Shown here: positions 1 through 64,000 of the stretch, piece by piece
Layout of the letters: each line of letters starts with the position of its first letter
Numbering within the stretch: the stretch's first letter is position 1
From: Mesorhizobium loti R88b
Lineage (GTDB): Bacteria; Pseudomonadota; Alphaproteobacteria; Rhizobiales; Rhizobiaceae
DNA length: 64,000 nucleotides
Reading direction: 5' to 3'
NCBI RefSeq assembly: GCF_013170845.1
Contig: NZ_CP033367.1
Span: 5,891,001 to 5,955,000 of the forward strand
The notes under the pieces: generated by a model
Told to the model about the DNA's origin: nothing
What the model saw: only the letters and a program-made list of their open reading frames with translations
Database searches by the model: none
Translations under genes and position numbers: made by a program

Positions 1-441
1 GGCGAGGAAGATGCCGAGATTGCGATCCTGCGCTGCTGAGGTCGGAGATCGCGCAAGCAACTGGCCGGGCAGATAGGTGACCAGACGGATGATGCGCGGC
101 GCCGATCCACCGACGCTGACCGCGAACTGCGCTTCGCCCGCAAGGCTCTTGCGTACCGAAGGGACCGGCAAGGTCGGGTCGATGGCGAGGATGTGGTCCA
201 GCGCCTTGTTCTGGAAATCGGTAAAGCCGGCTTCTTCCGCCGGGTGGGAGACCTTCAGGACGAACTGGCCCTCGCCGTCGGTCTGGATGTGGAAATTGTG
301 GTCGCGTTCGCCGGGTAACGGGCGCGCACTGCCGGTGAGGCCGTAGTGCCGGCGCAAGATGGCCAACGCGTCGGCGATCGAAACGTCAGGCGCGTCCTCG
401 GCGAGCGTTTCTCCGAAGCCGTCAGTCACGGCTGCGTTCAT
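1..441 (-). CDS. Phosphotransferase (APH-like) N-terminal part, gene cut by window edge
   Basis: The frame is open from ATG at 441 leftward to base 1, giving 147 residues without a stop. It is the start of a longer protein. The segment LPGERDHNFHIQ followed by FVLKVSHP looks like the N-lobe of an aminoglycoside-phosphotransferase/hydroxylysine-kinase fold. In rhizobia such a domain is often fused to a class III aminotransferase, but that part would lie outside the window, so the fusion is an inference. The start ATG overlaps the TGA of the M20 deacylase (ATGA at 438-441), so the two are translationally coupled and probably act in one pathway on an amino compound. Confidence 0.7.
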   Translation of the reverse strand, partial: MNAAVTDGFGETLAEDAPDVSIADALAILRRHYGLTGSARPLPGERDHNFHIQTDGEGQFVLKVSHPAEEAGFTDFQNKALDHILAIDPTLPVPSVRKSLAGEAQFAVSVGGSAPRIIRLVTYLPGQLLARSPTSAAQDRNLGIFLA

Positions 442-1739
442 GAGCTCATCTCCGGATCGGTGGGCTCAAGACCGCACCAGTCGGCGATGAACAGCGCAAT
501 GGTCTGGGTGACCTTGCGCACCGAATCGAGATCGACGGCCTCGTCATAACCATGCGGCATGCGGCAGATCGGGCCGTAGACGATTGCCGGCGTGTCGGCA
601 TAGAGGCCGAAGAAGCGTGCATCCGTCGTCGCCGAGGTGACATGCTCCTGCAGCGGCTCGCCCCACACGGCGGTATGGCTACGGCGCAGCACGGCTTCCA
701 TCTCGTCGGCACCCTCCAGCACATAGCCCTCGGCCATGAAGCCGTTGTAGCTCATTGTGGGCGGGCGATTGGCAAGGAACGGATCGGCGCGCGCCGCTTC
801 GGCGATGCAGGCTTCTAGCTCGGCCCTGGCATCTTCGAGGCGTTGGCCGGGATAGGTGGCGACACGCATCTCGAAGACACAGCGTGCCGGAACGCTCGAT
901 GTCCACTCGCCACCCTCGATCTTGCCGAGGTTGAAGCGGATCGGGTGCGGGTGATTGCAAAAATGCGGATCATCGATCTTGCGCGCGTTCCAGACGATTT
1001 CGAGCTGCTTCAGGGCCTGGATGATGACGAAGGCTTTCTCGATGGCATTGGCGCCGGCCGAGAAAGCCCCTGACGCATGCTGCGGATCGCCGTCAACCTC
1101 GACCCTGAACCAGATCGGCCCGACCTGCGCGCGCATCAGCCTCGGTTCCAGCGGCTCGGGAATGAAGGCGGCATCGGCGCGGTAGCCGCGCTGCAGACAA
1201 GCGAGCGCGCCATTGCCGGTGCATTCCTCCTCGACCACCGACTGGAGGTAAACATTCGCGGCCGGCTGATAGCCAAGGCCGCGCAAGGCGGCCAGCGCGT
1301 AGAGACAGGCGGACAGGCCGGCCTTCATGTCGCCGGCGCCGCGGCCATGCATCCAGCCATCCTCGATCGCCGGATCGTAGGGATCACGCTCCCAGCGGTC
1401 GAGCGGTCCCGTCGGCACCACATCGATATGGCCGTTGAGGATCAGCGAGCGGCCGGTGGCTTTTCGCGGCGTGTGGGTGGCAACGACATTGAAAGCGTCA
1501 TCGTAGGAAACCGCCACCGGCGAAAACCCCGGCAGGTCGCGGATCGCATCGACATCGACACGCCACATGTCGACCGCATAGCCATCGGCCTGGTAGGCAG
1601 CCGCCATGAAGGATTGCGCAGCGTGCTCCTCGCCACGCTGGGAGGGAAAGCGCACGAGGTCGGCCAGGAACGCGACTTGCCGCGCGAAGCCGTCATCGAC
1701 CGCGCTTAGAATGGCTTCGTCGGCAATTCGCTCAGGCAT
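438..1739 (-). CDS. M20 family deacylase/peptidase (ArgE/DapE-like)
   Basis: 433 residues. Metal-binding motifs of M20 zinc hydrolases are visible: H104 and D106 in NGHIDVVP, D137 in GRGAGDMKAG, and the Glu pair E170-E171 in VVEEECTGNG. The family removes acyl groups or cleaves amide bonds of N-acyl amino acids; the substrate is unknown here. I start at the ATG at 1739 (MPERIADE), with GGAAAG about 10 bases upstream; an ATG 13 codons earlier lies inside a promoter-like AT-rich stretch with a CATAT-CTC-ATATG dyad at 1769-1781. It overlaps the next leftward gene by ATGA, so it is co-translated with the kinase-like gene. Confidence 0.85.
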   Translation of the reverse strand: MPERIADEAILSAVDDGFARQVAFLADLVRFPSQRGEEHAAQSFMAAAYQADGYAVDMWRVDVDAIRDLPGFSPVAVSYDDAFNVVATHTPRKATGRSLILNGHIDVVPTGPLDRWERDPYDPAIEDGWMHGRGAGDMKAGLSACLYALAALRGLGYQPAANVYLQSVVEEECTGNGALACLQRGYRADAAFIPEPLEPRLMRAQVGPIWFRVEVDGDPQHASGAFSAGANAIEKAFVIIQALKQLEIVWNARKIDDPHFCNHPHPIRFNLGKIEGGEWTSSVPARCVFEMRVATYPGQRLEDARAELEACIAEAARADPFLANRPPTMSYNGFMAEGYVLEGADEMEAVLRRSHTAVWGEPLQEHVTSATTDARFFGLYADTPAIVYGPICRMPHGYDEAVDLDSVRKVTQTIALFIADWCGLEPTDPEMSS

Positions 1740-1768
1740 GATATTCCGCTTTCCCGTGAATGGTGTAT

Positions 1769-1781
1769 CATATCTCATATG
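1769..1781. promoter_or_regulatory. Short dyad in divergent promoter region (M20 gene / GNAT gene)
   Basis: Arms CATAT and ATATG flank CTC in the only AT-rich part of the 1740-1915 gap between two divergent genes. The position fits an operator or core promoter. No regulator can be assigned from sequence; arms of five bases could arise by chance. Confidence 0.35.
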
Positions 1782-1915
1782 CCATTTCCCGCGAATTCAA
1801 GAGACAGGTCGGGCCAAAATCATGGCCCAACCCGGGAAGCTCTTGGCAGGCGAGCACAGAGTTGGCATCAGCTTCCACCATGCCGGCAAAGCTGCGCGGC
1901 AGAGATCGAGGACAG

Positions 1916-2563
1916 ATGCTGGTCACAGAAGGCCCATTGCCGGATGAAATCACCGATCTCACGTCCGGCTACCGGCGCGTGCCGGCCGGCAAGATCGTCA
2001 ATGCGGTGACGTGGATGGAAGCGCGTGCCCCGGTGCCTGACCTCGCGCAACCGCTGGCAATGACCCGCATCACAAACCCCGACAGCGCCGCCTACCGCGC
2101 GATCTTCCTCGAGATCGGCGCTCCCTGGCTTTGGGATCGCGCCGCCGAAATGTCGGATGCCGAAATGTCAGCGCATTTTGCCGACCCTCGCCAGCATGTC
2201 TATTACGGCCATGATGAACGCGGCGACCATGTCGGCATGGTCGAATTCTCCGTGGCCGACGACACAGAGATAGAGATCACCTATTTCGGCCTGTTTCCCT
2301 CCTTGACCGGCCGGGGCCTTGGCAAAAGGCTGATGGCCGGCGCGCTCGACCAGGCATGGCGCCTCGGCCCCGGCCGCATCTGGCTGCACACCAGCAGCAT
2401 CGATCATCACAGCGTCATCGGCTTCTACCGGGCTTGCGGGTTCGAGCCTTATGCGGCCGGTTTCGAAATCACCGAAGATCCCCGGATCAAGGGAACCCTG
2501 CCGCGCGACGCAGCCCCGCAAATCCCGTTGATCGAAACGGAATGGGTGCCCGGCGCCAGATGA
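1916..2563 (+). CDS. GNAT family N-acetyltransferase
   Basis: 215 residues. The acetyl-CoA binding motif A is visible as LTGRGLGKRLM, preceded by a beta strand (EITYFGLFP) and followed by SVIGFYRACGF, the usual C-terminal GNAT signature. It would transfer acetyl from acetyl-CoA to an amine of a small molecule or protein. The ATG at 1916 is chosen because GAGG lies five bases upstream; a longer open frame from 1760 runs through the divergent promoter region. Its TGA overlaps the ATG of the LuxR regulator (ATGA at 2560-2563), so the two are coupled. Confidence 0.82.
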   Translation: MLVTEGPLPDEITDLTSGYRRVPAGKIVNAVTWMEARAPVPDLAQPLAMTRITNPDSAAYRAIFLEIGAPWLWDRAAEMSDAEMSAHFADPRQHVYYGHDERGDHVGMVEFSVADDTEIEITYFGLFPSLTGRGLGKRLMAGALDQAWRLGPGRIWLHTSSIDHHSVIGFYRACGFEPYAAGFEITEDPRIKGTLPRDAAPQIPLIETEWVPGAR

Positions 2564-5271
2564 GACCATCGTCGCAACCTGCCAGCCAGGCATCACCCCA
2601 CCATCGCCGGTGGGTGCGGCGCGAGAGCATCCTGTCGAGGCTGGAGCGGCATGTCGACACACGCATCGTTTTGTTCGCCGCGCCTGCAGGCTTCGGCAAG
2701 TCGACGACGATGGCGCAGTGGGCCGCCGAAGTCGCGCGGCTCGGCCGGCTGACCGCATGGCTGTCCTGCGAGACGACAGACAATGACGAAGGCGCCTTCC
2801 TATCGCATCTGGTCGGCGCGCTGCGCCATCTCGTCCAGAACCCGGCCGAACTCGACCTTGCCTTCCAGTCGAGCCCGATCCCGCAGCTCGATGTGGTGCT
2901 CGCCGCACTTGTCGCGGGTCTTGCAGCGCGCGACGCCGACATCACGCTGTTCTTCGACGACTACCACGCCATCGAAGCGCCGGCGGTGAAGCGGTTCATG
3001 GAGCGCCTGACCCGGCAGGCGCCCGCCAACGTCGCCTTCGTCATTGGTTCGCGCAACCTGCCCGACCTGCAGCTCGGCAAGCTCAGGGTGCTCGGCGACG
3101 TTTTCGAGATCGGTCCGGACGATCTGCGTTTCGCCTCTTCCGAAGCCGAAGCCTTCTTCAACGACAAGCTGGGCCTTAGCGTCAGCAGCGGCACGGTGGA
3201 AACCTTGTGCTCGCGGACCGAAGGCTGGGCCGCCGGCCTGCAACTCGCCTCGCTGTCGCTCAGTGCCGCGCATGCTCCGGAAACCGTCATCGGCAATTTC
3301 ACCGGCGCCAACCGCAACGTCGCCGATTTCCTGATGGGCGAAGTCTTTCTGGAGCTGCCGCCGGACCTGGCGAAATTCCTGCTCCACAGTTCGATCTTCG
3401 AGCGCTTCAGCGCCGAGGCCTGCCGGGCAGTCTTGCGCGCGGCTGACGCCGAGGCCGACATCACCGAGATCGAGACCCGTAATCTGTTCCTGGTGCCGCT
3501 CGACGAGGAGCGGCGCTGGTTCCGCTACCATCATCTGTTCCACGACTTCCTCAGCCGTGAACTGGAACGGCGCGAGCCGGAGATGATCGCCCCGCTGCAT
3601 CTGGCCGCCGCCGAATGGTTCGGCGAACGCAAGATGCTGACCGAAGCCATCGGACACGCGCTCGCCGCCGGCGACCAGGCGCGTGCGGCGGTGTTCGTCG
3701 AAAACAACGCGCTCGAGCTCATCGCCCAGTGCCAGTTGCTCTATGTGCGCCAGTTGCTGGCACTGCTGCCGCGGAAACTGGTCGACCAGCGCATCCGGCT
3801 GCAGCTCGTGGTGCTGTGGCTGGCGGTGCACTCAAGCCAGCCCGAGATCGCACAGCAGACGCTGGCCAATGCGCGCAAGCTGGTCGAAACCGGGCCGACG
3901 GATAGCAATGATCCGGGCACGCTGACCGGCACCACGATCGAAGCCGAGATCGCTGTCCTCGATGCCGCCGTGCACAGCACGCTGGAGCGGTTCGAGGCCG
4001 CGCGCGATACCGCGCTGGCCGCCCTGCGCATCATCGCCCCCGATGCCTGGTTCATGGAGGGTGCCACCGCCAATGTCATCGGCTACAATCTCTACGCGCT
4101 GGGCGACCTCGAAGGCGCACGCGCGGCAGCAGACGCAGCACGCAAGGCGCATGAGCGGAGCGGCAGCCTGCTCGGCGTCACCATCGCCAATTGCTACATG
4201 GCCGTCATCGAACGCTCGGCCGGCCGCCTGCCCGCCGCAGAAAGGCTGCTGCGCAACACGATCATCGAGGCGAGGACGCGGATCGGCGCGAACTCCTATG
4301 CCGAGGCGCTGGCCGGGACGCTGCTGGCCGAACTTGCCTACGAGACCAACGCGTCCGGCGAGGCGCTGACGCTGGTCGAGAATCTGGGACCACTGATCGA
4401 GGGCGCGGCGGTCATCGTCTATCCCCTAGCCAGCGTGCCAACCTATGCCCGCGTGCTGCAGCTGACCGGTCGCGGCGACGCCGCACTCGACATGCTGGAG
4501 CGCGTCTACCAGCGCGTGCGCGGCTCGGTCTACCGTCGCCTCGCTTCGGTGCTGGTGCATGATCGCATCCGGCTGCTGCTGGACCAGAACCGCGTCACCG
4601 AGGCGCGCGCATTGCTGAGCGAGCATCGCCGCGAAAGCGCTGAGACCGCCCCTACTGTCGCCAACGAATTCGAGTTCTTCGCCGAGGGCAGGCTGCTGAC
4701 GGCGGAGAAATCCTACGCGGCGGCGGCGACGATTTTCGACACGCTGCTGGAGCGAACGAAAAGCAGCGGGCGCATGCGCCGCCACATCCTGGCGCTGATC
4801 CTGCGCGCCAAGAATGCCGGCCATGACCCGCGCGAGGCCGACCGCCATCTCCTCGAAGCGCTGCGTCTTGCCCAGCCCTCCGGCTTCATCCGCTCCTTCG
4901 TCGACGAGGGCAGGCCTGTCGTCGACGGGTTGATGCGGCTGCGGGCGGCGCAGGCAAAGACCGATCCCGCCCTGTCGGCCTATGCAACGCGCATCATCGA
5001 TGCCGCGCAGACCATGCCCATGGCGACGCGCAAGCCCGCCGCACCAGCCGAGAAGGAACAGCTCACCCAACGCGAATCCCAACTGCTGCACTGCCTGTCG
5101 GAGGGCATGTCCAACAAGGATATCGCGGTTGCGCTGTCGGTGAGCGAAACAACGGTGAAATGGCATTTGAAGAACATTTTCGGCAAGCTTTCGGTGTCGA
5201 ACCGCGTGCAGGCCGTGCGCGCCGCGCAGGCCGCCGCAAACCTCCGTCCCCCTCCGAAAGGAGGGGCATAG
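2560..5271 (+). CDS. MalT-like LuxR family ATP-dependent transcriptional regulator
   Basis: 903 residues, close to E. coli MalT (about 900). Walker A APAGFGKST lies near residues 41-49 and a Walker B-like LFFDDYHAIE near 130, marking a STAND-type NTPase. The middle is an alpha-helical, TPR-like region. A LuxR helix-turn-helix is at the extreme C terminus (LTQRESQLLHCLSEGMSNKD, then SVSETTVKWHLKNIF). Such proteins are large ligand- and ATP-gated activators. The start at 2560 overlaps the GNAT stop; the open frame extends further upstream only as a shadow. The last codons (RPPPKGGA) are formed by a palindromic hairpin element that spans the stop codon. The natural target could be the deacetylase/ABC operon just downstream, which is an inference from position. 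Confidence 0.88.
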   Translation: MRPSSQPASQASPHHRRWVRRESILSRLERHVDTRIVLFAAPAGFGKSTTMAQWAAEVARLGRLTAWLSCETTDNDEGAFLSHLVGALRHLVQNPAELDLAFQSSPIPQLDVVLAALVAGLAARDADITLFFDDYHAIEAPAVKRFMERLTRQAPANVAFVIGSRNLPDLQLGKLRVLGDVFEIGPDDLRFASSEAEAFFNDKLGLSVSSGTVETLCSRTEGWAAGLQLASLSLSAAHAPETVIGNFTGANRNVADFLMGEVFLELPPDLAKFLLHSSIFERFSAEACRAVLRAADAEADITEIETRNLFLVPLDEERRWFRYHHLFHDFLSRELERREPEMIAPLHLAAAEWFGERKMLTEAIGHALAAGDQARAAVFVENNALELIAQCQLLYVRQLLALLPRKLVDQRIRLQLVVLWLAVHSSQPEIAQQTLANARKLVETGPTDSNDPGTLTGTTIEAEIAVLDAAVHSTLERFEAARDTALAALRIIAPDAWFMEGATANVIGYNLYALGDLEGARAAADAARKAHERSGSLLGVTIANCYMAVIERSAGRLPAAERLLRNTIIEARTRIGANSYAEALAGTLLAELAYETNASGEALTLVENLGPLIEGAAVIVYPLASVPTYARVLQLTGRGDAALDMLERVYQRVRGSVYRRLASVLVHDRIRLLLDQNRVTEARALLSEHRRESAETAPTVANEFEFFAEGRLLTAEKSYAAAATIFDTLLERTKSSGRMRRHILALILRAKNAGHDPREADRHLLEALRLAQPSGFIRSFVDEGRPVVDGLMRLRAAQAKTDPALSAYATRIIDAAQTMPMATRKPAAPAEKEQLTQRESQLLHCLSEGMSNKDIAVALSVSETTVKWHLKNIFGKLSVSNRVQAVRAAQAAANLRPPPKGGA

Positions 5272-5297
5272 ATAACTGAACAGCCCTCCTTTCGGGG
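5249..5297. terminator. Palindromic hairpin element spanning the LuxR stop codon
   Basis: CCGAAAGGAGGG (5254-5265) pairs exactly with CCCTCCTTTCGG (5284-5295) around an 18-base loop that contains the TAG stop. A second, nested hairpin, CCCCTCC-GAAA-GGAGGGG (5249-5266), has a GNRA tetraloop. There is no T tract, so it resembles a rhizobial palindromic intergenic element more than a classical terminator. It may still end or protect the regulator mRNA. Confidence 0.6.
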
Positions 5298-5354
5298 CGG
5301 GCCATGCGATTGTTAGCCTGCTAGCGTCGTCTGGATTTCAGGGGACGCTAGCTT

Positions 5355-6476
5355 ATGGCGACAGGTTACGTTTTTCACGAACAGCTGATGTGGCATGACA
5401 CCGGCTCCAGCGCCGACATGATGCCTCCCGGCCGTTTCGTGGAACCCGGACGGCACCTGGAATCACCTGGATCGAAGCGCCGGCTTAACAACCTCATCCA
5501 GGTCAGCGGCCTGTCACGCCATCTGGTGCCAATCATTCCCGAACCGGTTTCGGTGGAGGACCTGCTGCGTGTGCATACGCAGCGCCACGTCGACGACATC
5601 AGAATGCTCAGCGAGCGCGGCTCCGGTTTCGCCGGGCCGCAGGCGCCGATCGGCCTCAACAGTTTCGATATCGCGCTATTGTCCGCCGGCACCACCTATG
5701 CGGCGATGCGCGCGGTGCTCACCGGACGGGTCGACAACGCCTATGCGCTGGCGCGGCCGCCGGGGCACCATGCCGAGCCCGACCAGGCGATGGGCAACTG
5801 CCTGTTCTCCAACATCGGCGTCTCCGTGCGCCGGCTGCAGCATGAGGGCCTGCTCGGCCGCGCAGCGATCGTCGACTGGGACGTGCATCATGGCAACGGC
5901 ACCGAGACGGTGTTTTATTCCGACCCATCAGTGCTGACCATTTCCCTGCACCAGGACAATCTCTATCCGACCGGACGCGGCGCGCTGGCCGACAATGGCA
6001 AGGGCGAAGGCGAAGGCTACAACATCAACATTCCGCTGCCGGCCGGCAGCGGCACCGGCGCCTATGAGGCAACCTTCGACCGCGTCGTCGCTCCTGCCTT
6101 GCGCGCCTACAGGCCGGACCTCGTCATCGTCGCGTCCGGCTTCGACGCCTCGGGCTTCGATCCGCTCGGCCGCATGATGCTGAACAGCGAATGCTTCCGG
6201 CGCCTTGCCGCCCGCATGGTGGCGCTGGCCGCCGAGACATCGAACGGGCGCCTGATGATGAGCCATGAAGGCGGCTATTCCGAGGGCTATGTGCCATTCT
6301 GCGGCCATGCCGTCATCGAGACGCTGGCCAATCACCGCACCGAAGTGATCGACCCGCTGTCGGACCATATCGACGAATGGGCCGGGCAGGACTTGCAGCC
6401 GCATCAGGCAGCGGTGATCGATGCCGCCGAGGGCCTGCTCGCCGGCCTGCGTCAACGCCTCGCCAGTGCTGCCTGA
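5355..6476 (+). CDS. Class II histone deacetylase-like amidohydrolase (acetylpolyamine/acylamine deacetylase)
   Basis: 373 residues, arginase/deacetylase fold. Catalytic His pair H138-H139 in RPPGHHAEP, zinc ligands D176 and H178 in DWDVHHGNG, and a third Asp ligand in ASGFDASGFDP are all present. Bacterial members remove acetyl groups from polyamines or other small acylated amines; they have no histone substrate. GGGGA lies about ten bases before the ATG. The gene sits four bases upstream of a LIV-type ABC importer and is almost certainly co-transcribed with it, so its substrate probably enters through that transporter. The exact substrate cannot be read from sequence. Confidence 0.87.
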   Translation: MATGYVFHEQLMWHDTGSSADMMPPGRFVEPGRHLESPGSKRRLNNLIQVSGLSRHLVPIIPEPVSVEDLLRVHTQRHVDDIRMLSERGSGFAGPQAPIGLNSFDIALLSAGTTYAAMRAVLTGRVDNAYALARPPGHHAEPDQAMGNCLFSNIGVSVRRLQHEGLLGRAAIVDWDVHHGNGTETVFYSDPSVLTISLHQDNLYPTGRGALADNGKGEGEGYNINIPLPAGSGTGAYEATFDRVVAPALRAYRPDLVIVASGFDASGFDPLGRMMLNSECFRRLAARMVALAAETSNGRLMMSHEGGYSEGYVPFCGHAVIETLANHRTEVIDPLSDHIDEWAGQDLQPHQAAVIDAAEGLLAGLRQRLASAA

Positions 6477-6480
6477 CACG

Positions 6481-7338
6481 ATGGATTTTCTGATCACCAC
6501 GCTCCTCAATGCGCTGACGCTGATCAGCATCCTGATGCTGGTCGGGCTTGGGCTGGCGATCAGCTTCGGCCTGATGAACGTGACCAACCTGGCGCATGGC
6601 GAGTTCGTTACCGTCGGCGCCTTCGCGGTCTATTTCGTCCAGAGCATCGGCGGTTCGTTCTGGCTGGGACTCGCCGCCGCGCCCATCGCCGGCGCGGTGG
6701 TCGGCTGCATCCTGGAATTCGCCATCATCCGCCATCTCTATTCGCGGCCGGTATCGACCGTGCTTGCCACCTGGGGCGTCAGCCTGATCCTGCAGCAAGG
6801 GCTGGAACTGATCTTCGGCATCGGCGCCAAGCCGGTGACGCCACCAATCGAGGGCACGCTCGACCTTTTCTTCACCGTCTATCCCGCCTATCGGCTGATC
6901 CTGATCGCCATTGCCATGCTGACCTTGCTCGGCGTCGTCCTGCTAATCAGCCGGACATCGTTCGGGCTGGATATCCGCACAGTCATCCAGAACCGCGAGA
7001 TGGCCGAGAGCGTCGGCATCAACACGCGGCGCACCTACGCCATCGCCTTCACCTTCGGCGCGGCCATCGCCGGGCTTGCCGGCGGGCTGGTCGCACCGCT
7101 GGCAATCGTGCTGCCGCAGATGGGCGTGAACTATCTCGCCAACGCGTTCTTTGTCGTCATCGTCGGCGGCGTCGGCTCGATCGGCGGGCTCGTCGCCGGC
7201 AGCGTCTTCGTCGGCGGGCTGACCAGCGTGCTCAACTACCAGATCTCGCCATCGCTGGCGCAGGCGATCGTGCTGCTCGCGGCCATCGTTGCCGTGCGGC
7301 TGCGGCCCAACGGCCTGTTCAACGGAGCGTCGCGATGA
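6481..7338 (+). CDS. Branched-chain-type ABC transporter permease (LivH family)
   Basis: 285 residues, almost entirely hydrophobic, with about eight membrane spans. The LivH-family hallmark GLMNVTNLAHGEFV is near the N terminus and VGGVGSIGGLVAG near the C terminus. It forms half of the inner-membrane channel of a LIV/urea/amide importer. The ATG at 6481 lies four bases after the deacetylase stop; a frame reading from 6421 only overlaps the deacetylase. It overlaps the next permease gene by ATGA. Confidence 0.9.
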   Translation: MDFLITTLLNALTLISILMLVGLGLAISFGLMNVTNLAHGEFVTVGAFAVYFVQSIGGSFWLGLAAAPIAGAVVGCILEFAIIRHLYSRPVSTVLATWGVSLILQQGLELIFGIGAKPVTPPIEGTLDLFFTVYPAYRLILIAIAMLTLLGVVLLISRTSFGLDIRTVIQNREMAESVGINTRRTYAIAFTFGAAIAGLAGGLVAPLAIVLPQMGVNYLANAFFVVIVGGVGSIGGLVAGSVFVGGLTSVLNYQISPSLAQAIVLLAAIVAVRLRPNGLFNGASR

Positions 7339-8321
7339 TCGCCCGCGACCGCAACTGGCTGCTGATCTTCGCCGTCTGCGTGGTGCTCGCGGTTCTCTAT
7401 CCGCTCTTCGCCGACGGCTACCAGCTGACTGTCATCCGCGACGCGCTGATCTTCGGCCTGTTCGCTGCCAGCCTCGATTTCTTCTGGGGCCGCACCGGCA
7501 TCCTGTGTTTCGGCCACGCCGCCTTCTTCGGCATTGGTGGCTACATCATGGCGCTGGTCACGCTCAACGACGCCATCCCCTTCGGCAGCCAGCTCGGCAT
7601 TTTGGGCGCGGTGACGGGGGCTGGCTTCGTCGCCGCCATCATCGGCTACTTCCTGTTCTTCGGCGGCATCCGTGGCAGCTACTTCACCATCGTCACGCTC
7701 GCCATGGGTGTTATCTGCCAGCAGGCCGCGGTCTCCTGGAGCTCGGTCACCGGCGGCGACAGCGGCCTGATCGGCATTCCGCCAATCGAGTTCGATATCG
7801 GCGGGACGCATGTCGATCTCAGCCAGGACATGCCCTCCTACATCTTCGTCGCCGCCATCGTCGCGGTGGTCGTGCTGGCACTGTGGTCGATCAGCCGTGG
7901 CCGCTGGGGCACGGTGCTGACCGCCATCCAGGACAATGAGGTTCGGGCAGCAGCGCTCGGCCACAACGCGCCGCTACGACTGCTCGTCACCTTCGTCCTG
8001 TCCGCCGCCATCGCCGGGCTTGCCGGCGCGCTCTATGTCTGCATGGCAGGGCTGGTGGCGCCCGACCTCTCCGGATTGCTTCTGTCGACGGAAGTCATCG
8101 TCTGGGTGGCCGTCGGCGGGCGCGGCACGCTGCTTGGCCCGGTGCTGGGCGCGATCGCCATCCAGCGCGCGCAGCAGACGATCTCAAGCTTCAACCCGAG
8201 CCTGTGGCCGCTGCTGCTCGGCTGCGTCTTCGTTATCATCGTCTTCGTCTTGCCGGACGGCATCCTGTCGATCTACGCGCGGCTAAAGAGTCTGTTCAAA
8301 GGCCGGAGGCGCGCGCTATGA
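7335..8321 (+). CDS. Branched-chain-type ABC transporter permease (LivM family)
   Basis: 328 residues with about nine hydrophobic spans. LivM features include CFGHAAFFGIGGY and the conserved cytoplasmic stretch GRWGTVLTAIQDNEVRAAAL that contacts the ATPase. It is the second channel subunit. ATGA overlaps at both ends (7335-7338 and 8318-8321) show tight translational coupling across the operon. Confidence 0.9.
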   Translation: MIARDRNWLLIFAVCVVLAVLYPLFADGYQLTVIRDALIFGLFAASLDFFWGRTGILCFGHAAFFGIGGYIMALVTLNDAIPFGSQLGILGAVTGAGFVAAIIGYFLFFGGIRGSYFTIVTLAMGVICQQAAVSWSSVTGGDSGLIGIPPIEFDIGGTHVDLSQDMPSYIFVAAIVAVVVLALWSISRGRWGTVLTAIQDNEVRAAALGHNAPLRLLVTFVLSAAIAGLAGALYVCMAGLVAPDLSGLLLSTEVIVWVAVGGRGTLLGPVLGAIAIQRAQQTISSFNPSLWPLLLGCVFVIIVFVLPDGILSIYARLKSLFKGRRRAL

Positions 8322-9022
8322 GCGATGTCCTGCTCCAGGCCGAAAATGTCGGCATCCGCTTTGGCGGACTGCAAGCGCTGGAAGGGTTGAACCTGACCGT
8401 GCGCGACAAGGAACTCTGCTGCATCATCGGGCCGAACGGCGCCGGCAAGAGCACTTTCCTCAATGTGCTGACCGGCACGCTGCGCCCGACCAGCGGCAGC
8501 GTGCGCTTCCTCGGCCACGATATAGCCGGCCTGCCGCTGCACCGCATCGCCCGGCTCGGCATCGCGCGAAAATTCCAGATCCCGTCGATCTTCCCGAGCC
8601 TCTCGGTCGAGGACAATCTGAAGGTAGCGCGGTGGGGGGCGCCCTCGCCGGTTCGCCCGGCCCGTGAGTTGCTGGAACTGGTCGCGCTCGGCAGTCGTGC
8701 CGCCACGCTGGCCGGCGAACTCGCGCATGGCCAGAAGCAATTGCTGGAGATCGGCATGGCGCTGGCGATCGAGCCAAGGCTGCTGCTGCTCGACGAGCCC
8801 ACCGCCGGCATGACGCCGCAGGAAACGCTGGCAACCGCCGAGATGCTGCTGCGGCTCAAGGGCGAATTCTCGATCGTCGCCGTCGAACACGACATCCGCT
8901 TCGTGCGGGCGCTGAACTGCGAGACGCTGGTGCTGCATCAGGGGCGCCGGCTGCGCAGCGGTCCTTTCCACGACATCGAGACCGACGAAATGGTCCGCGA
9001 CGTCTATCTGGGGAGGCGCTGA
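8318..9022 (+). CDS. ABC transporter ATP-binding protein (LivG family)
   Basis: 234 residues. Walker A GPNGAGKST, Walker B LLLLDEPTAGM, and a switch His in VAVEHDIRFV. The ABC signature reads AHGQKQLLEIGMAL, lacking the usual LSGG; this AHGQ form is typical of urea/amide-type LivG proteins (UrtD/FmdE-like). The start at 8318 overlaps the permease stop by ATGA. Confidence 0.9.
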   Translation: MSDVLLQAENVGIRFGGLQALEGLNLTVRDKELCCIIGPNGAGKSTFLNVLTGTLRPTSGSVRFLGHDIAGLPLHRIARLGIARKFQIPSIFPSLSVEDNLKVARWGAPSPVRPARELLELVALGSRAATLAGELAHGQKQLLEIGMALAIEPRLLLLDEPTAGMTPQETLATAEMLLRLKGEFSIVAVEHDIRFVRALNCETLVLHQGRRLRSGPFHDIETDEMVRDVYLGRR

Positions 9023-9024
9023 CC

Positions 9025-9726
9025 ATGCTGCGGACACTTGCCGTCTCGGCCGGCTACGGCCTGCTCCCGGTGCTGAACGGCATCGACCTTAGCGTGGCAT
9101 CAGGCGAAATTGTCGGCTTGCTCGGCCGCAACGGCGCCGGCAAGACGACGCTGCTGCGCGTCATCGCCGGCGGCCTGAAGGCGAGCGGTGGTGCAGTGGT
9201 TCTCGGCGATCAGGATCTTACCAACGCACCGGCCTTCCGCCGGGCGCGGGCGGGCATCGCGCATGTGCCGCAGGGGCGCGGCATCTTCAACCAGCTGACC
9301 GTGCGGCAAAACCTCGAAGTCGGCACCCGTGCCGCCCGGGATCGCGGCGACGGCGGCATTCCCGACGATATCTTCGGCTATTTCCCAATCCTGCGCGAAC
9401 GCGAAGCGCAGGTCGCCGGCACACTTTCGGGCGGCCAGCAGCAGATGCTGGCGATCGGTCGCGCGCTGTGCGGCCTGCCCTCGGTGCTGCTGCTCGACGA
9501 GCCTTCGGAAGGCATCCAGCCGAACATCGTGCAGTCGATCGCCGAGCTGGTGCCGCGCATCGCCCGGGAGCGCGGCATCGCGATCGTTCTGGTCGAGCAG
9601 AATCTCGATCTCGTTCTCAAGGCGGCGGACCGCTGCCTGGTGATGGAAAAGGGCAGGATCGTACACGAGGGCACGCCGGAAGCATTCGCCGACGAGACCC
9701 TGCTGAAGGACCTGTTGGCCCTATAG
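9025..9726 (+). CDS. ABC transporter ATP-binding protein (LivF family)
   Basis: 233 residues. Walker A GRNGAGKTT, signature LSGGQQQMLAIGRAL and Walker B LLLLDEPSEGIQ are intact. The LivF-specific segment IAHVPQGRGIFNQLTVRQNL is present. It pairs with the LivG-type ATPase two bases upstream to power the importer. A hairpin with a T tract follows its stop, before the binding-protein gene. Confidence 0.9.
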   Translation: MLRTLAVSAGYGLLPVLNGIDLSVASGEIVGLLGRNGAGKTTLLRVIAGGLKASGGAVVLGDQDLTNAPAFRRARAGIAHVPQGRGIFNQLTVRQNLEVGTRAARDRGDGGIPDDIFGYFPILREREAQVAGTLSGGQQQMLAIGRALCGLPSVLLLDEPSEGIQPNIVQSIAELVPRIARERGIAIVLVEQNLDLVLKAADRCLVMEKGRIVHEGTPEAFADETLLKDLLAL

Positions 9727-9756
9727 GCGCGCCTGAAGCGCGCCTGGGAGCTTTTT
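9725..9756 (+). terminator. Intrinsic-terminator-like hairpin between livF-type and binding-protein genes
   Basis: AGGCGCGC (9725-9732) pairs exactly with GCGCGCCT (9738-9745) around CTGAA, followed by GGGAGC and five Ts (9752-9756). It begins at the livF-type stop codon. It probably attenuates or ends transcription from the deacetylase promoter, implying separate or differential expression of the binding protein. Confidence 0.6.
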
Positions 9757-9806
9757 GACTTGTAAGGCGTGCATGGGGCGCGCCTGGACTGGAAGGGAAC
9801 ATAACA

Positions 9807-10976
9807 ATGATAAGCAGAAGAACGATCCTGAAATCCGGCGGCGCTGCCGCTGCCTTTGCCATGGTCGGCGCACCGTCGATCTTGCGCGCCGCCGACACCG
9901 TCAAGGTCGGCCTGTCGATCCCGATCACCGGGCTGCAGGCGATCCTCGGCGAGACGCTGCTCAATTGCTACAAGCTCGCCGCCGCCGAACTCAACGCTGC
10001 CAACGGCATTGGCGGGCGCCAGGTCGAATTGTTCATCGAAGACAACCAGACGACGACCAAGGGCGCCATCGACAAGGCGCGCAAGCTCATCAACGAAGAC
10101 AAGGTCGACGTGGTCATGGGCACGATCATTTCGCCCGAACGAAGCGCGACATTGTCGGTGACCTCGAAGGCCAAGAAGCTTTTCTTCTACCCGACCAATT
10201 TCGAGGGCGGCGAATGCAACCGCTATTTTGTCGCCACCGGTCCGATCCCGATGCAGCAGGTCGACCCGATGATGCCGTGGGTGGCCGAGAACCTCGGCAA
10301 GACCATCTATGTCATGGCCTCCGACTATGCCTGGCCGCAGAAGATGACCGAGGCGATCACGGCAGCCTATGAGAAGGCCGGCGGCAAGATCATCGGCGCC
10401 GACTACTATCCGTTCGGCACCACCGATTTCGGCCCCGCCTTCCAGAAGATCAAGTCGCTGAAGCCCGACGTCGTCTGGTCGATGGTGGTCGGCAACGACG
10501 CCGTCACCCAGCTCAAGCAGTATCGTTCTTTCGACATCAAGCAGCCGCTGATCGCGCCGCTCGACGAAGTCTTCAACAAGGATGCGCTGCCGCCCGGCGT
10601 CGCCGCCGGCACCTACGCGCCGCAGCCCTACTGGATGGCCCTCGACAATCCGGTCAACAAGAAGTTCATCTCGAGCTTCCGCGAAAAATTCGGCCAGGAG
10701 AAGATGGTCAACGGCATTGGCGAGGCGGGCTATAACGGCCTGCATCTCTATGCGCTGGCTGCCGAGAAGGCCGGGTCGGTGAAGGACGACGATGTGCTCA
10801 AGGCGCTGCCGACGATCGAGTTCGACGCGCCGCAAGGCAAGATCCGCGTCGATGCCAGCAACAATCACACGCTCTGCCATTCCTATGTCGGCAAGGCGGC
10901 GGCGGACGGCATCAGCTACGAGATCGTCAAGGATTTCGGCACCATCGCGCCGGTCACGCCTTACTGCAAGGTGTAG
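9807..10976 (+). CDS. ABC transporter substrate-binding protein, LIV/urea/amide type, Tat-exported
   Basis: 389 residues. The N terminus has a twin-arginine motif (SRRTILKSG) then a hydrophobic core and a likely cleavage near PSILRAAD. The mature part has the periplasmic type I binding-protein fold, with KVGLSIPITG at its start and LNAANGIGGRQVEL, as in the urea/short-chain amide binding family (FmdD/UrtA/AmiC). It delivers the ligand to the four-gene importer upstream. It has its own ribosome site (GGGAAC) and an 80-base leader with a terminator-like hairpin. The ligand is unknown; the deacetylase suggests an acylated amine or amide. Confidence 0.87.
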   Translation: MISRRTILKSGGAAAAFAMVGAPSILRAADTVKVGLSIPITGLQAILGETLLNCYKLAAAELNAANGIGGRQVELFIEDNQTTTKGAIDKARKLINEDKVDVVMGTIISPERSATLSVTSKAKKLFFYPTNFEGGECNRYFVATGPIPMQQVDPMMPWVAENLGKTIYVMASDYAWPQKMTEAITAAYEKAGGKIIGADYYPFGTTDFGPAFQKIKSLKPDVVWSMVVGNDAVTQLKQYRSFDIKQPLIAPLDEVFNKDALPPGVAAGTYAPQPYWMALDNPVNKKFISSFREKFGQEKMVNGIGEAGYNGLHLYALAAEKAGSVKDDDVLKALPTIEFDAPQGKIRVDASNNHTLCHSYVGKAAADGISYEIVKDFGTIAPVTPYCKV

Positions 10977-10995
10977 GGTCTTACGCCCAAACGAT

Positions 10996-11025
10996 CCTGA
11001 CGGCGGCTTTGCCGCCGCCGTCAGG
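10996..11025. terminator. Bidirectional terminator between convergent genes
   Basis: CCTGACGGCGGC (10996-11007) pairs perfectly with GCCGCCGTCAGG (11014-11025) around a six-base loop. The right arm contains the TGA stop of the leftward acetolactate-synthase-like gene. It sits between convergent genes, so it can serve both strands. Confidence 0.7.
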
Positions 11026-12667
11026 GCGTCCGCGGCGCCGGCAGCCGCTCGCGCAATTCGTCGACGAGCACCCTGGTGTTTTCGGAATAGTCGATGGGCA
11101 CCACGACGAGATGCACGCCGCCGCCGGCAAAAGCCTGTTCCAGCGCCGGCCGCAAGTCGGCGATCTCCGCAACCCTGGTTCCCTTGGCGCCATAGGCCTC
11201 GGCGTATTTGACGAAATCGGGATTGCCAAAGGTCATGCCGAAATCCGGGAATTCGTCGACCGCCTGTTTCCAGCGGATCATGCCATAAGCGTGGTCTTCG
11301 AGCAGCAGCACGACAAGGTTGAGCTTGAGCCTGACGGCGGTCTCCAGTTCCTGGCTGTTCATCATGAAGCCGCCGTCGCCGCAAATGGCCATGACGCGGC
11401 GCTTGGGATAGAGCAGCGCCGCCATCATCGCCGACGGCAGGCCAGCGCCCATGGTGGCCAGCGCATTGTCGAGCAGCAGCGTGTTTGCCATCCGCGTGCG
11501 GTAGTTGCGCGCGAACCAGATCTTGTACATGCCGTTGTCGAGGGCGAGGATCCCATCCGCCGGCATGATGGCGCGCACGTCATGCACGATGCGCTGCGGC
11601 GTAAAGCGGTCTTCGGTGGCGCGCGCGGCGATCCGGCTCAAAATGCCTTCCCTGAGCGGCAGCAGGGTCTGCGCATTGGGAATCTTGCCCTCGATGCGGT
11701 CGGCCAGCAGCGCCAGCGAAGGGCCGAGGTCGCCGACGATCTCGGCCTGCGGGAAATAGACCTGCTCGACGTCAGCTGAGTGGTAACCGACATGGATGAC
11801 CTTCGGCCCGTTGGCGCCCATGATGAAGGGCGGTTTCTCGACCGTGTCATGGCCGATGGTGATGATCAGATCGGCTTGCTCGATCGCCTCGTGCACATAG
11901 TCGCGCTCCGAAAGCGCCGCCGTTCCCATGTAGAGCTCGGTGCCGCCGGGCACGGTGCCCTTGCCCATCTGCGTGGTGAAATAGGGAATTTGGGTGCGCA
12001 GCACGAACTGCGCGACATCGGGGGTCACGCGCGGCCGCGACGCCGCCGCGCCGAACATCAGCAGCGGACGCTTGGCTTCCAGGATCATGCGGGCGGCGCG
12101 ATCAAGCGCGCCTGGGCTCGCCAGCGGCAGCTCGACCGGGTGCGTCGGCACCAGTGCCACCGGTTCGCACTCCGCCGCCGCGATGTCTTCGGGCAGTTCC
12201 AAATGCACGGGGCCGGGACGCTCCTCCTGGGCAACGCGGAAGGCTTCGCGCACCAGCGAGGGGATCATCTTCGGCGAGACGATCTGGCGCGAAAGCTTGG
12301 TCAGCGGCTTCATCGCCGCGACGATATCGACGATCTGGAATCGCGCCTGCCGCGATGACAGGATGCCTTTCTGGCCGGTGATCATGATCATCGGCATCGC
12401 GCCGAGCAACGCATAGGCCGAGCCGGTGGTCAGATTGAGCGCGCCGGGGCCAAGCGTGGTGATGCACACGCCTGCCTTGCCGGTGAGCCTGCCATAGGTG
12501 GCGGCCATGAAGGCGGCCGCCTGCTCGTGGCGGGTCAGGATCAGCTGGATCGACGAGCGGCGGATCGATTCGACGATGTCGAGATTTTCCTCGCCCGGAA
12601 TGCCGAAGATCCGGTCGACCCCCTCATTCTCCAGGGCCGCCACGAACAGATCCGAACCTTTGGTCAT
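11021..12667 (-). CDS. Acetolactate synthase-like thiamine diphosphate enzyme
   Basis: 548 residues with the three TPP-enzyme domains. The catalytic Glu is E48 in LTRHEQAAAF; the TPP/Mg motif starts at GDGGFMMNSQELETAV. Where the motif usually ends in ND or NN, this protein reads LLLEDHAYGM: the Mg-ligand position is Asp, but the residue before it is Glu. The family includes catabolic (AlsS-type) acetolactate synthases, which join two pyruvates, and related decarboxylases. AGGAG lies nine bases before the ATG at 12667. No small regulatory subunit gene is nearby, so it is probably catabolic, not the branched-chain biosynthetic enzyme. Confidence 0.83.
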   Translation of the reverse strand: MTKGSDLFVAALENEGVDRIFGIPGEENLDIVESIRRSSIQLILTRHEQAAAFMAATYGRLTGKAGVCITTLGPGALNLTTGSAYALLGAMPMIMITGQKGILSSRQARFQIVDIVAAMKPLTKLSRQIVSPKMIPSLVREAFRVAQEERPGPVHLELPEDIAAAECEPVALVPTHPVELPLASPGALDRAARMILEAKRPLLMFGAAASRPRVTPDVAQFVLRTQIPYFTTQMGKGTVPGGTELYMGTAALSERDYVHEAIEQADLIITIGHDTVEKPPFIMGANGPKVIHVGYHSADVEQVYFPQAEIVGDLGPSLALLADRIEGKIPNAQTLLPLREGILSRIAARATEDRFTPQRIVHDVRAIMPADGILALDNGMYKIWFARNYRTRMANTLLLDNALATMGAGLPSAMMAALLYPKRRVMAICGDGGFMMNSQELETAVRLKLNLVVLLLEDHAYGMIRWKQAVDEFPDFGMTFGNPDFVKYAEAYGAKGTRVAEIADLRPALEQAFAGGGVHLVVVPIDYSENTRVLVDELRERLPAPRTP

Positions 12668-12854
12668 CAACCGTCTCTCCTGCAATGCGTACATTCCTTC
12701 GGCCACCTTCATATGGCACCGGAATGCGACACCTCAAAGAGGCAGTCTTCGACGCCAGGTCAAAGGCGCGTGTTGCAGCCCGCCGCCATGGGCGACGCAA
12801 AGAGCTGCGCCGGCGCCGACCACTGGCTGGCCGGGGCGCCGCGCGTGCCGGTGA

Positions 12855-13757
12855 TCAGGCCATCAGTTTCGGCAAGGCTGCCGCCAGCGCGTCGACAGCC
12901 AGCCGCACCTTGCGCGGCAGATGCGGCGTTTGCAGCCAAAGCGCGTGACAGTCGTAGGGATAATGCGGCTGGCCCGGCAACAGCGCCACCAAGGCGCCGG
13001 CTTGAATGCGCTCGCGAACCAGCCACCAGGGCAGCCACGCCAGTCCCATGCCTTCGACCGCTGCGTCGGCGATGGCATCGAGATCGTCGAGCCGCAGCCG
13101 ACCGCCGGGCATGATCTCCTGCGCTGGTTGCCCTTCACGCACGAACAGCCACGGCTGAACGATCTGGCCGAGCCGGCGATAGACGATGGCCTGATGGTCG
13201 GCGAGGTCTTCGGTCCGCCGGGGCTCGCCATGATTTTTGAGATAGGCAGGCGCGGCACAGACAATCATGTCCTGGCGCGCAACGCGGCGCGCGATCACGC
13301 CGGCCTTGTCGTCCAATTCACCGGTTCGGATGGCGAGGTCGAAGCCATCCTCGGCGAGATCGGCGAAACGGTCGCTGAGCGACAAATCGAGTTCCAGCAT
13401 CGGATATTGCCGCGCGAGCTTTAGCAGCACGGGAGTAACGCAGTGGCGGCCGAAATGCGCCGGCATGGTGACGCGCAGTTTCCCGCGCGGTTCGGACAGC
13501 TGGTCGGCGGCGAGCGCATCGGCTGCCTCGGCCTCGGCCAGCACGACCCTGCAGCGTTCATAATAGGCACGGCCGAAATCGGTCAGGCTCTGGCGGCGCG
13601 TGGTGCGGTTGATGAGACGCACGCCCAGCCGCTCCTCGAGAAAGCGGACATGCTTGCCGACCATCGGCCCGGACAGATCGAGCGCGACCGCCGCGGCCGC
13701 GAACGAGCCAAGGTCGACCGCTTTGAGGAACACGGCCATGCTCTCGAGCCGATCCAT
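12855..13757 (-). CDS. LysR family transcriptional regulator
   Basis: 300 residues. The N-terminal winged helix-turn-helix is clear (MAVFLKAVDLGSFAAAAVAL, then GKHVRFLEERLGVRLINRTT), followed by a LysR substrate-binding domain. The ATG at 13757 is used; the frame continues open upstream but only through the promoter region and the divergent gene. It faces away from the quinone-oxidoreductase-like gene with about 100 bases between, the classic layout of a LysR protein controlling its neighbour. Confidence 0.87.
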   Translation of the reverse strand: MDRLESMAVFLKAVDLGSFAAAAVALDLSGPMVGKHVRFLEERLGVRLINRTTRRQSLTDFGRAYYERCRVVLAEAEAADALAADQLSEPRGKLRVTMPAHFGRHCVTPVLLKLARQYPMLELDLSLSDRFADLAEDGFDLAIRTGELDDKAGVIARRVARQDMIVCAAPAYLKNHGEPRRTEDLADHQAIVYRRLGQIVQPWLFVREGQPAQEIMPGGRLRLDDLDAIADAAVEGMGLAWLPWWLVRERIQAGALVALLPGQPHYPYDCHALWLQTPHLPRKVRLAVDALAAALPKLMA

Positions 13758-13857
13758 TCGGAACTCCTGGTTTCTACTTCCTTGCCTATATAACCATTTA
13801 TCCCTGCAAACCTTGGCTGCATAGCTCATTCGGTTCAGATAATTTGGAGTGTCCCGA
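13758..13857. promoter_or_regulatory. Divergent promoter region, LysR regulator / oxidoreductase
   Basis: One hundred bases, AT-rich around CCTATATAACCATTTATCC (near 13786-13804), between the starts of divergent genes. It must hold both promoters and the LysR operator. I could not identify a clear T-N11-A dyad. Confidence 0.5.
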
Positions 13858-14847
13858 ATGTCCCGTATTGTCCGCTTCCACCAGCATGGTGGCCCCGAGG
13901 TTCTGCGCATCGAGGATGTAAACCTCCCCCCACCGGGTCCGGGCGAGGTGCAGATCCGCGTCAAGGCGCTCGGCCTCAATCGCGCCGAGGCGTTGTTGCG
14001 CGAGGGCATTTATATCGAGACGCCGACACTGCCGTCCGGGCTTGGCCTGGAAGCAGCGGGCATCGTCGAGGCGGTCGGTACAGGCGTGAAGGATTTCACG
14101 CCCGGCGACGCGGTCAGCATTATCCCGCCGCAATCGATGGTTCGCTGGCCAGCCTATGGCGAATTGATCACCTATCCCGCCGGACTCGTCGTCAAGCATC
14201 CGCAGTCGCTCGACTGGCAGACAGGGGCCGCCGTCTGGATGCAATATCTCACCGCCTACGGCGCGCTGATCGACATCGCAAAACTGGGCCGTGGAGATGT
14301 CGTCGTCATTACAGCGGCCTCAAGCAGTGTCGGGCTCGCGGCGATCCAGACCGCCGACAGCGTCGGCGCGACAGCGATCGCGGTGACACGGACATCGGCC
14401 AAAAAGCAGGCCCTGCTCGATGCCGGTGCGGCTGAAGTCGTGGTCCTCGCCGAAGAGAGTCTTGCCGTGCGGCTGAACGAGATCGCTGGACAGGACGGAG
14501 TGCGGGTCGTGCTCGATGCAATCGGCGGTCCGATCTTCGAGCCGCTGACGGCCGCGATGTCAAAGGGCGGCATTCTGATCGAATATGGCGGCCTCAGCAG
14601 CGAGCCGACGCCGTTCCCCCTGCCTGCCGTGTTGGGCAAGACGCTGACGTTACGTGGCTACCTCGTCCACGAGATCACCGGCGATCCGGTGAAGCTGGAG
14701 GCCGCCAAGGCATTCATCCTCGGAGGCCTGGAGACGGGCACGCTGAGGCCGATCATCGACCGGACCTTTGCCTTCGACCAGATTGTCGAAGCGCATCGCT
14801 ATCTCGAATCGAACGAGCAGTTCGGCAAGATCGTAGTGACGATCTGA
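13858..14847 (+). CDS. Zinc-type alcohol dehydrogenase / quinone oxidoreductase-like MDR protein
   Basis: 329 residues, medium-chain dehydrogenase/reductase. The GroES-like N domain has LPPPGPGEVQIRVKALGLNR, and the Rossmann domain has VVVITAASSSVGLAAIQ. Zinc-binding Cys/His residues of classical alcohol dehydrogenases are not evident, so it is nearer to zinc-free quinone oxidoreductases (NADPH-dependent). The ATG at 13858 has GGAG nine bases upstream; a GTG three codons earlier lacks good spacing. Likely controlled by the divergent LysR gene. Confidence 0.82.
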   Translation: MSRIVRFHQHGGPEVLRIEDVNLPPPGPGEVQIRVKALGLNRAEALLREGIYIETPTLPSGLGLEAAGIVEAVGTGVKDFTPGDAVSIIPPQSMVRWPAYGELITYPAGLVVKHPQSLDWQTGAAVWMQYLTAYGALIDIAKLGRGDVVVITAASSSVGLAAIQTADSVGATAIAVTRTSAKKQALLDAGAAEVVVLAEESLAVRLNEIAGQDGVRVVLDAIGGPIFEPLTAAMSKGGILIEYGGLSSEPTPFPLPAVLGKTLTLRGYLVHEITGDPVKLEAAKAFILGGLETGTLRPIIDRTFAFDQIVEAHRYLESNEQFGKIVVTI

Positions 14848-14866
14848 GATCGTGGTGACGATCTGA
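14829..14866 (+). repeat. Tandem 19-base duplication across the oxidoreductase stop
   Basis: Two adjacent 19-base copies (14829-14847 and 14848-14866) differ at one position (GATCGTAGTG versus GATCGTGGTG, then both ACGATCTGA). The duplication repeats the last codons and the stop codon. Each copy contains GATCGT and ACGATC, so each can form a small hairpin. The rest of 14867-15060 holds no gene that I can support. Confidence 0.75.
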
Positions 14867-15060
14867 GCGACGCAACTCGAACAAATCATTGTTCGCGGCA
14901 ATACTGCTCTTGAAGGCACGGCTCTGCATTCCTAACTGTCCGGTGCGGGCCGGGCCCCTCTGACGATCGCTTCTGGTGATTGTGATGTCGGACCGCTTTA
15001 ACGGGCCCGTTTCCATTCTTTTTGGTCAGGCGGGCTCATTTCTTTCGGTTGGAGCCCCGT

Positions 15061-15354
15061 ATGACATCTTCCCTGCTTGGCCTGGTTTGCCCCTCCTGCC
15101 GCGTCGCGCTCACAATGAGCGAACGCCAGGGTATCGAAATCGACTATTGTCCGCAGTGCCGCGGCGTCTGGCTTGATCGAGGCGAACTCGACAAGATCGT
15201 CGAGCGCTCCGGCAGGGAGGCGGCGCCTGCGGCGCAGCCACACCCGGCAGCGTTCTCGCAGCCGCAACACGGCCGCGACGACGATTATTCCCGCTCGCAG
15301 GGCCACCGCTATCCCAAACGGAAGAAATCATTCTTCGAAGAATTGTTCGATTGA
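15061..15354 (+). CDS. Small zinc-ribbon (TFIIB-type) protein
   Basis: 97 residues. Two Cys pairs, CPSC near residue 11 and CPQC near 32, bracket a zinc-ribbon fold, followed by RGVWLDRGELDKIVERSG, the hallmark of the zf-TFIIB small-protein family. The tail is rich in basic residues and ends KKSFFEELFD. Function in bacteria is unknown. GGAG lies eight bases before the ATG at 15061. The next gene, a Tim44-domain membrane protein, follows 63 bases later on the same strand. Confidence 0.8.
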   Translation: MTSSLLGLVCPSCRVALTMSERQGIEIDYCPQCRGVWLDRGELDKIVERSGREAAPAAQPHPAAFSQPQHGRDDDYSRSQGHRYPKRKKSFFEELFD

Positions 15355-15417
15355 CCGCAGGACGCCAGGCGCCTGCCGAACATTTCTAAAAACCACATCG
15401 ACAAAGGTTCATCTCCG

Positions 15418-16401
15418 ATGATGTCTCGCACAAGCCGATTTGCAACCCTCTTTGCAGGACTGTTCCTGGCATTCTCCATGGTCGCGATCGATCATGCCGA
15501 GGCTCGGCGCGGCGGCAGTTTCGGCAGTCGCGGCACGCGCACGTTCCAGTCGGCACCGCCGACCAGGACCGCGCCAGCGCCGACCGCTCCGGTCGAGCGT
15601 TCGATGACGCCCAGCACCGGAGTGAACAATGCCGCCCGGCAGCCGCAGGCCGGCCCGCAGAGGCCAGGCTTCATGAGCGGCTTCGGTGGAACGATGATGC
15701 GCGGCCTGCTGATCGGCGGCCTGATCGGGCTGCTGCTGGGCCAAGGCTTCGGCGGCCTGGCCGGCATGTTCGGCTTCCTGCTTCAGGCCTTGCTCATCGG
15801 TGGCGCGATCATGCTGGCCATCCGTTTCTTCCGGTCGCAATCCGCGCGTGGCCCTGCCCCCGCGCTCGCCGGTGCCGGCAATGGCCAGGCTTCGCGGTTT
15901 GAGAACCGCGCGAGCGATGCGGACACCGCACGTCCGTTCACGATTCCCGGCTTTGGCGGCGGTTCGGCCGGGGGTTCTTCGGCCGTCGCCTCCGAGGAGA
16001 TCACACTGGCCCAAACCGACCTCGACGCGTTCCAGCAATTGTTGACCGATGTGCAGGAAGCATTCGGGCGCGAAGACCATGCCGCGCTGCGCCGGGCGAC
16101 AACGCCCGAAATGGTGTCCTATCTCTCGGAAGAGCTGGCCGACAATGCCCAGAAAGGCCTCAGGAACGAGGTCTCTGATATCACCTTGCTGCAGGCCGAT
16201 GTCGCGGAAAGCTGGCGCGAGGATGACCGCGATTTCGCCACGGCCGCATTGCGCTACGAGTCCCGCGACGTGACGCGCGAGCGGGCCAGCGGCAAGGTCG
16301 TCGAGGGTGACGAGGATCATCCGACCGAGACGACCGAGCTGTGGACATTCACGCGTCAGAATGGCTCGAACTGGAAGCTCTCGGCAATCCAACAGGCTTG
16401 A
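15418..16401 (+). CDS. Tim44-like domain protein, membrane-associated
   Basis: 327 residues. A signal peptide or signal anchor (FATLFAGLFLAFSMVAID) is followed by an Arg/Pro/Thr-rich linker, then two Gly-rich hydrophobic segments near residues 95-140. The C-terminal third (from about LAQTDLDAFQQLL) is a Tim44/MRPL45 domain of the NTF2-like fold. In alphaproteobacteria such proteins are membrane-bound and may assist protein export or assembly; the role is not proven. Two adjacent ATG codons (15418 and 15421) are possible starts. Confidence 0.82.
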   Translation: MMSRTSRFATLFAGLFLAFSMVAIDHAEARRGGSFGSRGTRTFQSAPPTRTAPAPTAPVERSMTPSTGVNNAARQPQAGPQRPGFMSGFGGTMMRGLLIGGLIGLLLGQGFGGLAGMFGFLLQALLIGGAIMLAIRFFRSQSARGPAPALAGAGNGQASRFENRASDADTARPFTIPGFGGGSAGGSSAVASEEITLAQTDLDAFQQLLTDVQEAFGREDHAALRRATTPEMVSYLSEELADNAQKGLRNEVSDITLLQADVAESWREDDRDFATAALRYESRDVTRERASGKVVEGDEDHPTETTELWTFTRQNGSNWKLSAIQQA

Positions 16402-16436
16402 CACCAAGCGGTATCGACCCGCCGCTCTGACGACAA

Positions 16437-16452
16437 TGATTGCCGGCAATCA
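16437..16452. terminator. Perfect 16-base palindrome between convergent genes
   Basis: TGATTGCC followed directly by GGCAATCA, overlapping the stop codon of the leftward lactonase gene. Lies between the convergent Tim44-domain and lactonase genes. No T tract, so termination is an inference. Confidence 0.45.
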
Positions 16453-17556
16453 CTGTACGATCTTGACGCACATCGGCGTGCCAACCTCAATGGCCCGGCC
16501 GGTGTCGGTCAGCAGGCCGCTTGCCGCGTCGCGGGCGAAGATCGAGATGCGGTCGGCATTCTGGTTGGCGGAGAACAAATGGCCACCGGACGGCGTCAGC
16601 GCCAGATTTCGCGGCGTCGCACCGCCACATGGGATATGGCCGACAAGGCTCAAAGCACCAGTCTCCTGATCGACCGCCATGATGACGACGCTGTCGTGGC
16701 CCCGGTTGCCGCCGTAGACAAAACGACCGTCCGGGGAAATCTGGATATCGGAGCCGTGGTTGGTCTCGCGTGCCTCTTCCGGCACTGCCGGCTTGACATC
16801 GATGAGGGAAAGCCTGCCGGTGGCTTCATCGAGCGCCATCGACACAATTGTCGAATCCAGCTCGTTCATGACAAAGACGAAGCGTCCGTTTGGGTGCAGA
16901 GCGATATGACGCGGGCCCGCGCCAGGCGGCAGTGCGGATTCCGCCAATTTCGTCAGGCTGCCATCCCGCCCGATCCGATACGACACCAGCCGGTCGATGC
17001 CAAGGTCGGCGACGATTGCCATTCCGCCGGCAATGGTTTCGGTGACGCTGTGAGCATGCGAGCGCTCCTGCCGCGCCGCGTTAGGACCAGTGCCTTTGTG
17101 AGAGACGCTGGCCACAGGCGGCGACAGTGCGCCGTCCTTGTCAAAAACATAGACCGCAACGGCCCGATCCGGACCGCCCTCCCCGGCGCCGTAGTTGGCA
17201 ACCAGAAGTTTTGTCCCGTCACGGGTGATGGTGTTGTGCGCGGTGATGCTGCCCAGCGATGGCTGCTTGTTCAGATAGCTTAGCCTGTTCGAGGCTCGAT
17301 CGAAGCCGTAGGCGGAAACCGTTCCCTCCCGCCAGGTCGACACCTCCGAATTGGCATAGAGCCGCGACCCATCCGGGGTGACCGACAGAAAAGTCGGATT
17401 GTCGACGTCGTTGGTCTCGGCCAGCTTCTGGACGGTCAGCGTTCGTTCATCGAAACTGTAGACGCCAAGACCGACACCTCGGGCGCCCTGAAAATAAGGC
17501 GCCTCCCGGTTCACGCTGCCGACAAACACCAGACAAGCATTCCAGACGCTGCGCAT
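16450..17556 (-). CDS. Lactonase family beta-propeller protein (6-phosphogluconolactonase, Pgl-type)
   Basis: 368 residues with seven-bladed propeller repeats. Recurrent blade motifs such as TPDGSRLYANSE, HPNGRFVFVMNE, SPDGRFVYGGNR and TPSGGHLFSANQ are spaced about 50 residues apart. This is the Lactonase PF10282 family, whose E. coli member hydrolyses 6-phosphogluconolactone. GGAGG lies six bases before the ATG at 17556. It is divergent from the MaoC/CoA-transferase operon, near a sugar-acid locus, and may act on a sugar lactone. Confidence 0.85.
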   Translation of the reverse strand: MRSVWNACLVFVGSVNREAPYFQGARGVGLGVYSFDERTLTVQKLAETNDVDNPTFLSVTPDGSRLYANSEVSTWREGTVSAYGFDRASNRLSYLNKQPSLGSITAHNTITRDGTKLLVANYGAGEGGPDRAVAVYVFDKDGALSPPVASVSHKGTGPNAARQERSHAHSVTETIAGGMAIVADLGIDRLVSYRIGRDGSLTKLAESALPPGAGPRHIALHPNGRFVFVMNELDSTIVSMALDEATGRLSLIDVKPAVPEEARETNHGSDIQISPDGRFVYGGNRGHDSVVIMAVDQETGALSLVGHIPCGGATPRNLALTPSGGHLFSANQNADRISIFARDAASGLLTDTGRAIEVGTPMCVKIVQ

Positions 17557-17684
17557 GATTTCCTCCCCTGCCCGCCGGCGCTTCGGCGCCTGGATTGGGC
17601 CAAAATTTCACCTGTCCTCGCTTGCAACGCAACCCCATATGTGAAAATACTATTTACAAAAGAAGATTGACAGGAGGAGACATC

Positions 17685-17759
17685 GTGCAGTCAGGCGCTA
17701 CGAGGCGTGTTCAGACGGCTGCCCGGAATATTCTGCGAGACTGCCGGAGCCAGCCATGA
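17685..17759 (+). CDS. Possible 24-residue leader ORF coupled to the MaoC gene
   Basis: GTG at 17685 is preceded by a perfect AGGAGG (17672-17677) with seven-base spacing. The frame reads [24 protein letters not shown] and ends at TGA 17757-17759, overlapping the ATG of the MaoC gene (17756) by ATGA. No homology is recognised. Either this is a translated leader peptide that couples translation into the operon, or the ribosome site is coincidental. The upstream stretch 17636-17670 is AT-rich and could hold the promoter. Confidence 0.5.
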
Positions 17760-18307
17760 ACGACTTCGCCCCCACTGTCGGCGTCGCCTCGACGTATCCC
17801 AAAAACATGCCCGAAGATCATGCCGCGTTGCCGGTGTGGAATGCCGAGAACTGGTTCTATGAGGACTGGCCGGTCGGCCAGAAAATCCGCTCGTTGCGGC
17901 GCACCATGGCAGAGGGCGATAGCCATCTGTTCAACACGCTGGTGCTGGACATTCACCCCTATGTGCAGGACCAGATGTTTGCCGAGAGCGAAGGCATTTT
18001 CGGTAAAAGGCTGATCGCCGGCGCGTTCGTCTTTTCGGCGGGGCTGGGGCTGGTCGCCACCAACTGCGTCAACGCGTTTTCCTATGGCTACGACAAGCTT
18101 CGCTTCATAAAGCCCGTCTTCATCGGCGACACGATCTATTCGATTCGCTCCAACCTCGACAAGAAGCCCCGCTACAAGGAGATGGGGCTGATCCGCGCCA
18201 GCTATGAGGTATTCAAGGGCGAAGGCGAGCTCGTTTTGTATTGCGAGCATCTGCAGACGGTGAAGTATCGCAACCCGGCCGATTACGTCGGCAAGACGGA
18301 GAAATGA
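17756..18307 (+). CDS. MaoC-like hot-dog-fold acyl dehydratase, atypical active site
   Basis: 183 residues, single hot-dog domain. [20 protein letters not shown] matches the second MaoC protein of this window (29404-29850). Canonical members use an Asp and a His (D-x4-H). Aligned to its paralogue, this protein reads LDIHPYVQD where the other reads GDFFPHHMD, so the Asp is kept but the His position is Tyr/Val. It may act on a different acyl-CoA or have shifted chemistry. GGAG lies six bases upstream; its stop overlaps the CoA-transferase start by ATGA. Confidence 0.8.
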
Positions 18308-19470
18308 GGATGCCGGCCGCAGCCGAATTGCCGCTTGCCGGCCTCACCGTCGTCGACATGAGCCAGTTCCTGTCCGGGCCCTATTGCTCGCTGAGACTGC
18401 TCGATCTCGGCGCCCGCGTCATCAAGATCGAGCGTCCGGACGGCGGCGACCTGTCGCGCCGGCTCTATCTCAGCGACACCGAGATCGGCGGCGATTCCAC
18501 CATCTTTCACGCCATCAACCGGGCCAAGGAAAGTCTTGCCATCGACCTCAAGAACGACGCCGATCTCAAGGCTTTGCGCGGACTGCTGGCCAAGGCCGAT
18601 GTGCTGATCCAGAATTTCCGGCCAGGTGTCATCGAGCGCCTCGGCCTCGACTATGAGGCGGTGCGCAAGATCAACCCACGCCTCGTCTATGCGTCGATCA
18701 GCGGCTACGGCGAAGAGGGCCCATGGGTCAAGCGGCCCGGCCAGGACCTTCTGGCGCAGTCGCGCTCGGGCGTGATGTGGCTGAATGGCGACGAGGACCA
18801 GGGGCCGGTGCCGTTCGGGCTGGCCATCGGCGACATGCTGGCGGGTGCGGCCTGCGCGCAAGGCATTCTGGCGGCGCTCGTGCGGCGCGGCATCACCGCC
18901 CAAGGCAGCCATATCGAGACCAGCCTTTTGGAAGCGCTGATCGATTTCCAGTTCGAGGTGCTGACGACGCATCTCAACGATGGCCGACGCTTGCCCAGGC
19001 GCTCCAGCTTCCGCAGCGCACATGCCTATCTCTCCGCGCCTTACGGCGTCTATCCGGCCAATGACGGCTATCTCGCCATCGCCATGACGCCGATCCCCAA
19101 ACTCGCCGACCTGCTGTCGCTCAGCGAGCTGGCGCCTTATCGCGACAAACCGGCATCGTGGTTCACCGCGCGCGACGACATCAAGGCGATCATCGCGCAG
19201 AGGATTGCGACGAAAACCATCGACGAGTGGCTGGCCATTCTGGAGCCCGCCGACATCTGGTGCGCCAAGGTGCTGACCTGGCCGGAGATGCTGGCCAGCG
19301 AAGGCTTTCAGTCGCTCGACATGCTGCAGACGGTGACGCGGGAAGATGACGTCTCGATCCTCACCACGAGTTCGCCGCTGAGGGTCGATGGCATCAGAGC
19401 CAAGGTCGATCGGGCGGCACCGCGCATCGGCGAACACAGTGCCGCGATCCGCGCGGAGTTCGGCCTGTGA
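18304..19470 (+). CDS. Class III CoA-transferase (CaiB/BaiF family)
   Basis: 388 residues. The N-terminal [20 protein letters not shown] and [15 protein letters not shown] are signatures of family III CoA-transferases, which move CoA between carboxylic acids through a catalytic Asp. The usual catalytic region with GxGxE-like [10 protein letters not shown] is present. The start at 18304 forms ATGA with the MaoC stop, giving strong coupling; a second ATG two codons later is possible. With MaoC it suggests activation of a carboxylic acid to its CoA ester and hydration or dehydration. Confidence 0.87.
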
Positions 19471-20630
19471 CTACGCTCAAAGGCATGACCTGGACCCATC
19501 CGCGCGGCTACGATCCGATCGTCGCCTGCTCGTCCTTCTGGCAGCAGAAGACCGGCGTCGCCATCGAATGGGACAAGCGCTCGTTGCAGGATTTTGAATC
19601 CTTCCCGGTCGAGGAACTGGCGCGCGCCTACGACCTCATCGTCATCGACCATCCGCATGTCGGCCAGATCACGGCCGAACGTTGCCTCGCGCCGCTGGAT
19701 GTTGCCGGCCGCGAGGCGGAGCGCGCAGCCCTTGCCTCGGGCAGCGTCGGCCAGTCCTATCCGAGCTATAACTGGCAAGGGCAGCAATGGGCTTTCCCGA
19801 TCGATGCGGCCAGCCAAGTTTTGGCGTGGCGCCCAGATGCGCTAGAGACACCGCCGGCACGCTGGAGCGATGTGCTCGATCTCGCCCGCCAAGGGCGCGT
19901 GCTGTTGCCGTTGCTGCCGCCTCACTCGTTGATGGTGTTCTACACACTGGCCGGTAATTTTGGTCATCCCTGCGCCACCGATCCGTGCCGCGATCTCATC
20001 GATGCCGACGCCGGCAGAGGAGTCTTCGAGATGATGAGCGAGATCGCGGCATTGGTCGACCCGGCGTGTTTCGAGATGGACCCGATCGCGGTTTCGGAGC
20101 GTATGGCGGAGGCCAGTTCCCGGATCGTCTGCGCGCCGCTGATCTATGGCTATGTCTCCTATGCGATATCAGGATTTCGCGCGCACCGGCTGGCCTTCGC
20201 CGACATCCCGATCGCCGGCTCCAACGGCCCGATCGGTTCGGCGCTCGGTGGCACCGGCATAGCGGTGTCGGCCTTTTCCAAAGCCAGAGAAGCGGCGATC
20301 GATTTTGCCTACTGGGTCGCCAACGGCGATATCCAGCGCGGTCCTTATGCCGCCGCCGGCGGACAGCCCGGCCATGCGGCGGCCTGGGAAGACCAGGCGG
20401 TCAATGAAGCGACCGGCAATTTCTATCGCAACACGCGCGCGACGCTGGATGGCGCATGGGTGCGGCCGCGCCATGACGGCTACATGGCGTTCCAGCAGGC
20501 GGCGTCCGACCGCATAATTTCAGGCATGACCTCCGGGCATAAAGCCGCAGAGGTGGTTGCCGATCTCAATCACCTGTTCCAGGAGAGTTCTCCCACACAG
20601 GTGTCCGGCGCTGCCGGTGGAGGAGCCTGA
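19467..20630 (+). CDS. Extracellular solute-binding-protein homologue lacking a signal peptide
   Basis: 387 residues related to family 1 sugar-type binding proteins (ARAYDLIVIDHPHVGQI, then QWAFPIDAASQVLAWRPDAL). No signal peptide is visible: the start [17 protein letters not shown] is polar, and the GTG at 19467 is fixed by a GTGA overlap with the CoA-transferase stop. A start at ATG 19485 would not add a leader either. The product should therefore be cytoplasmic, unlike its family. It might be a sensor or a repurposed binding protein. After its stop a strong GGAGGAG (20644-20650) precedes no gene, as if a former downstream gene was lost. Confidence 0.7.
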   Translation: MTTLKGMTWTHPRGYDPIVACSSFWQQKTGVAIEWDKRSLQDFESFPVEELARAYDLIVIDHPHVGQITAERCLAPLDVAGREAERAALASGSVGQSYPSYNWQGQQWAFPIDAASQVLAWRPDALETPPARWSDVLDLARQGRVLLPLLPPHSLMVFYTLAGNFGHPCATDPCRDLIDADAGRGVFEMMSEIAALVDPACFEMDPIAVSERMAEASSRIVCAPLIYGYVSYAISGFRAHRLAFADIPIAGSNGPIGSALGGTGIAVSAFSKAREAAIDFAYWVANGDIQRGPYAAAGGQPGHAAAWEDQAVNEATGNFYRNTRATLDGAWVRPRHDGYMAFQQAASDRIISGMTSGHKAAEVVADLNHLFQESSPTQVSGAAGGGA

Positions 20631-20695
20631 ACGAAACCGAATGGAGGAGAAACTTCCGCAGGCCACGCCGCGGCGAGACGCTGATGCAAATCCAA

Positions 20696-21535
20696 CTATT
20701 TCAGCCGCCACAGCTTGCGGGCATTGCCAGACAACAAGCCCTCGCGCTCCTCTGCGCTACAGCCTGAAAGCAGCGCATGGGTCGCCGCCACCCAGGTCGA
20801 GAGGCCGCCGCCGAGCGTGCAGACCGGCCAGTCGCTGCCCCAGACGACACGGTCCCAGCCGAACGCAGCGATTGAGTGTTCGACATAGGGTCGTAGTGTC
20901 TCGACCGTCCAGTTGCCGGCATCGGCGTAAGCGACGACACCGGAAATCTTGGCGATCACATTTGGGCGCCGGGCGATCTCGCTCATGTGCTCGCGCCAAG
21001 GGTGTTCGTCATTGCCCTTAATGTCGGGCACGCCGCAATGGTCAAGGACGAACTGAACGTCGGGCGCCAGGTCTGCAAGCGCGATCGCCTTGGGGATCTG
21101 GTGCGGCAGCACGACGAGATCAAAGGTCAGGCCGGTGCCGCCGAGGCGCTTGATGTTGTCACGAAACAGCGCACTTTCCGAGAGATCGTCCGGCACAACG
21201 TGGAGCACGCGGCGGAAGCCTTTGACGAAAGGGTTGGTCTGTTGGCGTTCGAGATAGGCGGCGAAATCAGCCTCTTCCGGCCGGCAGGATGCGATCACAC
21301 CAGCCAGCATGCTGCCGGGTTGCCGCGACAATCCTTCGACACGAGCTGTCTCGGCTTCGATGTCGGCAGGATCGACATCGACCTCCATATGCAGCACGCG
21401 CTCAACGCCGACACGCCGCGCCTCGGTGGCATATTCCTCATAGGAGAAATCGCGGTTGAGCGCTGGCACGCCGGTTAGCCAGGGATAGCGCAAGGCAGAG
21501 CGATCGATGAGATGTAGATGAGTGTCGATGATCAT
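20696..21535 (-). CDS. Amidohydrolase family TIM-barrel hydrolase (possible sugar lactonase)
   Basis: 279 residues of the amidohydrolase-2 family. Metal ligands appear as H6 and H8 in IDTHLHLID, a His in VLDHCGVPD and an Asp in VVWGSDWPV. Relatives include L-fucono-1,5-lactonase and other lactonases that feed sugar acids to enolase-superfamily dehydratases. A strong GGAGGAGG precedes the ATG. It lies directly downstream of the IclR gene on the same strand and next to the sugar operon, which supports a lactone-opening role; this is an inference. Confidence 0.8.
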   Translation of the reverse strand: MIIDTHLHLIDRSALRYPWLTGVPALNRDFSYEEYATEARRVGVERVLHMEVDVDPADIEAETARVEGLSRQPGSMLAGVIASCRPEEADFAAYLERQQTNPFVKGFRRVLHVVPDDLSESALFRDNIKRLGGTGLTFDLVVLPHQIPKAIALADLAPDVQFVLDHCGVPDIKGNDEHPWREHMSEIARRPNVIAKISGVVAYADAGNWTVETLRPYVEHSIAAFGWDRVVWGSDWPVCTLGGGLSTWVAATHALLSGCSAEEREGLLSGNARKLWRLK

Positions 21536-21600
21536 GGCGAGGCTCCTCCTCCGGCTTTTTCAAATCATCTCACGGAGGAATTCTTCATTCAAATAAGAAT

Positions 21601-22386
21601 TTATGCCGATGAACCGACAGTCGAGCCTGCCAGGTGCGACAGCTTCTCGCACGTTGCCAGCAACAGCTCGATGGTCCGAGTTATGTCGGGTGCGGCAGGC
21701 GTGTTGATGACGGTGATGTAGGGGATCGACAGCGCGGCGATCGCCTTGCCATCGGAACTGCGCACCGGTGCCGAGAGATTGAAGACGCCGGCGGTCTGCA
21801 TCGAGGCCATCATCTCATAGCCGCGGTCGCGGATCTGGTCGAGCCGGGTGAAGAACTCCGCCGACTGCGGCGTCTTGTCGGTGCTGCGGACGTATTCGGA
21901 AATCATCATCTGCCGCTCTTCCTGCGAGCGGAAGGCGAGCAGCACATGGCCAGATCCGGTGTCGAACAGGCTGATGTGCGAGCCGACCCGGATCGAGATT
22001 CCCCAATAGTCCGGCGCCTCCTGCTGGGCGATGACGACGGCGGAACCGCGATCAAAAACAACGAGTTGGTTGGCCTGCTGCGAGGTCTCGGCCAGTTCCC
22101 GCATCAGCGGCGTTGCATAGGAGACCAGCCGCCGCACCGGAGCGTGCAGTTGCGCAAGGCCGAACAGTTTCAGCGTCAGCGAGTAGCGGTCGCCGTCGAG
22201 CCGCGTGACATAGCCGCGTCGCACCAGCCGGTCGAGCATGCGGTAGAATTCATTGGGGCTGCGGTCGAGTTTCTTGGCGATTTCGGCCTGGGTAAGGCCA
22301 CCGTCGACGCCCGCCAGTAGCTCAAGGATGTCGAGCCCCTTGTCGAGCGCCGGCGCGCGGTAGCGCTCGTCTTCGCTGTCATCCAT
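21601..22386 (-). CDS. IclR family transcriptional regulator
   Basis: 261 residues. The winged helix-turn-helix (ALDKGLDILELLAGVDGGLT, then DRSPNEFYRMLDRLVRRGYV) and the C-terminal GAF-like IclR effector domain are clear. The ATG at 22386 has GGAG nine bases upstream; an open frame from 22644 only reads across the shared promoter and into the divergent gene. It is divergent from the sugar ABC operon, so it is the likely repressor or activator of that operon. Confidence 0.87.
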   Translation of the reverse strand: MDDSEDERYRAPALDKGLDILELLAGVDGGLTQAEIAKKLDRSPNEFYRMLDRLVRRGYVTRLDGDRYSLTLKLFGLAQLHAPVRRLVSYATPLMRELAETSQQANQLVVFDRGSAVVIAQQEAPDYWGISIRVGSHISLFDTGSGHVLLAFRSQEERQMMISEYVRSTDKTPQSAEFFTRLDQIRDRGYEMMASMQTAGVFNLSAPVRSSDGKAIAALSIPYITVINTPAAPDITRTIELLLATCEKLSHLAGSTVGSSA

Positions 22387-22413
22387 GGGCCATCTCTCCA
22401 GTGAATTCTGCCC

Positions 22414-22493
22414 TTCATATACGCAGGAACGCAGCCGGCGGAAACAAATTTCGCCTTGACGTATCCATGAATGTTTTGTTTGTATATGAATGT
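22414..22493. promoter_or_regulatory. Probable IclR operator/promoter region of the sugar operon
   Basis: Within the 169-base divergent gap, TTCATATAC (22414-22422) and GTATATGAA (22482-22490) form an exact nine-base inverted pair. ATGAATGT occurs twice, at 22467-22474 and 22486-22493, 19 bases apart, that is near two helical turns. TTGACG at 22457-22462 could be a -35 for the rightward operon, with TGTATA near 22481 as a weak -10. Assignment to IclR rests on position. Confidence 0.55.
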
Positions 22494-22555
22494 AGCACTT
22501 CTTGTCATCAGACGAGTTGCGGTCGCCTGCCAAGGCGCACCAAGGGAGGATACCA

Positions 22556-23875
22556 ATGAACAGACTGCTTTCCGGCGTGTCCGCCGGCGCATTGTTGCTT
22601 GCATTCGGTGCAGGCACGGCCCTTGCCGGCGACCTGCCCGGCAAGTTCGAAGGCGTGACCGTCGACGTGAAACTGATCGGCGGCCAACAATATGAAAAGC
22701 TCTACGAGCGCATTCCCGAATGGGAGAAGGCGACCGGCGCCAAGGTCAACATCCTGACCAAGAAAAATGGCTTCGACATCGACAAGGAGCTCAAGTCCGA
22801 CATCGCTTCGGGCAGCACCAACTGGTGCGTCGGCTGGAACCATTCGTCGTTCGCGCCGCAATACACCGGCCTCTACACCGACCTCAGCAAATTGCTGCCC
22901 AAGGAAGAGATCGACGCCTTCGTGCCGTCGACGATCAAGGCCGCGACCATCGACGGCAAGCTGGAAATGCTGCCGCGCGCGCAGTTCGACGTCTCGGCGC
23001 TCTACTACCAGAAGAGCCTCTACGAGAACGCCGACAACAAGACCAAGTTCAAGGCGAAATACGGCTATGACCTGGTGCCGCCGGACACCTGGAAGGAAGT
23101 CACCGACCAGGCCGAGTTCTTCGCCAACCCACCCAATTTCTACGGAACGCAGTTCGCCGGCAAGGAAGAGGCGATCAACGGCCGTTTCTACGAAATGGTG
23201 GTCGCCGAGGGTGGCGAGTATCTCGACAAGGACGGCAAGCCCGTCTTCAACTCCGAGGCCGGCATCCGGGCACTCGACTGGTTCGTCAACCTCTACAAGG
23301 CCAAGGCCGTGCCGGCCGGAACCACCAATTACCTCTGGGACGATCTCGGCCAAGGCTTTGCTTCGGGGACCGTCGCCATAAACCTCGACTGGCCGGGCTG
23401 GGCCGGCTTCTTCAACGATCCGAAGTCGTCGAAGGTCGCGGGCAATGTCGGCGTGAAAGTCGCGCCGAAGGGTTCTTCCGGCAAGCGCACCGGCTGGTCC
23501 GGCTTCCACGGCTTCTCGGTGACCGAGAACTGCCCGAACAAGGAGGCTGCTGCTTCACTCGTCTGGTGGCTGACCAATGAGGACAGCCAGAAGCTCGAGG
23601 CCGCCGCGGGCCCGCTGCCGACCCGCACCGCGGTCTGGGATTGGGATCTGAAGCAGGCCGAAAACGATCCTTACAAGAAGGAGGTTCTCTCCGCCTTCCA
23701 GGAAGAAGCCAAGCACGCCTTCGCCGTGCCGCAGACGCCTGAATGGATCGAAATCTCGAACGCCGTCTATCCAGAACTGCAGGCGGCGATCCTTGGCGAC
23801 AAGACCTCGAAGCAGGCACTGGACGAAGCCGCCGCCAAGGCGACGCAGATCCTCCAGGACGCCGGCAAGCTCTAA
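22556..23875 (+). CDS. Sugar ABC transporter substrate-binding protein
   Basis: 439 residues. A Sec signal peptide covers about the first 23 residues (LLSGVSAGALLLAFGAGTAL, cleavage after ALA). The mature protein is a family 1 (maltose-type) binding protein. The ATG at 22556 is fixed by GGGAGGA seven bases upstream. It is the first gene of the operon, before two permeases, an ATPase and catabolic enzymes. The ligand is probably a sugar or sugar derivative, given the mutarotase and dehydratase; which sugar is unknown. Confidence 0.88.
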   Translation: MNRLLSGVSAGALLLAFGAGTALAGDLPGKFEGVTVDVKLIGGQQYEKLYERIPEWEKATGAKVNILTKKNGFDIDKELKSDIASGSTNWCVGWNHSSFAPQYTGLYTDLSKLLPKEEIDAFVPSTIKAATIDGKLEMLPRAQFDVSALYYQKSLYENADNKTKFKAKYGYDLVPPDTWKEVTDQAEFFANPPNFYGTQFAGKEEAINGRFYEMVVAEGGEYLDKDGKPVFNSEAGIRALDWFVNLYKAKAVPAGTTNYLWDDLGQGFASGTVAINLDWPGWAGFFNDPKSSKVAGNVGVKVAPKGSSGKRTGWSGFHGFSVTENCPNKEAAASLVWWLTNEDSQKLEAAAGPLPTRTAVWDWDLKQAENDPYKKEVLSAFQEEAKHAFAVPQTPEWIEISNAVYPELQAAILGDKTSKQALDEAAAKATQILQDAGKL

Positions 23876-23892
23876 CCAGCGCTCGCAAGGCT

Positions 23893-23918
23893 GCCTCCCC
23901 CATCATGATGGGGGAGGC
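23893..23918. repeat. Perfect 26-base palindrome between binding-protein and permease genes
   Basis: GCCTCCCCCATCA (23893-23905) is followed directly by its exact reverse complement (23906-23918). It lies 17 bases after the binding-protein stop, before the permease start at 24013. In RNA it forms a strong hairpin. By analogy with the malE-malF spacer it could stabilise the upstream message or reduce read-through, giving more binding protein than permease. It may also be one of the RIME-like repeats of rhizobia. Confidence 0.8.
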
Positions 23919-24012
23919 GATCGCGGCTTGCCGGTGCGGACCCGAGCCTTACCCCAGCTAGGGCTCCACGAACGGGCGGCTGACACTTGGACGCAAACCC
24001 CAAAGGACTCTG

Positions 24013-24909
24013 ATGAAGGGCTTCAAGCCATCGGCGCCGTTCCTGCTGCTGCTTCCGGCCTTCATCGTGCTGGCGGCGGTTGTCGTCGTGCCGCTGCTGC
24101 TCTCGCTCTATTCCAGCTTCACGCCCTTCCGTCTGACCAAGCCCGAGACATTCTATGTCGTCATCGGCTTCCGGAATTATCTGTCGATCCTGGCCAACAC
24201 CGATTTCTGGTGGGCTTTCGGCCGCACGGTTCTGCTGCTGACCATCGCGCTCAATCTCGAAATGCTGCTTGGCCTTGGTCTTGCCATGCTGGTCGAGAAG
24301 GCAACGCGCGGCCAACGCATCCTGCGCACGCTGATGATGTTTCCGATGATGTTCTCGCCGATCCTCGTCGGCTTCCAGTTCAAGTTCATGTTCAACGACA
24401 ATATCGGCCTGGTGAACAACGCGCTGCAGTCGCTAGGGCTCACGCAGGACGCCATTCCGTGGCTGATCGAGGGCCATCTCGCCTTCATCGCCATTTCGAT
24501 CGCCGAGATCTGGTCGTCTACGGCGATCTTCGCCATCCTGATCCTCGCCGGCCTGCTCGCCATGCCCAAGGAGCCGATCGAGGCCGCACGCGTCGATGGC
24601 TGTACGCCGTGGCAGACATTCCGCTATGTGACGTGGCCGTTCGTCATGCCCTTCGCCTACATCGCCATGACCATCCGCTCGCTCGACGTCGCGCGCGCCT
24701 ATGACATCGTCAAGATCATGACCGATGGCGGGCCGGCCGGGCGTACGGAGCTTCTGTGGACGCTGGTGGCGCGCACCGCCTACAGCGACGGACGTATGGG
24801 CATGGCCAACGCCATGGCCTATTTCTCGATCCTGCTGTCGATCGCCTTCACCGTCTATTTCTTCAACAAGCTCGCCGCGGCGCGCACGCAGATCGGTGCG
24901 GAGTGGTGA
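24013..24909 (+). CDS. Sugar ABC transporter permease (MalF/UgpA type)
   Basis: 298 residues with six or so membrane spans, starting at PFLLLLPAFIVLAAVVVV. The EAA loop that contacts the ATPase is EAARVDGCTPWQTFRYVTWP. AAGGA lies eight bases before the ATG. Its stop overlaps the next permease start (TGATG at 24907-24911). Confidence 0.9.
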   Translation: MKGFKPSAPFLLLLPAFIVLAAVVVVPLLLSLYSSFTPFRLTKPETFYVVIGFRNYLSILANTDFWWAFGRTVLLLTIALNLEMLLGLGLAMLVEKATRGQRILRTLMMFPMMFSPILVGFQFKFMFNDNIGLVNNALQSLGLTQDAIPWLIEGHLAFIAISIAEIWSSTAIFAILILAGLLAMPKEPIEAARVDGCTPWQTFRYVTWPFVMPFAYIAMTIRSLDVARAYDIVKIMTDGGPAGRTELLWTLVARTAYSDGRMGMANAMAYFSILLSIAFTVYFFNKLAAARTQIGAEW

Positions 24910-25775
24910 TGGACGAGAATTCTTCCGCCCGCCTGAAGCGCCGGCTGCTCGGCATCGTCTATCGCATCGGCCTGTTCCTGGCGATGCTGACCATCTGCCT
25001 GCCGGGCCTGTGGATCGTCATTTCGTCACTGCGGCCGACCGTCGAGATCATGGCCAAGCCGCCGGTGTGGATCCCGCAGGAGATCTCGTTCGACGCCTAT
25101 GTCTCGATGTTCTCAGGCATCGGCAAGGGCGGCATCCCGGTCATCGAATATTTCCGCAACTCGCTGATCATCTCGGTGACCTCGACGGTGATCGCGGTCG
25201 CCATCGGCATGGCCGGCGGTTATGCCTTCGCGCGCTATCGCTTCCGTGGCAAATCGAGCGTCTTCCTCGGCCTGATGCTGACGCGCACGGTGCCCGGCAT
25301 AGCGCTGTCGCTGCCGCTGTTCTTCCTCTATGTGCGGCTCGGCATCATCGACACGCATTTCGGGCTGATCCTGGCCTATGTCGCGCTCAACGTGCCGTTC
25401 ACCATCTGGCTGATCGACGGCTTCTTCCGTCAGGTGCCGAAAGACCTTGCCGAAGCCGCGCAGATCGACGGCTGCACGCGCTGGCAGGCGTTCTGGCAGG
25501 TCGAGTTCCCGCTTGCCGGGCCAGGCATCGCGTCGGCCGCGATCTTCGCCTTCCTGACCTGCTGGAACGAATTCGCGCTGGCCTCGCAACTGACGCGTTC
25601 GGTCAGCGCCAAGACGCTGCCGGTCGGCCTGCTCGACTACACCGCCGAATTCACCATCGACTGGCGCGGCATGTGTGCCCTGGCGGTGGTGATGATCATC
25701 CCGGCGCTGACCCTCACCTTCATTGTCCAGAAACACCTTGTCGGCGGCCTGACCTCCGGCGCGGTGAAAGGCTGA
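24909..25775 (+). CDS. Sugar ABC transporter permease (MalG/UgpE type)
   Basis: 288 residues. The first span is GLFLAMLTICLPGLWIVISS and the EAA loop is EAAQIDGCTRWQAFWQVEFP. It pairs with the upstream MalF-type subunit. The start at ATG 24909 overlaps the previous stop; an apparent longer frame lies inside the previous gene. It is followed after four bases by the ATPase gene. Confidence 0.9.
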   Translation: MDENSSARLKRRLLGIVYRIGLFLAMLTICLPGLWIVISSLRPTVEIMAKPPVWIPQEISFDAYVSMFSGIGKGGIPVIEYFRNSLIISVTSTVIAVAIGMAGGYAFARYRFRGKSSVFLGLMLTRTVPGIALSLPLFFLYVRLGIIDTHFGLILAYVALNVPFTIWLIDGFFRQVPKDLAEAAQIDGCTRWQAFWQVEFPLAGPGIASAAIFAFLTCWNEFALASQLTRSVSAKTLPVGLLDYTAEFTIDWRGMCALAVVMIIPALTLTFIVQKHLVGGLTSGAVKG

Positions 25776-25779
25776 TCCC

Positions 25780-26877
25780 ATGGCAACGGTTTCCCTCAAA
25801 AAACTGACCAAACGCTATGGCAATATCGGGATCGTGCATGGCATCGATCTCGACATTGCCGACCGCGAATTCATCGCCCTGGTCGGCCCGTCGGGCTGCG
25901 GCAAGTCGACGACTTTGCGCATGATCGCCGGGCTGGAAGAGATCAGCGCCGGCTCGATCGAGATCGGCGGGCGCATCGTCAACGATCTGCCGCCGCGCTC
26001 GCGCAACATCTCGATGGTGTTCCAGTCCTACGCGCTTTATCCGCACATGACGGTACGCGAAAACCTCGGCTTCTCGTTGAAGATCGCCGGTGCCGCCAAG
26101 GAAGATATGGACCGCCGCGTCGCCGAAGCGTCGGCCATTCTGGGCCTCGACACGCTGCTCGACCGCCGCCCGTCGCAACTCTCCGGCGGCCAGCGCCAGC
26201 GCGTCGCCATGGGCCGCGCCATCGTGCGCGATCCCGACGTGTTCCTGTTCGATGAGCCGCTTTCGAATCTCGACGCCAAGCTCAGAACGCAGATGCGCAC
26301 CGAGATTAAGAAGCTGCATGCCAAGGTGCAGTCGACGGTGATCTACGTCACCCACGACCAGGTCGAGGCGATGACGCTGGCAGACCGCATCGTCATCATG
26401 CGCGACGGCCACATCGAACAGGTCGGCACGCCCGACGAGGTTTTTCGGCGGCCGGCGACACGCTTCGTTGCCGGCTTCATCGGCTCGCCGCCGATGAATT
26501 TGCATGAGGCGACGATAGACGACGGCCAGATGGTCTTTTCCAGCGGCGAGAAATTGCCCCTGCCCGGGCAGTTCAAAGCCAATGTCGCGACCGGCGACAA
26601 GGTCGTGTTCGGGCTGCGGCCGGATGACATCTATCCGGCTGGCCACGGCATCAGTTCCGGCGGAGCGGCCGACGTCCATGAGATCGAGCTGCCGGTTACC
26701 GTCACCGAACCCCTCGGCAACGAGACGCTGGTGTTCGTCGAGTTCAACGGCACGGATTGGGTATCGCGCATGCTGAATCCACGACCGCTTAGATCGGGCG
26801 AGCGGGTCGCCATGAGCCTCGACATGTCGCAGGCGCATCTGTTTGCCACCGACACCGGAAAGACATTGCGGAGCTGA
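25780..26877 (+). CDS. Sugar ABC transporter ATP-binding protein (UgpC/MalK type)
   Basis: 365 residues. Walker A GPSGCGKST, signature LSGGQRQRVAMGRAI, Walker B VFLFDEPLSNLD and switch VTHDQVEAMTLAD are intact. The C-terminal TOBE/OB domain typical of MalK-type ATPases follows (VVFGLRPDDIYP). It completes the transporter and can be shared among several family 1 importers. Confidence 0.92.
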   Translation: MATVSLKKLTKRYGNIGIVHGIDLDIADREFIALVGPSGCGKSTTLRMIAGLEEISAGSIEIGGRIVNDLPPRSRNISMVFQSYALYPHMTVRENLGFSLKIAGAAKEDMDRRVAEASAILGLDTLLDRRPSQLSGGQRQRVAMGRAIVRDPDVFLFDEPLSNLDAKLRTQMRTEIKKLHAKVQSTVIYVTHDQVEAMTLADRIVIMRDGHIEQVGTPDEVFRRPATRFVAGFIGSPPMNLHEATIDDGQMVFSSGEKLPLPGQFKANVATGDKVVFGLRPDDIYPAGHGISSGGAADVHEIELPVTVTEPLGNETLVFVEFNGTDWVSRMLNPRPLRSGERVAMSLDMSQAHLFATDTGKTLRS

Positions 26878-26882
26878 CCGAC

Positions 26883-28004
26883 ATGGCCAAGATCGAAAAG
26901 ATAGAACTGCGGATGGTGGACCTTGTGCCCAAGGTCAAGCGCACCGATGCCATCCAGAGTTTCGTCAGCCAGGAAACGCCGATCGTCACCATCACCGATT
27001 CCGACGGCGCGGTCGGCACCGGCTACAGCTACACGATCGGCACTGGCGGCTCGTCGGTCATGCGGCTTTTGTCGGACCATCTGGTGCCGCGCCTGATCGG
27101 CCGCGACCCCGACATGATCGAGGCGATCTGGCACGATCTCGAATTCGCCACGCATGCCACCACGATCGGTGCGATCACCGCCATCGCCATCGCCGCGATC
27201 GACACCGCACTTTGGGATCTCAGGGCGAAGAAGCAGAACCTGCCGCTGTGGAAACTGGCCGGCGGCGCCAAGGATCGCTGCCCGCTCTACACGACCGAGG
27301 GCGGCTGGCTGCATATCGAGACGCAGGCGCTGGTCGACGATGCGCTCGCGGCCAAGGCCGAGGGCTTTCGCGGCTCGAAGGTGAAGATCGGCAGGCCGCA
27401 TGGGTCGGAGGATCTGGCGCGGCTGTCGGCGGTGCGCAAGGCTGTCGGTGACGGCTACGAGATCATGACCGACGCCAATCAGGGGTTTTCGGTCGACGAG
27501 GCGATCCGGCGCGCGGCAAGGCTGCGCGAGCTCGACCTCGCCTGGATCGAGGAGCCGCTGCCGGCCGACGACATCGACGGGCACATCAGGCTGTCCAACT
27601 CGACGCCGACGCCGATCGCCATCGGCGAGTCGCTCTATTCCATCCGCCATTTTCGCGAATACATGCAAAAAGGCGCCTGCTCGATCGTGCAGGTCGATGT
27701 CGGCCGCATCGGCGGCATCACGCCTTGGCTCAAGATCGCCCATGCGGCTGAGGCCTTCGACATTCCGGTCTGCCCGCATTTCCTGATGGAACTGCATGTC
27801 AGCCTGACCTGCGCTGTTCAGAACGGCCGATATGTCGAGTACATTCCGCAACTCGATGCGTTGACCGGCAAGCACATGCGCATCGAGGATGGGCATGCGC
27901 TTGCGCCAAACGAGCCCGGCCTCGGCATCGATTGGGACTGGGACGCGGTCAAGGCCATGAGCATCGCCGAATTCACCACGGCGATCACCAAACAGGGGAA
28001 CTGA
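26883..28004 (+). CDS. Mandelate racemase/muconate lactonizing enzyme family dehydratase
   Basis: 373 residues of the enolase superfamily. The mandelate-racemase subgroup catalytic set is present: K166 and K168 in GSKVKIG, metal ligands D197 (TDANQ), E223 (IEEP) and E249 (IGES), and the D272/H299 dyad (VDVGRIGG, CPHF). Such enzymes dehydrate sugar acids (fuconate, rhamnonate, galactarate and so on) to 2-keto-3-deoxy acids, or racemise. With a mutarotase and a dehydrogenase in the operon, a sugar-acid dehydratase is the best call; the substrate is open. Confidence 0.85.
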   Translation: MAKIEKIELRMVDLVPKVKRTDAIQSFVSQETPIVTITDSDGAVGTGYSYTIGTGGSSVMRLLSDHLVPRLIGRDPDMIEAIWHDLEFATHATTIGAITAIAIAAIDTALWDLRAKKQNLPLWKLAGGAKDRCPLYTTEGGWLHIETQALVDDALAAKAEGFRGSKVKIGRPHGSEDLARLSAVRKAVGDGYEIMTDANQGFSVDEAIRRAARLRELDLAWIEEPLPADDIDGHIRLSNSTPTPIAIGESLYSIRHFREYMQKGACSIVQVDVGRIGGITPWLKIAHAAEAFDIPVCPHFLMELHVSLTCAVQNGRYVEYIPQLDALTGKHMRIEDGHALAPNEPGLGIDWDWDAVKAMSIAEFTTAITKQGN

Positions 28005-28005
28005 T

Positions 28006-28335
28006 ATGCAGCGGATGGGGATGATTCTCGGGCTGAAGCCTGAAAAGGTGGCGGAGTATGTCCGCCTCCATGCCGCCGTCTGGCCGGACGTGCTGACCAT
28101 GATCTCGGCCTGCAACATCAAGAATTATTCGATCTATCTGAAGCGGCCCGAGAACCTGTTGTTTTCCACCTTCGAATACCACGGCACCGACTATGCGGCC
28201 GACATGGCCAAGATGGCTGCCGACCCCAGGACGCAGGAATGGTGGGCTGTCTGCATGCCATGCCAGGAGCCGCTGGCGACCCGCAAGGAGGGCGAATGGT
28301 GGGCTGACATGGACGAAGTCTTCCATCATGACTGA
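28006..28335 (+). CDS. L-rhamnose mutarotase family protein
   Basis: 109 residues, the usual length of RhaM. The family signature RLHAAVWPDVLTMISACNIK contains H22, the position of the catalytic His in E. coli RhaM. The Trp pair in TQEWWAVCMP and the C-terminal [15 protein letters not shown] also match. It interconverts sugar anomers, likely of a 6-deoxy or related sugar brought in by this transporter. It begins one base after the dehydratase stop and overlaps the next gene by eight bases. Confidence 0.85.
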   Translation: MQRMGMILGLKPEKVAEYVRLHAAVWPDVLTMISACNIKNYSIYLKRPENLLFSTFEYHGTDYAADMAKMAADPRTQEWWAVCMPCQEPLATRKEGEWWADMDEVFHHD

Positions 28336-29404
28336 GGGCGGTTTCGACCCTAGCTCGCTCATCCAGTCCTGGCCCAGACCCTCGAAGCCTCGGCCGATCG
28401 TCACTTTCGGCGCCGGGTCGATCGTCGGCGACGCGCATTTCCCGGCCTACCGGAAGGCAGGGTTTCCGGTTGCCGGTCTCTATGATCCGGACGAGGCCAA
28501 GGCACGGACACTGGCCGAGACATGGGGCGTGACGGCATTCCGCTCGGTCGACGAAGCCACAGCCGTCAAGGATGCGATCTTCGATCTGGCGACGCCGCCG
28601 GGACGGCACGCCCAAATCCTGAGAGCCTTGCCCGATGGTTCGGTCGCACTGATCCAGAAACCGATGGGTAACTACCTCGGCGAGGCGACCGAGATCCTCG
28701 AAATCTGCCGCGCCAAAGAGCTCAAGGCGGCCGTGAATTTCCAGCTCCGCTTTGCGCCGATGATGCTGGCGCTCAAGGACGCCATCGCCAAGGGCTGGCT
28801 GGGCGAAGTTGTCGACTTCGACGCCTGGCTGGCGCTGGCGACGCCATGGGAGCTGTGGGAGTTCCTGCTCAAGGCACCGCGTGTCGAGATCGCCATGCAC
28901 TCGATCCACTATATCGACCTCATCCGGCAGTTGCTTGGCGACCCCAAGGGCATCCACGCCAAGACGCTTGGCCATCCCAACCACAAGGTTGCGCAGACGC
29001 GCACCAGCGCCATTCTCGACTATGGCGACACGGTGCGCTGCGCGCTGTCGATCAACCACGACCACAAATTCGGCCGCCGGCACCAGGCCTGCGAGTTCCG
29101 CATCTGCGGCACAGAGGGTGCTGCCTATCTCAAGCTCGGCCTCAACCTTGACTATCCCCGGGGTGAGCCGGATATTCTGGAAATCTATCCGAAGGGCGGG
29201 ACAGACTGGATTACCGTGCCGCTCGCGGGCGAATGGTTCCCTGACGCCTTCGTCGGGCGCATGGCGAATGTGCAGCGCTTTGCTTCGGGCGAAGACGATG
29301 CGTTGATCAGTTCGGTTGAGGACGCCTGGAGCACCATGGCGCTGGTCGAAGCAGCCTATCGTTCGAGTGCGGCACCAGCGACGCCGATCGCGGAAAGACC
29401 CTGA
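28328..29404 (+). CDS. Gfo/Idh/MocA family NAD(P)-dependent oxidoreductase
   Basis: 358 residues. The Rossmann motif is [15 protein letters not shown] near residue 27, and the family's EKP motif appears as QKP with K111 conserved (LIQKPMGNY). The C-terminal Gfo/Idh sheet domain follows. It would oxidise a sugar to its lactone or keto form. The ATG at 28328 overlaps the mutarotase gene by eight bases; the frame extends further upstream only as a shadow of that gene. Confidence 0.85.
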
Positions 29405-29850
29405 TGGAACAGATCACCTATTTCGAGGATTACGAGATCGGCTCGTCGCGACTGACCAGCGGCCGCACCATCACCGAGACCGACTTTATCGTCCATGCCG
29501 GGCACACCGGCGACTTCTTTCCGCACCATATGGATGCCGAGTACATGAAGACGACGCCGTTCGGCCAGCGCATCGCGCATGGCACGCTGGTGTTCTCGGT
29601 CGGCATCGGGCTGACGGCAAGCATCGTCAACCCCGTCGCCTTTTCCTACGGCTACGATCGGCTGCGCTTCATCGCGCCGGTGTTCATCGGCGACACGATC
29701 CGCACGCGCACCACCATCACGGCCAAGGAGGACGATCCCAAGCGACCGGGTTCAGGACGGGTGATCGAGCGCTGCGAAGTCATCAATCAGCGCAATGAGG
29801 TGGTGCTGGCGGCCGACCACATCTACATCGTCGAACGCAAGCCGGCCTGA
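29404..29850 (+). CDS. MaoC-like acyl dehydratase, canonical active site
   Basis: 148 residues, single hot-dog domain. The D-x4-H dyad is present in [13 protein letters not shown], followed by [38 protein letters not shown] is nearly the same as in the MaoC gene at 17756, so the two are paralogues 11 kb apart. Its ATG overlaps the oxidoreductase stop (TGATG), placing it firmly in the sugar operon. A CoA-ester hydratase at the end of a sugar-acid pathway is unusual; a non-CoA dehydratase role is possible. Confidence 0.85.
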
Positions 29851-29861
29851 GGCAGTGTCTG

Positions 29862-30659
29862 CTACGCGCCGGTGGCGCGCTTGGTGATACGCTCCAGCCC
29901 AAGCAGCAGGACCAGCGTCGCCGCCACCAGCATCATGGTGAGTGCGGCGCCGGCAAAGATGTCGCCACGGTCGGTGAGGCTGAAGATCGACACCGGCAGC
30001 GTCACCCAGCCCGGTGGATAAACCATGACGGTGGCGCCGAGTTCGCCCATGGACAGCGCGAAGCTCAGGCCGAAAGCGGCGACCAGATAGGGTGCGAGCA
30101 GCGGCAGCGTGACGTGCCAGAGCCGGTAGGTGGGCCGCGCGCCGAGGCTCGACGCCACTTGCTCGAAGTCGGGCGACTGACGTGCCAGGCCAGCCGAGAC
30201 ATTGCCGAAGGTGAAGGCCGAAATCAGCACGAAATGCGCGATCATGACAATCGCGATCGTGCCGTTGAGTAGCAGCGGCGGATGGCTGAAGGCGACCAGC
30301 AAGCCGAGGCCGACAGACACCGAAGGCACCGCGCTGGGGATGAAGAACAGCAGGCCCAGCAGCCGCTTCAAGGCAGGCCCTTGAAGGCGCAGCGACAAGG
30401 CCGCCCAGGTGCCGCTGACCAGCGCCAGCGCGCTGGCCAGGAAGCCAGTGATCAGGCTCGACTTGACCGAGTTCCACGCCGCCCCGCGCACGACATCGGT
30501 GTAGTGCTCCGTCGTCAAACCATTGGGCAGCACGCCGTTCCACTGATCGGCAAGGCTGGACAACAGTATGACCGCCAGCGGCGCCAGGAACAGCACACCG
30601 AAGATCAGCGCGAACAGCACCCACAACGCGATGCGACCAGGGCGCGACCAGACCAGCAT
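29862..30659 (-). CDS. phnV: 2-aminoethylphosphonate ABC transporter permease PhnV
   Basis: 265 residues with about six membrane spans (first: IALWVLFALIFGVLFLAPLA). It contains an EAA-like loop in FEQVASSLGARPTYRLWHVT. It is the last gene of the leftward phnSTUV unit and starts two bases after phnU. A small hairpin (CGCGCC-GGT-GGCGCG, 29865-29879) lies at its end, facing the convergent sugar operon 11 bases away. The name rests on cluster context and resemblance to the AEP transporter. Confidence 0.8.
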   Translation of the reverse strand: MLVWSRPGRIALWVLFALIFGVLFLAPLAVILLSSLADQWNGVLPNGLTTEHYTDVVRGAAWNSVKSSLITGFLASALALVSGTWAALSLRLQGPALKRLLGLLFFIPSAVPSVSVGLGLLVAFSHPPLLLNGTIAIVMIAHFVLISAFTFGNVSAGLARQSPDFEQVASSLGARPTYRLWHVTLPLLAPYLVAAFGLSFALSMGELGATVMVYPPGWVTLPVSIFSLTDRGDIFAGAALTMMLVAATLVLLLGLERITKRATGA

Positions 30660-30661
30660 GG

Positions 30662-31519
30662 CTAGACTCCCAACCGGCCGGCGGCGAAACGGTAAAGGCC
30701 GAACAGGCCGAGCGACAGCGCGATGTTGACCACGGCGATGATGCAGGCGACCTGATAGGCCGATTCCTGGATCGCCTTGCCATAGATCAGCAGCGGCAGC
30801 GTGATGACGCCCTTGGCGCCGATGAACAGCACGATGCCGAATTCATTGACGGTCAAAAGCAGGCAGAGGCTGCCGCCGGCGATGAGTGCCGGAATTGCGG
30901 CGGGCAGGATGACCTGACGGACGATGCGGAACGGGCGCGCGCCAAGCACGCTTGCGGCTTCGATCTGGCCGCGATCGACCAGCGAAAACGCGGCAAGCAA
31001 CGGCCGCAGGATGAAGGGCGTGTAGACGGTGACCTCGGCCAGCACCACACCCCAGGTCGAATAGAGGAAATCGACCGGCGGCAGCGGCAGCGAGAAGGTC
31101 TCCATCAAGCTGGCATTGAGCATGCCGGCCGAGCCGTAGAGGAAGGTGAAGGCGAGCGTCACCAGGAAGGTCGGCAACGCGATGAACGTGTCGATCAGCC
31201 GGGCGATGAAACCGCTGCCAGGGAACGGCACAAAGGCAAGGATGAGCGCCAGCACGAGGCCGACGATCAGGCATCCGGCCGTGGCGGAAACCGAGATCGT
31301 CACCGTGTTGATCAGCGCGTTGAGGAAGAAGCGCGAATGCAGGACGCGGATGATCTCGGCGGCATTGGCGACGCCGCTGTCGTCGAGGAAGGCCTGCCGG
31401 GCAATCAGCGCCAGCGGATAGAAGAACAGCAGCGCCAGCAGGGCCGCCGGCGGCACGATCCAGAATTTGCCGGGTTCCCGTCTGATCGCCGGCGCGCGAA
31501 GTGCGACCGCCTCAGACAC
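30662..31519 (-). CDS. phnU: 2-aminoethylphosphonate ABC transporter permease PhnU
   Basis: 285 residues, first span near WIVPPAALLALLFFYPLAL, and the loop IEAASVLGARPFRIVRQVIL. I place the start at GTG 31519 (VSEAVALRAP), which overlaps the ATPase stop by eight bases; the frame is open further upstream but only inside phnT. It forms the channel with PhnV. Confidence 0.8.
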   Translation of the reverse strand: MSEAVALRAPAIRREPGKFWIVPPAALLALLFFYPLALIARQAFLDDSGVANAAEIIRVLHSRFFLNALINTVTISVSATAGCLIVGLVLALILAFVPFPGSGFIARLIDTFIALPTFLVTLAFTFLYGSAGMLNASLMETFSLPLPPVDFLYSTWGVVLAEVTVYTPFILRPLLAAFSLVDRGQIEAASVLGARPFRIVRQVILPAAIPALIAGGSLCLLLTVNEFGIVLFIGAKGVITLPLLIYGKAIQESAYQVACIIAVVNIALSLGLFGLYRFAAGRLGV

Positions 31520-32657
31520 CGGCGTCTTCCGGAAGCAGCGACGTGTCGGCGGGCGAGAAGAACAGCGGCACCTTGGTGCCAGGTTCTGGCAATTCGATCG
31601 GCAGTTTCGTTGCCGAGACGCGCACCGGCGTGCCATCGACGTCGAGCACGAGGTGGGTGAGCTCACCCTGCCAGTGCACTTCCCTCAACGTGCCGATGAT
31701 GCGGTTGGTGTGCTCGCTGTCGGCCGTCAGGCTGAGATGCTGCGGCCTGATGCAGAGCAGGCTCTTGTCGCCGGCCTTTTCGTCACGACCGGCGCCTGTC
31801 AGCACCACATCACCATGCCTTGCCTTGGCAAAGCCCTTGGACCCGGCCGCCTCGGCAACGGTTACCGGCAGCAGGTTGGCACGGCCGAGGAATTCGGCGG
31901 TGAAGCGGTTTGGCGGGCGGCGGTAGAGTTCCGTCGTTGGTCCATGCGAACAGACCCTGCCGTCGCGCATGATGGCGATCTTGTCGGCGAGCGTGAGCGC
32001 TTCCGTCTGGTCGTGGGTGACATAGAGGATGGTCAGGCCCGGCAGGCTGCGGTGCAGGCGAGCGATCTCCTCGACCATGTTGCGGCGGATCTGCGCGTCG
32101 AGCGCCGACAGCGGCTCATCGAGCAGGAGCACGCGCGGCCGCACGGCCAGTGCCCTGGCGATCGCGACACGCTGCTGCTGGCCGCCCGAAAGCTCGCGTG
32201 GATAACGCCGGGCAAAAGTCGCCATGCCGACGGTGGCGAGCGCGTCCTTGACCCGCTCGGCGATCAGCGCCTTGTCGGCGCCTTGTGCCCTGAGGCCGAA
32301 GGCAACATTGTCTTCGACCCGCATATGTGGAAACAGCGCGTAATTCTGCACCACCATGCCGAGGCCACGCTCGTAGGGTGGCAGATCGGTCACGTCGGTG
32401 GCGCCGATGCGGATGCGGCCGCTTGCCGGCCGCACGAAGCCGGCCACGGCGCGCAGGGCTGTCGTCTTGCCGGAGCCGGACGGGCCGATCATCGCCAGGA
32501 TTTCACCGGGCGCGATATCCAGGGTCAGCGGATGCAGGACGACATGGGAGCCGTAGGCGACGCTGACCTTGTCGAAGTGGACATTGGAACCGGCGCCGCG
32601 AATTTTCGCGGCGTCGATATCCATGACACTGGTACCAGTAAAGGCGACAGCCGACAT
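31512..32657 (-). CDS. phnT: 2-aminoethylphosphonate ABC transporter ATP-binding protein PhnT
   Basis: 381 residues. Walker A GPSGSGKTT, signature LSGGQQQRVAIARAL, Walker B VLLLDEPLSALD, switch VTHDQTEALTLAD, and a C-terminal TOBE domain. The ATG at 32657 is chosen for GGAGG eight bases upstream. It energises uptake of AEP with PhnU and PhnV. Confidence 0.85.
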   Translation of the reverse strand: MSAVAFTGTSVMDIDAAKIRGAGSNVHFDKVSVAYGSHVVLHPLTLDIAPGEILAMIGPSGSGKTTALRAVAGFVRPASGRIRIGATDVTDLPPYERGLGMVVQNYALFPHMRVEDNVAFGLRAQGADKALIAERVKDALATVGMATFARRYPRELSGGQQQRVAIARALAVRPRVLLLDEPLSALDAQIRRNMVEEIARLHRSLPGLTILYVTHDQTEALTLADKIAIMRDGRVCSHGPTTELYRRPPNRFTAEFLGRANLLPVTVAEAAGSKGFAKARHGDVVLTGAGRDEKAGDKSLLCIRPQHLSLTADSEHTNRIIGTLREVHWQGELTHLVLDVDGTPVRVSATKLPIELPEPGTKVPLFFSPADTSLLPEDAGV

Positions 32658-32689
32658 GGCTTGGTCCTCCGGATTTCTGTCCTCGGGTG

Positions 32690-33721
32690 TCAGCTTCCGG
32701 TCGCCTCGTTCCACTTCTTGACGTAGTCGGGCAGCTTGCTCAGAGCCTCGTCCCAATTTGGCGACCAGATGGTCAGACCCTTCATGGCTTCCTGCAGCTT
32801 GGCGAAGTTGGCATCGGACGGTGTCACGTCCTTGCGGGCAGGTACGCCGATGGCAATGGAGCTTACGGTCGACTGAGCTTCCTTGGAGAGCAGGAAGTCG
32901 ATCAGCTTCTTGCCGTTGTCGGCATTGGGCGCACCGGTGACCAAGCCGATTTCATAGGGCAGCGCGAAGGTGGAGCGCACGCCGTCCGGGCCGGCCGGCC
33001 AGAAAACCTTGATGTTCGGATTGCCGGCCATCTGCGACATGTTCATCTGCAGATCGCCATTGGCGACATGCAGTTCGCCCTTGTTGACCAGAGCGGTCAG
33101 CTTGCCGGTCGAGGCGGACGGGCCGACATTGTTGTCCTGCAGCTTCTTCATGAATGCGAAGCCGGCATCCTCGCCGCCGAAGGCATGGATGATCTGCAGC
33201 ATGACGGCGGTGCCGTCACCGGCCTGGCCGGGGGTCGAATACTGGATCTTGCCCTTGAACTTGGGGTCCAGCAGATCGTCGTAGCTCTTCGGCGCTTCCG
33301 AAAGCACGGCGCTGTTGTAGATGAAGTTCATGTAGTTGTTGACGACAGGACGGTACTTGTCGGTGCCGCCATCGATCTGGTCAGCGCCTTCCGGCTTGTA
33401 GTCCTGCAGCAGGCCGTCAGCTGCGGCGCGCTGGACGAAGGGCGGCAAGGTCACCAGCACGTCGGCCTGCGGGTTGGACTTTTCCTTGGCGACGCGCTCG
33501 ACGACGCCGCCCGAGCCTGCCTCGATATACTGCACGGTGATGCCGGTGGCCTTGGTGAAGGCGGCGAATTCGGTCTCGTACCAGCTGCCATTGCCGTCAT
33601 GCAGGCCATCGGCGGAATAGATGGTCACGACGCCGTCGGCAAGCGCTGGTGCGACGAGGGCCGACGACGCCAGCAGCGACGCGGCGAAGGTCATGGCTAT
33701 GGTTACATTTCGCGATTTCAT
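32690..33721 (-). CDS. phnS: 2-aminoethylphosphonate ABC transporter substrate-binding protein PhnS
   Basis: 343 residues. Signal peptide [20 protein letters not shown] with cleavage near ALA-DGVV. The mature N terminus, [20 protein letters not shown], is characteristic of AEP binding proteins of the iron-type (family 1) fold. It starts the transporter operon; a 25-base motif shared with the phnW and regulator promoters lies 126 bases upstream, suggesting common control. Confidence 0.87.
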
Positions 33722-33846
33722 GGATCAGTTCCCCTGTGATTGATGGCACATTCTGCGATGCACTAGGACCGACCGGCTTCGTGTCTCTGGCGGACGTTGA
33801 GCCGATTGGATGTCGTCGTTGTGACAACTCTGGGGATTGGCGATCG

Positions 33847-33871
33847 ATAAGTAAAATCTATTTATTTTATG
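33847..33871. promoter_or_regulatory. Putative AEP-responsive LysR box upstream of phnS
   Basis: AT-rich 25-mer starting ATAAGTAAAATC and ending TTATTTTATG. It matches the box at 42514-42538 at 17 of 25 positions and the one at 40656-40680 at 16. It sits in the 255-base gap 33722-33976, which otherwise holds no gene. Confidence 0.5.
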
Positions 33872-33976
33872 ACAGAAAAGCTTCTGCTGATATTTGTCAT
33901 GGAACTGTCGCATCCCTGTCGTGGGTGTTATTGCCGCTCCACGCAAGGCGTCTATCAATTTGAAAAATAAAGACTA

Positions 33977-34987
33977 TCAGCTGAACATAACGCCAGCCGT
34001 CTGCACCCGCAAACGCGGGTCGTGCGAGCGAACGGTCACCGGCCGGCCGTCGAGGATCTCGAAACAGCGGGCGAGCGTGTCGTCCTCGAGCCGGCGCATC
34101 GCCTCATGCGTGAAGAAGGTGAGATGCGGAAACAGGATCACATTGTCGCGATCGAAAAGCGCACTCATCGGGTGGCCTGACCTGGCCAGTGGCTCGACCG
34201 AATAGACGTCGAGCCCGGCGCCGCCAATGCGCCCGGCAACGATCGCCTCGACAAGTGCCACCTCATCGATCAGCGCGCCGCGCGACACATTGACGATGAT
34301 GGCGGAGGGCTTCAGGCAGGCGAGTTCCGCCTTGCCGATCAGGCCGCGGGTCTTGTCATTGAGCACGCAATGGAGGGAAACGAAGTCGCAGACACGCAGC
34401 ATGGCCTGAAGATCGTCGACCTTCTCTATACCTGCGGTATCCATCGTTACGGCACCGACACCGGGATCGAAGCCGAGAACCCGGGCGCGAAACCCTTGGC
34501 CTGCCATGCGCGCCATGCTGCGGCCGATCTTGCCGCAGCCAACGAGGCCGAGCGTGGCGCCGGAAATGTCACGCCCCAGCCAGCGTTGCGCGGGCCAGAT
34601 CCAGCCATCGCTCGACACCGCCGCCGTAATGGCCGGCAGCCGCTTGGCCAGCGCGATCATCAGGGCGAAAGCACCTTCGGCGACAGTCTCCTCGGCATAT
34701 TCAGGCACGTTGACAACGGGAATGCCGCGCCGCATCGCGGCAGGGATGTCGATGGCATCGACGCCGACGCCATATTTGACGATGCCCTTCAATTTCGGCG
34801 CTGCGTCGATCATCCGCGCGGTGATCGGCGTGTAGCACATCAAAAGAAGATCGGCGTCGGCGACCGCGGCGATGAGATCGGCCTCGGGGATGCCATCCGG
34901 CAGCGTCAACAGTTCGACGCCTCTCGCCCGCAGACCGGCGTCGATCCCTGGACACTCGAGTTCCCTGTCGGTGCGGACGGCCTTCAT
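33977..34987 (-). CDS. D-isomer-specific 2-hydroxyacid dehydrogenase, role in phosphonate cluster unknown
   Basis: 336 residues. The Rossmann motif is LGLVGCGKIGRSMARMAGQG, and the catalytic Arg (NVSRGALIDE), Glu (DVYSVEPL) and His (FPHLTFFTHEAM) are visible. It begins two bases after the pbfA stop, so it is co-transcribed with AEP genes. No established step of AEP or hydroxy-AEP breakdown needs this enzyme. It could reduce or oxidise a phosphonate with an alpha-hydroxy group, or recycle pyruvate or glyoxylate; this is speculation. Confidence 0.85.
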   Translation of the reverse strand: MKAVRTDRELECPGIDAGLRARGVELLTLPDGIPEADLIAAVADADLLLMCYTPITARMIDAAPKLKGIVKYGVGVDAIDIPAAMRRGIPVVNVPEYAEETVAEGAFALMIALAKRLPAITAAVSSDGWIWPAQRWLGRDISGATLGLVGCGKIGRSMARMAGQGFRARVLGFDPGVGAVTMDTAGIEKVDDLQAMLRVCDFVSLHCVLNDKTRGLIGKAELACLKPSAIIVNVSRGALIDEVALVEAIVAGRIGGAGLDVYSVEPLARSGHPMSALFDRDNVILFPHLTFFTHEAMRRLEDDTLARCFEILDGRPVTVRSHDPRLRVQTAGVMFS

Positions 34988-34989
34988 GG

Positions 34990-36351
34990 TCAGGCCGCCA
35001 GCACGGCGGCCTCGACAATGTCGAGCGCGCGGTCGAGATCAGTCTTCGAAATGACCAGCGGCGGCGACAGCGTCAGCACATTGCCCTGGCTGATCTTGAA
35101 GCTCAGGCCTTGTTCAAGGCACGTGTAGAAGACGCGCTCGGCCAATTCGCGCGCTGGCTGACGCGTGGCGCGATCCTCGACGAGTTCGACGCCGACCATC
35201 AGCCCCCTGCCCCTGACATCGCCGACATGAGGCGAGCGCGCCATCAGGTCCTGCATGCGTCCGAGCATATGCCTGCCGAGTTCAGCCGCGCGTTCGACCA
35301 GCCCTTCCTCCAGGATGATGTCGATGGTGGTCAGGGCGGCGCGCGTCGTCACCGGGTTCTTCTCATGGGTGTAGTGACCAATGGCGAAGCCACCGGTGAC
35401 GTCGAGGTCGCGGCGCGCGATGACGGCGGCGATCGGCAAAATGCCGCCGCCCAGCGACTTGCCAAGCACGACGATGTCTGGTGTCACGCCATCATGCTCA
35501 TGGGCGAAGAACTTTCCGGTCTTGCCGAGACCGGTCGGGATCTCGTCGAAGATCAGCAGCGTGCCGTGCCGGTCGCAGGCCTCGCGCACCCGCTTCCAGA
35601 AGCCAGGCGGCGGTGGATTGGGCGTCGCCCGCATCGGCTCGGCGACGACCGCCGCGACATCCTGCTCGCGGCCCAGCACATAGGCTATCATATTGGCGCA
35701 AGCGAGCCCCGACGCTTCCAGGGAATCGTGGCCGTATGGACAGCGATAGCCGTCCCATGGCGCGACATGCTCGGTTCCGGTCATCATCGGGCCGGCAATA
35801 TGTGAGCGGAAGGTCGCCTCGCCGCCGACGCTTGCGGCGCCGAAGCCGGCACCATGAAACGCATCCCAGAACGACACCGTCTTGAAGCGGCCGGTCGCGG
35901 CACGCGCGATCTTCAGCGCCACCTCGATGGCGTCAGAGCCGCCGGTGGTGAACAGCACCTTGCCGAGATCGCCGGGCGCCAGTGCCGCCAGCTTTTCCGC
36001 CAGTTCGACCGCCGGCTCGCAGGTGAAGCGGCGCGGCGCAAAGCAGAGGTCGTCGAGCTGCTTCTTGATCGCAGCGACCAGTCTGGGATGGCCGTAGCCG
36101 AGGTGGTGCACGCTGTTGCCATGGAAATCCATGAAGCGGCGCCCGGCGGTGTCCTCGATCCAGATGCCTTCAGCCTTGGCGATGGTCGAAAGACAGGGGC
36201 TGGACAGGCTCTGGTGCATGAAGGCCGCCGCGTCGCGGTCGAGCAGGCCTCGGATGTGGGGATCACTTTGGCCGGCGTCCCAGCGACTGCGTGCGGCCGT
36301 CGTGTTGGAATCGCCCTCGGTGTGCACAAGCTCAGATATCGCGGCCATCAT
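34990..36351 (-). CDS. pbfA: (R)-1-hydroxy-2-aminoethylphosphonate ammonia-lyase (PbfA-like PLP enzyme)
   Basis: 453 residues, class III aminotransferase fold. PLP Lys is in VVLGKSLGGGILP and the Asp in LLIFDEIPTGLGKTG. It resembles PbfA, the PLP-dependent lyase that converts (R)-1-hydroxy-AEP to phosphonoacetaldehyde and ammonia, funnelling hydroxy-AEP into the phnY step. Its position between phnY and the hydroxyacid dehydrogenase, with phnW elsewhere in the same cluster, favours this over a second AEP transaminase. The start is ATG 36351 or 36348; GGAG precedes both. Confidence 0.78.
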   Translation of the reverse strand: MMAAISELVHTEGDSNTTAARSRWDAGQSDPHIRGLLDRDAAAFMHQSLSSPCLSTIAKAEGIWIEDTAGRRFMDFHGNSVHHLGYGHPRLVAAIKKQLDDLCFAPRRFTCEPAVELAEKLAALAPGDLGKVLFTTGGSDAIEVALKIARAATGRFKTVSFWDAFHGAGFGAASVGGEATFRSHIAGPMMTGTEHVAPWDGYRCPYGHDSLEASGLACANMIAYVLGREQDVAAVVAEPMRATPNPPPPGFWKRVREACDRHGTLLIFDEIPTGLGKTGKFFAHEHDGVTPDIVVLGKSLGGGILPIAAVIARRDLDVTGGFAIGHYTHEKNPVTTRAALTTIDIILEEGLVERAAELGRHMLGRMQDLMARSPHVGDVRGRGLMVGVELVEDRATRQPARELAERVFYTCLEQGLSFKISQGNVLTLSPPLVISKTDLDRALDIVEAAVLAA

Positions 36352-36421
36352 GGTCTCCGAAACGCGAATGAGGGAGCGTCGAAACGCCCCCTCGGTTGGT
36401 CTGCCAGTTGGTTTGATCCTG

Positions 36422-37879
36422 TCAGGACCAGGGCAGCGAGAATGTCTTCACATTGGTATAGCTCTTCATCGCCTCGATGACGCCTTCCTTGTAGCCATTG
36501 CCCGAATCCTTGATGCCGCCGAAGGGCGACATCTCGATGCGGTAGCCCGGCACTTCCCAGATGTTGACCGTGCCGACCTGAAGGCCGGCAATGTATTTCT
36601 GCATGCGCGGAAACGAGTTGGTGCAGACGCCCGACGACAGGCCGAAGGCGGTCGAATTGGACAGTGCGATCAGCGCCTCGTCATCGTCCGGCGCACGCAC
36701 GATCGGGATGATCGGCCCAAATGTCTCTTCCATCACCAGTTCGGAAGTATGCGGCACGCGGTCGACGACGATTGGCGGCAGCAGCGCACCCTGGCGGCCG
36801 GGATTGTAGAGGATGTCGGCGCCCTGCTCGGCGGCCATGTGAACGCGGGCTTCGAAGAGTGCTGCCGCCTTCTCGTGCACGACGGTGCCGAGGTCGGTCG
36901 AGCGGTCCATCGGATCACCGAAACGGATTTTTTTTGCCCGCTCCAGCACCATCGGCACGAAACGGTCGGCCACGCTTTCCTGGACAAGGATGCGCTTGAC
37001 CGCGGTGCAGCGTTGGCCGGAGTTTTTCGTCGCTCCGGCCACTGCCAGGTCCGCCGCCTTCGCCAGATCGTCGTCCGACAAATCATTGAGGATGATCAGC
37101 GGATCGTTGCCGCCAAGTTCCAGCACCTGACGCTTGTAGCCGGCGGTGCGGGCGATCATCTTGCCGACCGGTACGCCGCCGGTGAAGGTGATCAGGTCGA
37201 TATTCTCGTTGGTGATCATCTCGTTGCCGATATCGGCCGGCCAGCCCGTCACCACCGACAGCATTTCCGGCGGCAGGCCGGCTTCGTAGAGAATGTCGGC
37301 CAAAAGCAGCGCCGTCATCGGCGTCAGTTCGGTCGGCTTGACCACCACGCAATTGTTGGTGGCGATCGCCGGCGCCACCTTGTGCGAGACCATGTTGAGC
37401 GGATGGTTGAACGGGGTGATCGCCGAGATCGCCTTCAGTGGCTCGCGCGTGGTGAAGATCTTACGAGCCTTGCCGTGCGGGGTGAGATCGCAGGAAAATA
37501 TCTGGCCGTCATCCTGGATGCACATCTGCGCCGACAGCGTGAACACATCATAGGCGCGGCCGACTTCATAGAGCGAGTCGGCCTTGGAGATGCCGAGTTC
37601 CAACGTGATGAGATCGGAGATTTCCTCGCGGCGCGACGCCAGTGCTTCAGCCGTGCGAAACAGGATCTGCTGGCGCTCGTAGCGCGTCAGCTTCGACTTG
37701 TAGCCGGCGGCGATCTCGAAGGCTTGGCGCGCATGCTCGGCGCGGCCGGCCGGAACGGTGCCGATAACAGTGTCGTTCCAGGGGTAGCGCACCTCGACGA
37801 CGCCATCGGCATCGACTTTCCTGCCGGCAATGCGCATCGGCTCGTGGCGAACTTTGATGGCAGGGTCAAGCTTGGTCAT
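36422..37879 (-). CDS. phnY: Phosphonoacetaldehyde dehydrogenase
   Basis: 485 residues, aldehyde dehydrogenase superfamily. The nucleophile is C291 in [11 protein letters not shown], the same number as in the S. meliloti enzyme; the general base Glu is in LELGGNDPL. It oxidises phosphonoacetaldehyde to phosphonoacetate with NAD. It follows phnA after a RIME-like repeat of about 230 bases and precedes pbfA by 70 bases. Confidence 0.88.
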
Positions 37880-38111
37880 GTGAGTCTTCCCGGTGCTCAG
37901 TGAGCCACATTGATCTTCTATCGGCTAGGCCATCGCGCCTCGGCAATGGCTTCCCCCACTTCTCCCCCTCCGGAGGGAGGAAAGGGAGCCAAGTCTGGCG
38001 AGCTCAGCGCCCTTCCTCTCCCCCCGTCGATCGGGGGAGAGGTGGCCCGAAGGGCCGGAGTGGGGGTCGACCAGTGCCATCAAGGACGGCTACCGCCACT
38101 CAACTCACCCA
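37880..38111. repeat. RIME-like palindromic intergenic element between phnA and phnY
   Basis: Nested inverted repeats: CCCCCACT (37953-37960) with AGTGGGGG (38059-38066), and CCTCTCCCCC (38015-38024) with GGGGGAGAGG (38033-38042). The middle has GGCCCGAAGGGCC. The layout matches rhizobial intergenic mosaic elements of about 100-130 bases. No coding signal was found in this gap. Confidence 0.75.
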
Positions 38112-39368
38112 TCACGCCAACGCCGCCGCCATCGTCGCGTAATAGAACGCGTCGAAATTGCGCAGCGTCGGTTCGTTGGGCAATTCCGGCAGCACGCGGT
38201 TGACGATGAACGGCACCTCCTGCTCGGTCAGCCCGCCATGCGAGCGCAGCGGCTCGTTGAGCGCTGCCAGATCATGGCGATGCTCCGAGGTGCCGATCGT
38301 CTTGTTCTCGGTCGAGATCAGCACGATGTCGCCGATGCGGTCGGCCGGCAGTTCGAAGCGCTCGCAGGCCGTCGGGCTGTCGACGACCAGCATGATGCCG
38401 TCGATCTTTGCCAACTGCGCCATGATGCCGGCCTGATCGGCACCATCAGGCAGATAGGCGGTGGCAAACGAGCCGAGCGCGCCGTGGTGAACGACATAAG
38501 GGTCGGTGATCGGCAGGATGACGCGCGCGGCGTCCTTGCCCAGCCACTCATCGAGCAGGTCCTGGACATAGACGACGTCAGGCGAACCGTCCGCCTTGTG
38601 TTTGGGCTTCATGCCATGGTCGGCGGTGACGACGATGGCCGCGCCCAGCGCATCGAGTTCGGTCAGGTACTTGTCGAACATTTCGTAGAAGGCGTTGGCC
38701 TGCGGCACGCCCGGCGCATATTTGTGCTGCACATAGTCGGTGGTGGTCAGATACATGATGTCGGGGCGAAATTCCTTGAGCAGTTGGACGCCGGCGGCAA
38801 AGACGAATTCCGACAGCTCGGCCGAATAGACCTCCGGCACTGGCAGGCCGAAGTGCTTCGAGGCATTGTCGATGCCGTGTTCTGCGACAGTGGTGGTGTC
38901 GGATTTTTCCGCCGAGAAGCACAGTGCACGGCCTTCATCGAAAGCGAGACCCTTGCCGAGCAGCGCGCGCAATTTGTCCTTGGCGGTCACCACGGCAACC
39001 TTGGCGCCGGCATCGTAGAAGGCCTGGAAAATGGTCGGCGCGCGCAGGAAGCGCGGGTCGTTCATCATCACTTCCTTGCCGGTCTCGCGCTCGTAGAGAT
39101 AGTTGCCGCAAATGCCGTGCACTGACGGCGGACGGCCGGTGGCGATCGACAGATTGTTGGGGTTGGTGAAGCTCGGAATGACGGAGTGCGCAAAGCGCAC
39201 CGTACCCTTCTGCTTGATCCTGACCAACGCCGGCATCAGCCCTGCTTTAATCGCTTCGTCGAGATAGGCCGGCTCGCAGCCGTCAAGGCAGATGGCTATG
39301 GCCGGCACGCGCGGCCAGGCGTAGGTGCGGCCGTTGACGGCGACGTTGATGGGAGACATCTGGTTCAT
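38112..39368 (-). CDS. phnA: Phosphonoacetate hydrolase
   Basis: 418 residues, alkaline phosphatase superfamily. The nucleophile is T68 in IPSFTNPNN; zinc ligands appear as D29 (CLDGCEP), the Asp/His of TTDYVQHKYAPG and TADHGM. It cleaves the C-P bond of phosphonoacetate to acetate and phosphate. GAGGA lies eight bases before ATG 39368; a longer frame lies inside phnW. It is 25 bases after the phnW stop. Confidence 0.9.
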   Translation of the reverse strand: MNQMSPINVAVNGRTYAWPRVPAIAICLDGCEPAYLDEAIKAGLMPALVRIKQKGTVRFAHSVIPSFTNPNNLSIATGRPPSVHGICGNYLYERETGKEVMMNDPRFLRAPTIFQAFYDAGAKVAVVTAKDKLRALLGKGLAFDEGRALCFSAEKSDTTTVAEHGIDNASKHFGLPVPEVYSAELSEFVFAAGVQLLKEFRPDIMYLTTTDYVQHKYAPGVPQANAFYEMFDKYLTELDALGAAIVVTADHGMKPKHKADGSPDVVYVQDLLDEWLGKDAARVILPITDPYVVHHGALGSFATAYLPDGADQAGIMAQLAKIDGIMLVVDSPTACERFELPADRIGDIVLISTENKTIGTSEHRHDLAALNEPLRSHGGLTEQEVPFIVNRVLPELPNEPTLRNFDAFYYATMAAALA

Positions 39369-39393
39369 CGAAAAATCCTCGAGATCGGCCGCT

Positions 39394-40596
39394 TCAGGCG
39401 GCGAGTTTGGCGCGCTCGGCGAGTGCGGCTGCGGGTGGAGCGGCGGTGTCGACGCCCATTTCATGAAGCGAGAAAGCCGCCGCCTCGACGACGCGGCGCA
39501 TGACATGTTCGTCCATCTGGCCGATGCAGCCGACGCGGAAACTATCAACGGCGGTCAGTTTGCCAGGGTAGATGATGAAGCCCTTGTCCTTCATCAGCTC
39601 ATAGAAGCGGTCGAAGGCGAAATTGGCATGGGCCGGGTTGAAGAAGGTGACGATGATCGGCGACAGCCAACGATCTCTCAGCAAGGTCTCGAAGCCGAGG
39701 TCGCGCATGCCGGCCACCATCACGTCGCGGTTCCTTGTATAGCGGGCGCCGCGGCCGGCGACGCCGCCTTCGGCCTCATGCTGGCGTAGCGCTTCGAGGA
39801 AGGCGGCAACAACATGTGTCGGCGGCGTGTAGCGCCACTGACCGGTCTTGTTCATGTGCGCCCATTGTGCATGGACATCGAGCGACAGCGAATGGCTGCG
39901 GCCCTTGGCGGCTTCGAGCTCGCTCTTGCGGGCGATGATGAAGCCGAAGCCAGGCACGCCCTCGATGCATTTGTTGGCGGAAGAAACCATCGCCTCGTAG
40001 CGGATCTCGTTGACGTCGAGCGCGACGGCGCCAAAGGCGCTCATCGAATCGACGAGCAGCTTGCGGCCCTTGGCGTGGACGGCCTCGGCAATCTCGGCGA
40101 CCGGGTTGAGGATGCCCGAACTGGTCTCGCAATGGATGGCGATGACATGGGTGATAGCGGGGTCAGCCTCGAGGGCCGCCGCCACCTCGTCGCCACGCGG
40201 CGGCAGATAGTCGCCCTTGTCGATCAGCGTGTAGGCACGGCCGAGATACTGCATGGTCTGCGCGGCGCGCAGGCCATAGGCGCCGTTGGCCAGCACCAGA
40301 ACCTTACCGTCCTTCGGGATGAACGAGCCGAGCATCGCTTCGACACAGAAGGAACCGCTGCCTTGCATCGGCACGCAGTCGAATTCGTCTTTCATGTCGC
40401 CCGTCAGCGCCAGCAGGCGGCGGCGCATGTCAGCGGTCATCCCGCGAAAATCGCCGTCCCATGATCCCCAGTCGCGCAGCATCGCCTGCTTGACAGAATA
40501 GGCCGTGGTCAGTGGACCCGGGGTCAGCAGATAGGGCTCGCCCAGCGCCGGCTTGTCCAATGGCTTTGCTAAGGCAAATTTCGTCTCGGCGAGCAT
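39394..40596 (-). CDS. phnW: 2-aminoethylphosphonate--pyruvate transaminase
   Basis: 400 residues, class V PLP transaminase. The N-terminal LLTPGPLTT and PLP-binding K209 in VSSANKCIEGVPGFGF are diagnostic of PhnW. It converts AEP and pyruvate to phosphonoacetaldehyde and alanine. It is the first gene of the catabolic run phnW-phnA-phnY-pbfA. A motif shared with other AEP promoters lies 60 bases upstream of the ATG. Confidence 0.92.
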   Translation of the reverse strand: MLAETKFALAKPLDKPALGEPYLLTPGPLTTAYSVKQAMLRDWGSWDGDFRGMTADMRRRLLALTGDMKDEFDCVPMQGSGSFCVEAMLGSFIPKDGKVLVLANGAYGLRAAQTMQYLGRAYTLIDKGDYLPPRGDEVAAALEADPAITHVIAIHCETSSGILNPVAEIAEAVHAKGRKLLVDSMSAFGAVALDVNEIRYEAMVSSANKCIEGVPGFGFIIARKSELEAAKGRSHSLSLDVHAQWAHMNKTGQWRYTPPTHVVAAFLEALRQHEAEGGVAGRGARYTRNRDVMVAGMRDLGFETLLRDRWLSPIIVTFFNPAHANFAFDRFYELMKDKGFIIYPGKLTAVDSFRVGCIGQMDEHVMRRVVEAAAFSLHEMGVDTAAPPAAALAERAKLAA

Positions 40597-40655
40597 GGTG
40601 TCCTCCGACAGATCGCTGCTTTTCGATGTTGGTTTACTCTCGGTCCGAACGACAT

Positions 40656-40680
40656 ATTTGTAAAATCGTTATTTCATATC
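40656..40680. promoter_or_regulatory. Putative AEP-responsive LysR box upstream of phnW
   Basis: AT-rich 25-mer beginning ATTTGTAAAATCGTT and ending TTTCATATC. It matches the box at 42514-42538 at 18 of 25 positions, with an identical AAATCGTT core (40663-40670). Confidence 0.55.
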
Positions 40681-40738
40681 GAAGTATCGATTTAGGCGAT
40701 GAACAAGTTTGCCGGCTTCAGGAAGAAATTCCGCCTTG

Positions 40739-42445
40739 TCACGCCACGGCGGAAGCCATCTCGCCTGTCGCCTCAATGCCCCTTGCCAGCCGGCTTTCGA
40801 GCAGATCGCCGCTCTGCGTCAGCAGCGGATAGGCAACCGAGGCCATCAGCGAGTTGATTTCCTTCAATGCCCTCACCGCTTCCAAATGGATGTCGCTGGT
40901 GTCGATGCTTTGCGGCATTCCCGATTGCAGGCGCTTGAGATGGCGGTCATGGCTCATGCGTTCCAGCTTGCGCATCCGCTCCTTCTCGACGACGAGTTGC
41001 CGTGCCGACTCGAGATCGCTCGACACCAACACGTTGAGCGCAAGCTGCATGTTAGCCATGACACGGTTATGAAGCCCGGAGAGTTCGCTCCAGCCGTCGC
41101 GTGAAAAGCGCAGGTTTTTGTCACGCAATTCCTGGGTGAGCACGAGCAGGTTCTTGGCGACGATGTCGCCGGCGCGTTCGAGATTGATCGCGAAGTCGGT
41201 GAGTTCGATGCCGCGCTGGGCCTCGGCCGCGGTCATGCTGCCGCGATTGACCTCGGCAATGTAGAGTTTGATGTCGGTGTGGGCGCGGTTGACCTCGTCA
41301 TCGAGCTTCCGCGCCCGTCGGATCTGCTCGGCGGTGCCGGCATCGAAGAAATCCATCACCGGGCGCAGCATCACTTCGACGACCTCGCCCATGCGCAACA
41401 ACTCGCGCGTCGCGCTGGCCAAGGCGAGTCCCGGCGTGCGCATGACGCTGCGGTCGAGCGCGCTGGCGCGACGCGACATGAGGTCGGTGCCCTCCTCTGC
41501 CTTTGCCGGGGGCTTGTCGGCGATCAGCAAGGTGACCAGCCGCTCCATCAGTCCCGTGAAAGGCAGGCAGCAGACGACCAGTGCGAGATTGAAAGCGAGA
41601 TGCAGATTGACCAGTTGCCGGCCTTCAGTTGCGCCGAACAGAGCCGTGGGAAATGCCACGGCCTGAAGCGCGAACAAGGCGGCGAGTGCCGCTGTGCCAC
41701 GGAAGATCAGGTTGCCGAGCGGAACACGGCGCGCCTCGACAGCCTCGCCACGCGTCAGCCACACGGCAATCAGCGCGCCGCCGCAATTGGCGCCGAGGAT
41801 GAAGAACAGGCCGACCTCTACGGGCAGGACACCTTGCGCAGCAAGTGTGACGAACAGCAGGATTGCTGCGACGCTGGAGTGGATCAGCCATGTGAACAGC
41901 GCGGCAGCCGCAAACGCCGTGAAATAGTCGGCGCGCAAATAGGAAATCACCAGGGGCAGCAAATTGCTCTGCCGCATCGGCGCGGTCGCCTCGCCGATCA
42001 TGTGCAGCGACAACAGGACAAAGGCGATGCCCATCAGGATGCGCCCGCCTTGCTTGATGCCGCGTGCCTCGAACTTCAGGAACATCGCGCCGCCGACCAG
42101 GATCAGCAGCGGCACCAGCCAGCTGAGGTCGAACGATAGCACCTGTACGACCAGTGCTGAACCAAGGTCGGCGCCAAGCAGGATCGACAGCCCTGATGAC
42201 ACCGAAACCATGCCACTGGCGGCAAAGCCGGCCGCCAGGATGGCGACGGCGGTGGAGCTTTGCAGCAGCACGGCAAGCACGGTGCCGACGCCCGCCGAGC
42301 TGATCCGGGCGCCCCGGGCCTGTCTCAGCGCATCGCGCAGTGCGGGGCCGCAGGCGCGCTCCACTCCGGTGCGCACCATGCGCACCGCCCAGAGCAGCAG
42401 CATGACGGCACCCGCCAGATGCAGCAGGATGATGGAAAATTGCAT
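40739..42445 (-). CDS. Na/Pi cotransporter family protein with PhoU-like C-terminal domain
   Basis: 568 residues. The N-terminal half is membrane-embedded with two inverted repeats; the QSSTA motif is in VLLQSSTAVAILAAGF and a second SS motif in LIHSSVAAILLF. Residues from about 340 form a PhoU-like helical domain. Relatives (YjbB/NptA type) move phosphate with sodium, some outward. It lies upstream of phnW on the same strand, and C-P cleavage releases phosphate, so export of surplus phosphate is a sensible role. The ATG at 42445 has GGAGG seven bases upstream; a GTG two codons earlier is less likely. Confidence 0.85.
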   Translation of the reverse strand: MQFSIILLHLAGAVMLLLWAVRMVRTGVERACGPALRDALRQARGARISSAGVGTVLAVLLQSSTAVAILAAGFAASGMVSVSSGLSILLGADLGSALVVQVLSFDLSWLVPLLILVGGAMFLKFEARGIKQGGRILMGIAFVLLSLHMIGEATAPMRQSNLLPLVISYLRADYFTAFAAAALFTWLIHSSVAAILLFVTLAAQGVLPVEVGLFFILGANCGGALIAVWLTRGEAVEARRVPLGNLIFRGTAALAALFALQAVAFPTALFGATEGRQLVNLHLAFNLALVVCCLPFTGLMERLVTLLIADKPPAKAEEGTDLMSRRASALDRSVMRTPGLALASATRELLRMGEVVEVMLRPVMDFFDAGTAEQIRRARKLDDEVNRAHTDIKLYIAEVNRGSMTAAEAQRGIELTDFAINLERAGDIVAKNLLVLTQELRDKNLRFSRDGWSELSGLHNRVMANMQLALNVLVSSDLESARQLVVEKERMRKLERMSHDRHLKRLQSGMPQSIDTSDIHLEAVRALKEINSLMASVAYPLLTQSGDLLESRLARGIEATGEMASAVA

Positions 42446-42513
42446 GGCCACGCCTCCGATGCCAACGGCCGGCAGGGACGTCGACCCACCCTAAGGCTGA
42501 TGGCCGATCGAAC

Positions 42514-42538
42514 ATAAGTCAAATCGTTCGTTTCTATC
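42514..42538. promoter_or_regulatory. Putative LysR box between Na/Pi cotransporter and AEP regulator genes
   Basis: AT-rich 25-mer beginning ATAAGTCAAATCGTT and ending GTTTCTATC, 69 bases from the cotransporter start and 62 bases from the regulator start. The related sequences lie upstream of phnW and phnS. This is where an autoregulating LysR protein would bind. Confidence 0.55.
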
Positions 42539-42599
42539 TTTTAGTTAGCACACCTTATGATAGACTGCGGACGATATCAGGATCTTGGAGGCACACAAG

Positions 42600-43469
42600 A
42601 TGCGCTACGTTCAGCTGCGGGCCTTTCACCAGGTGGCCATCTCTGGCGGGTTTTCGCGGGCCGCCGAAGCGCTGTTCCTGACCCAACCGGCCATATCGGA
42701 CCAGGTGCGCAAGCTTGAGGAAGAGTATGACGTGCTGCTGTTCAACCGGAACAAGAAGCAGGTCACGCTGACCCATTCCGGCCAGAAACTGCTCGAGATT
42801 ACCCACCGCATGTTCGATACCGAGCAGCAAGCGCTCGAGCTTCTGACGGAGTCGCGCGCGCTGCGTTCCGGCACGCTGCGCATCGTCGCCGATGCCGCGC
42901 ATCATCTGCTGCACATCCTCGGCAGTTTCCGGGCCCGCTATCCCGGTGTCCAGGTTTCGGTGCGCGCCGGCAACACCGAGACGGTGATCAGCAGCCTCTA
43001 CAGCTACGATGCCGATATCGGCGTGCTGGGCGAGATACCGACCGGGCGTGATTTCGAGGTGCTGAAGTTGAACTCCACCCCGATCATCGCCTTCACCTCC
43101 ATCGACCATCCGCTGTCGGGCAAGAAGTCGCTGACGCTTAAGCAGCTTGCGCAGGAATCGCTCGTCATGCGCGAGCGCGGCTCGAAGACACGCCAGAAGC
43201 TGGAGGACCTGGCCGCCGCTTCAAAGGTCGAACTGAGGCCGGTGATCGAGGCCGAGGGCCGCGAAGCGGTCCGCGAGATCGTCGCCTCGGGCGCCGGCAT
43301 CGGCTTTGTCTCGGCGGCCGAGTTCGGCCAGGATTCGCGCCTGGTGCCGATCACCATCGACGCGCCTGAAACCTTGATGGACGAAGCGCTGATCTGCCTG
43401 CGCGAACGCAGCGGCGGCAAGCTGGTGCGTGCCTTCCTCGACATGGCAAGATCGATGTCCGTGGATTAG
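42600..43469 (+). CDS. LysR family regulator of 2-aminoethylphosphonate catabolism
   Basis: 289 residues. The winged helix-turn-helix is MRYVQLRAFHQVAISGGFSR, then LTQPAISDQVRKLEEEY; the rest is a LysR effector domain. It belongs by context to the LysR proteins associated with AEP clusters. GGAGG lies eight bases before ATG 42600. Its TAG stop overlaps the TAA of the convergent flavoprotein gene (TTAG at 43466-43469). Confidence 0.85.
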   Translation: MRYVQLRAFHQVAISGGFSRAAEALFLTQPAISDQVRKLEEEYDVLLFNRNKKQVTLTHSGQKLLEITHRMFDTEQQALELLTESRALRSGTLRIVADAAHHLLHILGSFRARYPGVQVSVRAGNTETVISSLYSYDADIGVLGEIPTGRDFEVLKLNSTPIIAFTSIDHPLSGKKSLTLKQLAQESLVMRERGSKTRQKLEDLAAASKVELRPVIEAEGREAVREIVASGAGIGFVSAAEFGQDSRLVPITIDAPETLMDEALICLRERSGGKLVRAFLDMARSMSVD

Positions 43470-45943
43470 GCCGCCGCCCTCACCTCCACCACATCCGCCT
43501 TCACTCGCTCCGATTTCGGATCGTAGGGGCTGCGCAGATGCACTGTCGCGGCGTGGCGAACGCCGGCGAGGTCGATCTCGAAACGGCCGCCAGTGAGAAA
43601 CGCCGCGTCAACACCAGCCTCGTTTTCGATCAGCCCGAGCGCCACCGAGCGGCCAAGCGTGTGGCCGTAGGCAGCCGAACGCACTTCGCCCACCGGCTTG
43701 CCGTCACGCAGGATCAGTTCTCCGCCCCACAGCATCGGTTCGGCATCGTCGAGCGTGAACAGCACGACGCGCTTTGCCGCCGCCGCCGATGGCTTTGCCT
43801 TGACCAGCGCATCGTGGCCGATGAAGCCGTCCGGCTTGTCCATGGCCACGGCAAAGCCAAGCCCGGCCTGCCAGGGGTCGATATCGGGCGTGAGCTCGCG
43901 GCCCCAGGCGCGAAAACCCTTTTCGATGCGCAAGGCATCGAGCGCGTAGTAGCCGGCGTCGGTCAGACCGAATTCACGGCCGGCGTCATGCAGCGCTTCG
44001 TAAACACCCACCGCGAATTCGGTCGGCACGATCAGCTCCCAGCCGAGCTCGCCGACATAGGTCATGCGGTTGGCATAGGCGGTTGCATAGCCGATATCGA
44101 TCTCGCGGATGGTCGCGAAGGGGAAGCCGGCGTTGGAAAGATCCGCCGAGGACAGTTTGCCTAAGAGATCGCGCGAACGCGGCCCCATCAGAGCCAGAAC
44201 CGCATAGGACGAGGTGACGTCGGTGAGGATGGCGTGGGCATCGGCCGGGATATTCTTCACGATCCAGTCGGCATCATGAACCGCTTGCGCGGAGCCGGTT
44301 ACGATGAGGAATTTTTCCGCTCCAAGCCGCATCACGGTGAGATCGCTTTCATAGCCGCCACGCGGGTTGAGCACACCTGTGTAGACCGAGGTGCCGACCG
44401 GCACATCGACATTGCCCGCGCAGATCCGGTTGAGCACGGCGCAGGCGTCGCGGCCCTGGACAAGAAGTTTTGCGAAGGAGGTCTGGTCGAAGATGGCGAC
44501 GGCTTCACGCGTCGCCTTCATTTCGCGCCTGACTGCCTCGTGCCAGTTCTGGCGGCCGAAGGCGTAGTCGTTCTCCGCCTTCTCGCCCGGTTCGGCAAAC
44601 CAGTTGGCTCGCTCCCAGCCCATTTTTGAACCAGAGCAGGCACCCTTGGCGGCAAGCCGGTCGTAGAGCGGCGAGCGGCGGAACGGCCGTGCGGTATCCA
44701 GTTCGCGGTTCGGCCATGGCATGGCGTAGTGCAGGCCGAGCGTCTCTTTCACGCGATCATGCAGCCAGCGCGGATTGTTGTTGAAAGAGGCGAAACGCCT
44801 GATGTCGACCGGCCACAGATCCATGGTCGGCGCGCTGTTGACGATCCATTCGGCCAGCGCCCTGCCCGCGCCGCCGGCGCTGGCGATACCCATCGAGTTG
44901 AAGCCGGCGCCGACATAGAAATTCTTCAGCTCCGGCGCCTCGCCGAGGATGAAGTTGTTGTCCGGGGTGAAGCTCTCGGGACCATTGTAGAATTTCTTGA
45001 CCTCGGCCTCAGCCAGCTGCGGCACGCGGACAAGCGCGTTCTCCATCAGGATCTCGAACTGATCCCAATCGTCGGGCAGCAGCGCGAATTCGAAATTCTC
45101 GGGAATGCCATTCATGCCCCACGGCTTGGCATGCGGCTCAAAGCCGCCCATGACCAGGCCACCGACCTCTTCCTTGAAATAGACGAAGCCGTCGGGGTCG
45201 CGCATGACGGGGAGGTCCGGATGCACGCCCTCGATCCTGCCGGTGACGATGTACATGTGCTCGGCCGAGTGCAGCGGCACCGACACGCCGCACATCAGTC
45301 CGACCTTGCGCGCCCACTGGCCGGCGCAGTTGACGACGATCTCGGCTGATATGTCGCCCCGGTCCGTCTCGACACCGCAGGCGACACCGTTTTTGACCGT
45401 GATGCCGGTGACCTTGACCCGCTCGAATATTTTCGCGCCGCCATTGCGCGCACCCTTGGCCAGAGATTGTGTGAGGTCGGTCGGATTGGCCTTGCCGTCA
45501 CCCGGCAGCCAGACGGCGCCGACCAGATCGTCCGTCGCCATCACCGGCCACAGATCGCCGGCTTCCTTTGCCGAGATGACGTCGATCTCCACCCCTTGAG
45601 CACGCGCCGACGCAGCCGTGCGCTTCAGCACGGTCATGCGGTCTACGGCGCGCGCCACCGACAGCGAGCCGCAATTCTTCCAGCCCGTGGCAAGGCCGGT
45701 TTCGGCCTCCAACTCGCCGTAGAGCTGCGTCGAATATTTGATCAGGCTGGTCATGTTGGAATGGCTGCGCAGTTGCCCGACAAGGCCGGCGGCGTGCCAG
45801 GTGGTGCCGCCACTGAGCTGTCCCTGCTCGAGCAGCACGACATCGGTCCAACCGAGCTTGGTCAGGTGATAGGCGACCGAACAGCCGATGATGCCGCCGC
45901 CAACAATGACAACACGTGCTTGGGTGGGAAATTCATGTGCCAT
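43466..45943 (-). CDS. Dimethylglycine dehydrogenase-like FAD enzyme with GcvT domain
   Basis: 825 residues. The FAD motif VVIVGGGIIGCSVAYHL is at residues 11-27. H50 in GGTTWHAAGL matches the His that binds FAD covalently in dimethylglycine dehydrogenase. A DAO domain, an FAO middle domain and a tetrahydrofolate-binding GcvT domain (FDQTSFAKLLVQG onward, then YVGELGWELIVP) follow. It should demethylate an N-methylated amine and pass the methyl to tetrahydrofolate. The substrate is unknown; dimethylglycine, sarcosine or an N-methylated relative are candidates. A DeoR regulator gene lies 77 bases upstream on the same strand. Confidence 0.87.
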   Translation of the reverse strand: MAHEFPTQARVVIVGGGIIGCSVAYHLTKLGWTDVVLLEQGQLSGGTTWHAAGLVGQLRSHSNMTSLIKYSTQLYGELEAETGLATGWKNCGSLSVARAVDRMTVLKRTAASARAQGVEIDVISAKEAGDLWPVMATDDLVGAVWLPGDGKANPTDLTQSLAKGARNGGAKIFERVKVTGITVKNGVACGVETDRGDISAEIVVNCAGQWARKVGLMCGVSVPLHSAEHMYIVTGRIEGVHPDLPVMRDPDGFVYFKEEVGGLVMGGFEPHAKPWGMNGIPENFEFALLPDDWDQFEILMENALVRVPQLAEAEVKKFYNGPESFTPDNNFILGEAPELKNFYVGAGFNSMGIASAGGAGRALAEWIVNSAPTMDLWPVDIRRFASFNNNPRWLHDRVKETLGLHYAMPWPNRELDTARPFRRSPLYDRLAAKGACSGSKMGWERANWFAEPGEKAENDYAFGRQNWHEAVRREMKATREAVAIFDQTSFAKLLVQGRDACAVLNRICAGNVDVPVGTSVYTGVLNPRGGYESDLTVMRLGAEKFLIVTGSAQAVHDADWIVKNIPADAHAILTDVTSSYAVLALMGPRSRDLLGKLSSADLSNAGFPFATIREIDIGYATAYANRMTYVGELGWELIVPTEFAVGVYEALHDAGREFGLTDAGYYALDALRIEKGFRAWGRELTPDIDPWQAGLGFAVAMDKPDGFIGHDALVKAKPSAAAAKRVVLFTLDDAEPMLWGGELILRDGKPVGEVRSAAYGHTLGRSVALGLIENEAGVDAAFLTGGRFEIDLAGVRHAATVHLRSPYDPKSERVKADVVEVRAAA

Positions 45944-46020
45944 GAGTGGTCCGCCATGTTGAAGGGATGGCGAACACTACCACAGGAAAGCCAAATATCA
46001 ACTCAAAAAGTCACAAAATA

Positions 46021-46815
46021 TCACATCAAGGTTGCAACGATGAGTTCTGGCCCCTTTTGCGAAAGCGCCTGGACGAGGGCCGGTTCGGGACTGGCGTCGA
46101 CGATCACGCCGGCAGCGCGTTCGAAATTCGGAACCCTGAGCGGCGTCAGCTTGCCGAACTTGCCGCTGTCGAGCACGAAATAGGCCTTGCCGGCGAGCGC
46201 AATCATCCGGCCGCGCTGCTCGGCGCCGGCGCGGGTGAAGTCGGTGACTTCGCCGCCCGGCGACAGGGCGCCGCCACCGAGAAAGGCGATGTCGACACGG
46301 AAGCGGGCCATGGCATCGAGCGTATCGATGCCGGAAGCCGCCTCCTCGCCCGGATCGATTTCGCCGCCCAGCATGTGCACGCGCATGCCGGGGACATGGC
46401 ACAGATGAAGCGCAATCTTCAGGCTGGCAGTGCAGATGGTGAGATCGTGCAGTCCGGCCATGGCCTGCGCGACGGCCAAAGTGGTGGTGCCGGAATCGAG
46501 AAAGACCACCATGCCATCCCTGACTAGGCCGGCGGCCGCCTTGCCGATCGCCGCCTTGCCACCGGCATTTTCCTGGCTGCGCAGGCTCATCGCCGGTTCG
46601 CTCGGCTCGAAGCGGGCAGCACCGCCATGCACGATGCCCAGCCTGCCCTGGTCCGAAAGCAGCTTCAGGTCACGACGGATGGTTTCGCGCGAGATATCGA
46701 AGAACTCCGCCAGCTCGGCAACACTGACGGAGCCCTGGGCACTCAGCCGTCTCAGGATCTCATCATGGCGGCGCGGGGCAAGCGCGCGTGCCGGCAAGCG
46801 GCTGACGGGAGACAT
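46021..46815 (-). CDS. DeoR/GlpR family transcriptional regulator
   Basis: 264 residues. Helix-turn-helix near residues 29-60 (SVAELAEFFDISRETIRRDL) and a DeoR sensor domain with DSGTTTLAVAQAM that binds sugar phosphates in known relatives. It is upstream of the flavoprotein gene on the same strand and may control it, though a DeoR protein usually senses sugar phosphates. Confidence 0.85.
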   Translation of the reverse strand: MSPVSRLPARALAPRRHDEILRRLSAQGSVSVAELAEFFDISRETIRRDLKLLSDQGRLGIVHGGAARFEPSEPAMSLRSQENAGGKAAIGKAAAGLVRDGMVVFLDSGTTTLAVAQAMAGLHDLTICTASLKIALHLCHVPGMRVHMLGGEIDPGEEAASGIDTLDAMARFRVDIAFLGGGALSPGGEVTDFTRAGAEQRGRMIALAGKAYFVLDSGKFGKLTPLRVPNFERAAGVIVDASPEPALVQALSQKGPELIVATLM

Positions 46816-46927
46816 GGCGATCCCTCATGTCGAATTTTGATGTTGCAATATGTGGCAGTGATCCTGCGCACACGCAACCGTGCCTGATCTGGCAGATATC
46901 GATCAGCCTCAGCATCGCCTGTCGAGC

Positions 46928-47608
46928 CTAGGTGTTTCGCGCCAGGCCGCCGCACTCTACCGCATTGACGAGCGTGTCGCTGCCTTCGCGCAGATGCTGC
47001 CGCAGAACGCTGACGGCCTTCTTGCCCTCGCGCTGGCGGCAGGCGGCCAGCAGGTCGCGATGCTCGCTCTGCGAGCGGGTGCGATGGTCGAGATTCGACA
47101 AGAGGATGCGGACATAGCGATCGGCCGCGTTGTGATGCGCCTCGATCAGGCCGAGCAGACGGTGGTTGCCACAGGCATCGTAGAGCGAGAGATGAAAGAC
47201 TTTGTTCAGGGCACCCCAGCGGCCGACATTGCGCTCGGCGTCGATCTGGTCGAGCACCTGTTCCGCCTCGTCGAGCTTGCCGCCGGACAGGGCAGGCACG
47301 GACAGCCGGAGCGCTTCGCATTCCAGCAATTCGCGCACCGCGTAGATTTCGCTGATTTCGGCGCCGTCCATCCGGGCAACATGCGCACCCTTGGTTGGGT
47401 GAATAGACACAACGCCCTCGGCTTCCAATTGGCGAAGCGCATCACGAATAGGCATGCGGCTGAAGCCGAACTGCTCGGCCAGTTCGTCCTGCCGCAGCGC
47501 GGTGCCCGCCTTCAGCGTTCCGCTCGCTATGGCCTCGCGCAGGACGTTGGCGACCTGCTCCGCCACCGTCTGCGGCCTCTCGATCAGGCTTTCCGCAAAT
47601 CCGCGCAA
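46928..47608 (-). CDS. GntR family (FCD/FadR) transcriptional regulator
   Basis: 226 residues if started at TTG 47608, which has AGGGGAG ideally placed upstream; the frame is open to ATG 47728, which would add 40 residues. I prefer the shorter form because two dyads (GGATA-TAAG-TATCC and CTCGT-GT-ACGAG) lie in the extension and look like promoter/operator DNA, and because about 225 residues fits the FCD subfamily. The winged helix (ELAEQFGFSRMPIRDALRQL) and the all-helical FCD domain are clear. Target unknown. Confidence 0.78.
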   Translation of the reverse strand: MRGFAESLIERPQTVAEQVANVLREAIASGTLKAGTALRQDELAEQFGFSRMPIRDALRQLEAEGVVSIHPTKGAHVARMDGAEISEIYAVRELLECEALRLSVPALSGGKLDEAEQVLDQIDAERNVGRWGALNKVFHLSLYDACGNHRLLGLIEAHHNAADRYVRILLSNLDHRTRSQSEHRDLLAACRQREGKKAVSVLRQHLREGSDTLVNAVECGGLARNT

Positions 47609-47655
47609 TCGATGCTCCCCTGTCACGCGGATCGAGCGTAGTGGAAAACCAATAG

Positions 47656-47680
47656 GGATATAAGTATCCTCGTGTACGAG
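47656..47680. promoter_or_regulatory. Two short dyads upstream of the GntR gene
   Basis: GGATA-TAAG-TATCC (47656-47669) and CTCGT-GT-ACGAG (47669-47680) share one base. They fit an operator for the GntR protein, and argue that the true start is at 47608. Confidence 0.4.
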
Positions 47681-47789
47681 CTTCGGTCCCCAGTCCCGCT
47701 GCAGACCAGCCAAAGTTAACAGCGGCATGCCCGAGCCGATATCTCCCTCTCAGATATGTTGGCAGTGCGCTGCCCCTCGGGCGCGCCGT

Positions 47790-48911
47790 CTATGCGGCCG
47801 TCGCGGGCTGATCCTTGAACAGGATCGGATCAGCAGATGTTGGCTCCGTATATCGCACGCGCAGGCGCAGAAATGGTGCTTCGATACAGGTGTAGCTGAG
47901 ATAGCCGATCGGGATCGTCGCCAGAAAGCACAGCAAGGACCAGAGGCAGGAAATGTAGAAATTGCTGATGCTCATGACGTTCGTGTTGATGAACGCCGCA
48001 AGCTGCATGACGAAGAACAGGTGCAGAAGGTAGATCGAATAGCTGTAGGCCCCCGCCTTCTCCAGGATCTTGAACGGCAGGCCTTCTCGTTTCTTTGCGA
48101 AGCTGGTGTCGTAATAGGCGATCCCAAACGCATAGGCTGCCGCCTCCACGGTTGGCAGGATGATCCATATCCAATGCTGCGAGGGATAGTGCCCAAGCCG
48201 ATAGAATCCGCCGGCGGCATCGAACCACCAGAAGAACGCCGAAAACGCAGTGAGAACGGCCAGTGCCAGCCAGTGCCGGCCCTTCGCATCGGCGCGGAGA
48301 TGAAAGGCGAGAATGCCGGCCAGAAACTGATCGGCGTGACCGATGATGGTCCAGGCCGCCGCCGACTGCACCTCGCCGAGCTGCACATAGAGCGCCGACC
48401 TGAGCAAAATCGCTGCCGCGACGAACAGCAAGGGCGCGAACAGGAACCGTCTGGACGCCATCAGCAGGAACGGCAGCAGAATGTAGAAGTGGGCTTCCAC
48501 CGTTATCGACCAACCGCCGTTCGGAAGGGTGGGAAAGATCACCCCCTTGCCGACGTCGGTGAAATACTCACCCAGAGGCTGGCCCGCCTCATATCTGCGG
48601 CAGGCTTCGATGGCTATCACGGCCAGCAGAAGAGGAAGCAGCCTCAGCGCCCGGTTGGCAAAGAAGGGCAGATAGCGGACCTGTTTTCCATCAAGAAGCT
48701 TGGCGAACAGGTAACCGGAGAGCGCCATGAACAGCGAAACGCCCGTGTTGCCTTCATCCAGAAGGCTGAAGACGGGCAAGGCTGGCACGAAATCATAGGG
48801 TACCGGACCCTGAGGCGACTGGTGGAGAAAATGCCAGGTGAAAACCAGGAAAGCTGCCAGGCCGCGAACATGGTCCAGCGCCGGATAGTGTTCTCCAGTC
48901 GAAGACTTCAT
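47790..48911 (-). CDS. Membrane acyltransferase (OafA/YrhL, acyltransferase 3 family)
   Basis: 373 residues with about ten membrane spans. The N-terminal YPALDHVRGLAAFLVFTWHF carries the family's conserved Arg and His region. Such proteins O-acetylate exported polysaccharides or other surface glycans. It stands alone; neighbours are regulators and an HD-domain gene, so its substrate is unknown. The following gap, 48912-49110, contains no gene I can support. Confidence 0.85.
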   Translation of the reverse strand: MKSSTGEHYPALDHVRGLAAFLVFTWHFLHQSPQGPVPYDFVPALPVFSLLDEGNTGVSLFMALSGYLFAKLLDGKQVRYLPFFANRALRLLPLLLAVIAIEACRRYEAGQPLGEYFTDVGKGVIFPTLPNGGWSITVEAHFYILLPFLLMASRRFLFAPLLFVAAAILLRSALYVQLGEVQSAAAWTIIGHADQFLAGILAFHLRADAKGRHWLALAVLTAFSAFFWWFDAAGGFYRLGHYPSQHWIWIILPTVEAAAYAFGIAYYDTSFAKKREGLPFKILEKAGAYSYSIYLLHLFFVMQLAAFINTNVMSISNFYISCLWSLLCFLATIPIGYLSYTCIEAPFLRLRVRYTEPTSADPILFKDQPATAA

Positions 48912-49110
48912 GGTTCAGACCGAGTGCCCGCGTTTGGAATGGTTGCCACGCTGCGTTGCCCTTCACGCTCGCGCCAAGCACGGACACCCGAAACGGGATT
49001 TCCGCCTACCGTCCTCACCTTGTTCTCTTCTCGTTAATTTATGCTTCCGTTTGTTAGGAAAATTCAGTTCTGGAGCGATCTCGATCATCCCATCGAGAGC
49101 ATGCCCAGAC

Positions 49111-49749
49111 CTACCGCCATGCGGAGTTGCGGATTACCGAGCAGAAGTTGCCGCGGTGGAAATGCGGTTCCTTGTCGGCGATCACATCGGCCTTGACGTT
49201 GCCGAAGGTGGTGTCGGGCTTGCGCCTGATGCCGTCATAGAAGGCCTGGATGATGTCTTCCTTGAAGGCCGGCGTCCGCGGAAAGGCTTGCACCACCGTT
49301 TCGCGCTCCTCATCGGAATATTGCGCGTGGGTGAGCCCGAGCACGTCCATCTCGACGCCGGCCGTCACCAGCGCCACCACGGGATGCATGTGAACCGTAA
49401 CGCCCGGCGTGGTGTGCAGCGCAATCGCGGTCCAGACCGTGTAGGCATCCTCTTCGGGAATGCCATGGCTGCGCAGGAAGTCGCGCGCGGCGTGAGCACC
49501 ATCGACCTCGAAACGTTCATGCTGGCTTGAGTGGCTCGGCATCAGCCCGATATCGTGGAACATTGCGCCGGCATAGAGCAGTTCGCGATCGAATTTGAGC
49601 CCGCGATGCAGGCCGGCCAGCGCGCCAAAATGATAGACGCGGCTCGAATGGTTGAAGAGCAGTTCAGTTTCGGTATCGCGGATGAAGGCCGTGATGGAGC
49701 GCGCCAGCTTGCTGTCGGGAATGCCGGCGCCGGCAGGGATGGTGGCCAT
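49111..49749 (-). CDS. HD-domain hydrolase, cyanamide hydratase-like
   Basis: 212 residues. Metal-binding His/Asp residues appear in NHSSRVYHFGAL, the HD doublet AGAMFHDIGL, and IALHTTPGV. ERFEVDGAHAARDFL is typical of the cyanamide-hydratase-like HD subgroup. The natural substrate could be a nitrile, isonitrile or nucleotide; it is not determined by sequence. GGAGA lies seven bases before the ATG. It is divergent from a GlxA-type regulator with an exact inverted repeat in the gap. Confidence 0.8.
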   Translation of the reverse strand: MATIPAGAGIPDSKLARSITAFIRDTETELLFNHSSRVYHFGALAGLHRGLKFDRELLYAGAMFHDIGLMPSHSSQHERFEVDGAHAARDFLRSHGIPEEDAYTVWTAIALHTTPGVTVHMHPVVALVTAGVEMDVLGLTHAQYSDEERETVVQAFPRTPAFKEDIIQAFYDGIRRKPDTTFGNVKADVIADKEPHFHRGNFCSVIRNSAWR

Positions 49750-49795
49750 GATGTCGTCTCCTGTTGATCTGGCGTGACAAATAGGCTTTATCGGC

Positions 49796-49834
49796 TATGG
49801 CAGAAATCGTTTTGTTACGACTATTTCTGCCATA
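49796..49834. promoter_or_regulatory. Exact 12-base inverted repeat in HD/GlxA divergent promoter
   Basis: TATGGCAGAAAT (49796-49807) and ATTTCTGCCATA (49823-49834) are perfect reverse complements separated by 15 bases. Located 47 bases from the HD gene start and 45 from the regulator start. Very likely the operator for the divergent pair. Confidence 0.75.
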
Positions 49835-49878
49835 ACACTGGCAAAGCGGACTTTGGCGCGGCGGATGGGAACTGACTG

Positions 49879-50853
49879 ATGGCCTTGCGGATCGGCATCC
49901 TCGCCATGGACGGCGCGCAGTTGCTCGATGTTTCCGGGCCGCTCGATGTCTTTGCCGAAGCCAATCTAGGGGCGGGCCGGCAAGCCTATGCCCTATCGAT
50001 CGTCGCAACAGCGGACGGCCCGGTAACCTGCTCCTCGGGGGCACGGCTGCTGCCTGATTTCATCATCGGGCAGGCCGGCATGCCGCGCTTCGACACGATG
50101 CTGGTGGCCGGCGCGCCGCATTTGGGGCTGAAGGCACACAGTGCGCCTGTGCTCGAGTGGCTGCGCGCCGTCAGCGCCACTGCCCGACGCTATGGCTCGG
50201 TGTGCACCGGCGCCTTCCTGCTGGCGGAAGCGGGCTTGCTCGATGGCCGCCACGCCACCACCCATTGGGCCGTGGCTGACCGGCTCGCCGAGCACTTTCC
50301 CGAGGTGATCCTCGATGTCGATGCCATCCACGTCCGCGACGGCAAGATCAGGACGGCTGCGGGAGTGACCGCAGGGCTCGATCTGGCGCTGGCACTGGTC
50401 GAGGAAGATCTCGGCGCCGAGATCGCGCGTCGCGTCGCGGCGCAACTCGTCATGTACTTCCGCCGCAGCGGCGGCCAGCTTCAGTATAGTCGCAGGGGCG
50501 CCGGCAGCCCGACCGGGCGCTCGGCGCTGCAGCAGGTGCAGCGCTGGGTGATCGCCAATCCGGGCGAAGAACATGGCGTTGACCAGCTTGCCGGCCGCGC
50601 CGGTATGAGCGCGCGCCATTTCGCCAGGCTGTTTCGCCAGGAGGTCGGCATCACGCCTTCGGCTTGGGTCGAAGCGATCCGGGTGGAGGCGGCGCAGCGC
50701 CTGTTGGAGGCAGGTGCGGCGCCAAAACTCGTCGCCGACCAGTGCGGCTTTTCGGACGTCGACACGTTTCGCCGCGCCTTCCAGCGCAAGATCGGCGTGA
50801 CACCTGCCGCCTACCGGCGCGTTCAGGTCGATGAGTTGCAGGCTGTGCTTTGA
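49879..50853 (+). CDS. GlxA family AraC-type transcriptional regulator
   Basis: 324 residues. Residues 1-175 are a DJ-1/PfpI domain with the nucleophile elbow VCTGAFLLAEAGLLDG; residues about 215-320 are an AraC DNA-binding domain (GMSARHFARLFRQEVGITPS). Such regulators often control amine or nitrogen metabolism. It likely governs the divergent HD gene. It is convergent with doeB. Confidence 0.88.
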   Translation: MALRIGILAMDGAQLLDVSGPLDVFAEANLGAGRQAYALSIVATADGPVTCSSGARLLPDFIIGQAGMPRFDTMLVAGAPHLGLKAHSAPVLEWLRAVSATARRYGSVCTGAFLLAEAGLLDGRHATTHWAVADRLAEHFPEVILDVDAIHVRDGKIRTAAGVTAGLDLALALVEEDLGAEIARRVAAQLVMYFRRSGGQLQYSRRGAGSPTGRSALQQVQRWVIANPGEEHGVDQLAGRAGMSARHFARLFRQEVGITPSAWVEAIRVEAAQRLLEAGAAPKLVADQCGFSDVDTFRRAFQRKIGVTPAAYRRVQVDELQAVL

Positions 50854-50872
50854 AAGCGCGGCTTGCTTTCGT

Positions 50873-51877
50873 CTAACCTTCCACTTCGACGGCAACCACC
50901 GCCGCGCAGTCGCCGGCCTTGACCAGCCCCGGGAAATGGCGCGCCGCCAGCATGCCCGACATTTTTGCCCGGATCTCCTGCGGAGCGACGCCGGTGCGAC
51001 CGATAGAATGAATGCGCGCCAGTACCGCGCCCTTCTCAACGGGATCACCGAGATCGACCATGGTTTCGATCATGCCGTCGTCCTCGGCGAAGGAGAAGCA
51101 ATCGGCCGAGGGCATATCGAGCCATTGAGTTCTGCCCTTCTCGACCGCACCAGCAACAATGCCGGCGTGGCGCAGCACATTGAGAATGCCGCGCCGCGCG
51201 ACGCGCACGGTTTGCGCGCGCGAGGTGCCGCCGCCGCCAAGTTCGGTGCTGACGAAGACCTTGCCCATTTCCTCGGCCGCCGTGTCGTACATGCCGACCG
51301 AGTCGATCTCGATCATGCGCATCGAGAACGGGGCGGAGAATGCGCCCACCGCGTCAAAGGCTTTCTGCTCCAGCGCCTTGTCGGGCAAAGTGTGCGCGGC
51401 ACAGAATGGCACGAAGTCCAGCGTCCTGCCGCCGGAATGGAAGTCGAAGACGATGTCGGCGCGCGGCAGCAGCTCCCGTTGGAAATAGTCGGCGATTTTT
51501 TCGGTCACCGTGCCGTCGGGACGGCCGGGAAAGCTGCGATTCATGTTGCCCTTGTCGATCGGCGAGGTGCGGGTGCCGGCACGGAAGGCCGGATAGTTCA
51601 TCGCCGGCACGATGATCACGGTGCCGCTGACGTCCTTCGGGTCGAGCGTGCGGGCAAGATCGTAGAGCGCCAGTGGGCCCTCATATTCGTCGCCATGGTT
51701 GCCGCCGGAGAGCAGCGCCGTCGGCCCCTTGCCATTGCGGAGGACGCAGATCGGGATCATCACCGAGCCCCAGGCGGAGTCGTCGCGGCTGTAGGGCAGG
51801 CGCAGGAAACCGTGCTGGACGCCGTCGCGGTCGAAATCGACAGTCGGCGCGATTGGTGATGGACGGAGGCTGGACAT
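50873..51877 (-). CDS. doeB: N-acetyl-L-2,4-diaminobutyrate deacetylase
   Basis: 334 residues of the aspartoacylase/succinylglutamate desuccinylase family. The zinc site is H61 and E64 in GGNHGDEYEG, with a third His in DFHSGGRTLD. In ectoine breakdown DoeB removes acetate from N-acetyl-diaminobutyrate to give 2,4-diaminobutyrate. ATG 51877 is chosen for its position five bases after doeA; an upstream extension lies inside doeA. It closes the leftward ehu/eut/doe operon. Confidence 0.9.
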   Translation of the reverse strand: MSSLRPSPIAPTVDFDRDGVQHGFLRLPYSRDDSAWGSVMIPICVLRNGKGPTALLSGGNHGDEYEGPLALYDLARTLDPKDVSGTVIIVPAMNYPAFRAGTRTSPIDKGNMNRSFPGRPDGTVTEKIADYFQRELLPRADIVFDFHSGGRTLDFVPFCAAHTLPDKALEQKAFDAVGAFSAPFSMRMIEIDSVGMYDTAAEEMGKVFVSTELGGGGTSRAQTVRVARRGILNVLRHAGIVAGAVEKGRTQWLDMPSADCFSFAEDDGMIETMVDLGDPVEKGAVLARIHSIGRTGVAPQEIRAKMSGMLAARHFPGLVKAGDCAAVVAVEVEG

Positions 51878-51882
51878 CGGGC

Positions 51883-53073
51883 TCAATTCTTCACCACCAG
51901 TTTGCGCGGTACATTGGCCAGGCACTCTACACCGGTTTCGGTGATGAGGATGGATTCGGTGATCTCCAGCCCCATCGTCTCCAGCCACAAGCCGGTCATG
52001 AAATGGAAAGTCATGCCGGGCTTGAGTTCGGTGCGGTCGCCGGGGCGCAGGCTCATCGTGCGTTCGCCCCAATCCGGCGGATAGGACAGACCGATCGAAT
52101 AACCGGTGCGGTTGTCCTTGACGATGCCGTATTTCTTCAGAACGGCAAAGAAGCCGTTGGCGATGTCCTCACAAGCGTTGCCGGGTTTCGCCGCCGCAAG
52201 CCCCGCCTCCATGCCTTCCAGCGTCGCCTTTTCGGCATCGAGGAATTCCTGCGTCGGCTTGCCGAGGAAAACGGTACGCGAGAGCGGGCAATGGTACCTG
52301 TTATAGCAGCCGGCGATCTCGAAAAAGGTGCCCTCGCCTGACTTCATCGGCCGGTCGTCCCAGGTCAGGTGCGGCGCCGAGGCATCCACGCCCGACGGCA
52401 GCAGCGGCACGATGGCGGGGTAGTCGCCACCAATTTTCCCCTCTGGGCCGTCGACACCACGCGTGCCGGCATCGTAGATCTCGGCGACGAGATCGCATTT
52501 GCGCATGCCGATTTCTATCTTGTCGACGATGCGCTGGTGCATGGCTTCGACGATGCGGGCGGCCTTGCGCATATAGTCGATTTCGGTCGCACTCTTCACC
52601 GCGCGCTGCCAGTTGACCAGCGCGGTCGCATCGACAAAGCGGGCATTGGGCAGATGCTTCTGCAGCGAGGCGAAGGCAGCGGCGGAGAACCAGTAATTGT
52701 CCATCTCGACGCCGATGGTGAGCTTGCCCCAGCCGCGATCGGCAAGCACGCTGGACAAGAAATCCATCGGGTGGCGCTCGGTTGACTGCACGTAGTGATC
52801 GGCATAGCCGACGATGTTGTCATGCGCGAGATAGGCGGTGCGCTTGGCGCCGTTGGCGTCCTGGCCGCGGCCGTACCAGACCGGCTCACCCGATGGCGGC
52901 ACGATGACGGCCTGGTGGACATAGAACGACCAGCCGTCATAGCCGGTCAGCCAGGCCATATTGGACGGATCGCTGACGATCAGGAGATCGATGCCTTTGG
53001 CTCCCATGGCTTTGCGGGTCTTGGCGAGGCGTTCTGCGAATTCGCCGCGCGAGAATTTCAGGTTTGGTTGCAT
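51883..53073 (-). CDS. doeA: Ectoine hydrolase (M24 peptidase fold)
   Basis: 396 residues with a creatinase-like N domain and a pita-bread M24 domain. It opens the ectoine ring to N-alpha-acetyl-2,4-diaminobutyrate. The segment MAWLTGYDGWSFYVHQAVIV and FFEIAGCYNRYHCPLSRTVF match the ectoine hydrolase subgroup. Directly upstream of doeB and downstream of eutC, which separates it from a prolidase. Confidence 0.9.
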   Translation of the reverse strand: MQPNLKFSRGEFAERLAKTRKAMGAKGIDLLIVSDPSNMAWLTGYDGWSFYVHQAVIVPPSGEPVWYGRGQDANGAKRTAYLAHDNIVGYADHYVQSTERHPMDFLSSVLADRGWGKLTIGVEMDNYWFSAAAFASLQKHLPNARFVDATALVNWQRAVKSATEIDYMRKAARIVEAMHQRIVDKIEIGMRKCDLVAEIYDAGTRGVDGPEGKIGGDYPAIVPLLPSGVDASAPHLTWDDRPMKSGEGTFFEIAGCYNRYHCPLSRTVFLGKPTQEFLDAEKATLEGMEAGLAAAKPGNACEDIANGFFAVLKKYGIVKDNRTGYSIGLSYPPDWGERTMSLRPGDRTELKPGMTFHFMTGLWLETMGLEITESILITETGVECLANVPRKLVVKN

Positions 53074-53112
53074 TGTTCTTGATCCTCGTTTGTTGGGCCT
53101 GGCGGCCAGATG

Positions 53113-54105
53113 TCAGCTTTCGAAAATCGTCCCGGAACTGGCCGCTCGCGCCCGGTCGCGGGCGAGCGTCGCAATCGCCGTGTCCTGCACGCCGGTACCG
53201 GTGAGATCGGCGATGGTGATGTCGCTGGCCGAACGCCGACCATGCTTTGCGCCGGCGATGATCTGGCCAAGTTCGGTCACCTCTGCATCTCCAACCATCA
53301 CGCCAGCCGCAATGGCATGATGCAGTTCACCCAGCCGCCGTGTCTGGCGGGCGCTGTCGGCGACATAGAGATCGGCCATGCGCAGGATGGCCGGTGCGAT
53401 CTCGTTCTTATGCTCGGCATCCGAGCCCATCGCGGTGATGTGCTGGCCGGCGGAGACGAATCCCGCCTTGATCAGCGGCTCGGTCGACGGCGTGGTGGTG
53501 ACAATGACGTCGGCGCCGGCAGCCGCCTCTGCCGCATCGGCTTCGGCGCGCACTTCGATACCAAGCTTCTCGCGCAAGGCGTCTGCCGTCAGCTCTGCCT
53601 TGGCGACATCGCGCGCCCAGATGCGCGCCTCAGTGATTGGCCGCACCAGCATAAGGGCTTCGAGCTGCAGCCCAGCCTGTACGCCGGCCCCGAAGATCGC
53701 GGCAACAGACGAATCCGGCCGCGACAGATGCTTGGCCGCGACCGCGCCTGCCGCGGCCGTGCGAATGTCGGTCAGATAGCCATTGTCGAGCAGCAGCGCC
53801 TCGACCAGCCCGGTCTTAGCCGACAACAGCACCATCATGCCGTTGACACTGGGCAGGCCGAGTTTCGGATTGTCGAAAAAGCCAGGGCTGATCTTGATGG
53901 CGAAGCCATCGATGCCCGGCACATAGGCGGTCTTCACATCGACCTCGCCGCGATGCTCGGGAATGTCGAGCCGCAGGATCGGCGGCATCGCGACGGGCAA
54001 AGTGGCCAGCGCGCGAAAAGCGTTTTCGACGCAGGCCACGGCATCGAGATCCAGCGTCACGATCTTGCGCAACTCGGCTTCGGTGAGGATCGTCATCCGG
54101 CTCAT
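53113..54105 (-). CDS. eutC: Hydroxyectoine utilisation protein, ornithine cyclodeaminase-like
   Basis: 330 residues. The Rossmann motif is AIFGAGVQAGLQLEAL and the family-wide LLSAKTGLVEALLLD is present. EutC acts with EutA and EutB in converting 5-hydroxyectoine toward ectoine; its exact reaction is inferred from the family. The ATG overlaps the eutB stop by ATGA at 54102-54105. Confidence 0.87.
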   Translation of the reverse strand: MSRMTILTEAELRKIVTLDLDAVACVENAFRALATLPVAMPPILRLDIPEHRGEVDVKTAYVPGIDGFAIKISPGFFDNPKLGLPSVNGMMVLLSAKTGLVEALLLDNGYLTDIRTAAAGAVAAKHLSRPDSSVAAIFGAGVQAGLQLEALMLVRPITEARIWARDVAKAELTADALREKLGIEVRAEADAAEAAAGADVIVTTTPSTEPLIKAGFVSAGQHITAMGSDAEHKNEIAPAILRMADLYVADSARQTRRLGELHHAIAAGVMVGDAEVTELGQIIAGAKHGRRSASDITIADLTGTGVQDTAIATLARDRARAASSGTIFES

Positions 54106-55088
54106 GCGGCGCGCTCCGCGATCGCCTCACCGCAGACGATCTTGCGGTGTGCGTTCATGTCGATGTTGCGGCCAGAGAGCAGCACAATCACAGGCCCGCT
54201 CGCCTTGACCTTGCCGGCGAGCAGCGCGGCGATGCCGACAGCGCCGGCGCCCTCGACGATCTCGCGCTCCTGCGCATAGGCATGGCGGATGCCGGCGGCG
54301 ATCTCGTCCTCGCCGAGCAGGATGATATCGTCGAGCAGGTCGCGGCACATGGCGAAGGTCAGCTGATTGTCGAGGCCGATGCCGCCGCCGAGCGAATCCG
54401 CCAGCGTCGGCAGCTCTTCCACGAGCACTGGCTTGCCGGCATCGAGGCTCGCCTTCATAGCCGCGCCACGCGCCATCGAGACGCCGATGATCTTTGTGCC
54501 GGGGCTGACGCCCTTGACGGCGACGGCGATGCCGGAGGCCAGCCCGCCACCAGAGAGCTGGACCAGGACGAGAGCGGCATCCGGGACCTGCTCGATCATC
54601 TCCAGCCCGAGCGTGCCTTGCCCGGCGATGATGGCCGGATGATCGAAAGGCGGCAGCATCACCAGCCCCTCTTGCGTCACCAGGCGCTCGACCTCTTTCT
54701 GCGCGTCATCCTGGCTGTTGCCGACGATACGGATTTCGGCGCCAAGCCGGCGGATTTCATCGAGCTTGTTTTGAGGCACCAGCCGCGACATGCAGATCAC
54801 CGCGCGCATGCCTTCGAGCTTCGCGGCATGCGCCAGCGCCCGGCCGTGATTGCCGGTCGATGCCGCGACCACGCCGCGTGTTTTCTCCTCGACACTCAGC
54901 GAAGCGACGGCATTCGAAGCACCGCGCAGCTTGAAGCTGCCTGTGGTCTGACGGTGCTCGAGCTTGAGATAAACTGGGATGCCGAAGCATTCTGACAGGC
55001 TATGGGACAAGACTGTTGGCGTCTGCAGGATCTTGCCGGCAATGCGCTCACGCGCGGCTTGGATATCGCTAAGAATGACGGTCGCCAT
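54102..55088 (-). CDS. eutB: Hydroxyectoine utilisation dehydratase, threonine dehydratase-like
   Basis: 328 residues, fold type II PLP enzyme. PLP Lys is K53 in TTGSFKLRGASNA and the Gly-rich phosphate site is in LSGGGLASGI. It belongs to the serine/threonine dehydratase family and is assigned to hydroxyectoine catabolism by its neighbours. ATG 55088 is the start; an upstream extension lies inside eutA. Confidence 0.88.
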   Translation of the reverse strand: MATVILSDIQAARERIAGKILQTPTVLSHSLSECFGIPVYLKLEHRQTTGSFKLRGASNAVASLSVEEKTRGVVAASTGNHGRALAHAAKLEGMRAVICMSRLVPQNKLDEIRRLGAEIRIVGNSQDDAQKEVERLVTQEGLVMLPPFDHPAIIAGQGTLGLEMIEQVPDAALVLVQLSGGGLASGIAVAVKGVSPGTKIIGVSMARGAAMKASLDAGKPVLVEELPTLADSLGGGIGLDNQLTFAMCRDLLDDIILLGEDEIAAGIRHAYAQEREIVEGAGAVGIAALLAGKVKASGPVIVLLSGRNIDMNAHRKIVCGEAIAERAA

Positions 55089-55093
55089 GATCG

Positions 55094-55873
55094 TCAATCG
55101 CGCGGCAAAGGCAGCGTCATCAGCCGGCCGAACTCCGGATGAACTGTCTCGTCGCCACACAGGCGCAGGCAGTTCCAGGCGCTGGCCTGGTTGCTGGTCA
55201 CGACCGGGCGATCGATCGCCTGTTCCATGCCGGTGACCGCAAGCGCACCACGCAGTGCCGTGCAGGACACGAACAGGGCGTCGGCCTGTACGTGCGTAGC
55301 CTCTCTTGCAAGATCGACAAGCGCCGCCGGCGGAATGCGCGCCATCTCCCGGTCGTCCTCGAAACCCAGACAAGTGAAGCTGGCGATCTCGAAGCCGCGT
55401 GCTGCGAAATAGGCCGCCATCGGCCTGGATGTCTCGACCGTGTAGGGCGTGAGGATGCTGATCTTCTTCGCGCCCAACGCTCTCAGCCCGCGCACGCCGG
55501 CCGCCGGCGGCGTGACCACGGTACTGCCGGGCTTGGCGGCCTGGATCGCCGCCTCGATCTCGGCATCGCCGATCACCACCGAGGCCGAGGTGCAGGAGTA
55601 GCAGATGGCATCGAGCTTCTCGTCGGGCAGGATCAAGGCAGCGCCCGCCGTCAGCGCAGGCTGCATCTTGCGCAGGTTCTCCGGCGTTGTCGGGTTGGCA
55701 TAGGGAATGCGCGCGACATAGACGCCGATGCGCTCGCTCGCGACCATGCGGCGAAAGTCCGGCTCGCTGGTGTGGTCGGTGGCAAGGATGATCAGGCCTA
55801 CGCGCCGCTCGAGCGGGCGATCATCGAGCGATGGCCGTTGCGGATGGACCTTGATCTCGGGCAAGGGTTTCAT
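55094..55873 (-). CDS. eutA: Ectoine utilisation protein EutA, Asp/Glu racemase-like
   Basis: 259 residues of the Asp/Glu/hydantoin racemase and arylmalonate decarboxylase superfamily. The two catalytic Cys regions are CYSCTSASVVIG and FVSCTALRGAL. It is thought to change stereochemistry of a hydroxyectoine intermediate. It sits between ehuD and eutB with only a few bases on either side. Confidence 0.87.
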   Translation of the reverse strand: MKPLPEIKVHPQRPSLDDRPLERRVGLIILATDHTSEPDFRRMVASERIGVYVARIPYANPTTPENLRKMQPALTAGAALILPDEKLDAICYSCTSASVVIGDAEIEAAIQAAKPGSTVVTPPAAGVRGLRALGAKKISILTPYTVETSRPMAAYFAARGFEIASFTCLGFEDDREMARIPPAALVDLAREATHVQADALFVSCTALRGALAVTGMEQAIDRPVVTSNQASAWNCLRLCGDETVHPEFGRLMTLPLPRD

Positions 55874-55876
55874 GAA

Positions 55877-56536
55877 CTACCTCTCGATCTTGCCGTAGCG
55901 GCGTTCCAGCCAGCGCAGCAGCACGACCGAGCAAAGACTGATGACGAGGAAGAAAGCGCCGACCAGCGTGATTGGCTCGATATAGCGATAGTAGGTGTTG
56001 GCGACACTCTTCGCCTGGTTCATCAGCTCCAGAACGGTGATGGCCGACAGCAACGGCGTCTCCTTGAACATGGCGATGAAATAATTGGCCAGCGCCGGGA
56101 TCATCGGCGGGATGGCCTGCGGAATGATGATGTGCGTCCAGGTCTGTCGGGCGGAGAGATTGCACGCCTTGGCGGCCTCCCACTGGCCGCGCGGCACATT
56201 GTCGATGCCGGCGCGGTAGACCTCCGCCGTGTAGGTGCCGTAGTGCAGTCCGAGCCCGATGACACCGGCGACCAGCGGCGGCAGCAGAATGCCGATGTCG
56301 GGCAGAACGTAGAAGATGAAATAGAGCTGCACCAGAAGCGGTGTGCCACGAATGAATTCGGCCGCCCAACCGACCGTGCGCGACAAAGCCTTGTTGGGCG
56401 AGCGGCGCGCCAACGCGATGCCGAGCCCGACGATCGCCGCCAGCACCGAGCCGAGCAGCGTCGCCAGAATGGTGATCTTCACCCCCTGGATCAACGTCGG
56501 CATGATCTGCCATACGAAATCCCAATCCCATTCCAT
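55877..56536 (-). CDS. ehuD: Ectoine/hydroxyectoine ABC transporter permease EhuD
   Basis: 219 residues, polar amino acid-type permease with about four to five spans. The EAA loop is EAAKACNLSARQTWTHIIIP. ATG 56536 (MEWDWDFVW) is typical of EhuD; an upstream extension overlaps ehuC. It completes the channel with EhuC. Confidence 0.88.
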   Translation of the reverse strand: MEWDWDFVWQIMPTLIQGVKITILATLLGSVLAAIVGLGIALARRSPNKALSRTVGWAAEFIRGTPLLVQLYFIFYVLPDIGILLPPLVAGVIGLGLHYGTYTAEVYRAGIDNVPRGQWEAAKACNLSARQTWTHIIIPQAIPPMIPALANYFIAMFKETPLLSAITVLELMNQAKSVANTYYRYIEPITLVGAFFLVISLCSVVLLRWLERRYGKIER

Positions 56537-56570
56537 CAGCAAACCCAATTCATCAGAAGGGCATTGGCCA

Positions 56571-57251
56571 TCAGACGCGCACCCCATCAAGGCCACGCGC
56601 CATGCGGCGTTCCAGCGAGCGCACGCCCCATGAGATGAGCAGCGCCAGGATGAAATAGATGATCAGGATGGTGGTGAACGGCACCATGGTGTTGCCGGTC
56701 TGGGCGCGCACAACCTGCGCCTGGAAGGTCAGGTCGGCGAGCGAGATCAGCGAGACGACCGACGTCGCCTTGAGCAGTTCGATGGCGTTGTTGCCGAAGG
56801 TCGGCAGCATGACCAGGAAAGCCTGCGGCAGGATGACATGGCGCATGCCTTGCCAGCGGCCGAGATTGAGCGCGATGCAGGCCTCGTGCTGCTCGCGTCC
56901 GATCGATTGCACGGCGCCGCGCACCACTTCGGCGGCATAGGCGCCGACATTGAGGCCCAGCGCCAGCACGCCGGCTTGCAGGGGGGTCAATTCGAGGCCC
57001 ACCAGCGGCAGCACGAAATAGGCGAAGAACAGCTGCACGAAGATCGATGTGCCACGGAAGAATTCGATGTAGGCGGTGGCGAGCGCGCGCAACGCAAAGA
57101 AGCGCGACAGCCGTCCCAGGCCGGCGAGAAAGGCCATGATCAGGGCAAGCACCGACCCCATCAGCGTCAGCTCGATAGTGACAAGCGCTCCCTGCAATAT
57201 CAGGCCGAAATAGCCGGACCACTGGGTCATTGAATCGAAAACTTCCCACAT
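56571..57251 (-). CDS. ehuC: Ectoine/hydroxyectoine ABC transporter permease EhuC
   Basis: 226 residues from ATG 57251 (MWEVFDSMTQW), or 219 from ATG 57230 (MTQWSGYFGLIL), which has GGAAG further upstream. The EAA loop is EACIALNLGRWQGMRHVILP. The frame is open further upstream, but that part is made of a RIME-like repeat and cannot be coding. Confidence 0.87.
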   Translation of the reverse strand: MWEVFDSMTQWSGYFGLILQGALVTIELTLMGSVLALIMAFLAGLGRLSRFFALRALATAYIEFFRGTSIFVQLFFAYFVLPLVGLELTPLQAGVLALGLNVGAYAAEVVRGAVQSIGREQHEACIALNLGRWQGMRHVILPQAFLVMLPTFGNNAIELLKATSVVSLISLADLTFQAQVVRAQTGNTMVPFTTILIIYFILALLISWGVRSLERRMARGLDGVRV

Positions 57252-57283
57252 TTGCGGTTGTGCGAGGCGGCGGCGAAAGCCTC

Positions 57284-57415
57284 CTTCTCCCCGTTTACGG
57301 GGAGAAGATGCCGGCAGGCAGATGAGGGGCAGCACTAACTTGGCAAAACCTGGCGCCGCCCCTCATCCGTCACTTCGTGACACCTTCTCCCCCTCCCCGT
57401 GAACGGGGAGAAGGC
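57284..57415. repeat. RIME-like palindromic element between ehuB and ehuC
   Basis: CTTCTCCCCGT (57284-57294) pairs with ACGGGGAGAAG (57297-57307); GATGAGGGGC (57321-57330) with GCCCCTCATC (57358-57367); and a third hairpin of the same family covers 57383-57414. The order of two near-identical hairpins around a larger dyad is that of rhizobial mosaic elements. It lies inside an operon, after the binding-protein gene. Confidence 0.8.
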
Positions 57416-57424
57416 AAAAGCGCC

Positions 57425-58276
57425 TCACTTCGCCGAGCAGAGCTTGTCGCGTGTCGTCGACATCGCGGCCGCCGCCGAGAAACCGTAGGGCTCGATGATC
57501 TTGGCGAACTCGCCGGACTTCTTCATCTTGGCGAGTTCGACGTCGAAAGCATCACGCAGCGCCTCGTCGCCCTTCTTGAAGGCGGCGCCGTCGCAATAGA
57601 CCGGCGCTCCCTGCACCGGGGCGATGACCTCGAGGGTCGGATCGGCGGCCTTCTTCATCAGGTCGTTGATCGACAGAACAGGCAGCGAGTAGGCGTCGAT
57701 GCGGCCGTCCTGCACCATTTTCAGGCCGCTCTGGCCGTCTGGCACGACGATGACGCGTTCGCGCGGCACACCGGCATTGAGCGCCAGCTTCTCCTCGGTG
57801 CCGCCGCCGGGCGCGCCGATCGTGGCTGATGTGTCCTTGGCGACATCCTCGTAGCTCTTGAAGCCCTTCGGATTGCCCTTCTTCACCAGCATCGCCTCGG
57901 CGTCGCACAGCACGGGCTCGGAATAGGCGACAGCGGCGCAACGCTCCGGTTTCATGAACAGGCCGGCGGTGACGACGTCGAAACGACCGGCCTTCAGGCC
58001 GGGGATCATCGCGCCATACTCCGAAATCGAGGCGACGATGTCGGCGACGCCAAGCCGTTTGAAGATCTCGCGCGCCACGTCGGGTGCCGCACCCGACACC
58101 TTGCCGTCCGCTGCGACCGCCGTATAGGGAGGCTCGTTGGCAATCGCGACGCGGGCGAAACCTTGGGTCTTTAGCTGTTCGAGTTTTTTGTCGGCAGCCG
58201 AGCCTACGCTCGAGGTTGCGAGCACCGCCGTCAATGCAAGGCCGGCGACGCCAGCCAGAATGCCAAGTTTCTTCAT
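57425..58276 (-). CDS. ehuB: Ectoine/hydroxyectoine ABC transporter substrate-binding protein EhuB
   Basis: 283 residues. Sec signal peptide KKLGILAGVAGLALTAVLA with cleavage near GSAAD, then a family 3 (polar amino acid) binding fold (GFARVAIANEPPYTAVAADG). AAGGAG is nine bases before ATG 58276. It binds ectoine and hydroxyectoine in the periplasm; the repeat after its stop may raise its expression over the permeases. Confidence 0.9.
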   Translation of the reverse strand: MKKLGILAGVAGLALTAVLATSSVGSAADKKLEQLKTQGFARVAIANEPPYTAVAADGKVSGAAPDVAREIFKRLGVADIVASISEYGAMIPGLKAGRFDVVTAGLFMKPERCAAVAYSEPVLCDAEAMLVKKGNPKGFKSYEDVAKDTSATIGAPGGGTEEKLALNAGVPRERVIVVPDGQSGLKMVQDGRIDAYSLPVLSINDLMKKAADPTLEVIAPVQGAPVYCDGAAFKKGDEALRDAFDVELAKMKKSGEFAKIIEPYGFSAAAAMSTTRDKLCSAK

Positions 58277-58362
58277 TGTTCCCAACTCCTTGTTTCTTGT
58301 CTTGGTTTTGTTGATTCCGGTGTTGTCGAAAGGCGGCTGTCCGCCACCCTTTTCCACGGCGG

Positions 58363-59157
58363 TCAGACGCGATGCCCGGCCGCGATGATCTTCTTCAGGA
58401 AGCCTTGCGTGCGCTCCTGCTTGGGATTTCGGAAAATCTCGTCGGGCTTGCCTTCTTCGACGATCCTGCCGCGATCGAAGAACAGCACCCGGTCGGCGAA
58501 ATCGTGGGCAAACCCCATCTCGTGGGTCACCAGCAGCATGGTCATGTCGGTCTCGGCGCAAAGCCGCCACAACACGTTGAGCACCTCCTCGACCAGTTCC
58601 GGGTCAAGCGCCGATGTCACCTCGTCGAACAGCATGATCTTCGGCTGCAAAGCGAGCGCGCGGGCGATCGCCACGCGCTGCTTCTGGCCGCCGGACAGTT
58701 GCGCCGGCATCGCCTTTGCCTTGTCGGCCATGCCGACCATGTCGAGCAGTTCCATCGCTCGCTTCTCGGCGGCGGCGCGCGGCGTGCCCTTGGTCAGCAT
58801 CGGCGCCAGCGTCACATTGTCGATGACGCTCTTGTGCGGAAACAGGTTGAACAGCTGGAAGACCATGCCGATCTTCTGGCGCATCCGGGTCAGATGGCGC
58901 TCGTCGGCCGGCAGCAGCTGGCCGTTGCGTTCCATGTGGTAGAGTTGCTCGCCGTCGATCTGGATGTGGCCGCCATCAATCCGCTCTAGCGTCATTAGGA
59001 TGCGCAGGATCGTCGTCTTGCCCGAACCGGACGGGCCGATCAGCGCCAGCTTTTCGCGCGGCATGACCTGCATCGACAGGCCGTCGAGCACCTTGAAGCT
59101 GCCGAAGCTTTTCGAGATGCCGTCGATCTTGATGATGGGCGCGGCGGTTGCGGACAA
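58363..59157 (-). CDS. ehuA: Ectoine/hydroxyectoine ABC transporter ATP-binding protein EhuA
   Basis: 264 residues. Walker A GPSGSGKTT, signature LSGGQKQRVAIARAL, Walker B IMLFDEVTSALDPE and switch VTHEMGFAHDFAD. The polar amino acid uptake class is clear. First gene of the ehuABCD-eutABC-doeAB run; direct repeats lie 56-90 bases upstream of its ATG. Confidence 0.9.
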   Translation of the reverse strand: MSATAAPIIKIDGISKSFGSFKVLDGLSMQVMPREKLALIGPSGSGKTTILRILMTLERIDGGHIQIDGEQLYHMERNGQLLPADERHLTRMRQKIGMVFQLFNLFPHKSVIDNVTLAPMLTKGTPRAAAEKRAMELLDMVGMADKAKAMPAQLSGGQKQRVAIARALALQPKIMLFDEVTSALDPELVEEVLNVLWRLCAETDMTMLLVTHEMGFAHDFADRVLFFDRGRIVEEGKPDEIFRNPKQERTQGFLKKIIAAGHRV

Positions 59158-59212
59158 ATGAATTTCCCCGTGCTGGAGAAGCCTGTGCCCTTAACGATGC
59201 GGAACGCGTCAA

Positions 59213-59247
59213 ATCATGTCAATTGAGAAAATAATATCATGACAATT
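59213..59247. promoter_or_regulatory. Direct repeats in the ehuA promoter, probable EnuR site
   Basis: ATCATGTCAATT (59213-59224) and ATCATGACAATT (59236-59247) differ at one base and are offset by 23 bases. On the leftward strand they read AATTGACATGAT and AATTGTCATGAT, the second upstream, with -35-like TTGACA and TTGTCA. The related GTCATGAC and AATTGACA are also present in the enuR/asnC gap (60663-60701). Confidence 0.55.
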
Positions 59248-59281
59248 TTTCTGATTGCGCACTTTTCGAAGCATCGTCGGC

Positions 59282-60667
59282 CTAGATGGCGAGCAGCAAA
59301 TGCTCCGGATCGCCAAGCAAGAGCTTGGTGACAACGCCGAGGCCGGCGCGCAGTTCCCCTTCGGTGGTCGACCCCAGCGAGATGCGCACGGCCGGATGCC
59401 AGGGCGCGTCGGAAATGCGGAAGGAGGTGCCTGGCGCGATCGCTACACCTTGCAGCCGGGCCTGGGCGACGAAGCTTTCCTCGGCTCGGTCGGCTGGCAG
59501 TTGCAGCCACACATGCAACCCGTCGCGCCGGGCGCGATAGTCGATCCCGGCCAACACCTCGGCGGCGATATCCTGCCGCCGCCGCAATGCCGCGCGCTGC
59601 CAGCGGACGAGTTCCATCGCGGTGCCGTCGGTCACCCATTTGGTGGCGATCTCGGCCACCAGCGGCGTTGCCATCCAGTTCGACACCAGGTGCCGGTTGG
59701 CAACGGCGGCGACATAGCGGTCAGGCGCGGCGAGGTAACCGATGCGCAGGCCGGGCACGGTGATCTTGGTGAAGGAAGTGACGTAGAGCGTGCGCTCCGG
59801 CGCGAAAGCCGCGACCGGCGGCGGCCGGTCCTCGACCAGCGGACCCAGCACGTCGTTCTCGATGATGGCGATGTCGTGCTTGCGTGCAACCGCCGCGATC
59901 TCGGCGCGGCGCCCGGCATCCATCAGCGTCGCCGTGGGGTTGATCACCGAAGGCTGCACGAAAACGGCGCGGATGTCGGAAAGCCGGCAGGCTTCGTCCA
60001 GCGCTTCGGGGATCAAGCCATTGCCGTCGATCGGCAGACCTTCGAGGTTGAAGCCGAGATAGCGAGCGAGCGGCACCAGCGTGTGGTGGCCGATCGCCTC
60101 GGTGGCAACGGTGGAGCCCGGCGGCGCAACGCTCATCAGCGCCACCGTCATGCCGGCGGTGGCGCCGTTGGTCAGGCTGATGTTCTGCGCTGAGACATCG
60201 AGCCCGCACAGTTTCAGCCATTCGACGGCGACGGTGCGGTGGCGCGGGAACACCATGTTGGGCCTGAAGGACAGTGCCGAACTCGACGGCAGGTTTTCGG
60301 CCAGCCAGCCCAAAGCCTGCTTGAGCCGCTCCAGATGCATCGGCTCGCACACCGGTTTCAGGATCGAGAGGTCGATGACCTCGCCGAGGCGTTCCGGCAG
60401 ATAGGGCGGCTCCGGTTCACGGCGCTGCGTCTGGACAAAGCTGCCGCGACCGATCTCGCCTGAAATCAGGCCACGCCGGATCAATTCCTCATAAGCGCGG
60501 CTGACCGTCTGCACCGAGAGCTTGAGATCGTCCGCCAGCCGGCGATGCGTCGGCAGCCGCGCGCCATTGGCAAGGCGGCCATCATGGATGGCGCGCGCGA
60601 ACTGGTCGGCAAGCGATTGATAGGCTGGCCGCCGGATGAGCGCAGGATCGGGTCGCCACAATGTCAT
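59282..60667 (-). CDS. enuR: EnuR, MocR/GntR-type regulator of ectoine catabolism
   Basis: 461 residues. N-terminal GntR winged helix (residues about 15-80, LPTHRRLADDLKLSVQTVSR), then an aminotransferase I fold that binds PLP. PLP Lys is K301 in VTSFTKITVPGLRIGY. Known EnuR proteins repress ectoine genes and are relieved by diaminobutyrate-type intermediates bound to PLP. It is upstream of ehuA, same strand, 124 bases away. No strong ribosome site precedes ATG 60667. Confidence 0.88.
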   Translation of the reverse strand: MTLWRPDPALIRRPAYQSLADQFARAIHDGRLANGARLPTHRRLADDLKLSVQTVSRAYEELIRRGLISGEIGRGSFVQTQRREPEPPYLPERLGEVIDLSILKPVCEPMHLERLKQALGWLAENLPSSSALSFRPNMVFPRHRTVAVEWLKLCGLDVSAQNISLTNGATAGMTVALMSVAPPGSTVATEAIGHHTLVPLARYLGFNLEGLPIDGNGLIPEALDEACRLSDIRAVFVQPSVINPTATLMDAGRRAEIAAVARKHDIAIIENDVLGPLVEDRPPPVAAFAPERTLYVTSFTKITVPGLRIGYLAAPDRYVAAVANRHLVSNWMATPLVAEIATKWVTDGTAMELVRWQRAALRRRQDIAAEVLAGIDYRARRDGLHVWLQLPADRAEESFVAQARLQGVAIAPGTSFRISDAPWHPAVRISLGSTTEGELRAGLGVVTKLLLGDPEHLLLAI

Positions 60668-60749
60668 GACTTATTAGAGATCGAAATCAGTGCAATTGAC
60701 AATCGAAATATTGGGTAATCATGGTAGTCTGGACGAAAAAGTGGATACC
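60668..60749. promoter_or_regulatory. Divergent promoter, enuR / asnC-type regulator
   Basis: 82 bases with TTGACA at 60696-60701 and AT-rich sequence up to 60718. AATTGACA is shared with the ehuA direct repeats. It should carry both promoters and the regulator's site. Confidence 0.45.
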
Positions 60750-61241
60750 ATGACTGCTGCGAAACTCGACCCGATCGACCTGAAAATCCTCGACGTCATC
60801 CAGCGCGACGGGCGCATCACCAAGCTGGCGCTGGCCGAACAGGTCGGGCTGTCGCCGACACCGTGCTGGATGCGGCTGCGCAAGCTGGAGAAGGCCGGCA
60901 TCATCTCGGGCTATCATGCCAGGATCGCCATGCGCGTCGTGGCGCCTATTGCCACCGTACTGATGGAAGTGACCCTGGCCAGCCATCGGCAGGCCGATTT
61001 CGACCGCTTCGAGCGCGTCATCCGTGACATCCCCGAAATCGTCGCCTGCTGGTCGGTGGGCGGTGGCGTCGACTATGTGCTGAAGGTCATGGCGCGCGAC
61101 ATCGACGCTTATCAGCGACTGGTCGACGGCCTGCTTGACCGCGAGATCGGCATCGACCGCTACTTCACCTACATCGTCACCAAGACAGTCAAGGAAGAGA
61201 TCGCGCTGCCGATCGCCGACCTGCTGCCGGCGTCGGCCTGA
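60750..61241 (+). CDS. doeX: AsnC/Lrp family regulator of ectoine catabolism (DoeX-type)
   Basis: 163 residues. Helix-turn-helix (LDPIDLKILDVIQRDGRITK, then LSPTPCWMRLRKLEKAGII) and an RAM/AsnC ligand-binding domain follow. AsnC-type proteins are present in nearly all ectoine-degradation clusters. ATG 60750 is used; a GTG at 60690 lies in the promoter. It leads the doeC-doeD arm. Confidence 0.86.
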   Translation: MTAAKLDPIDLKILDVIQRDGRITKLALAEQVGLSPTPCWMRLRKLEKAGIISGYHARIAMRVVAPIATVLMEVTLASHRQADFDRFERVIRDIPEIVACWSVGGGVDYVLKVMARDIDAYQRLVDGLLDREIGIDRYFTYIVTKTVKEEIALPIADLLPASA

Positions 61242-61273
61242 GCCCGGAGAGATTGTCCGCCAGCGCGGCGCAA

Positions 61274-61290
61274 TAGAGAGAATCTCTCTA
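61274..61290. promoter_or_regulatory. Perfect 17-base dyad between asnC-type gene and doeC
   Basis: TAGAGAGA (61274-61281), one central A, TCTCTCTA (61283-61290). It is in the 129-base gap upstream of doeC and might be an operator for EnuR or the AsnC-type protein, or a small attenuator hairpin. Confidence 0.5.
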
Positions 61291-61370
61291 CATCAGGGCA
61301 TCCAAACAGCCTCTCTGTCTGCGCGATACGGATAGTCTTCCCGCATAGTCCGAACCGGGAGGCCTCGACC

Positions 61371-62864
61371 ATGTCCGCGCATTTCGCCCGCTCGCATCGC
61401 CATGAGGCGCTGGACCGCCTCGCCGACCGTCGGCTGCTGCGCGAACTCGCCTATGTCGATGGCCATTGGACGGCGAGCGAAGCGGCGGAGAGCTTCGAGG
61501 TCACCGATCCGGCGACAGGAGCCACCGTCGCTTTCGTCGCCGCGCTCGATGCGCGGCAGACGACAAAGGCGATCGATGCCGCCGCCCGCGCCTATCCGGC
61601 TTGGCGGTCGCTGTTGCCGCAGGAGCGCTTTAAAATCCTGCGAAAATGGTTCGAGTTGATTGTCGCCGCGAAAGACGATCTCGCTCTGATGATAACGCTG
61701 GAACAGGGCAAGCCGCTGCAGGAGTCGCTGGGCGAGATCGATTATGCAGCGTCCTTTGTCGAATGGTATGCGGAGGAAGCAAAACGGCTCAATGCGGAGA
61801 GCGTGACCAGTCATCTGCCGCATGCGGAAATGATGGTGCGGCGTGAACCGCTCGGTGTCGTCGGTGTCGTCACGCCATGGAATTTCCCATCGGCGATGCT
61901 GACCCGCAAAGCGGCCGCCGCGCTTGCAGCCGGCTGCACCATTGTTGCGCATCCGTCCTCCGAGACGCCGCTGTCGGCGCTGGCGCTGGCGGAACTTGGC
62001 GAGCGCGCCGGCATCCCCGCCGGTGTCTTCAACATCGTCACCGGCAAGGCCGCGACCATCGTCGGCCGGATGTGCGAGGACGCACGCGTACGTGCCATGA
62101 GTTTCACCGGCTCGACCGAGATCGGCAGGCTGATCGCAGCCCAAAGTGCGCCGACGATGAAGCGGCTGGTGATGGAGCTTGGCGGCCACGCGCCGCTGAT
62201 CGTCTTTGCCGATGCCGACATCGACAAAGCGGTGAGCATCGCCATCGATGCCAAATTCGCCACATCGGGCCAGGACTGCCTCGCCGCCAACCGCATCTAT
62301 GTCCAGCGCCCGCTCTACGAGCGCTTTTGCGCTGCCTTCGCCAAGCGCATCGAAGCGCTTCGAACCGGCAACGGCCTTGCCGGGGAAGTCGATATCGGGC
62401 CGCTGATGCATGAGCGCGCCGTGACGAAAGTCGAAGAACAGGTCGCCGATGCCATCGCACATGGCGCGCGTTGCCTCACCGGTGGCAGGCGTCATCAGGC
62501 CGGGCCGCTTTTCTACCAGCCGACGCTGCTCGCCGACGTCACTGACGAGGCGTTGATCATGCGCGAGGAGACGTTTGGTCCGGTCGCCGCCGTGACCCCG
62601 TTCGACAGCGAGGATGAAGTGATCGCCCGCGCCAACGCCACCGAATACGGCCTCGTCGCCTATGTCGTGACCGAGAACGGCGCGCGCCAGCAGCGCATGG
62701 GCCGCGCGCTCGACTATGGGATGGTAGCCATCAACCGCGTCAAGATCACCGGCGCGCCGATCCCCTTTGGCGGGGTCAAGCAATCCGGCATCGGCCGCGA
62801 AGGCTCGCGCCACGGGCTCGAAGCCTTCACCGATCTCAAATATCTCTGTCTGGACGTCGCGTAA
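61371..62864 (+). CDS. doeC: Aldehyde dehydrogenase DoeC (aspartate-semialdehyde to aspartate)
   Basis: 497 residues, NAD-dependent aldehyde dehydrogenase resembling succinate-semialdehyde dehydrogenases. The nucleophile is C313 in SGQDCLAANR and the general base Glu is in VMELGGHAPL. The usual KP of the cofactor loop reads VAHPSSETP, His in place of Lys. In ectoine breakdown it oxidises aspartate semialdehyde to aspartate. GGGAGG lies eight bases before the ATG. Confidence 0.88.
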   Translation: MSAHFARSHRHEALDRLADRRLLRELAYVDGHWTASEAAESFEVTDPATGATVAFVAALDARQTTKAIDAAARAYPAWRSLLPQERFKILRKWFELIVAAKDDLALMITLEQGKPLQESLGEIDYAASFVEWYAEEAKRLNAESVTSHLPHAEMMVRREPLGVVGVVTPWNFPSAMLTRKAAAALAAGCTIVAHPSSETPLSALALAELGERAGIPAGVFNIVTGKAATIVGRMCEDARVRAMSFTGSTEIGRLIAAQSAPTMKRLVMELGGHAPLIVFADADIDKAVSIAIDAKFATSGQDCLAANRIYVQRPLYERFCAAFAKRIEALRTGNGLAGEVDIGPLMHERAVTKVEEQVADAIAHGARCLTGGRRHQAGPLFYQPTLLADVTDEALIMREETFGPVAAVTPFDSEDEVIARANATEYGLVAYVVTENGARQQRMGRALDYGMVAINRVKITGAPIPFGGVKQSGIGREGSRHGLEAFTDLKYLCLDVA

Positions 62865-62897
62865 GTCCGTGCGGCCACATCTCAAGGAGTAAAAAGA

Positions 62898-64000
62898 ATG
62901 CTCGACCAGTCCAACGAACTCGCCGCCTGGGATCGCGACCACTTCTTCCATCCCTCGACCCATATGGGTACGCACGCGCGAGGCGAGAGCCCGACGCGCA
63001 TCATGGCTGGCGGTGAAGGCGTCACCGTCTGGGACAACAATGGCAAGAAGAGCATCGATGCCTTTGCCGGCCTCTATTGCGTCAATGTCGGCTATGGCCG
63101 CCAGAAAATTGCTGATGCCATCGCGACCCAGGCGAAGAACCTTGCCTACTACCACGCCTATGTCGGGCATGGCACCGAGGCCTCGATCACGCTTGCCAAG
63201 ATGATCATCGACCGCGCGCCCAGGGGCATGTCGAGGGTCTATTTCGGCCTCTCCGGCTCGGACGCCAACGAAACCAACATCAAGCTGATCTGGTATTACA
63301 ACAATGTGCTGGGACGGCCGGAGAAGAAGAAGATCATCTCGCGCTGGCGCGGCTATCACGGCTCGGGCGTGATGACGGGATCGCTGACCGGGCTCGACCT
63401 GTTTCACAACGCCTTCGACCTGCCGCGTGCGCCGGTCCTGCACACCGAGGCGCCCTATTATTTTCGCCGCGCCGATCGCTCGATGAGCGAAGAGCAGTTC
63501 TCGCAGCACTGCGCCGACAAGCTCGAGGAGATGATCCTGGCTGAGGGTCCTGAAACCGTCGCCGCCTTCATCGGCGAACCGATCCTCGGCACCGGCGGTA
63601 TCGTGCCGCCGCCGGCCGGCTACTGGGAGAAGATCCAGGCCGTACTGAAGAAGTATGACGTGCTGCTGGTCGCCGACGAAGTGGTGACGGGCTTCGGTCG
63701 GCTGGGCACCATGTTCGGCTCCGACCATTACGGCATCAAGCCGGACCTGATCACCATCGCCAAGGGGCTGACCTCTGCCTACGCGCCGCTGTCGGGCGTG
63801 ATCGTCGCCGACAAGATATGGCAGGTGCTGGTGCAAGGTTCCGACAGGCTTGGCTCGCTCGGCCATGGCTGGACCTATTCGGCGCATCCGATCTGCGTTG
63901 CCGCCGGCGTCGCCAATCTCGAACTGATCGACGAGATGGACCTGGTGACGAATGCCCGCGAAACCGGCGCCTATTTCCGGGCTGAACTGGCCAAGGCGGT
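62898..64000 (+). CDS. doeD: Diaminobutyrate transaminase DoeD, 3' end outside window
   Basis: Open to the right edge; 367 complete codons visible of a class III aminotransferase (usually about 450-460). PLP-binding Lys is in TIAKGLTSAYAPLSG and the Asp in LVADEVVTGFGRLG. It converts 2,4-diaminobutyrate to aspartate semialdehyde. AAGGAG lies eight bases before ATG 62898, 33 bases after doeC. Confidence 0.88.
   Translation, partial: MLDQSNELAAWDRDHFFHPSTHMGTHARGESPTRIMAGGEGVTVWDNNGKKSIDAFAGLYCVNVGYGRQKIADAIATQAKNLAYYHAYVGHGTEASITLAKMIIDRAPRGMSRVYFGLSGSDANETNIKLIWYYNNVLGRPEKKKIISRWRGYHGSGVMTGSLTGLDLFHNAFDLPRAPVLHTEAPYYFRRADRSMSEEQFSQHCADKLEEMILAEGPETVAAFIGEPILGTGGIVPPPAGYWEKIQAVLKKYDVLLVADEVVTGFGRLGTMFGSDHYGIKPDLITIAKGLTSAYAPLSGVIVADKIWQVLVQGSDRLGSLGHGWTYSAHPICVAAGVANLELIDEMDLVTNARETGAYFRAELAKA

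Follow-up and report, generated by a model that had tools for sequence, protein, structure and literature searches.

A recurring CoA-transferase, hydratase and solute-binding-protein gene set in a Mesorhizobium loti sugar locus suggests the processing of a sugar acid as a coenzyme A ester

Non-phosphorylative sugar pathways are known to proceed by free-acid chemistry with dedicated dehydratases. In the carnitine metabolism of Escherichia coli, the CoA-transferase CaiB and the crotonase CaiD work together: a thioester is hydrated and the CoA is handed on. For Klebsiella michiganensis, a deoxyribonyl-CoA route has been proposed with a CoA-synthetase, a dehydrogenase and a thiolase, as far as the available part of the paper describes it (PMC6365646). 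Likewise, the available part of another paper describes a non-phosphorylative L-fucose route, route 3 (FucM-FucA-FucB-FucC-FucF-FucG; PMC11199699).

We analyzed a stretch of 64,000 nucleotides of Mesorhizobium loti R88b (the window; contig NZ_CP033367.1, positions 5,891,001 to 5,955,000), which holds the locus of Table 1. Against L-fucose route 3, as given in that part of PMC11199699, the genome has a mutarotase, a lactonase-like protein, an L-2-keto-3-deoxyfuconate (L-KDF) dehydrogenase and a diketo hydrolase in common. Unlike that route, it is without a FucC/FucD orthologue, and its dehydrogenase is of the Gfo/Idh type. CaiB, SBP2, MaoC1, MaoC2 and another enolase-type dehydratase are extra here. 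With carnitine CaiB/CaiD, the locus shares the two enzyme types, and by analogy a CoA exchange is proposed. However, the substrate is another one, a MaoC protein stands in the place of the crotonase, and a leaderless solute-binding protein (SBP) is added. The K. michiganensis route is similar in that a sugar acid is proposed as CoA ester and a CoA-transferase lies in the cluster, but the available text of PMC6365646 names no MaoC, crotonase or SBP. No description of the CaiB-SBP2-hydratase set was found in the open-licence PMC literature, to which the search was limited. The recurrence of this set suggests that a sugar acid is processed while attached to coenzyme A.

Table 1. Features of the locus, in positions of the window.
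Feature	Position	Strand	Remarks
Beta-propeller lactonase-like protein (Lac7)	16450..17556	-	divergent from MaoC1; possible second lactonase
Conserved promoter/operator block before MaoC1	17621..17664	+	CTTGCA ... CATATGTGAAaAT..T.TT.ACA; footprint over 22 sequences including the window
MaoC1, hot-dog protein	17756..18307	+	PF01575 44.9 bits (Pfam cut-off 27)
CaiB, class III CoA-transferase	18304..19470	+	PF02515 337 bits (cut-off 23.3)
SBP2, leaderless solute-binding-protein fold	19467..20630	+	PF13416 49 bits (cut-off 27)
Amidohydrolase, L-fucono-lactonase-like	20696..21535	-	PF04909 208 bits
IclR-family regulator	21601..22386	-	PF01614, PF09339 above cut-off
Conserved divergent promoter block	22414..22490	.	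TTCATATACGCA + TTTGTATATGAA (inverted copies), CTTGAC; footprint over 19 sequences including the window
SBP1, exported CUT1-type solute-binding protein with signal peptide	22556..23875	+	hydrophobic leader
Sugar ABC permease	24013..24909	+	80% identity to annotated orthologues
Sugar ABC permease, second	24906..25775	+	82-83% identity to annotated orthologues
UgpC-type ABC ATPase	25780..26877	+	75-77% identity to annotated orthologues
Enolase-superfamily sugar-acid dehydratase (Eno)	26883..28004	+	NF047820 296 bits, cut-off 500 not reached
L-fucose mutarotase-like protein (RhaM family)	28006..28335	+	PF05336 117 bits
Gfo/Idh/MocA dehydrogenase	28328..29404	+	PF01408 45 bits
MaoC2, (R)-enoyl-CoA-hydratase-like	29404..29850	+	PF01575 79.6 bits (cut-off 27)

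Every gene named in a first-pass annotation of this DNA was found in its place. The same annotation stated that the locus does not continue with an aldolase, KDG kinase or diketo hydrolase, and this is correct: the gene after MaoC2 lies on the opposite strand. The start of the IclR gene was picked from relatives and sequence, and that of the second permease is our choice. The gene order is common to 80 relatives as far as their stretches reach, so the arrangement is beyond chance; the differences among them concern whole cassettes. These loci were retrieved with CaiB as query. CaiB is there by construction, and we counted them for SBP2 alone, which is present in all 79 loci with sufficient flank. 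SBP1 shows 80% identity to its Sinorhizobium meliloti orthologue. Lac7 is kept in 39 of the 74 relatives with more than 3 kb upstream, and the Persicobacter cluster carries an annotated beta-propeller lactonase (26% identity to Lac7). Some neighbors are single cases: a thioesterase and a thiolase upstream at one locus (L157), a sialate O-acetylesterase at another (L161), and an isovaleryl-CoA dehydrogenase behind an S. meliloti cluster (L098).

Footprinting gives each transcription unit a conserved block, but the two blocks differ. The one before MaoC1 contains an imperfect inverted repeat, TGTGAA-N7-TTcACA, with one half imperfect in the window. Neither a palindrome nor a k-mer search gave an operator common to both units.

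The sugar enzymes point to L-fucose. The nearest PDB entry to RhaM is an L-fucose mutarotase (7byu, 164 bits), and the next family is far behind (1x8d, 37 bits). It scores 48 bits with the NCBIfam model of L-rhamnose mutarotase, under the cut-off of 99.6. Judged by sequence, it corresponds to the L-fucose mutarotase of the non-phosphorylative L-fucose pathway. The amidohydrolase is more distant, with 108 bits to the L-fucono-lactonase model NF052480 (cut-off 400) and 57 bits to its nearest PDB entry, 4dlf. Eno is nearest to 3,6-anhydro-L-galactonate cycloisomerase (5xd7, 253 bits), and the Gfo/Idh protein, a candidate for the L-fucose 1-dehydrogenase of the pathway, presents no close characterized or solved relative (best PDB match 45 bits). 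An orthologue of L-fuconate dehydratase (FucD) is absent from the genome: the best match has 33% identity and is Eno itself, and none reaches E <= 1e-100. Alpha-L-fucosidases adjoin the CaiB-SBP2-hydratase sets of Persicobacter and Croceibacterium. The locus resembles a non-phosphorylative cluster of the L-fucose type, and its sugar is probably L-fucose-like. The first-pass reading of an oxidative sugar breakdown to a 2-keto-3-deoxy acid is supported.

That reading also took the missing downstream enzymes as a sign of novelty. This part does not stand, because candidates sit at C1:832 kb of the same genome, about 5 Mb from the locus. They are an SDR and a FAH protein with 77% and 81% identity to the pair after MaoC2 in S. 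meliloti. The SDR is nearest to L-KDF 4-dehydrogenase (8xwk, 297 bits) and keeps its four substrate residues R-T-R-R, in the numbering mapped in this analysis. FAH is nearest to L-2,4-diketo-3-deoxyrhamnonate hydrolase (8gsr, 319 bits). Hence the L-KDF 4-dehydrogenase and the diketo hydrolase of the pathway have counterparts in the genome, outside the locus. Directly after MaoC2, the clusters of S. meliloti, Pararhizobium and Roseibium continue with SDR, FAH and FucD, a further point in common with route 3. Shinella has SDR and FucD without FAH, and Thalassospira has neither within the stretch in view. At the level used, 135 of 151 family genomes have a FAH relative. It does not follow, therefore, that the distant SDR-FAH pair works for this locus. 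The count was dropped as a pathway marker because it is too general.

CaiB carries the PF02515 domain of class III CoA-transferases. Its best PDB match is a formyl-CoA transferase (10uh, 217 bits), and its motif GDMLAG holds Asp177, which we take to be catalytic. Seven NCBIfam models match, none of them at its cut-off for a substrate subfamily; the L-carnitine CoA-transferase model NF002914 gives 90.7 bits against a cut-off of 413.

CaiB and SBP2 are a pair. In the window, the GTG start of SBP2 overlaps the CaiB stop codon by 4 bases. Of the loci opened through SBP2, all 25 contain a same-strand CaiB, which is within 100 bp in 21, at 0.9 kb in one and at 6.4 kb in three. These loci comprise 15 of the 22 matches of one search, which leaves out the window's own and six of the same genus, and 10 of the 145 records (60 listed) of another, picked for diversity. 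Three of our locus labels (L089, L126, L141) are one gene, and two (L006, L088) are another. With its hydratase, the pair is found in Pseudomonadota, Actinomycetota and Bacteroidota. In S. meliloti, whose cluster is on pSymB in strain 1021, the CaiB-SBP2 pair lies about 9 kb upstream of the amidohydrolase. A second leaderless SBP family (SBP3) accompanies the second CaiB in four of the six two-CaiB clusters.

By sequence, SBP2 belongs to the fold family of the ABC-importer solute-binding proteins (PF13416/PF01547). Unlike them, it has no recognizable export signal: in the window there is no in-frame start further upstream and no leader-like stretch. The furthest in-frame start was used for this test in 28 SBP2 genes, with the SBP1 leader as control. 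Eighteen of them offer no in-frame start further than 4 residues ahead of the aligned one. The remaining ten can be extended, but every extension is less hydrophobic than the control (highest 1.53, L145, versus 2.03). Among 8,000 candidates scored, 3,753 relatives have E <= 0.001; the leader check covers the 28 genes. SBP2 also differs from importer proteins in its many invariant residues, Arg13, Asp61, His62, Asp113 and Arg333 among them (36 columns do not vary among 17 divergent sequences, the lowest identity being 35%), and it accompanies CaiB genes, not one particular importer. Its profile aligns with SBP1 in the C-terminal third alone (probability 59%). SBP2 might instead sense or store a sugar acid, or be a stray component of a transporter, and be tied to CaiB by a common operon only. 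We give this little chance. The pairing persists across three phyla and beside different transporters, the start and stop codons overlap in the window, and SBP3 repeats the association.

The first-pass annotation described two paralogous MaoC enzymes. The paralogy (about 35-40% identity) and both domains were confirmed, but the catalytic Asp-His pair is present in MaoC2 only. We take the Asp and His of MaoC proteins, and the Glu pair of crotonases, to be catalytic. MaoC2 has an intact D-F-F-P-H-H, and its Asp and His are kept in relatives. It scores 277 bits to PDB 4ffu, an entry with printed residues that agree with S. meliloti MaoC2. MaoC1 keeps the Asp and has valine instead of histidine five residues after it (D-I-H-P-Y-V), unlike an (R)-enoyl-CoA hydratase. 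This motif, D[IH]HPYV, occurs in all 82 readable matches at >=60% identity, some of which are the same gene seen in several loci; five further matches end short of it. As only MaoC2 keeps the pair, these proteins are probably one enzyme and an altered paralogue. In S. meliloti, MaoC1 is away from the cluster, next to a TRAP transporter.

Of the 25 SBP2 stretches, 24 contain an enoyl-CoA-hydratase-type gene, which codes for either a MaoC protein or a crotonase, two unrelated folds. In the 25th (S. meliloti CP140921), MaoC2 lies 18 kb from SBP2. The R88b genome alone provided the background: its 7.2 Mb contain 7 MaoC genes and 12 for crotonases, which corresponds to about 5% for a 20-kb stretch. 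Of 12 crotonases from the sets, nine were aligned, and these keep both catalytic Glu. Among 151 genomes of the family, not corrected for relatedness, MaoC2 occurs in 29 of 29 with CaiB, and CaiB in 29 of 31 with MaoC2. In 26 of the 29, the two lie within 17 kb on one contig. The CoA-ester step proposed in the first-pass annotation gains support from the CaiB-SBP2 pairing and from the way in which MaoC and crotonase stand in for each other in different phyla.

Alternatively, MaoC2 could act independently of CoA, by elimination from a 3-keto sugar made by the adjacent Gfo/Idh protein, with CaiB and SBP2 serving another step. In the window, the two genes share a single base, several other loci have them as neighbors, and this Gfo/Idh protein is far from characterized enzymes. 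Nevertheless, this reading is improbable: the crotonase that replaces MaoC in other CaiB-SBP2 clusters has a CoA-dependent fold, and MaoC2 never fails to accompany CaiB in the family genomes.

We propose that a sugar acid passes through a CoA cycle like that of CaiB/CaiD, in which the transferase has an SBP-fold partner. The substrate and mechanism of this cycle are read from sequence, and we regard its chances as about even. Weighing against it are the scores of CaiB below the cut-offs of the curated CoA-transferase models, the failure to find an operator common to the two units, the separate MaoC1 of S. meliloti, the three loci with 6.4 kb between CaiB and SBP2, and the other dehydratases described below. 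SBP1 and its ABC transporter would import an L-fucose-like sugar or a fucose derivative. RhaM would mutarotate it, Gfo/Idh would then oxidize it, and the amidohydrolase or Lac7 would open the lactone. CaiB, SBP2 and MaoC2 would form one functional module. CaiB would put CoA onto a sugar-derived hydroxy acid, MaoC2 would carry out the beta-hydration or beta-dehydration of the thioester, and CaiB would move the CoA on to a fresh acid, in the manner of CaiB/CaiD and carnitine. Of the possible forms, an aldonate dehydratase that cycles CoA is the likeliest, in the presumed direction from aldonate to aldonyl-CoA, to 2-keto-3-deoxyaldonyl-CoA and to exchange. SBP2 would be a cytosolic partner of CaiB, binding the acid or its thioester. 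The acid, brought to the 2-keto-3-deoxy level, would be finished by the L-KDF dehydrogenase and the diketo-acid hydrolase from C1:832 kb.

Other dehydratases lie beside part of these modules. Five queries (Eno, FucD, IlvD, GarD, UxuA) found none in view at 13 of 27 loci; at two of these (L135, L151), FucD is known further on. At the other 14 loci and in the window, an enolase-type or other dehydratase is present, in some together with FucD; a second, CoA-dependent route of aldonate dehydration would therefore be superfluous in these cases. A Mesorhizobium relative (L061) keeps the rest of the cluster without Eno. FucD occurs in 32 of 120 family genomes without MaoC2 and is missing from 8 of 31 with it. 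Plain L-fucose breakdown therefore does not require the CoA module, and S. meliloti has a separate L-fucose transporter (PMC3454389).

CUT1 transporters often serve decorated sugars or glycosides, and the cluster has one of its own. It could be that this is an ordinary L-fucose-type non-phosphorylative cluster in which the sugar chain is never a CoA ester. The CoA genes would strip or degrade an acyl or hydroxyacyl decoration, or recycle the small hydroxy acid from the hydrolase step. The transporter, the dehydration already covered by the enolase and FucD in several relatives, and the FucD genomes without the module agree with it. Yet across the opened annotated clusters no esterase, thiolase or acyl-CoA dehydrogenase keeps a fixed position, and the CaiB-SBP2-hydratase set accompanies quite different sugar enzymes. 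We consider this explanation unlikely, while still giving it some weight.

Stereochemistry speaks for the CoA cycle and suggests a broader form of it. L-fuconate is R at C3, as needed by MaoC hydratases, and D-mannonate is 3S; the UxuA clusters carry a crotonase. Sinorhizobium medicae is one example with a crotonase set. Sugar acids might be dehydrated as CoA thioesters in a general branch of sugar catabolism that spans at least three phyla, with a catalytic CoA passed round by CaiB and a cytosolic SBP-fold protein as its acid-binding partner. The C3 configuration would choose the hydratase: MaoC for 3R acids (L-fuconate, L-rhamnonate, D-arabinonate) and crotonase for 3S acids (D-gluconate, D-mannonate, D-galactonate, D-xylonate). 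We put this forward tentatively, as possible but rather doubtful.

If true, non-phosphorylative sugar breakdown would gain a further enzyme system in the shape of a widespread variant that depends on CoA. Many proteins that at present carry the names "sugar transport" or "extracellular solute-binding" would then have a role in the cytosol. This would bear on the carbon use of root-nodule bacteria and of marine degraders of fucosylated polysaccharides.

The window spans 5,891,001-5,955,000 of a single contig of 7.2 Mb, and its nearest named relatives place it in Mesorhizobium. Every gene of the first-pass annotation is found where it had been placed. Three units are visible. The first, on the plus strand, comprises MaoC1 (a hot-dog hydratase-type protein), CaiB (a class III CoA-transferase) and SBP2 (an SBP-fold protein without export signal). 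The second, on the minus strand, consists of IclR and an amidohydrolase. The third, on the plus strand, encodes SBP1 (the exported binding protein of an ABC importer), two permeases, an ATPase, Eno (an enolase-superfamily dehydratase), RhaM (a mutarotase), Gfo (a Gfo/Idh dehydrogenase) and MaoC2 (the paralogue of MaoC1). Several neighbouring genes overlap by a few bases. Footprints show a conserved promoter block upstream of MaoC1 (22 sequences) and a different one upstream of SBP1/IclR (19 sequences). We sought an operator common to both promoter regions and found none. Directly behind MaoC2, on the other strand, lies a candidate iron/thiamine-type importer (see table).

CaiB and SBP2 form a pair. 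We searched SBP2 alone in 398 genomes of the phylum, and 18 were positive at E <= 1e-25. We opened 15 of the 22 matches and 10 of 145 matching plasmid records, the ten chosen for diversity. A CaiB homologue stands on the same strand as SBP2 in all 25 loci. The distance is below 100 bp in 21, 0.9 kb in one and 6.4 kb in three. These loci cover three phyla, with one Streptomyces and one Persicobacter locus, and the flanking transporters and sugar enzymes vary. The SBP2 alignment keeps 36 invariant columns in 17 sequences, at identities down to 35%.

Recognisable leaders are absent from the 28 SBP2 genes compared. No in-frame start lies more than 4 residues ahead of the aligned start in 18 of 28 SBP2 genes. 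The other 10 allow extensions of 9 to 87 residues, all less hydrophobic than the SBP1 leader (at most 1.53, in L145, versus 2.03). A second leaderless SBP, SBP3, is distantly related to SBP1, the exported protein. It occurs in four of the six loci with two CaiB genes, and L144 and L145 have none. It therefore seems that CoA-transferases have acquired leaderless SBPs on at least two occasions.

Positions of the features discussed, in the window and in homologous records
Feature	Record	Position	Strand	Context
SBP2	window	19467-20630	+	
SBP2-amidohydrolase gap	window	20630-20696		
SBP1	window	22556-23875	+	
Iron/thiamine-type ABC importer	window	29862-33721	-	two permeases, ATPase, binding protein; assigned by eye
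MaoC1, S. meliloti pSymB	L099/L100	15001-15552		TRAP transporter before, LacI regulator after
MaoC, CoA-transferase, SBP2, AMP-binding protein, Methylobacterium nodulans	L155	8327-12723		beside PdxA and four-carbon acid sugar kinase
SBP3	L137	15984-17165		
SBP3	L138	15767-16930		
SBP3	L154	13445-14674		
SBP3	L156	3426-4610		

With CaiB as query, we collected 80 relatives of the locus. SBP2 is present in 79/79 with more than 2.5 kb of downstream flank, and amidohydrolase and IclR in 75/75 with more than 9.5 kb. Of the 74 with over 3 kb of upstream flank, 70 retain MaoC1; on S. meliloti pSymB this gene is remote from the other cluster genes. The SBP2-amidohydrolase gap exceeds 3 kb in 33 of 78 relatives. 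It holds a second, ribose-type (CUT2) ABC transporter in all five such loci with genes listed. The gap is 65 bp in the window, where this transporter may have been lost, since nearby sequence resembles the start of its binding-protein gene. In six loci (L025, L048, L049, L050, L061 and L066) the enzymes are not preceded by the SBP1 transporter. MaoC1 is missing from four of the six, and Eno too from one, L061. So transport, MaoC1 and even Eno can be absent from loci that keep CaiB, SBP2, RhaM and Gfo. MaoC2 is in view in 5 of 75 stretches fetched with CaiB, most of which end before its position.

A hydratase gene accompanies the pair. It is found in 15/15 loci of the first set (MaoC in seven, crotonase in seven, both in one) and is in view in 9/10 of the second. 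The tenth, S. meliloti CP140921, has MaoC2 at a distance of 18 kb from SBP2. The window's genome encodes 7 MaoC proteins and 12 crotonases, so by this one-genome background a 20-kb stretch would hold a hydratase by chance in about 5% of cases. We also drew 151 genomes of the window's family (presumably Rhizobiaceae). MaoC2 is present in all 29 with CaiB (Fisher p 5e-29, kinship ignored), within 17 kb in 26 of them, and in 18/18 with MaoC1. Of 12 crotonases, the 9 that were aligned retain the two catalytic glutamates, and MaoC2 relatives keep its Asp and His. MaoC1 has Val instead of the catalytic His in 82/82 readable matches. MaoC and crotonase, which are unrelated in fold, share enoyl-CoA (de)hydration, and they alternate next to the same transferase. 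This is the strongest evidence for the transferase making a thioester with a beta-hydroxyl or double bond.

Four loci (L142, L153, L158 and L159) share a crotonase-type cluster, Gfo-TIM barrel-DUF4432-SDR-CaiB-SBP2-ECH; a long FAH-family protein occurs in it in L142 and L153 only. In the Methylobacterium nodulans locus, the adjoining PdxA and four-carbon acid sugar kinase hint at a C4 sugar acid.

The first-pass annotation had held that downstream sugar enzymes were missing, but candidates exist elsewhere in the genome. An SDR, a FAH-family hydrolase and L-fuconate dehydratase (FucD) follow MaoC2 in S. meliloti, Pararhizobium and Roseibium. Shinella has the SDR and FucD only, and none of the three is in view in Thalassospira. 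In the window's genome an SDR and a FAH protein are encoded as a pair at C1:832 kb, sharing 77% and 81% identity with their S. meliloti counterparts; a FucD orthologue is absent. The nearest solved relatives of the SDR are 8xwk/8y11 (297 bits), which the PDB names simply 'SDR family oxidoreductase'. They are presumably the L-KDF dehydrogenase of PMC11199699, whose table 5 gives four substrate residues, R-T-R-R. All four are kept after a numbering shift of four, by our own mapping. The FAH is nearest to 8gsr, L-2,4-diketo-3-deoxyrhamnonate hydrolase (319 bits). Given this pair, the pathway need not be truncated and may be scattered over the genome. The pair may instead serve another sugar, as FAH relatives of its kind occur in 135 of 151 family genomes.

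We found no description of the CaiB-SBP2-hydratase set in the open-licence literature, where most subscription journals are missing. PMC6365646 proposes a Klebsiella deoxyribonate route that likewise handles a sugar acid bound to CoA. Our template is the CoA cycle of carnitine CaiB/CaiD. CaiB would activate the sugar acid, MaoC2 or a crotonase would remove or add water at C2-C3 of the CoA-bound acid, and CaiB would then exchange the CoA. Elimination from an aldonyl-CoA would yield a 2-keto-3-deoxy acyl group, in keeping with the downstream L-KDF enzymes. In 13 of 27 loci, with flanks mostly of about 10 kb, we saw none of five dehydratase types; two of the 13, L135 and L151, have FucD further out. 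This fits CoA-dependent dehydration. However, the dehydratase in the other 14 loci (FucD in some) and in the window counts against the proposal. L-Fuconate is 3R and D-mannonate 3S (descriptors checked by hand Fischer projection). The former would match the R-specific MaoC and the latter the crotonase clusters, in which UxuA is found.

RhaM is nearest to L-fucose mutarotase and the amidohydrolase to 4dlf, which we take to be L-fuconolactonase. Together with the KDF enzymes, they point to an L-fucose-type substrate. Alpha-L-fucosidases adjoin the CaiB-SBP2 set in Persicobacter and Croceibacterium. FucD is present in 32 of 120 family genomes without MaoC2 and absent from 8 of 31 with it. According to PMC3454389, S. 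meliloti has a separate L-fucose transporter. Both points make plain L-fucose a poor candidate. A fucose derivative or a configurational relative is more likely to be the substrate.
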